Source of the DNA: a virus
Virus record (IMG/VR): IMGVR_UViG_3300042987_001095
Coordinates: 1-21,550 of that record
DNA: 21,550 nt
Direction: 5' to 3' (one strand)
Shown in pieces: positions 1 to 21,550 of the stretch; the stretch's first letter is position 1, and each line of letters starts with the position of its first letter. Position numbers and translations under genes: made by a program. The notes beneath the pieces were generated by a model. That model had not been told where the DNA came from, made no database searches, and saw nothing but the letters and a program-made list of their open reading frames with translations.

Positions 1-654
1 CGCAGAATAAATGCGCCTGATATTGATGATGCTAACGGTGACTTTCAATATAAAACTGGTGAAACTGACACAGTTACCCAAGCACTATTTCCAGGAGGCA
101 CAAGCACATTTTTACCAAAAATTACTAATGCCGCATTTTTAGCTAATAAACTAAGTGTAGTTGAGTTAAAATCAAATATCAGTGGTGTAAATATTACATC
201 TCCCGCTACTCCTACTCAAAGTTATAATTTACCATTAACTGGTGGTAATTTAACAATTAGTAATAATGTTAGTTATTTAACTCCTGCAGTTATTGGTGTA
301 GTTAACCAACCAGCTACTTATTTTGCTGGAACACGTGCAATTAGTGGTAGTATGACTGCTTACTTACGGGTTGGAGCTAACGAAACTGCTGGTTTACTAG
401 GTAATTTGTTAGCAAATGCTACCACAGATGTAGATCCAGCTTTCTATATTAAAATAGCAATAGGAGGTACTGCTGCTACTGATCGTGTAGAAATTGAAAT
501 GCCTGCTGTAGTCCTAACAATTCCTACAATTGCTACTGAGCAAGTTATTAGTACAACTATTAATTTTACAGCTCAAGGTAAGAGTGGAACTACTGGTGCT
601 GAATATTTTGATCTAACACAAGCTAATGAAATTAATATAAAATATTACGCGTAA
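1..654 (+). CDS. Probable major tail tube protein, C-terminal part (5' truncated)
   Basis: The frame is open from the first base to TAA at 652-654, giving 217 residues of a protein whose start lies outside the window. The ATG at 352 is internal, so the gene should not be called from there. The protein is rich in Thr, Ala, Ile and Asn with alternating beta-strand patterns, has no membrane segment, and contains an 'ISGSMTAYLR' stretch (about residues 114-123), which resembles the strand motif seen in many siphovirus tube proteins. It lies directly before the tail assembly chaperone gene, the usual place for the tube protein, which forms stacked rings around the tape measure. The role is inferred mainly from position and composition; another beta-rich tail protein is possible. 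Confidence 0.7.
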   Translation, partial: RRINAPDIDDANGDFQYKTGETDTVTQALFPGGTSTFLPKITNAAFLANKLSVVELKSNISGVNITSPATPTQSYNLPLTGGNLTISNNVSYLTPAVIGVVNQPATYFAGTRAISGSMTAYLRVGANETAGLLGNLLANATTDVDPAFYIKIAIGGTAATDRVEIEMPAVVLTIPTIATEQVISTTINFTAQGKSGTTGAEYFDLTQANEINIKYYA

Positions 655-666
655 ATTTTATTAACC

Positions 667-689
667 GAGACCGGTATAGTACCGGTCTC
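667..689. other. Perfect 10-bp inverted repeat hairpin
   Basis: GAGACCGGTA (667-676) and TACCGGTCTC (680-689) are perfect inverted repeats around a 3-base loop, TAG. The hairpin lies between the tube gene stop and the chaperone start. It is not followed by a T run on the + strand, so it does not look like a simple intrinsic terminator. It could protect the 3' end of tube mRNA, serve as a processing site, or partly reduce transcription into the chaperone gene. These roles are inferences. Confidence 0.8.
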
Positions 690-706
690 ACTAACCTTAA
701 GAACAA

Positions 707-1126
707 ATGGCAGATCTTAGTTTAAAATCATTATTAGTACCCTCTAAAAGTATTGAGGTAGAATACCCTGGCATGCCGGGTTTTACAGTTAGTTTAGCTT
801 TTTTAAGTCGTGAAACTGTTATTAATATTCGCAAAAAAGCAACTAAAACAACATTTAAAAATCGTCAAGCTCAAGAAGAGTTAAATGATGAATTGTTTCT
901 ACAACTATATGTAGAAAATGCCGTAAAGGGCTGGACTGGTTTAAAAATCAAATATTTAGAACAGCTGGCACCTGTAGATGTAAGCAAACTAGATCCAGAA
1001 GACGAGCTAAACTACAGTGCAGAAAATGCACTTTACTTAATGAAGAATTCTAGTGATTTTGATAGTTTTATTAGCGAGCAGGTCAGTGACTTGGGAAACT
1101 TTTCGAAGAACAGCTCCAAAGCGTAG
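707..1126 (+). CDS. Tail assembly chaperone, zero-frame product (lambda gpG-like)
   Basis: The product is 139 residues, nearly the same length as lambda gpG (140). It follows the tube gene and precedes the tape measure, and it has a -1 slippery site near its end, the hallmark of this family. The family coats the hydrophobic tape measure and brings tube subunits during assembly; it is not normally in the finished virion. The protein is Lys/Glu-rich with helical stretches and no membrane segment. The Shine-Dalgarno is poor: the bases before the ATG read TTAAGAACAA, with no GGAG-like core. This is unlike most genes here and may keep synthesis low relative to the tube. Identity rests on position, length and the frameshift rather than recognisable sequence. 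Confidence 0.85.
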   Translation: MADLSLKSLLVPSKSIEVEYPGMPGFTVSLAFLSRETVINIRKKATKTTFKNRQAQEELNDELFLQLYVENAVKGWTGLKIKYLEQLAPVDVSKLDPEDELNYSAENALYLMKNSSDFDSFISEQVSDLGNFSKNSSKA

Positions 1127-1488
1127 AGCAACAATTAACTAATTACTTTCAAAATCAACAAGTGTCTATGACACGCGAACGCTACCTAGAGATGTGTGAA
1201 CTTATGGGTAGCGAACCAGTAGAAAGCGAGATACCAGTAGAATTTGAAGACTTTCCAATAGATGTACAACAAGCAGTTTTAGTATATCGTATGCTTAAAG
1301 ACGAATGGGAAGGTTTTAATGGACTATACTTAGGCAAGAGCTATATAGGTCTTACAGAAGTTCTAGACTATATGGAGATTGATATTAGTGATAGAAAACT
1401 GGTAGTGCAGCTTATAAAATTAATAGATAATGTTAGAAGTGATCAACTAGCAAAACAACGAGAACAACAAAAGCCCACTAGTAGTTAA
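707..1488 (+). CDS. Frameshifted tail assembly chaperone (lambda gpGT-like), -1 fusion
   Basis: Zero-frame reading from 707 to 1099 (131 codons), a -1 slip on GGGAAAC, then reading from 1099 to TAA at 1486-1488 gives about 260 residues, close to lambda gpGT (279). The -1 frame is open from the slip site onward, starting L-F-E-E-Q-L-Q. The second part could be read alone only from a GTG at 1162, which has no Shine-Dalgarno (preceding bases are CAAAATCAACAA), so frameshifting is the better explanation. The T-like part (about residues 132-260) is acidic and helical, with a 'DEWEGFNG' segment. In lambda the T part binds the tube protein and the G part binds the tape measure; the same split is inferred here. 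The downstream terminator overlaps its stop codon. Confidence 0.85.
1093..1099 (+). other. -1 ribosomal frameshift slippery heptamer GGGAAAC
   Basis: The heptamer reads G GGA AAC in the zero frame, matching X XXY YYZ, so both tRNAs can re-pair after slipping back one base (GGG AAA). It lies 25 bases before the zero-frame stop (1124-1126). Lambda uses GGGAAAG at the same place in G/GT. Downstream structure is slight: a 3-bp CTT/AAG stem with a TTCG loop (1099-1108) and a 4-bp GCTC/GAGC stem (1113-1129). No strong pseudoknot is visible. Confidence 0.88.
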
Positions 1489-1503
1489 ACAGTGGGCTTT
1501 TTT
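1469..1503 (+). terminator. Intrinsic terminator after the chaperone genes
   Basis: AAAAGCCCACT (1469-1479) pairs perfectly over 11 bp with AGTGGGCTTTT (1491-1501). The loop is 11 bases and the T run is 1498-1503. The stop codon of the frameshifted chaperone (1486-1488) lies in the loop, and the left arm is within its coding sequence. Confidence 0.9.
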
Positions 1504-1523
1504 GTTGCAAAAAATTTTTGTAT

Positions 1524-1552
1524 TTGACATTTTAAAACCCTTGTGGTATACT
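1524..1552 (+). promoter_or_regulatory. Sigma70-type promoter with extended -10, driving the tape measure gene
   Basis: The -35 is TTGACA (1524-1529), the spacer is exactly 17 bases, and the -10 is TATACT (1547-1552) preceded by TGG, an extended -10. Predicted transcription start is about 1559, giving a leader of roughly 47 bases to the ATG at 1606. It starts 20 bases after the T run of the terminator. CCCTTGTGGTATA (1538-1550) recurs in the promoter at 20690-20718. A short stem, TAGCA/TGCTA (1563-1567 and 1575-1579), sits at the 5' end of the predicted transcript. Confidence 0.88.
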
Positions 1553-1605
1553 TGGTGTAATCTAGCATAAAACGTGCTAACTGAAAAAATTCACCTGGAG
1601 TTGCT

Positions 1606-4600
1606 ATGGCAGGTAATCGTATAGATATTAATCTTAGTGTACAGGATCAGGGCAAGACCCTGCAAAATCGCACTAATGATGCTAAAAATTTAAATAAAGA
1701 ACTAGAGCGTGCACAGAACCTAATAAGTGGCACCAAAACAGGCAATCAGGCAGCTCGTCGCGCAGGGCTTACTCCAGGTATGGAAGGCCCAGAAGTACGC
1801 GACTATAATGTTTCACGTGGCGTTAGTGGCGGCGGTGGGGCTAGTGCCAGAGATTTTGCAGACCAAGCACGTGGACTTGGTGGATTAGTTCGTCTATACG
1901 CAACCTGGGCAGCCAATATATTTGCAGTTAGTGCAGCTTTTAATGCACTGCGTGATTCTATGAGTACTGAAATGATGGTACGTGGATTAGATCAACTAGG
2001 TGCAGCAAGTGGTATGGCAATGGGTGGTATTGCCAAAGATTTTGCTCGTGCTAGTGATGGTGCGATTAGTTTGCGCGAAGCTATGGAAGCTACTGCTAAA
2101 GCTATGAGTAGTGGTATGAGTCAGCAACAGTTTATGCAACTAGGTGCCGTAGCTAAAGGTGCAAGCCAAGCACTTGGTATAAATATGAGTGATGCGGTTA
2201 GCAGATTAACTCGCGGTATTACAAAATTAGAGCCAGAACTATTAGACGAATTAGGTATTTTTACTAAAGTTGGAAAAGCTACAGAAGATTATGCTCGTAG
2301 TATAGGTAAAGCAGAAGCACAACTAACTGATTTTGAACGCCGTCAAGCTTTTGCTAATGCTGTACTTAAAGAAGGAACTGAAAAATTCGGAGCTATTGCA
2401 CAAGAAGCCAACCCTTACGACAAATTATTAGCTGAACTTAAAAATACTGCTCAAAATATACTATCAGTAGTTAATGCACTAATAACACCCGTAGTTAAAC
2501 TACTAGCAGATAATACTAATTTAATTGGTGCTGCAATTGCGCTAGCTGCTTTTAAATTAACAAAGCAAGCACTACCAGAATTAGGTAGATGGCAAAAGGG
2601 TTTAAAAGATGCTGCTGAAGATGCCAAAGAACGTGCCAAACAAATAAACTCTGCTTTTCAGGAAGCTTTTGTAGAAAAAAGTGAAGCTGCTGCTGGTATT
2701 CCAGGTTTAAAGAAAAATGTAGAACAAGCCAAAAAAGATCTTCAGTACGCACAGCGAGAACTTGCTGGCGTAACAAGTGATAAGCGTACTACAGGCAGTG
2801 GCTGGTTTAAAGAAGCTACTACAGCTGAAGTATTAAGTGAAAAAACGCTAACTAAGTTGCAAGAAGATCAAGCTCGTTTATCAACAAGTAATGTAGAAAG
2901 TAAAAAACGTCAGGGCTTAGCATCAGAAAAATTATTATCAGCACAGCAGAATTTAATAAAAGCTGAAAAAGAACTAGAAAAAGCCAGCCAAAATGTTGGC
3001 GATAGTATGGAGCGCCGCGCTAGAATAGGCAGTGAACTTTGGCAGCGCGAAGAATTACTACTAAATGCTAGATCAAAAGCTGCTCAACTTGATATACGTA
3101 GTAGAGTAGGTGAAAATGTTGATAAACTAGGTTTACTTGGTGGCATAGGTGCATTGATTGATGAAACCAAAGCTAACAAGGATATTAGTACTCTTGGAAA
3201 GATTAAAACAGTTGGTGTAGGAAGCTTTACTGCTATATTTAGAGCCGCTGAAATTTTAATGAGCTCACTAGGCAGAATGTTTAATATTGTAGCCATTGGC
3301 TATACCGCCTTTGAACTATTAGATTCTATGCTTAGTACTAATAGTAAAGCTGCCAAAGAATTTACCGAAAAATTAGGACAATTAGAAGAAGCTAACAAAA
3401 ATGCTGCGCTTACTGCTGAAAAATTTAAAAATAGTTTAAGCAGTGAAGCAATTATTGCTTACTCAAATAGTTTTAGTAATTTAACTAAACAACTAAGTGA
3501 TACAATTCAAGGCTTAAAAGATCTTGAAAGAGAATCAAATCGGTGGGATAATTTTTTAGACAAACTTGCAGATTGGACTATTGGGTTTGATAGTAGAAAT
3601 GAAAAAGCTGGTAAAGAAATAGGCAAAACTATAGAAAATGCTATTAAATTAGCGCCAGTTGGTCCAGCCAGAGATACACTAGAGAAAAAGTACCGAGAAA
3701 TATTAGGCATAGATAAAAAACTACCAATTAATGCCAGAACAGTTGCCAAAGCACTAGATAGCATTAGTGATGCAAAGTTTGATATTACTATGGATGCTGT
3801 AGAAAAAGCCACTAATGAAGCAAACAAAGAGTTTGGTAGTGCTAATAAATTATTAAGTGGTTTAAAAGATGCGGCTGATGCTAATACAAAAGCATTTCAA
3901 AATTTGTCAAATAGTGTAACAGATAAATCTCCACTACAGGAATTTTTAACCAGTAGTATTAGATTAAGTGGACAATTAAGCGCTGCTTTATCCGACCCAA
4001 ATAATTTAAGTAAACTAGGTGCAGCAGCATTTATTGATAAAATAGAATCTGTAAAGGGACTTAATCCAGCACTATTACAAGATTTTAGTCAAGCAACCTT
4101 AGAGTTTGAAAAATTAAATATACAAGCTGAAGATTACAGAAAAACAATCTTTGAAGCACAAGCTAAATTACGTGAACTACCTGCTGCACGCGGTGAAATA
4201 GGTAAAGAACTACAGTCTCGTGGTGGGTTTGCAGCCGACATAGTTAAAGGTAGTCGTAGAGAAGATCCACAAGAAATTCTAAGACGACAACTGCAGCAAA
4301 CTATATCAACAGCAGAAACTGAACTTCAAAAAATAACTCCTGAATTGTTAAATATTCAAGATAAAATTCGTGTAGTATTAGAAAAAAGCGCACAAGATTC
4401 TGTTGATAAATTTATAAGTACAGCTAAATTAGGGCTTAGTAAACTACAAGTTCAAGCTAAACAAATTGTTATTGAACTAGTTCCTGAAGCAAGAACTGTA
4501 GAAACTATTCAAGAACGCATGCGTTTAGAAAAAGAAGCTATTGAAGTAGAGCGTCGTTTAGCTAGTATACAATTAGATTTAGTATTGGAAGAAAAACGAA

Positions 4601-6744
4601 ATACTATAGCACTAGAATCTTTAAGATCCGAATTTGAACTAACCAGACTTGCCGAAGAAATGAAAAAAGGCAATATTGAAGAAGATGTCGGTGCAAAACG
4701 GCAACAAGAGTTAAAAGCTGTAATTAAAACAAATGAAGATATATTAAAAGCAGCAAGCGGCGGTAGTAGAGGTATAGAAGCACTAATGCGTGATCCAGTA
4801 TCAGCATCATACCGCGAACAATTAACACAAATGCTTGGTTTAATTACTGCTAAAGACAAAGCCAACCAAGAAGCTCTAAATAAAACACTACAATCAGAAT
4901 TTAAGGGCAGGATAGATCAATTATCTCTTGTATTTCAAGCAAAAGCTAAGTTGTTACAAGATACATATAATAGTATCGCTATAAGTACTAATATATTAGC
5001 AAGTGGTCCAGAAGCCGAAGTGTTTAAAGAAGAGATGCAACTTGTATTACAAAGATTAAAAGATCAAGAAAAATTACTAGATTTTGAAAATACACTGGGA
5101 GCCCTACAAATAAAGCTAGAAGCTACACGAAGAGTAGGTGGTAAAACAGGTGTAGTAGAAACTGAAATTGAAGGTGTAAAAGCTAAACAGCAAATTCAAA
5201 AACAACAGCAAGAAGAAGCTGAAAATATAAGAAAAGCTGCATTTGAACGAAGTAAGTCAATTAAATTATTAGAGCGCGAAACAGAAATAAGTATACAGCT
5301 ACTAAATATTAGCAAAGAGCGTATAAGAGGTACAACAATAGGTGCAGAACAACAACGAGTAGAATTAGATAGACGTGTTAGAAAACTTGAACAAGATTTA
5401 AATACTGCTCGCCGAGACAAAGACTTAGCAGAAGCTAGAGATGCTGCATCTAGAGCACAAGCTCAACTGGCACAAATTGGGCCAGGAGATTTAGAAGATA
5501 TGAGCGAAGCTGAGAGACTTAGGTACGAGGCTCTTCAGGGAAGCGTAAAATATGCTGAAAGATTAACAAAAGTTTATGCTCAACTTGGTATGTTGGCAAC
5601 ATATGCTGAAAATTCTAAACGCTTTAGTGAAGATATAGACATTGCTATAAAAGGTATTGAACAATATAAAATACAACTAGAAGCTGTTAGAATTATTGAA
5701 CAAGCTCGTGAACAAGTAACAATAGATGCTTTAAACGATGAAATAAAGCTACAAGACTATAGACTTGAAAGAGCGCGTGATCAATATAAAATTACTGATG
5801 ATCAATATAAAACGGAAAAATTAAGAGCAGAATTAAGAAAAATTGACGCTGATTTAGCACAAAAACTAGCACAAAATACCTATGAGTTAGCTATAGCCGA
5901 AGCAGAATTAAAACGAGTCAGAACCCAAGAAGGTCCTGCAACGGCAATAGATTATGTATCTGGTGACGTATACGAAACTGACAAATCTCCTGAAGAAAAA
6001 CGCGCACAAGCCAGAGTTAATGCACTTAAAATTAGTCGTCAAGGTTTTGAGGATGCAGCTAGTAGGGCTAGATCTTTTGCCGAAGAACAACTGCAAGTGT
6101 TTACTAGAGAAGAATCCTATGGACAAGCATTTATCAAAATGTTTAAAAACATGGAAGACGCGATAGTAGAATTTACACAAACTGGGAAATTTAGTTTTAA
6201 AGGCATGGTTAATAGTTTTTTACAAGACTTACTGCGTTTTGAAACTAATAGGTTAATGCGCAGTTTACTATCTGGACTAGGAGGTAGCGAAAGCTTAGCT
6301 ACTGGTCTAATTGGTGGAACAAAATCTATATTAAGTTTATTTGGTTTTGCCGGCGGCGGCGTAACTAATATTGGTAAAATGGCTAAAGGTTATGCAATGG
6401 GTGGTATTGTTGATAAACCTACGTTATTTACTTTTGCTAATGGTGGCACAACTAATTTAGGTGTTGCAGGCGAAGGTAAATATTCAGAAGCTATTGTTCC
6501 TCTACCAGATGGTAAGAGTATACCAGTTGTTATGAATGGAAAATCACCTCAAATAAGCATATCTGTAAATAACTATGGCAAAGAACAAGTAGATGTAAAA
6601 GAAACTACTGACGGCCGTGGTAATCCTAGTATAGAATTTACAATAGGTAATATGGCTGCAGGTGAGTTAAGTAAAACTAATAGCGCAATGCAGCGAAGCT
6701 TTACTAATGCTTTTGGCATTAGGCCTATGGTAGGAGCACGATAA
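1606..6744 (+). CDS. Tail length tape measure protein
   Basis: At 1712 residues this is the longest gene in the window; the tape measure sets tail length, and the protein is ejected ahead of the DNA. GGAG at 1597-1600 sits 5 bases before the ATG. Residues about 85-285 contain the Gly/Ala/Met-rich tape measure core, including a 'GITKLEPELLDELGI' stretch. Hydrophobic segments occur near 306-318 and 550-575. Residues about 330-480 and 640-1480 are mostly charged heptad-like coiled coil. Residues about 1490-1560 (SFAEEQLQVF, GKFSFKGMVNSFLQDLL) match the lambda gpH-type C-terminal domain. A Gly-rich stretch ends in 'AGEGKYSEAIVPLPDG' (from residue 1621), the typical C-terminal signature. At about 0.15 nm per helical residue, the length predicts a tail of roughly 250 nm. 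The next gene starts one base after the stop. Confidence 0.96.
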   Translation: MAGNRIDINLSVQDQGKTLQNRTNDAKNLNKELERAQNLISGTKTGNQAARRAGLTPGMEGPEVRDYNVSRGVSGGGGASARDFADQARGLGGLVRLYATWAANIFAVSAAFNALRDSMSTEMMVRGLDQLGAASGMAMGGIAKDFARASDGAISLREAMEATAKAMSSGMSQQQFMQLGAVAKGASQALGINMSDAVSRLTRGITKLEPELLDELGIFTKVGKATEDYARSIGKAEAQLTDFERRQAFANAVLKEGTEKFGAIAQEANPYDKLLAELKNTAQNILSVVNALITPVVKLLADNTNLIGAAIALAAFKLTKQALPELGRWQKGLKDAAEDAKERAKQINSAFQEAFVEKSEAAAGIPGLKKNVEQAKKDLQYAQRELAGVTSDKRTTGSGWFKEATTAEVLSEKTLTKLQEDQARLSTSNVESKKRQGLASEKLLSAQQNLIKAEKELEKASQNVGDSMERRARIGSELWQREELLLNARSKAAQLDIRSRVGENVDKLGLLGGIGALIDETKANKDISTLGKIKTVGVGSFTAIFRAAEILMSSLGRMFNIVAIGYTAFELLDSMLSTNSKAAKEFTEKLGQLEEANKNAALTAEKFKNSLSSEAIIAYSNSFSNLTKQLSDTIQGLKDLERESNRWDNFLDKLADWTIGFDSRNEKAGKEIGKTIENAIKLAPVGPARDTLEKKYREILGIDKKLPINARTVAKALDSISDAKFDITMDAVEKATNEANKEFGSANKLLSGLKDAADANTKAFQNLSNSVTDKSPLQEFLTSSIRLSGQLSAALSDPNNLSKLGAAAFIDKIESVKGLNPALLQDFSQATLEFEKLNIQAEDYRKTIFEAQAKLRELPAARGEIGKELQSRGGFAADIVKGSRREDPQEILRRQLQQTISTAETELQKITPELLNIQDKIRVVLEKSAQDSVDKFISTAKLGLSKLQVQAKQIVIELVPEARTVETIQERMRLEKEAIEVERRLASIQLDLVLEEKRNTIALESLRSEFELTRLAEEMKKGNIEEDVGAKRQQELKAVIKTNEDILKAASGGSRGIEALMRDPVSASYREQLTQMLGLITAKDKANQEALNKTLQSEFKGRIDQLSLVFQAKAKLLQDTYNSIAISTNILASGPEAEVFKEEMQLVLQRLKDQEKLLDFENTLGALQIKLEATRRVGGKTGVVETEIEGVKAKQQIQKQQQEEAENIRKAAFERSKSIKLLERETEISIQLLNISKERIRGTTIGAEQQRVELDRRVRKLEQDLNTARRDKDLAEARDAASRAQAQLAQIGPGDLEDMSEAERLRYEALQGSVKYAERLTKVYAQLGMLATYAENSKRFSEDIDIAIKGIEQYKIQLEAVRIIEQAREQVTIDALNDEIKLQDYRLERARDQYKITDDQYKTEKLRAELRKIDADLAQKLAQNTYELAIAEAELKRVRTQEGPATAIDYVSGDVYETDKSPEEKRAQARVNALKISRQGFEDAASRARSFAEEQLQVFTREESYGQAFIKMFKNMEDAIVEFTQTGKFSFKGMVNSFLQDLLRFETNRLMRSLLSGLGGSESLATGLIGGTKSILSLFGFAGGGVTNIGKMAKGYAMGGIVDKPTLFTFANGGTTNLGVAGEGKYSEAIVPLPDGKSIPVVMNGKSPQISISVNNYGKEQVDVKETTDGRGNPSIEFTIGNMAAGELSKTNSAMQRSFTNAFGIRPMVGAR

Positions 6745-6745
6745 T

Positions 6746-7108
6746 ATGGCAACAATAAATTGGCCTAGTAGTTTACCACAAAGTCCTCAAAAGGATTTTA
6801 CAGAAAATATTGGTGTAAATATTATCCGTTCACCTATGGATGCTGGACCAGCAAAACAAAGACTACGTAGTCGCAGACCTACTACAATGAATCTTAGTTT
6901 TATTATGACAACTGCACAAACTCAAGCACTAGAAACTTTTGTAAATACTACCATATTGGGTGTACGACGTTTTAATTTTGTACACCCAAGATTGGGTACT
7001 AGTGTTGAGTGCAGGCTAGTGCCGCAAGGAGACGGACAATTTTTTTCGCTGCAATATCGTGCGCCAGGCTACTGGCAAACTAATTTACAATTTGAAATAT
7101 TACCATGA
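6746..7108 (+). CDS. Minor tail protein, lambda gpM-like position
   Basis: The product has 120 residues (lambda gpM has 109) and lies between the tape measure and the DUF1833 gene. It begins with 'WPSSLPQSP' and has 'SPMDAGPAKQRLRSRRPT' near residues 29-46, then 'FNFVHPRLGTSVECRLVP'. From memory of the family, a W-P-x-x-L-P-Q start, a DxGPAK-R-R stretch and an F-x-HP-x-x-G motif recur in small phage tail proteins often annotated only as hypothetical or minor tail protein. There is no membrane segment. TAGGAG at 6731-6736 is 9 bases before the ATG. The stop overlaps the next start as ATGA. A tail tip or distal-tube completion role is inferred from position. Confidence 0.8.
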   Translation: MATINWPSSLPQSPQKDFTENIGVNIIRSPMDAGPAKQRLRSRRPTTMNLSFIMTTAQTQALETFVNTTILGVRRFNFVHPRLGTSVECRLVPQGDGQFFSLQYRAPGYWQTNLQFEILP

Positions 7109-7680
7109 GTAGACTAAATAGCTTATCTGCATCAGCAATACGTGCCATGTTCTCGTCTGAAACAGACGAGCAGTTAATCACGCTTTTAACAATTAAAGAT
7201 CCTGATGGTGGTACAGATGATGTAAGATTGGCTGATAGTTTTACTGGCAGACTGACAGGTTCAGTAACAAACTGGACAACTCAAGAGCTAGAGACTATAG
7301 AAGGCTACACTGATGAAAGTGATGTAATTTATGGTGTTACATTTGCTGGTGATGATTACTGGTTTATACCCATGCAAATTAATTTACCTACTGAAGAAGA
7401 AACAGGAGTTGGTAATTTAACTATAAATATTAACTATGTTACTCCAGAAGCCATTGTATTGATTAGAAAATACCTAGTTAAACCTACTGAAGTAATAATT
7501 AGTTTAGTTTTATCAAGCAAACTAACAGGACCTGCTGAAGTAGTATTTCCTAAATTCTATATTGTAGCAGCAACTTATAGCGCAGAAAGTATACAACTAC
7601 AACTAGAAATGATTAATTTTACCAGAGAACCATTTCCTAGTTTTACCTTTTCACCATTATATTTTCCGGGGTTATTCTAA
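7105..7680 (+). CDS. DUF1833 family minor tail protein (gpL-like position)
   Basis: The product has 191 residues. The N-terminal part reads 'DEQLITLLTIKDPDG..DDVRLAD' and the C-terminus ends 'PFPSFTFSPLYFPGLF', both of which I recognise as features of the DUF1833 family found in siphovirus tail tip clusters. In lambda the L gene sits here, between M and K, and its product helps build the tip. The gene overlaps its upstream neighbour by 4 bases and its downstream neighbour by 1 (TAATG), which implies translational coupling; its own Shine-Dalgarno is poor. Family membership is fairly secure. Functional equivalence to gpL is inferred from position and size class. Confidence 0.85.
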   Translation: MSRLNSLSASAIRAMFSSETDEQLITLLTIKDPDGGTDDVRLADSFTGRLTGSVTNWTTQELETIEGYTDESDVIYGVTFAGDDYWFIPMQINLPTEEETGVGNLTININYVTPEAIVLIRKYLVKPTEVIISLVLSSKLTGPAEVVFPKFYIVAATYSAESIQLQLEMINFTREPFPSFTFSPLYFPGLF

Positions 7681-10600
7681 TGAATTATGATAAATATATT
7701 GGTTTACCTTATCAAAATAATGGTAGAGATATAACTGGTATTGATTGCTGGGGCTTGGCAAGATTATTCTATAAAAATGAATTAAATATTGATTTACCTA
7801 GTTATGTAGAGTTGTATGATGGCAGCTACGACCCTAAGGCTGTAGCTGCCATTAATTATTATAAAGATAATTGGACTAAAGTAGAAGCGCCACAAACAGG
7901 TGATCTATGCTTGTTTAACATAATGGGTGAGCCTAGTCATGTAGGCGTTTACCTAACTAACAATAAGTTTTTACATAGTCGTGATGGCAAAGATAGTGTT
8001 ATTGAAGCACTAGATAGCCCTATGTGGTTTAAACGACTAGCAGGATTTTATCGATACACAGAAAAAAGTCCACTAGCTGTATATGGCAGCCCACATCCAC
8101 TACAGTGGAATCAAGCTGTAGAGTTTGCACAGCCTGGTACTAATTGCCAAGCTTTTGCAAATTATATTGCAACAAAATATAGTCTTAGTAGTGGCTTTGC
8201 TAAGCAATTAATTATTACTATAAATGGTATACCAGTACCACAAGATCGCTGGAACACTACCTATTTTGAAAAAGATCAAGTAGTAAACTACAAGATTGTA
8301 GCACAGGGTCGCCAAGGAGCACGAACTTTAGCTACTATTGCAGTTATAATTGCTGCCTACTATTTTGGTGGCATGTTAGGAGAAGCCCTATTTGGTACTC
8401 CAACAGCAGCAACTATAGGGGGAATTGATGTAGCGGTTATTTCAACCCCTGCTTGGGCAAAAGTAGCCGGCACACTGGCTATACAATTTGCTGGCATGGC
8501 ACTTGTAAATGCAGCTTTTCCTATAAGGCCACCAAAAGATCCTGGACAAGCTATACCAACTAATATGTTTGCTGGTACTCAAAATCAAGCAAATCCGTTT
8601 GGTGGAATACCGGTTGTGCTTGGAAAAACTCGTGTAACTGGACTGCTAGGTGCTACACCATACCTAGAAACTTTAAGTACAACTAGCTTATTACACTTAA
8701 TAATTATTTGGGGATTTGGCCCACTATGGGTTGATACAGAAAGTATCAGTGTTGGTTCAACAAAAATTACTAGCTTATATCATGATCGAGCACTAGCTTA
8801 CAATCGTCCAGTACAGTTTACACTAGCTGGTACTGATGTAGAAACTAGCTGGGAAACAAAAACATTTAATGAGTTTTACCCTAGTGATGTACAACAACTG
8901 CCAGCTAGCCCAGTAGAGCTTATTAATAATAGTACTACTGGTAATCCGTGGACAACGGTTACATTTACACAACTAGCAACAAGTATACGTGTAGCTATTA
9001 ACTTTCCCGAAGGGTTACGTATGATAAATACGGAAAGCGGTGATAGTTATGCACATACTGTAAAATTTGCCATAGCAATATATCCTAGTACTTTTGGAGA
9101 TCCTGGCAGCACTACTGATAGCAGTGCCAATCAAAACATTAAACGCTATAGTGTAAACGAATCAACTATATTTTCATTAACCGCACCTGGAAGCATTAGC
9201 ATACCTAGTGGAGACGGTGCTGACACTAGCATTAGCCTATACAGAAAATGGATAATAGCACTAGAGCCTAATGCAGGCTTAAAGGTGTTTCCAGGTAGTG
9301 TGTCCGATGTTCTAGGAAACACAAGTAGTTACGATTTAACTACTGCATTACAATATTCTTCATATTCTTCACTGTTAGGTATTCAGAACTCACTATTATT
9401 TGAACCTGCTGTACCCAGCAATTGTTTAAAATTACATGAAATTATTATGGGACCTGGTGGTACGTTTACCCATAATAGCTTTTTAGGTAGTTTTGTTAAT
9501 CAAGGTACGGTTAGTGGTTTAACACTAACATATGCTAATGAAATTTTAAACGGCGAACCAACTGGTGGAAAACTAATAACAGTTGCCAGTGGTTATATAG
9601 AGTCTAGTACCACAAATAGCCCAGCAATAGAAACAGATGAGTTAGTATTTAGCGGTAGAACAGATTTGCCAAATGCTGTAGCAGTTACTAACACTAGTAA
9701 TGTTTGGGCAAATGAATTCTTACGAAATAATGCTGTATGGGCTAGCACAACTACCACAGACCCTAATTCGGGGCAACCAAATACAAACTTATATATAGAT
9801 CAAACTAATGTTGTATTTCCATATAGTGGATATTATACTATAGATCTTGCAGCCGATAATTGGGCTGAAGTATATATTAATAATGTACAGAAATCTTCTA
9901 CTGCTAATAGTTTTAAAGAAGATCAAGAAGGTGGTATAGCTGTAGGCACTGTAAGAAATCAAGTTTTTGTTAGCGCAGGAACTTATCCTGTAAAAGTAGT
10001 AGGCAGAAATAGAAGTGGTGATCCGCAACCAAATCCTAGCCTACAGAACAGTAACAGGGGAGTAGCTTGCGTTATTAGATTTTATTGGGACGGAGTTTAT
10101 AACGTTAATTTAAATCGTGGTTGGGAACTAAAAGTAGAAACTAGAAACGAAAAAGATGGCTTTAATGTTATCTATGATTTTCCTAATTTACCAAGAGATA
10201 ACTATATTGTGCGGGTAAAGCGCCTAACAGCTGATAATACAAGCGCAGGAAAAACACAGTTTGCACATAAAGCTTATTTATATGCAATTACTGCTAGTGA
10301 CACAACAGTAGCTCCATTAAATCCGCTGCCCACAAGAACCTGGACAAATATACTCAATGATAGTGGTACCCTTACTCAACAAATTACTAATAAACGCAAC
10401 TTAGCAAGAACAGCTATAACAGTACAAAGTACTAATAAAGTCAATGGTACTTTAGAAGGCGTTAATGCACTAGTACAAACAATGGCACTAGACTGGGACA
10501 CTGCTAGCGGTACATGGATACTAAGAAAAACTAGTAATCCGGCCAGTTTATTTAGGTATGTTTTACAGCATACTGCCAATACCTACCCAGTTAGTGACAA

Positions 10601-12620
10601 TGAATTAAACCTATCTGCTTTGCAGGAGTGGCACGAATTTTGTAATCAAGTTACAACCATAAAGCCTAAATTTGAGTATAACAATGTTTTAAACAGCACA
10701 CAAAGTTTAATGGAAGTATTAAAGGATATAGCCGCAGCAGGTATGGCTAGCCCTACTTTTGTTAATGGTAAGTGGAGCGTGGTAGTAGATAAACCTCGCA
10801 GTTATACAGTACAGCATTTTACGCCACACAATAGCTGGGGCTTTAGCAGTACTAAGTCCTTAGTATTTATACCAGATGCTTTTAGAATTAGTTTTCCAAA
10901 TGAAGTTAAAGCATATCAAGCCGACGAAATAGTTGTGTATAACTATGGCTATGCCGAAACTAACGGATATATTGTTACAGCACCAAGCTTTATTAGTGGT
11001 AATACTTATAAAATAACTTATTTAGGCAACACTAACTGGACTGCTATAGGATATAATGGAACACCACAAATAGGTGGTACTTTTGTTAAAAACGGCACTG
11101 CTGCAACTGGTCTAGGACGTGCTTTTAGTACACAAACTCATACTGTTAGTAGTACAGTTAGACAAGTAGAAGCAGCACAAAAATTTGAACAACTAAGTTT
11201 ACCTGGTGTAACAAATGCAAATCAAGTAAGATATTTTGCACGCTGGCATCTAGCGCAGCTTAAGTTACGCCCAGAAATTTATACTATAAATGCTGATTTT
11301 GAGTATCTTGTTTGTACACGCGGAGATTTAGTTAAGGTAACGCACGACGTACCTCTTTGGGGTAGTGGAAGTGCTAGAATTAAATCGGCTACAGGTGTTG
11401 ACAATAAGGTAATATTTTTAACAGAAAAAATACTATTTAATTCCTCAAAAGTATACCACATATTGATTAGAAAAAATCCTGCTAGTTCTCCTAGTGTTCC
11501 AGGCATAACGGCTGTGCCTACTGTTAAAGCAACTATAGTTCCAGCAGTTTATAATTCAGTACTACAAGAATATGAAGCAGCTACTACCAGTGATTACTAT
11601 GATATTGTTAAAATAACTACAGTATTAGAAGGTACATATAATTATATAACTACAAGCCCAGTTGCTACAACAAGCTATGTAGAACCAGACAATCTAGTAA
11701 TGATTGGTGAAGAAAATAAGGTAACACAGGAATTAATAGTATTAGGTATTCAACCTACTAATAATACTAGTGCAACCCTAACACTAACAGATTACAGCCC
11801 AGAAATATATACCAAAGACTTAGACGACGAGCATATAGCATTTAATGCTAATATTACACTAGAAAACTTAGATATAGTTAAGCGAACTATTACTAAACGT
11901 CCTACTATTATTGATGTAAGTAGTAGCAGTGGATTAAGTTCACAAGCAGCCACGGGAACATTTATTAATACAACTATTATTACTTTTAGTAATCCTGTAG
12001 GTTTACCACCGGTTGCAACTACTATTGAAGTAGAAGTAATATTAGGCGATGCTGTATTTGATAATAATACACCTAGAAACCCATATTATACAGATAAGCA
12101 GTCAAGTAGTATTAGTATACTTGGTTTAACTACTAATATGATTTATAAAACACGAGCTAGATATACTAATAATGAGAAGAGTGTATTTGGACCTTGGAGC
12201 GATGTTTTTACTTTCCAAGTAGCTGGAAAAAGCATTAATCCTTTTAATGCTAGCGATATAACTATTACTTTACAAGGTACAAAAATTATAGTTAAACCAA
12301 TTGTAGCTAGTGGTGTAGCTATACCGGCAGACCATAGTCACTATATTATTAAACTATATAGAAATAGTAGTTCAATAACTCAAGATTTTTGGTCAACAGT
12401 AGACCCTGCTAATATGTTAGAAGTAACAACAACGCCAAGCCAAGGAACAGCTACATTTGATCTCCTAGAAAAAGCTTCTAATGGCGTATATAAGTTAGCT
12501 GGTCAAAGAATCTCTGCTACAGGTATTAACTATAGAATTGCTTGCAGAGCTGTTAATAATACAGGAAATTATAGTAGTACAAGTGTACTAGGTAGTATAA
12601 AGATTAAGACGATACAGTAA
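7680..12620 (+). CDS. Fused tail tip protein: NlpC/P60 peptidase + I-like segment + J-like tip attachment protein
   Basis: This 1646-residue protein joins parts that are K, I and J in lambda. Residues 1-125 are an NlpC/P60 cysteine peptidase: Cys23 in 'GIDCWGLAR', His87 in 'SHVGVYL' and His99 in 'FLHS' fit the catalytic triad, so peptidoglycan cutting is likely. Residues about 130-215 ('INGIPVPQDRW', 'KDQVVNYKIVAQG') resemble the beta-grasp I/J N-terminal region. Residues about 218-275 are hydrophobic, as in J proteins. From about 295 ('NPFGGIPVVLGKTRVTG') to about 1390 is the J core, which forms the central tip hub. An extra beta-rich segment lies at about 625-805, and an 'ISGNTYKITYLGNTNWTAIG' motif at about 1104-1123. 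Fibronectin III-like strands follow from about 1390. The ATG overlaps the previous stop. J proteins carry host specificity, here possibly shared with the fibre genes. Confidence 0.92.
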   Translation: MNYDKYIGLPYQNNGRDITGIDCWGLARLFYKNELNIDLPSYVELYDGSYDPKAVAAINYYKDNWTKVEAPQTGDLCLFNIMGEPSHVGVYLTNNKFLHSRDGKDSVIEALDSPMWFKRLAGFYRYTEKSPLAVYGSPHPLQWNQAVEFAQPGTNCQAFANYIATKYSLSSGFAKQLIITINGIPVPQDRWNTTYFEKDQVVNYKIVAQGRQGARTLATIAVIIAAYYFGGMLGEALFGTPTAATIGGIDVAVISTPAWAKVAGTLAIQFAGMALVNAAFPIRPPKDPGQAIPTNMFAGTQNQANPFGGIPVVLGKTRVTGLLGATPYLETLSTTSLLHLIIIWGFGPLWVDTESISVGSTKITSLYHDRALAYNRPVQFTLAGTDVETSWETKTFNEFYPSDVQQLPASPVELINNSTTGNPWTTVTFTQLATSIRVAINFPEGLRMINTESGDSYAHTVKFAIAIYPSTFGDPGSTTDSSANQNIKRYSVNESTIFSLTAPGSISIPSGDGADTSISLYRKWIIALEPNAGLKVFPGSVSDVLGNTSSYDLTTALQYSSYSSLLGIQNSLLFEPAVPSNCLKLHEIIMGPGGTFTHNSFLGSFVNQGTVSGLTLTYANEILNGEPTGGKLITVASGYIESSTTNSPAIETDELVFSGRTDLPNAVAVTNTSNVWANEFLRNNAVWASTTTTDPNSGQPNTNLYIDQTNVVFPYSGYYTIDLAADNWAEVYINNVQKSSTANSFKEDQEGGIAVGTVRNQVFVSAGTYPVKVVGRNRSGDPQPNPSLQNSNRGVACVIRFYWDGVYNVNLNRGWELKVETRNEKDGFNVIYDFPNLPRDNYIVRVKRLTADNTSAGKTQFAHKAYLYAITASDTTVAPLNPLPTRTWTNILNDSGTLTQQITNKRNLARTAITVQSTNKVNGTLEGVNALVQTMALDWDTASGTWILRKTSNPASLFRYVLQHTANTYPVSDNELNLSALQEWHEFCNQVTTIKPKFEYNNVLNSTQSLMEVLKDIAAAGMASPTFVNGKWSVVVDKPRSYTVQHFTPHNSWGFSSTKSLVFIPDAFRISFPNEVKAYQADEIVVYNYGYAETNGYIVTAPSFISGNTYKITYLGNTNWTAIGYNGTPQIGGTFVKNGTAATGLGRAFSTQTHTVSSTVRQVEAAQKFEQLSLPGVTNANQVRYFARWHLAQLKLRPEIYTINADFEYLVCTRGDLVKVTHDVPLWGSGSARIKSATGVDNKVIFLTEKILFNSSKVYHILIRKNPASSPSVPGITAVPTVKATIVPAVYNSVLQEYEAATTSDYYDIVKITTVLEGTYNYITTSPVATTSYVEPDNLVMIGEENKVTQELIVLGIQPTNNTSATLTLTDYSPEIYTKDLDDEHIAFNANITLENLDIVKRTITKRPTIIDVSSSSGLSSQAATGTFINTTIITFSNPVGLPPVATTIEVEVILGDAVFDNNTPRNPYYTDKQSSSISILGLTTNMIYKTRARYTNNEKSVFGPWSDVFTFQVAGKSINPFNASDITITLQGTKIIVKPIVASGVAIPADHSHYIIKLYRNSSSITQDFWSTVDPANMLEVTTTPSQGTATFDLLEKASNGVYKLAGQRISATGINYRIACRAVNNTGNYSSTSVLGSIKIKTIQ

Positions 12621-12629
12621 GGATTAAAT

Positions 12630-15600
12630 ATGTCAGCAACATTAAATCCAGGCTTTAAGCAACTATATTTATATTTGACTAAGCCTACCAATGCTATAGA
12701 TATAGACGATGATAGCACCATAGGAAATCAACAGGCTATAGATAATAGCGTACGTGAAGATTTAATTGGCCTAAAAGTTTGGGCTAGCACTCAGCAAAAC
12801 TTTGATGCTAGCCAAACTCAACCGGTGTATGATGGAGTATTTAATACTACTACAGCTATTCAAAACTTAGCGGATAACACTACTTATTATGTAAGATATG
12901 CATTTATTAGTGCTATTGATGAAACCGTTTATACTATACTACCTGCTACTAATCCACTAAGTGAAAAAACACTAGACACTAATAGTGGTTTTACTGCTTA
13001 TTTAACACATGATCCAATTGAAATAGTAACAGATGAACTAGGTAATAATCCAGTATTTACAAATAATACTGGAACATTTAAAGTTTATGATAACACAGCA
13101 GATGTAACAGGTAATAGTAGTCTCGTAACTTATAGTGTAGTAGCAAATAGTTCAACAGGCGGTGTAGTTGCAACAATTAATGCACAAGGTGTGTATACTA
13201 TAACAGCTATTACAGATTTAACAGGAACTATTACCTTACGAGCTACTGCTGCACAAATTGCAGGAGTTTATGTAGACAAAATATTAAATGTAGCCAAACG
13301 TAGACCTGGTCAAACAGCTCCATTAGTAACTATTACTGGTACTGGATCATATTTTGTTGAAATAGCTAATGGTGGTGGTAAATACCCTGGTAGTTATACT
13401 TGGTCAGCTACTACAACTAATATTACTAGTCCACAATATACTTGGTATTTTGGTAGAACTAGTCAAGGTGCACTAATACCTGTAGAGGGTACTGGTGCCG
13501 GGTATACGGGTGGAGTACTTACAGGCTTATCATTAAACGGTAGTAAAAACGAAGTAACTATACAAAATTCAGTATTTAATAATCTAACTCCACCACAAGA
13601 AAAATTATTAAAAGTAGTAGTTACTAGTGGTGTTCAAGGTACAAATGTTAATGTATTTGATCAAGAAAGTATATTCTACTTACAAGAGGGTAGCGATGCA
13701 CTTGCAATAGATTTGGTAAATGGAAACCAAACTATTAGTTTAGACAAAGATGGTAATATTATTTCACCAACTAATATTCTTAGTCAAATATTAGTTGCTA
13801 GAGGTACTGACCTTGTTACTACTAATATTACATATGCTATAGCAGCTGTTGAATATATTACTAGTAATCAAATACAGCTTACTAGTGCCGGAGCTATAAC
13901 AATACCTAGCAGCGCCGTAACAGCAGATAGTGCTAGTGTGACTTTTAGTGCAACTGTAACTAATCCTGACAGTACCACTACTACTTTAACTAAGAAACTA
14001 ACACTTAATAGAGTACGTGATGGTCAAACCGGAGCTACAGGTACAAATATTAGTGTACAACTAACTAATGATTATCATGCTATACCTACAACATCTACAG
14101 GTGTTATAGGTACTTATCTAGGTGCAAATACTACTTTAGAAACCTATATAAATGGTATATTACAAACTACAGGATTTACTTATTATGTTAGTGGTTTACA
14201 AAATGTAAAGTATCGTGATAATGATGATACTAGTGATCGAACTGCTACAGGTGTTATTAATGGTTTAATTAGTAGCTTTCCTTTACAAATAGTAGAATTA
14301 ACAGCAGATAGTGGTACTATAGATATTACTGCTAAACAAAATAGTGATAATCAAGTTTTTACTAAAACCTTTACAGTTAGTAAAAATAAACAGGGTGTAC
14401 AAGGTAATGATAGTATAATTTATGAACTACGAGCAAGTACGAGTGCTATAGGTAAATATAGTATAGATCAAACTACAGATGGTACACATACACCTAGTAC
14501 AGTTAATTTTACTGTTTATAAAACTATTGGAAATCAATTACCACAGATATTAAATGATCAAAGTCTATACTATATTAAGTGGACTTCTGCTCAAGAACCA
14601 GCAAATAATGATAGTAACGCCTTGCAATTGCCAAGTAGTGGTGTAATAACACATGCTATAGGTAATACTGATGATATAGCTCATGTATCCGTAAAACTAT
14701 TAGTTAAAAATAGTGCAAACAATTATACACAAATTGATAGAGAGGAAATTCCTGTTGTATTTAGAGGAGCACCAGGGTTACCTAGTGTAGCAATTAATTT
14801 AAGCAATGATAGTCACCCACTACCAATTGATAGTTCAGGATCTGTATTAAGCTACAGTGGTGCAACAACTACAGGTAGCATTAATTTAGGTGGAGTTGAT
14901 AAAACTGGTGAGTGGACTTGGACAATAGATTTATTAAGTAGTAATTTAGGTACAGGTGGTAGTAGTGGTATTACAGCAAATATAGTTGGTAGCACAGTTA
15001 CAGTTAGTGGTGTAACCTCTAATTTTCTTAGTGGTATAGTAAGATTAAAAGCTAGTAAAATAGGATACTTAGACTCCTATAAAGATTTTTCTATATCAAA
15101 GATTAAAGCTGATATATATTATATAGAATTAACAAATGATGAACACTTTTTTAGTGCAGATTTAAATGGTAATGTTACTGATTTTACTGGTGCTACAACT
15201 ACAGCAACAGTTAAACTTGGAGGTATAGATGATTCAGCTAACTGGAGTTTTAGTACCCCAGTAGTTACTAGTGGTATAACTATATCAGTTAGTAATAATA
15301 ATAGAACAGTTACTGTTATAGGTCTTACTTCATCATTTAGAACCGGATCAGTAACTTTTACAGCTACTAGTGGAGTCAAGACATTAACAGAAACTTTTAG
15401 TTTAGTTAGTATTTTGCAAGGGCCTAAAGGCGATCAAAGTACTGTTCCAGGCAGTGATGGAAAAATAGGTTTAATTTCTAAAATAGCTTATTTAAAACTT
15501 ACACAACAGGATAAGTTATTAACTATAACTACTGCTACAACTACTGGGGCTAATAGCGTTCCAACCGGTACATATACTAATGCAAGCAACACGTCAACTA

Positions 15601-16823
15601 CTGCTACATTTAGTCAAACAGTACCCACATCTATTGAAGTAGGTGATGTAGTTTGGTACGCTTATGGTAGATATAATCCAAATACAACAACTCTTGACGG
15701 AGTAGCTGCTGGTACGATTGTTTGGGATCAGCCTATTGCAGCCAGTGTATTTCAAGATATTAAAAGCGATAATTGGCAAGCTAGCACCGGCTTTGATGGA
15801 AGTACGCCCACCGGCGGAATTTTTACTAGTGCAACAGGATACTATTTAAATAAAACTGAAGGTAGTCTTTATGCTACTAGGGTATATTTAAGAAAAGAAA
15901 CATCAGTAGACGCTATCAGAGCTCTTGGTAGCAGTGTAACTATTAACACGAATCCTCAGGTTATTAATACCGGCACCTATACTACAATTAAAAGTACTAT
16001 AGGTGCTATTTATAGTGGTCAAGCAGAGGCCGCTTATAATAATGGTATAATACGCGCTACTATGTTTGCAGGAACAAATTATGATGCTAGCGTTGCCTGG
16101 AATGTAGGACTAGTTGTACAATCTAAAGGTACTCCAACTGGACCTACTAGTGAAGGTACTAATCAAGGAACGGATAATAATATTGGCATAGTATCTTCTG
16201 CTACAAAATTTGGTGGATATTTTGAAACAACTACTGTTACAGGCACAGGCCTTATAGCTAAATATACAAATGCTGAAACTCCTGTTAAAGCTAATGGCGG
16301 CTATGCACTATGGGTAGAAGGAAATATGCGATGGGGTTCTAGCGTATGGACAATACCTCCAAATGATAATACAAAATTTCTTCGTAGCGACGGTGAGTGG
16401 GCAACTGCAGGAACGCCTAGTGGAGGAAATAGTGCTAATTTTTTACGTGGTGATGGTCAATGGACTAACGTACTACTAGGCGATTTATATGTTAGTGGTG
16501 AAATTACCGCATATTATTCCTCTGATATAAGCCTAAAAACAAATATCAGAAAGATAACTAATCCCCTAGAAAAATTATTATCTTTAGGTGGATATAACTT
16601 TGACTGGGCACAAGATTACCTTAAAAAACGTGATAGTAAAAGTGGTTTAATTAAAACTAGTGATGTAGGTATAATTGCTCAAGAAGTACAAAAAGTTATG
16701 CCAGAAGTTGTAGTAACTAGAGAAGATGGTATGTTAGCAGTAAATTATCATAAATTAATTCCACTTATTATTGAAGCTATAGCAGAACTCAATAATAAAA
16801 TAGATAGTAAACAAGGAAAGTAG
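12630..16823 (+). CDS. Tail fibre with Ig-like repeats and C-terminal S74 intramolecular chaperone
   Basis: The product has 1397 residues; AAGGA at 12619-12623 overlaps the preceding stop and lies 6 bases before the ATG. Residues 1-120 look like fibronectin III, as in J C-termini, so they may dock on the tip. Four related Ig-like units start near residues 358, 474, 720 and 830. Collagen-like linkers join some of them (GQTGATG, GVQG, GAPGLP, GPKGDQ). Two 'FLR(S/G)DGxW' segments (about 1249-1280) precede the C-terminal peptidase S74 domain. That domain has the expected dyad Ser1298 (SSD) and Lys1303, then 'VGIIAQEVQKVMPEVV' and 'VNYHKLIPLIIEAI'. S74 domains help phage fibres trimerise and usually cleave themselves off. 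The region about 940-1250 is the likely stalk or receptor-binding part (inferred). Confidence 0.93.
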   Translation: MSATLNPGFKQLYLYLTKPTNAIDIDDDSTIGNQQAIDNSVREDLIGLKVWASTQQNFDASQTQPVYDGVFNTTTAIQNLADNTTYYVRYAFISAIDETVYTILPATNPLSEKTLDTNSGFTAYLTHDPIEIVTDELGNNPVFTNNTGTFKVYDNTADVTGNSSLVTYSVVANSSTGGVVATINAQGVYTITAITDLTGTITLRATAAQIAGVYVDKILNVAKRRPGQTAPLVTITGTGSYFVEIANGGGKYPGSYTWSATTTNITSPQYTWYFGRTSQGALIPVEGTGAGYTGGVLTGLSLNGSKNEVTIQNSVFNNLTPPQEKLLKVVVTSGVQGTNVNVFDQESIFYLQEGSDALAIDLVNGNQTISLDKDGNIISPTNILSQILVARGTDLVTTNITYAIAAVEYITSNQIQLTSAGAITIPSSAVTADSASVTFSATVTNPDSTTTTLTKKLTLNRVRDGQTGATGTNISVQLTNDYHAIPTTSTGVIGTYLGANTTLETYINGILQTTGFTYYVSGLQNVKYRDNDDTSDRTATGVINGLISSFPLQIVELTADSGTIDITAKQNSDNQVFTKTFTVSKNKQGVQGNDSIIYELRASTSAIGKYSIDQTTDGTHTPSTVNFTVYKTIGNQLPQILNDQSLYYIKWTSAQEPANNDSNALQLPSSGVITHAIGNTDDIAHVSVKLLVKNSANNYTQIDREEIPVVFRGAPGLPSVAINLSNDSHPLPIDSSGSVLSYSGATTTGSINLGGVDKTGEWTWTIDLLSSNLGTGGSSGITANIVGSTVTVSGVTSNFLSGIVRLKASKIGYLDSYKDFSISKIKADIYYIELTNDEHFFSADLNGNVTDFTGATTTATVKLGGIDDSANWSFSTPVVTSGITISVSNNNRTVTVIGLTSSFRTGSVTFTATSGVKTLTETFSLVSILQGPKGDQSTVPGSDGKIGLISKIAYLKLTQQDKLLTITTATTTGANSVPTGTYTNASNTSTTATFSQTVPTSIEVGDVVWYAYGRYNPNTTTLDGVAAGTIVWDQPIAASVFQDIKSDNWQASTGFDGSTPTGGIFTSATGYYLNKTEGSLYATRVYLRKETSVDAIRALGSSVTINTNPQVINTGTYTTIKSTIGAIYSGQAEAAYNNGIIRATMFAGTNYDASVAWNVGLVVQSKGTPTGPTSEGTNQGTDNNIGIVSSATKFGGYFETTTVTGTGLIAKYTNAETPVKANGGYALWVEGNMRWGSSVWTIPPNDNTKFLRSDGEWATAGTPSGGNSANFLRGDGQWTNVLLGDLYVSGEITAYYSSDISLKTNIRKITNPLEKLLSLGGYNFDWAQDYLKKRDSKSGLIKTSDVGIIAQEVQKVMPEVVVTREDGMLAVNYHKLIPLIIEAIAELNNKIDSKQGK
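13701..15420 (+). repeat. Diverged tandem Ig-like protein repeats within the fibre gene
   Basis: Four units of roughly 100-115 residues start with related strands: LAIDLVNGNQ (13701), ISVQLTNDYH (14049), VAINLSNDSH (14787) and YYIELTNDEH (15117). The last two are adjacent and closest, sharing 'GATTT' then 'LGG(V/I)D' and a W that starts the next strand. A different domain type (about residues 593-712) separates units 2 and 3. The repeats are visible in protein but diverged in DNA, so they are old duplications. Confidence 0.75.
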
Positions 16824-17147
16824 ATGAGTAATAATTATACTAAACAACAAGGTCCAATAGGATATGCTTGGCTAGAACCATTAAATTTTAATTTTGGGCC
16901 TATCGAAAACACTATGCGATTTTATGTTATTGAACAACAAAAAGTTGTAATAGATAATAATGGCAATACAGTAAATACTGGGCAAAATTATGTTGAGCAA
17001 TACTATAATCCAGATTTAGTAATTCCTATCCTAGATACTACTACAATGCAGCCTACAGGACAAACAATAACTTTTGAACAGTTGTATGACTATATGTATT
17101 CATTATATGTTAAAGCAGCAACCGAAAGAGATCAAAGATTTTTATAG
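16824..17147 (+). CDS. Small hypothetical protein between fibre and protease-adhesin genes
   Basis: I do not recognise this 107-residue protein. It begins immediately after the fibre stop codon (TAG then ATG) with AAGGA at 16813-16817, so it is clearly translated with the fibre. It is rich in Tyr, Gln and Asn, has no Cys, membrane segment or signal peptide, and carries an N-terminal 'GPIGYAWLEPLNFNFGP' stretch. Its C-terminal third (TFEQLYDYMYSLYVKAATERDQ) looks helical and may be an oligomerisation or partner-binding helix. Its place between two large distal fibre genes suggests a fibre connector, a head-fibre or collar-like subunit, or a fibre assembly chaperone. All of these are inferences from position. 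Confidence 0.8.
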   Translation: MSNNYTKQQGPIGYAWLEPLNFNFGPIENTMRFYVIEQQKVVIDNNGNTVNTGQNYVEQYYNPDLVIPILDTTTMQPTGQTITFEQLYDYMYSLYVKAATERDQRFL

Positions 17148-17156
17148 TATACTATA
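17143..17156. other. 14-bp perfect palindrome over a stop codon
   Basis: TATAGTATACTATA is a perfect palindrome that contains the stop codon (17145-17147) of the small upstream gene. It lies just before AGAGG (17159-17163), the ribosome binding site of the protease-adhesin gene. It may be an operator-like site, a weak hairpin, or chance in AT-rich sequence. Confidence 0.6.
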
Positions 17157-17170
17157 GTAGAGGTTATTAG

Positions 17171-20100
17171 ATGAGTGATTACAAAGAATATGTAGTCTGT
17201 TTAAAACAAGGAGAAGATGTAACTAGTTTTAGAGAGGATATGGAAACTCCTGGAGGAGCACTCTATATTCCCAATAGATCAGTTACGTCTACTTTTAAAG
17301 TTGATATTAGTAGAAACACTACTTATCTATTAACCAAAGAAGAAGCACTAACACTAGCAGAAGATCAACGTGTGTTATTTGTAGAGCCAAAACTGCCTAT
17401 GATGGTAACACCACACTACACTAAAACTGCACAAATATTTAGTAATATTTTCAGTTCAAATCATTTAGCTTGGGGAAAGTATAGAACCGCTGCCAGACAA
17501 GCTAGCAGCAATATTTATGCTCTTAATACTACAAGATTAGGTAGTATTAATGCAGGGTTTGGTAGCTATCGCAACGGTAAAGATATAGACGTTGTATTAT
17601 TTGATGATTTAATATTAAGTAGTCACCCCGACTTTAATGACGCCTACGGCCAATCTAGAGTTATTAATTATAACTGGCACGCTCATGCTGCTAGTGTAGG
17701 TTTTACTGAAAAAATAGGCCAACAATACGGCTATGCTAGAAATTGGGATGATAATCATGGTACTAGTACAGCTAGTATTATGGCAGGATTACGCTATGGT
17801 TGGGCACCAGAAGCAAATATCTATAATATTCGTGGACTAGGATATGGATCAGGTAGATATGATCCTATAGCCTATGGTGCAACTGGTAGTATCGAAGGAG
17901 CTATGTGGTATATTTATTATTTTCACATAAATAAACCACTGCACTCTACCTGGGGTAATAGAAACCCAACTATTGTTAATGCTTCTCTAGGTTACCAATA
18001 TTGGATAACTACCGGTTCAAGTTTATCAGCAAGTAGTAGAACTGAAAATAGTACATTTTCTTTTCCTACAGTAGTAAATATTGTAGGGGCAGATGGTGTA
18101 ACATATAATAATCCTGGTAATTGGTCACTGGCCGCACTACGTGATGATCCATTTCGTATTAATTTAGTAAATGGCAATATGGCTAATGGTGGTGATGGTC
18201 AATTATATTGGCTTATAGAAGCCTGGATTCCTTGGGTTGAACAAGATTTTATTACTCAGCAAAGTTTAACTAGTGGTATTGTTTGGACAGCATCTGCTGG
18301 AAACAATAGACAATACTATGCTACCCCTAGTGATCCATACTATAACGTAAGAGTTAATTTTACTGATGGTGGTTGGCTATATCCAAATCGCGGATCTATG
18401 CCAGCTTCAGCAAGTACAAGTGTAATGGCTGCTGCATTAGAGTACTATGATAGACCAGCAACTTATACTGCTAGAGGTACTAGACCAGATGTGTTTGCTC
18501 CTACATCTTCTATGGCAGCATACGCTAATACTTCTTGGGGATACTATCCAACAAATTCTAGTTACGGTATAACCATATTTAGTGGCACTAGTAATTCTAG
18601 TCCAGAAGCCGCTGGAGTGATTGCTTTATGGGCTCAACAACAACGTGAGACTGGAAACTATAGCAGTATAAATGGTGCAACAGCAAGAAACTTATTTAGC
18701 AACGGTACACTATCAGTAGCTCAACTACAATCTGACGGAGGCCCTTGGTATAGTGAATACAGTAGTCAGTACTCTAATAATAGAATATTAGCTGCTGGCA
18801 CCAGCTCAAATGCTAGAACTGTAATACCAACGCCAGTTACAGCTAGCAGTATACAAACAGAATTAGGTGGCGGTAATCCTATTGCAATCAGTGAATATGT
18901 AGCCGCAACACCAAAAACTTATGGTAGTTTAGCCTATGCTAGTAGTAGCAATATAACAGACGAAGAATTTGATATAGTTAGTATAACAGTAACTCCGTCT
19001 ACAAACGGTGGCGAATATAATATAACTGTTAAAAGTAATATTACAGCTCCTAGTAATATTATTATCTCAATTACTGCTAGTAATTATGTGGCCGGAGCTG
19101 GAGCTGGAGCTGGTACACTAACTAACTTTGAAACTGTAATTATTAAACAAGGATCTAAGGTTGCTATAAAATCTGGTAAATTAAATCCTTATCAAGTTGG
19201 TAATATAGGACTAACTACAGTAGCTTATTATGGGTGGAAACAACTTACTAGTAGATCTACAACTTGGCTAATAGGTGCTAATAATGCAGCTGCTACATAT
19301 AACAAAGAATTTTATTCACTAAGTCCAAATACTACTACAGTAGCACAAGGATCACAAGTAACATTTACTGTTCATACTGTTAATGTACCAGACCAAACTT
19401 TATATTGGTCAACTAGCAATGCAACTTCTGCTAATAGTGACTTTACAGCAACTAGTGGCAGCTTTAGTTTAGCTAATGGTACCGGCACTATTACTATAAC
19501 AACTACCAGTACAAATACTATACTTGCTGATAGTAGTAACTCATTTGCTGTTGATATTAGAACTAGTAGCGGAGGACCTATTGTAGCTACTTCAAAAGTA
19601 GTTAATATACTTAATAGTGGGCAAAAAGTAACACAAGTTTATAGTTATACAGGAAGTAGCCAAAGTTTTGTAGTTCCTAGTGGCGTAACTAGAGTAACGT
19701 TTAAGCTATGGGGGGCAGGAGGCAGCGGCAGAGATCACTATGGTGGCAATGGCGGTTATACTCAAAGTACACTAGCTGTTCAAGCCGGACAAGTTTTTAG
19801 TATTAATCCTGGTGAAGCTAGCTGGATTAGAGATGGTAGTACTAATTACGGTGGTGGTAGACGTAGCTACTATGATGGTGACAATGGTGGTGGAGACGGC
19901 GGCGGTCGTAGCTGGATTACAAGAAGCGGCATAAGTGGAGACATACTAACAGCAGGCGGTGGCGGAGGTGGTGGTAGCTTTGGCACTAGTACATCACAAA
20001 ATAGTAATGTTATAGCTAGTACTTTTACAAACGGTGGTGGTAGTGGTGGAGGACTAATAGCAGGCAGTAGTCCTGATATGCGAGGCGGTGGTGGTGGCAC

Positions 20101-20638
20101 TCAATATGGAGCAAGTGGTAAAATCTGGGGTTATATTGGCAACGGCAGTGGTATTGGCTATGATCAAGATAATAACTATATTATTATTCCATCAGGGGGT
20201 GTTAGTGCTTATCAAGCCTATGGTATACAATATTTAGGTGGTAGAACTAGCACTGGCTGGACTGGTGGAGGTGGTGGGGGCGGTTACTATGGTGGTAACG
20301 CTGGCTTTGGCACTGACTATGGCTATGCTAATTATATTTCACATGGTGGTGGCGGAGGCGGTAGCGGCTGGGTTGGCAGAAATGGCTCTAGCATTTTAAC
20401 TGGCACTAACTACGCTACTTTAAGTGATTATGGAAATGTAATTAACTTAATGGATGCCAGTGGTCGTACAGACAGTAATACAGGAATAGTGTACTATAAT
20501 ACTGCATGTGTGCAAAGTCCTGCTGCACCTGGCCTAGTAGCAAATAGTTTAGATAGTGATTATGGCAGCAATGCCGGTCGTGGCAGTGTACAAACTACTC
20601 CTGGACACGGCAGAATAGTTGTAATATATTATGTATAG
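17171..20638 (+). CDS. Subtilisin-like (S8) serine protease fused to a glycine-rich adhesin-like domain
   Basis: The product has 1155 residues with AGAGG 7 bases before the ATG. Residues about 5-80 resemble a subtilase propeptide (YVVCLKQGED ... VLFVEPKLP). Residues about 130-545 are the S8 domain with all key residues: Asp145 in 'VVLFDD' followed by SSHPDF, His196 in 'NHGTSTASIMAG', Asn378 in 'SAGNN' and Ser474 in 'GTSNSSPEAAG'. Residues about 715-815 resemble a Calx-beta/Ig-like domain (VAQGSQVTFTVHT ... LYWSTSN). Residues about 825-1155 start 'GVTRVTFKLWGAGGSG' and hold repeated runs of Gly (GGGGGGG), like the ALK/LTK-type glycine-rich domain and phage adhesins such as T-even gp38. There is no signal peptide, which fits a virion protein. 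Likely roles are digestion of host surface proteins or self-cleavage to mature the adhesin. The enzyme class is secure; the target is unknown. Confidence 0.92.
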   Translation: MSDYKEYVVCLKQGEDVTSFREDMETPGGALYIPNRSVTSTFKVDISRNTTYLLTKEEALTLAEDQRVLFVEPKLPMMVTPHYTKTAQIFSNIFSSNHLAWGKYRTAARQASSNIYALNTTRLGSINAGFGSYRNGKDIDVVLFDDLILSSHPDFNDAYGQSRVINYNWHAHAASVGFTEKIGQQYGYARNWDDNHGTSTASIMAGLRYGWAPEANIYNIRGLGYGSGRYDPIAYGATGSIEGAMWYIYYFHINKPLHSTWGNRNPTIVNASLGYQYWITTGSSLSASSRTENSTFSFPTVVNIVGADGVTYNNPGNWSLAALRDDPFRINLVNGNMANGGDGQLYWLIEAWIPWVEQDFITQQSLTSGIVWTASAGNNRQYYATPSDPYYNVRVNFTDGGWLYPNRGSMPASASTSVMAAALEYYDRPATYTARGTRPDVFAPTSSMAAYANTSWGYYPTNSSYGITIFSGTSNSSPEAAGVIALWAQQQRETGNYSSINGATARNLFSNGTLSVAQLQSDGGPWYSEYSSQYSNNRILAAGTSSNARTVIPTPVTASSIQTELGGGNPIAISEYVAATPKTYGSLAYASSSNITDEEFDIVSITVTPSTNGGEYNITVKSNITAPSNIIISITASNYVAGAGAGAGTLTNFETVIIKQGSKVAIKSGKLNPYQVGNIGLTTVAYYGWKQLTSRSTTWLIGANNAAATYNKEFYSLSPNTTTVAQGSQVTFTVHTVNVPDQTLYWSTSNATSANSDFTATSGSFSLANGTGTITITTTSTNTILADSSNSFAVDIRTSSGGPIVATSKVVNILNSGQKVTQVYSYTGSSQSFVVPSGVTRVTFKLWGAGGSGRDHYGGNGGYTQSTLAVQAGQVFSINPGEASWIRDGSTNYGGGRRSYYDGDNGGGDGGGRSWITRSGISGDILTAGGGGGGGSFGTSTSQNSNVIASTFTNGGGSGGGLIAGSSPDMRGGGGGTQYGASGKIWGYIGNGSGIGYDQDNNYIIIPSGGVSAYQAYGIQYLGGRTSTGWTGGGGGGGYYGGNAGFGTDYGYANYISHGGGGGGSGWVGRNGSSILTGTNYATLSDYGNVINLMDASGRTDSNTGIVYYNTACVQSPAAPGLVANSLDSDYGSNAGRGSVQTTPGHGRIVVIYYV
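19094..19111 (+). repeat. Short tandem repeat (GGAGCT)x3
   Basis: Three exact copies of GGAGCT encode the Gly-Ala run of 'VAGAGAGAGT', between the protease domain and the Calx-beta-like domain of the protease-adhesin. It probably serves as a flexible linker and could change in copy number by slippage. Confidence 0.75.
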
Positions 20639-20645
20639 TTGTAAT

Positions 20646-20685
20646 AATACCCTGCCTAAAAAATTAGTTGGGCAGGGTATTTTTT
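20646..20685 (+). terminator. Intrinsic terminator after the protease-adhesin gene
   Basis: AATACCCTGCC (20646-20656) pairs over 11 bp with GGCAGGGTATT (20671-20681). The loop is 14 bases and the T run is 20680-20685. It begins 8 bases after the stop codon and ends the long tape measure-to-adhesin block. Confidence 0.92.
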
Positions 20686-20689
20686 ATTA

Positions 20690-20718
20690 TTGACTTTAGT
20701 TAGCCCTTGTGGTATAAT
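20690..20718 (+). promoter_or_regulatory. Sigma70-type promoter with extended -10
   Basis: The -35 is TTGACT (20690-20695), the spacer is 17 bases, and the -10 is a perfect TATAAT (20713-20718) preceded by TGG. It begins 4 bases after the terminator T run. Its CCCTTGTGGTATA (20704-20716) is identical to that in the promoter at 1524-1552. The predicted start near 20725 gives a leader of about 114 bases to the ATG at 20839. Confidence 0.9.
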
Positions 20719-20838
20719 AGGTTAAAATCATAAAAGCGTCAATAAATTTTTACTTGACATAAGCAACACTAGAATATTAGTGGCGGCTAGGTCTTAACAC
20801 AGTAGATGTAAACCACTGCTAATAGAAAAGGAGCTGCA
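20719..20838 (+). promoter_or_regulatory. Leader region with possible long-range stem
   Basis: This stretch has no gene. TATTAG-TGG (20775-20783) can pair with CCA and CTAATA (20813-20815 and 20819-20824), with a 3-base bulge on the right arm, ending just before the AGGAG ribosome binding site (20829-20833). The loop is long (29 bases), so stability is doubtful. A second TTGACA (20754-20759) has no good -10 at normal spacing. No riboswitch or tRNA fold was recognised. Confidence 0.4.
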
Positions 20839-21183
20839 ATGGTTGAAGTAGAAAATCATAGCCTGATACAGACACTTTCTGTAGCGGGTATGGCTATAAT
20901 TGCCCTTTCAGTAGGCATACAAAAGTTAATTAAAGATTGGCGTAGTACTGATGCAGAAACCAGTGTTATAGAAATGATGCACAAAGAGTTAGAACGCATG
21001 GGTACGCAGAACGCTAAACTTACAGATGAATTAACTAAATTACAGAATGATATAGTAGAACTAAACAGTCAGCTTACAAAACTTAATATAGAGAATAATA
21101 AGTTGCAAGAAGAAATTGCTGCGCTTACTAGTGAACTTAATAGTTTTAAAAAATTAGCAGCACTAAGAAAGGTTAAGGTGTAA
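20839..21183 (+). CDS. Small membrane-anchored coiled-coil protein
   Basis: The product has 114 residues with AGGAG at 20829-20833, 5 bases before the ATG. Residues about 11-30 (TLSVAGMAIIALSVGIQKLI) form one hydrophobic segment. The rest (about 45-108) is a strong heptad coiled coil, for example 'ELERMGTQNAKLTDELTKLQ', with leucines and isoleucines at regular spacing. A basic KLAALRKVKV ends it. One N-terminal membrane anchor plus a coiled coil is the layout of phage i-spanins (lambda Rz) and of some holin-associated proteins, and placement after the tail genes fits the start of a lysis module. No o-spanin, holin or endolysin is visible nearby, so the lysis role is only an inference; a virion or membrane-associated accessory protein is also possible. 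Confidence 0.85.
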   Translation: MVEVENHSLIQTLSVAGMAIIALSVGIQKLIKDWRSTDAETSVIEMMHKELERMGTQNAKLTDELTKLQNDIVELNSQLTKLNIENNKLQEEIAALTSELNSFKKLAALRKVKV

Positions 21184-21184
21184 T

Positions 21185-21550
21185 ATGGCTCGTAGCAGAT
21201 TAGTTGATCCAATAAATGATTTAATTAGTGATGGTGGTGCTATATTATGGTCGTTTGTACAAGGCGAACAACTGGAATTTCCACTTACACTTGGTTTTGT
21301 AGAAAACATACTTATTACCGATGCCATTATAGCAGATCCTACTAAGGGATATACACTAGAAGCAAAAGTATTAGAGGCTAATAATGTTGCTAATCAATTA
21401 GTAAAGCCTACAGCTATTAAAAGTGGTGGTATAGTAACACCTATTACAGTTAGAGTGCCTTATTATGCTGGAGTGTGGAGCGCTGGTACAGTATATTTAA
21501 GAGAAGATGTGGTACTATATAGTGGTGCTTATTATAAATGTTTAATAGCT
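21185..21550 (+). CDS. Possible virion accessory protein with carbohydrate-binding-like motif (3' truncated)
   Basis: The ATG is one base after the stop of the coiled-coil gene, with AAGG-like bases upstream, and the frame stays open to the window end (122 codons). The N-terminal part (MARSRLVDPI ... FVQGEQLEFPLTLGF) is beta-rich and not recognised; the 'GE-L-F-L-L' pattern is faintly like N-terminal domains of phage baseplate upper proteins. Residues about 96-122 contain 'GVWSAGTVYLREDVVLYSG', then AYYKC. The W-s-x-G-t-x-Y-x-x-x-D-V-V-x-Y-x-G-x-x-Y-K-C pattern matches the CBM5/12 chitin-binding-like module common in phage fibres and chitinases. A surface or adhesion protein is likely, but the rest of the gene lies outside the window. 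Confidence 0.75.
   Translation, partial: MARSRLVDPINDLISDGGAILWSFVQGEQLEFPLTLGFVENILITDAIIADPTKGYTLEAKVLEANNVANQLVKPTAIKSGGIVTPITVRVPYYAGVWSAGTVYLREDVVLYSGAYYKCLIA

Follow-up and report, generated by a model that had tools for sequence, protein, structure and literature searches.

Phage tails carry enzymes that cut sugars and the cell wall. In a review of the tailed-phage enzymes that breach the cell envelope, the words “protease” and “proteolytic” are absent (PMC6116005). Genes for S8 peptidases are listed for cyanophages (Sullivan et al. 2010; PMC3037559), PF00082 is noted for T4-GC292 in the P-SSM2 record, and cyanomyovirus members of PHROG 9158 are annotated as “subtilisin-like serine protease”, “peptidase” or “hypothetical protein”. 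The literature searched, with most subscription journals outside its scope, yielded nothing on the function of an S8 protease in a phage tail; judging by the available papers, this kind of enzyme is already known in cyanophages and functionally unstudied. Glycine-rich tips are known adhesins, and gp38 of phage S16 is a separate protein that caps the fibre and has a glycine-rich recognition region (PMC6851490).

The DNA analyzed here, referred to as the window, is a complete IMG/VR record of 21,550 bases in which an S8 protease domain and a glycine-rich region are parts of one protein. Judged from its sequence, this combination in a siphovirus-type tail appears to be new as a fusion, the S8 kind itself being known. 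The relatives of the protein are paired with a conserved end domain of fibre-like proteins.

Gene context

One strand of the window encodes a tail module of siphovirus type (Table 1), and this gene set suggests that the phage is a siphovirus. Tail chaperones and two minor tail proteins complete the module. The tail operon ends with the S8 gene, and the gene directly upstream is an unrelated 107-amino-acid open reading frame (ORF), for which no relative was found in a single-sequence scan of viral contigs. The S8 protein has no domains in common with other proteins of the window. Curvibacter phage P26059A has the nearest J protein among annotated phages (33.9% identity) and a gene order like that of the window up to and including the fibre; no S8-annotated gene is present in the stretch of its record examined.

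Table 1. Features of the window (aa, amino acids of the encoded protein)
Feature	Position	Strand	Evidence or remark
Tape-measure protein, 1712 aa	1606..6744	+	Tape_meas_lam_C E 3e-10 (lambda-type C-terminus)
N-terminal NlpC/P60 fused to central tail tip J/TipJ-like body, 1646 aa	7680..12620	+	Pfam NLPC_P60 5e-17; PHROG 31 central tail fiber J 1e-63
Tail-fibre gene, 1397 aa, C-terminal S74 intramolecular chaperone	12630..16823	+	Pfam Peptidase_S74 2.9e-14; tail-fibre PHROGs
107-aa ORF between fibre and S8 genes	16824..17147	+	No clear Pfam/PHROG family
S8 protease/glycine-rich tail protein, 1155 aa, ATG start	17171..20638	+	PHROG 9158
I9-like propeptide, aa 1-81	17171..17413	+	AlphaFold2; VIA-align; conserved in relatives (ISRNTHY..DPRV)
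S8 catalytic domain, about aa 136-515	17576..18715	+	Pfam Peptidase_S8; Foldseek and VIA-align matches to subtilases
Catalytic Asp145 (VVLFDD)	17603..17605	+	Invariant 80/80
Catalytic His196 (HGTS)	17756..17758	+	Invariant 80/80
Oxyanion-hole Asn378 (SAGNN)	18302..18304	+	Invariant 80/80
Catalytic Ser474 (GTSNSSP)	18590..18592	+	Invariant 80/80
Ig-like stretch, aa 717-780	19319..19510	+	Pfam Ig_3 E 0.0005-0.002, under curated cut-off
Glycine-rich C-terminal region, aa 825-1155	19643..20635	+	27% Gly
Intrinsic-terminator-like hairpin, closes tail operon	20646..20681	+	14 pairs
Promoter-like site, next transcription unit	20690..20718	+	11/12, extended -10; consensus match only

Active site, propeptide and predicted fold

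Homology and predicted structure place the protein in the S8 family, with Asp, His and Ser in the S8 order, the oxyanion-hole Asn and the subtilisin fold. When aa 1-560 are scanned, Pfam Peptidase_S8 (PF00082) matches aa 136-493 with an E value of 1.2e-13 (51.5 bits versus a cut-off of 21.8). It is absent from the match list when all 1155 residues are scanned, so that automatic annotation can miss the domain. The PHROG 9158 profile covers aa 4-780 (E 1.2e-50). A chance ORF with S8-like residues is ruled out by profile and fold.

Two residues beside the active site depart from the typical S8 motifs HGTH and GTSMAxP: the fourth position of HGTS is H in 79 of 80 sequences, and GTSN (within GTSNSSP) is GTSM in 79 of 80. 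The window S8 also forms a lone long branch of 2.34 changes per site, the placement of which among the classes of the tree is unsure. Branch length and altered motifs together suggest that the activity of this enzyme may be reduced or changed. The HGTS and GTSN residues and the Ig-like stretch were missing from the initial annotation.

AlphaFold2, run on the window protein with an alignment of 60 sequences, predicts a beta-alpha-beta-beta-alpha-beta unit for aa 1-81, mostly at pLDDT 84-95, right before the S8 domain. Structural matches of the S8 model are pro-subtilisins and proteinase K-like enzymes. VIA-align pairs it with keratinase 5wsl (Z 30.7, rmsd 2.8, 274 residues aligned) and, from model residue 3 onwards, with unprocessed pro-Tk-subtilisin 2z2z (Z 29.7, rmsd 4.9, 346 aligned). 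Pfam Inhibitor_I9 (PF05922) has no match in the window protein at E 10 and matches the relative in S-CREM1 at E 0.15 only; aa 1-81 are thus predicted to be propeptide-like by fold and not by Pfam membership. Residues 82-135, between propeptide and S8 domain, are the expected site of self-cleavage. Hydropathy points to neither a signal peptide nor a membrane helix (highest 19-aa value, 1.18; N-terminus, 0.34). The lack of a signal peptide is as expected of a phage structural protein.

These results agree with much of the initial annotation, which had listed D145, H196, N378 and S474 as a complete catalytic set (all four are at those positions and align with the relatives), had described the N-terminus as propeptide-like and devoid of a signal peptide, and had placed the gene among tail genes.

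An abundant viral S8 family

Two profile scans of IMG/VR confirmed at least 451 relatives and, with the catalytic half alone as query, at least 427. A scan of genome contigs gave 3 S8 loci only, on contigs of two metagenome-derived assemblies, and the family is therefore abundant and almost purely viral. Identity of the window protein to its relatives is 26-36%. The catalytic residues are nevertheless kept in all 80 sequences of the first sample and in 122 of 125 of a wider, nonredundant sample. The remaining three carry large insertions and fall outside the trimmed alignment. Retention of the active site at such low identity indicates that catalysis is under selection. Relatives that lost these residues while keeping the fold, which the initial annotation had regarded as evidence against a protease, were not found among the readable sequences of these samples.

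Most relatives are about 550 aa long. The motif [YFW]PR forms the C-terminal end in 76 of 77 complete proteins and is internal in the remaining one (contig L077). Longer forms also exist: one (L008) combines S8 with hydrolase-like (alpha/beta-hydrolase-like) and copper-binding-like domains, and other S8 relatives carry further long extensions. Some relatives are recorded as virion proteins.

Pairing with a fibre end domain

In 77 of 77 loci of the first sample with a readable upstream gene, that gene is fibre-like and its stop is -4 to +3 bp away from the S8 start, ten more loci being left out as cut short or without such an ORF. All 77 upstream genes end in a common domain of about 110 residues, which follows highly variable fibre-like N-terminal parts with collagen-like repeats and, in some, a baseplate-connector domain (PHROG 677). 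The end domain lies at the extreme C-terminus of its protein in 80 of 80 cases. Conversely, among 79 genes with the end domain, S8 is immediately downstream in 70, further on in 1 and lacking in 8. In the seven of these eight slots that were read, an unrelated protein of 469-784 aa takes the place of S8 with almost unchanged spacing, a pattern suggestive of tip-module exchange. The pairing of S8 with the fibre end domain is a new regularity, found in this analysis. Location of the related enzymes of hundreds of aquatic phages directly behind tail-fibre genes means that the tail probably carries a protein-cutting tip, and it lends indirect support to the earlier proposal of a protease delivered by the tail.

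The end domain is predicted to be a compact beta-sandwich (pLDDT 95). Its best Foldseek match is the HFTV1 turret (E 0.012), and VIA-align gives Z values of up to 6.4 with many ties, the C-terminal domain of Tk-SP among them; as these matches are weak and tied, no fold name is claimed. The S8 family is widespread and the partner domain has no assigned function in PHROGs, so that both can be annotated from here.

Within a second sample, 53 relatives have both the end domain and the [YFW]PR tail, 17 have neither and 2 have a tail-like match only (Fisher 1e-14). These classes are separated by only 2-3 changes on the tree, so the co-occurrence does not represent many independent events and is no more than suggestive of docking of the tail on the partner end domain. 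For L185, one of these 2, the tail-like match lies in a long extension and is probably due to chance. Relatives without the domain are also mostly close behind another gene, in several cases a recognizable fibre.

The window differs on each of these points. No partner end domain was found in it by a domain hidden Markov model (best E 0.82), and the [YFW]PR tail is absent from its S8 protein. The window S8 appears to have lost, or never had, both elements, with a 600-residue extension present instead, and the position of the relatives is for this reason not simply transferable to it.

The C-terminal extension

AlphaFold2 gave no usable model for aa 521-1155 (pLDDT about 33) because relatives of this part are lacking. 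Single-sequence scans of viral contigs with the whole protein or the glycine-rich part found no relative; neither the middle region nor the glycine-rich part has a match among annotated phages, and the glycine-rich part has none among PDB sequences. The C-terminal 326 residues contain 27% Gly and nine runs of GGG or longer. At its start the region is similar to ALK/LTK_GRD (E 0.0011) and to Gly_rich_2 (E 0.0065), with scores under the curated cut-offs for the two profiles: the first 52 residues score 19.4 bits versus 24.5 and 16.9 versus 24.3, and neither profile matches when the whole glycine-rich region is the query. The polyglycine, adhesin-like end of the initial annotation holds with respect to glycine content and pattern and does not extend to membership in an adhesin family. 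The C-terminus thus resembles an adhesin by its pattern and the precedent of S16 gp38.

Possible function and alternative explanations

We consider that the window protein may be a self-processing subtilase borne on the tail, at the fibre end or tail tip, that cuts a host surface protein (probability, roughly 0.5). Enzyme activity, presence in the virion, a host substrate and action on the host, as opposed to a part in assembly, are inferred. Translation would be late, S8 being the last tail-operon gene. The I9-like propeptide would help the enzyme to fold, after which self-cleavage near aa 82-135 would remove it. The Ig-like and glycine-rich regions would attach or aim the protease, probably through binding to a structure on the host surface, and would replace the short C-terminal tail of the relatives and the end domain of their neighboring fibre. 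On contact, S8 would cut the host surface protein and open a path to receptor and wall; at the wall, the next step would fall to NlpC/P60 of the J protein.

The main rival is a protease of assembly or maturation, with no role on the host, which cuts the neighboring fibre, the 107-amino-acid protein or itself. The near-zero spacing and strict linkage to fibre genes would also suit an enzyme-substrate pair, self-cleavage is implied by the propeptide itself, and the window fibre ends in an S74 intramolecular chaperone, a known self-cleaving class. However, in some loci an unrelated nonprotease stands behind the partner in place of S8, so the partner is not always in need of a protease; moreover, the partner end domain is complete and invariably C-terminal, with no obvious cleavable extension, and fused glycine-rich, Ig-like and hydrolase-like domains are more natural on a protein acting at a surface. 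An assembly role is therefore unlikely, although it deserves more weight than two further alternatives. It is improbable that the protease enters with the DNA or acts on host proteins in the cytoplasm. Some phages have virion proteins that enter the host, and the S8 protein lacks a signal peptide, but a folded protein of 1155 residues with a glycine-rich end, encoded at the tip-proximal end of the operon, is unlikely to be ejected, and the fibre linkage of the relatives points to the virion exterior. Little credence is likewise given to a pseudo-enzyme in which the S8 fold is a mere structural or binding head. The unusual HGTS and GTSN motifs and the fast divergence of the window copy would fit such a head, whereas the four catalytic residues are kept in the window and in every sequence of the wider sample in which insertions leave them readable, and a conserved propeptide would be superfluous.

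If the preferred reading holds, proteolysis of host surface protein by the tail would be a separate way past protein coats such as S-layers. A broader proposal, that many aquatic phages have an exchangeable proteolytic fibre tip held by the fibre end domain, comparable to gp38 on S16-like T-even phages, and that the window tip is self-sufficient via a glycine-rich recognition domain of its own, is more tentative and somewhat less likely to hold. The conserved pairing with the fibre end domain makes the idea of a tip protease directly testable, and ideas on the host range of aquatic phages would become testable by a single change of the catalytic serine.

Comparison with known systems

The initial annotation knew of no characterized phage system with this architecture; the view that none is known even in outline is not supported, as the S8 family is large, almost exclusively viral and annotated in cyanophages (PMC3037559). 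The cyanomyovirus proteins of PHROG 9158 (SCREM1_165 of S-CREM1, SRSM4_039 of S-RSM4, PSSM2_297 [= T4-GC292] of P-SSM2, and those of S-H38 and S-WAM2) have a propeptide and S8 domain homologous to those of the window (about 25-33% identity) and the same active site, and their genes adjoin tail-fibre or baseplate genes. The window S8 differs in belonging to a siphovirus-type tail module and, compared with most relatives, in having 600 extra residues and neither the [YFW]PR tail nor the partner domain.

The order of S8 followed by a glycine-rich region, which the initial annotation had suggested looking for in other phages, is present in at least one other contig. L077 encodes a 784-amino-acid protein in which S8 precedes a glycine-rich C-terminus (Pfam Gly_rich_2, 3e-19). 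Unlike the window protein, it retains a YPR tail, located between S8 and the glycine-rich part, and the partner fibre lies upstream; BLASTP finds no similarity between the two glycine-rich parts. The long-tail-fibre adhesin gp38 of S16 is comparable by analogy, both proteins being glycine-rich, whereas gp38 has no described protease domain. Adhesins of the gp38 type have a three-helix N-terminal domain for attachment, a beta-helix and a polyglycine type II sandwich.

The propeptide and S8 fold are shared with pro-Tk-subtilisin, pro-subtilisin E and other secreted subtilases. Secreted subtilases carry a signal peptide, whereas the window S8 has none and is encoded within a phage tail operon. 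If the broader proposal is correct, phages would degrade protein coats upon contact, in the manner of depolymerase tailspikes, which act on sugars.

Gene neighborhood and variants of the S8 protease

The genes directly 5' of the S8 gene in L019 and 76 other viral loci encode variable fibre-like proteins that share a conserved C-terminal beta-sandwich domain of ~110 aa. Two PHROGs of unknown function, 9627 and 15343, match this end domain. In several contigs (L121, L134, L136, L139, L141, L143, and L158), the S8 position behind the end domain is taken by an unrelated protein of 469 to 784 aa, often with the N-terminus MAITTTT..GWARTDVIDQLEQAFTWLG; a PHROG scan of two members (L121 and L158) gave no match.

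Some S8 relatives carry additional domains. In the ACG-2014h protein (L008), two further segments come after S8, the first resembling an alpha/beta-hydrolase (esterase) and the second a copper-binding domain, and this is possibly a two-enzyme tail protein. In the relatives from L171, L244, and L174, the Asp and His motifs are separated by a large insertion; its length is about 270 aa in the first two, and in S-TIM54 (L174) it consists of an esterase-like stretch.

Downstream of the window S8 gene, the next transcription unit begins, with a promoter-like site scoring 11/12 and a small protein that combines an N-terminal hydrophobic stretch with a coiled coil and weakly resembles Rz-type spanins. 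Upstream, the central tail protein has a weak PA14 match, and the tape measure resembles T5-type proteins in its N-terminal part (aa 84 to 308) and is lambda-type at its C-terminus.

Coordinates of features in the window and in related loci
Locus	Position	Feature
Window	1606-6744	Tape measure
Window	7680-12620	J/TipJ-type central tail protein with fused N-terminal NlpC/P60 peptidase domain
Window	20646-21183	Strong terminator, extended -10 promoter-like site, small-protein gene
L008	7986-10910	S8 protein of ACG-2014h
L019	9646-9987	Conserved fibre end domain (example)
L121	3314-4720	Unrelated protein in S8 position (example)
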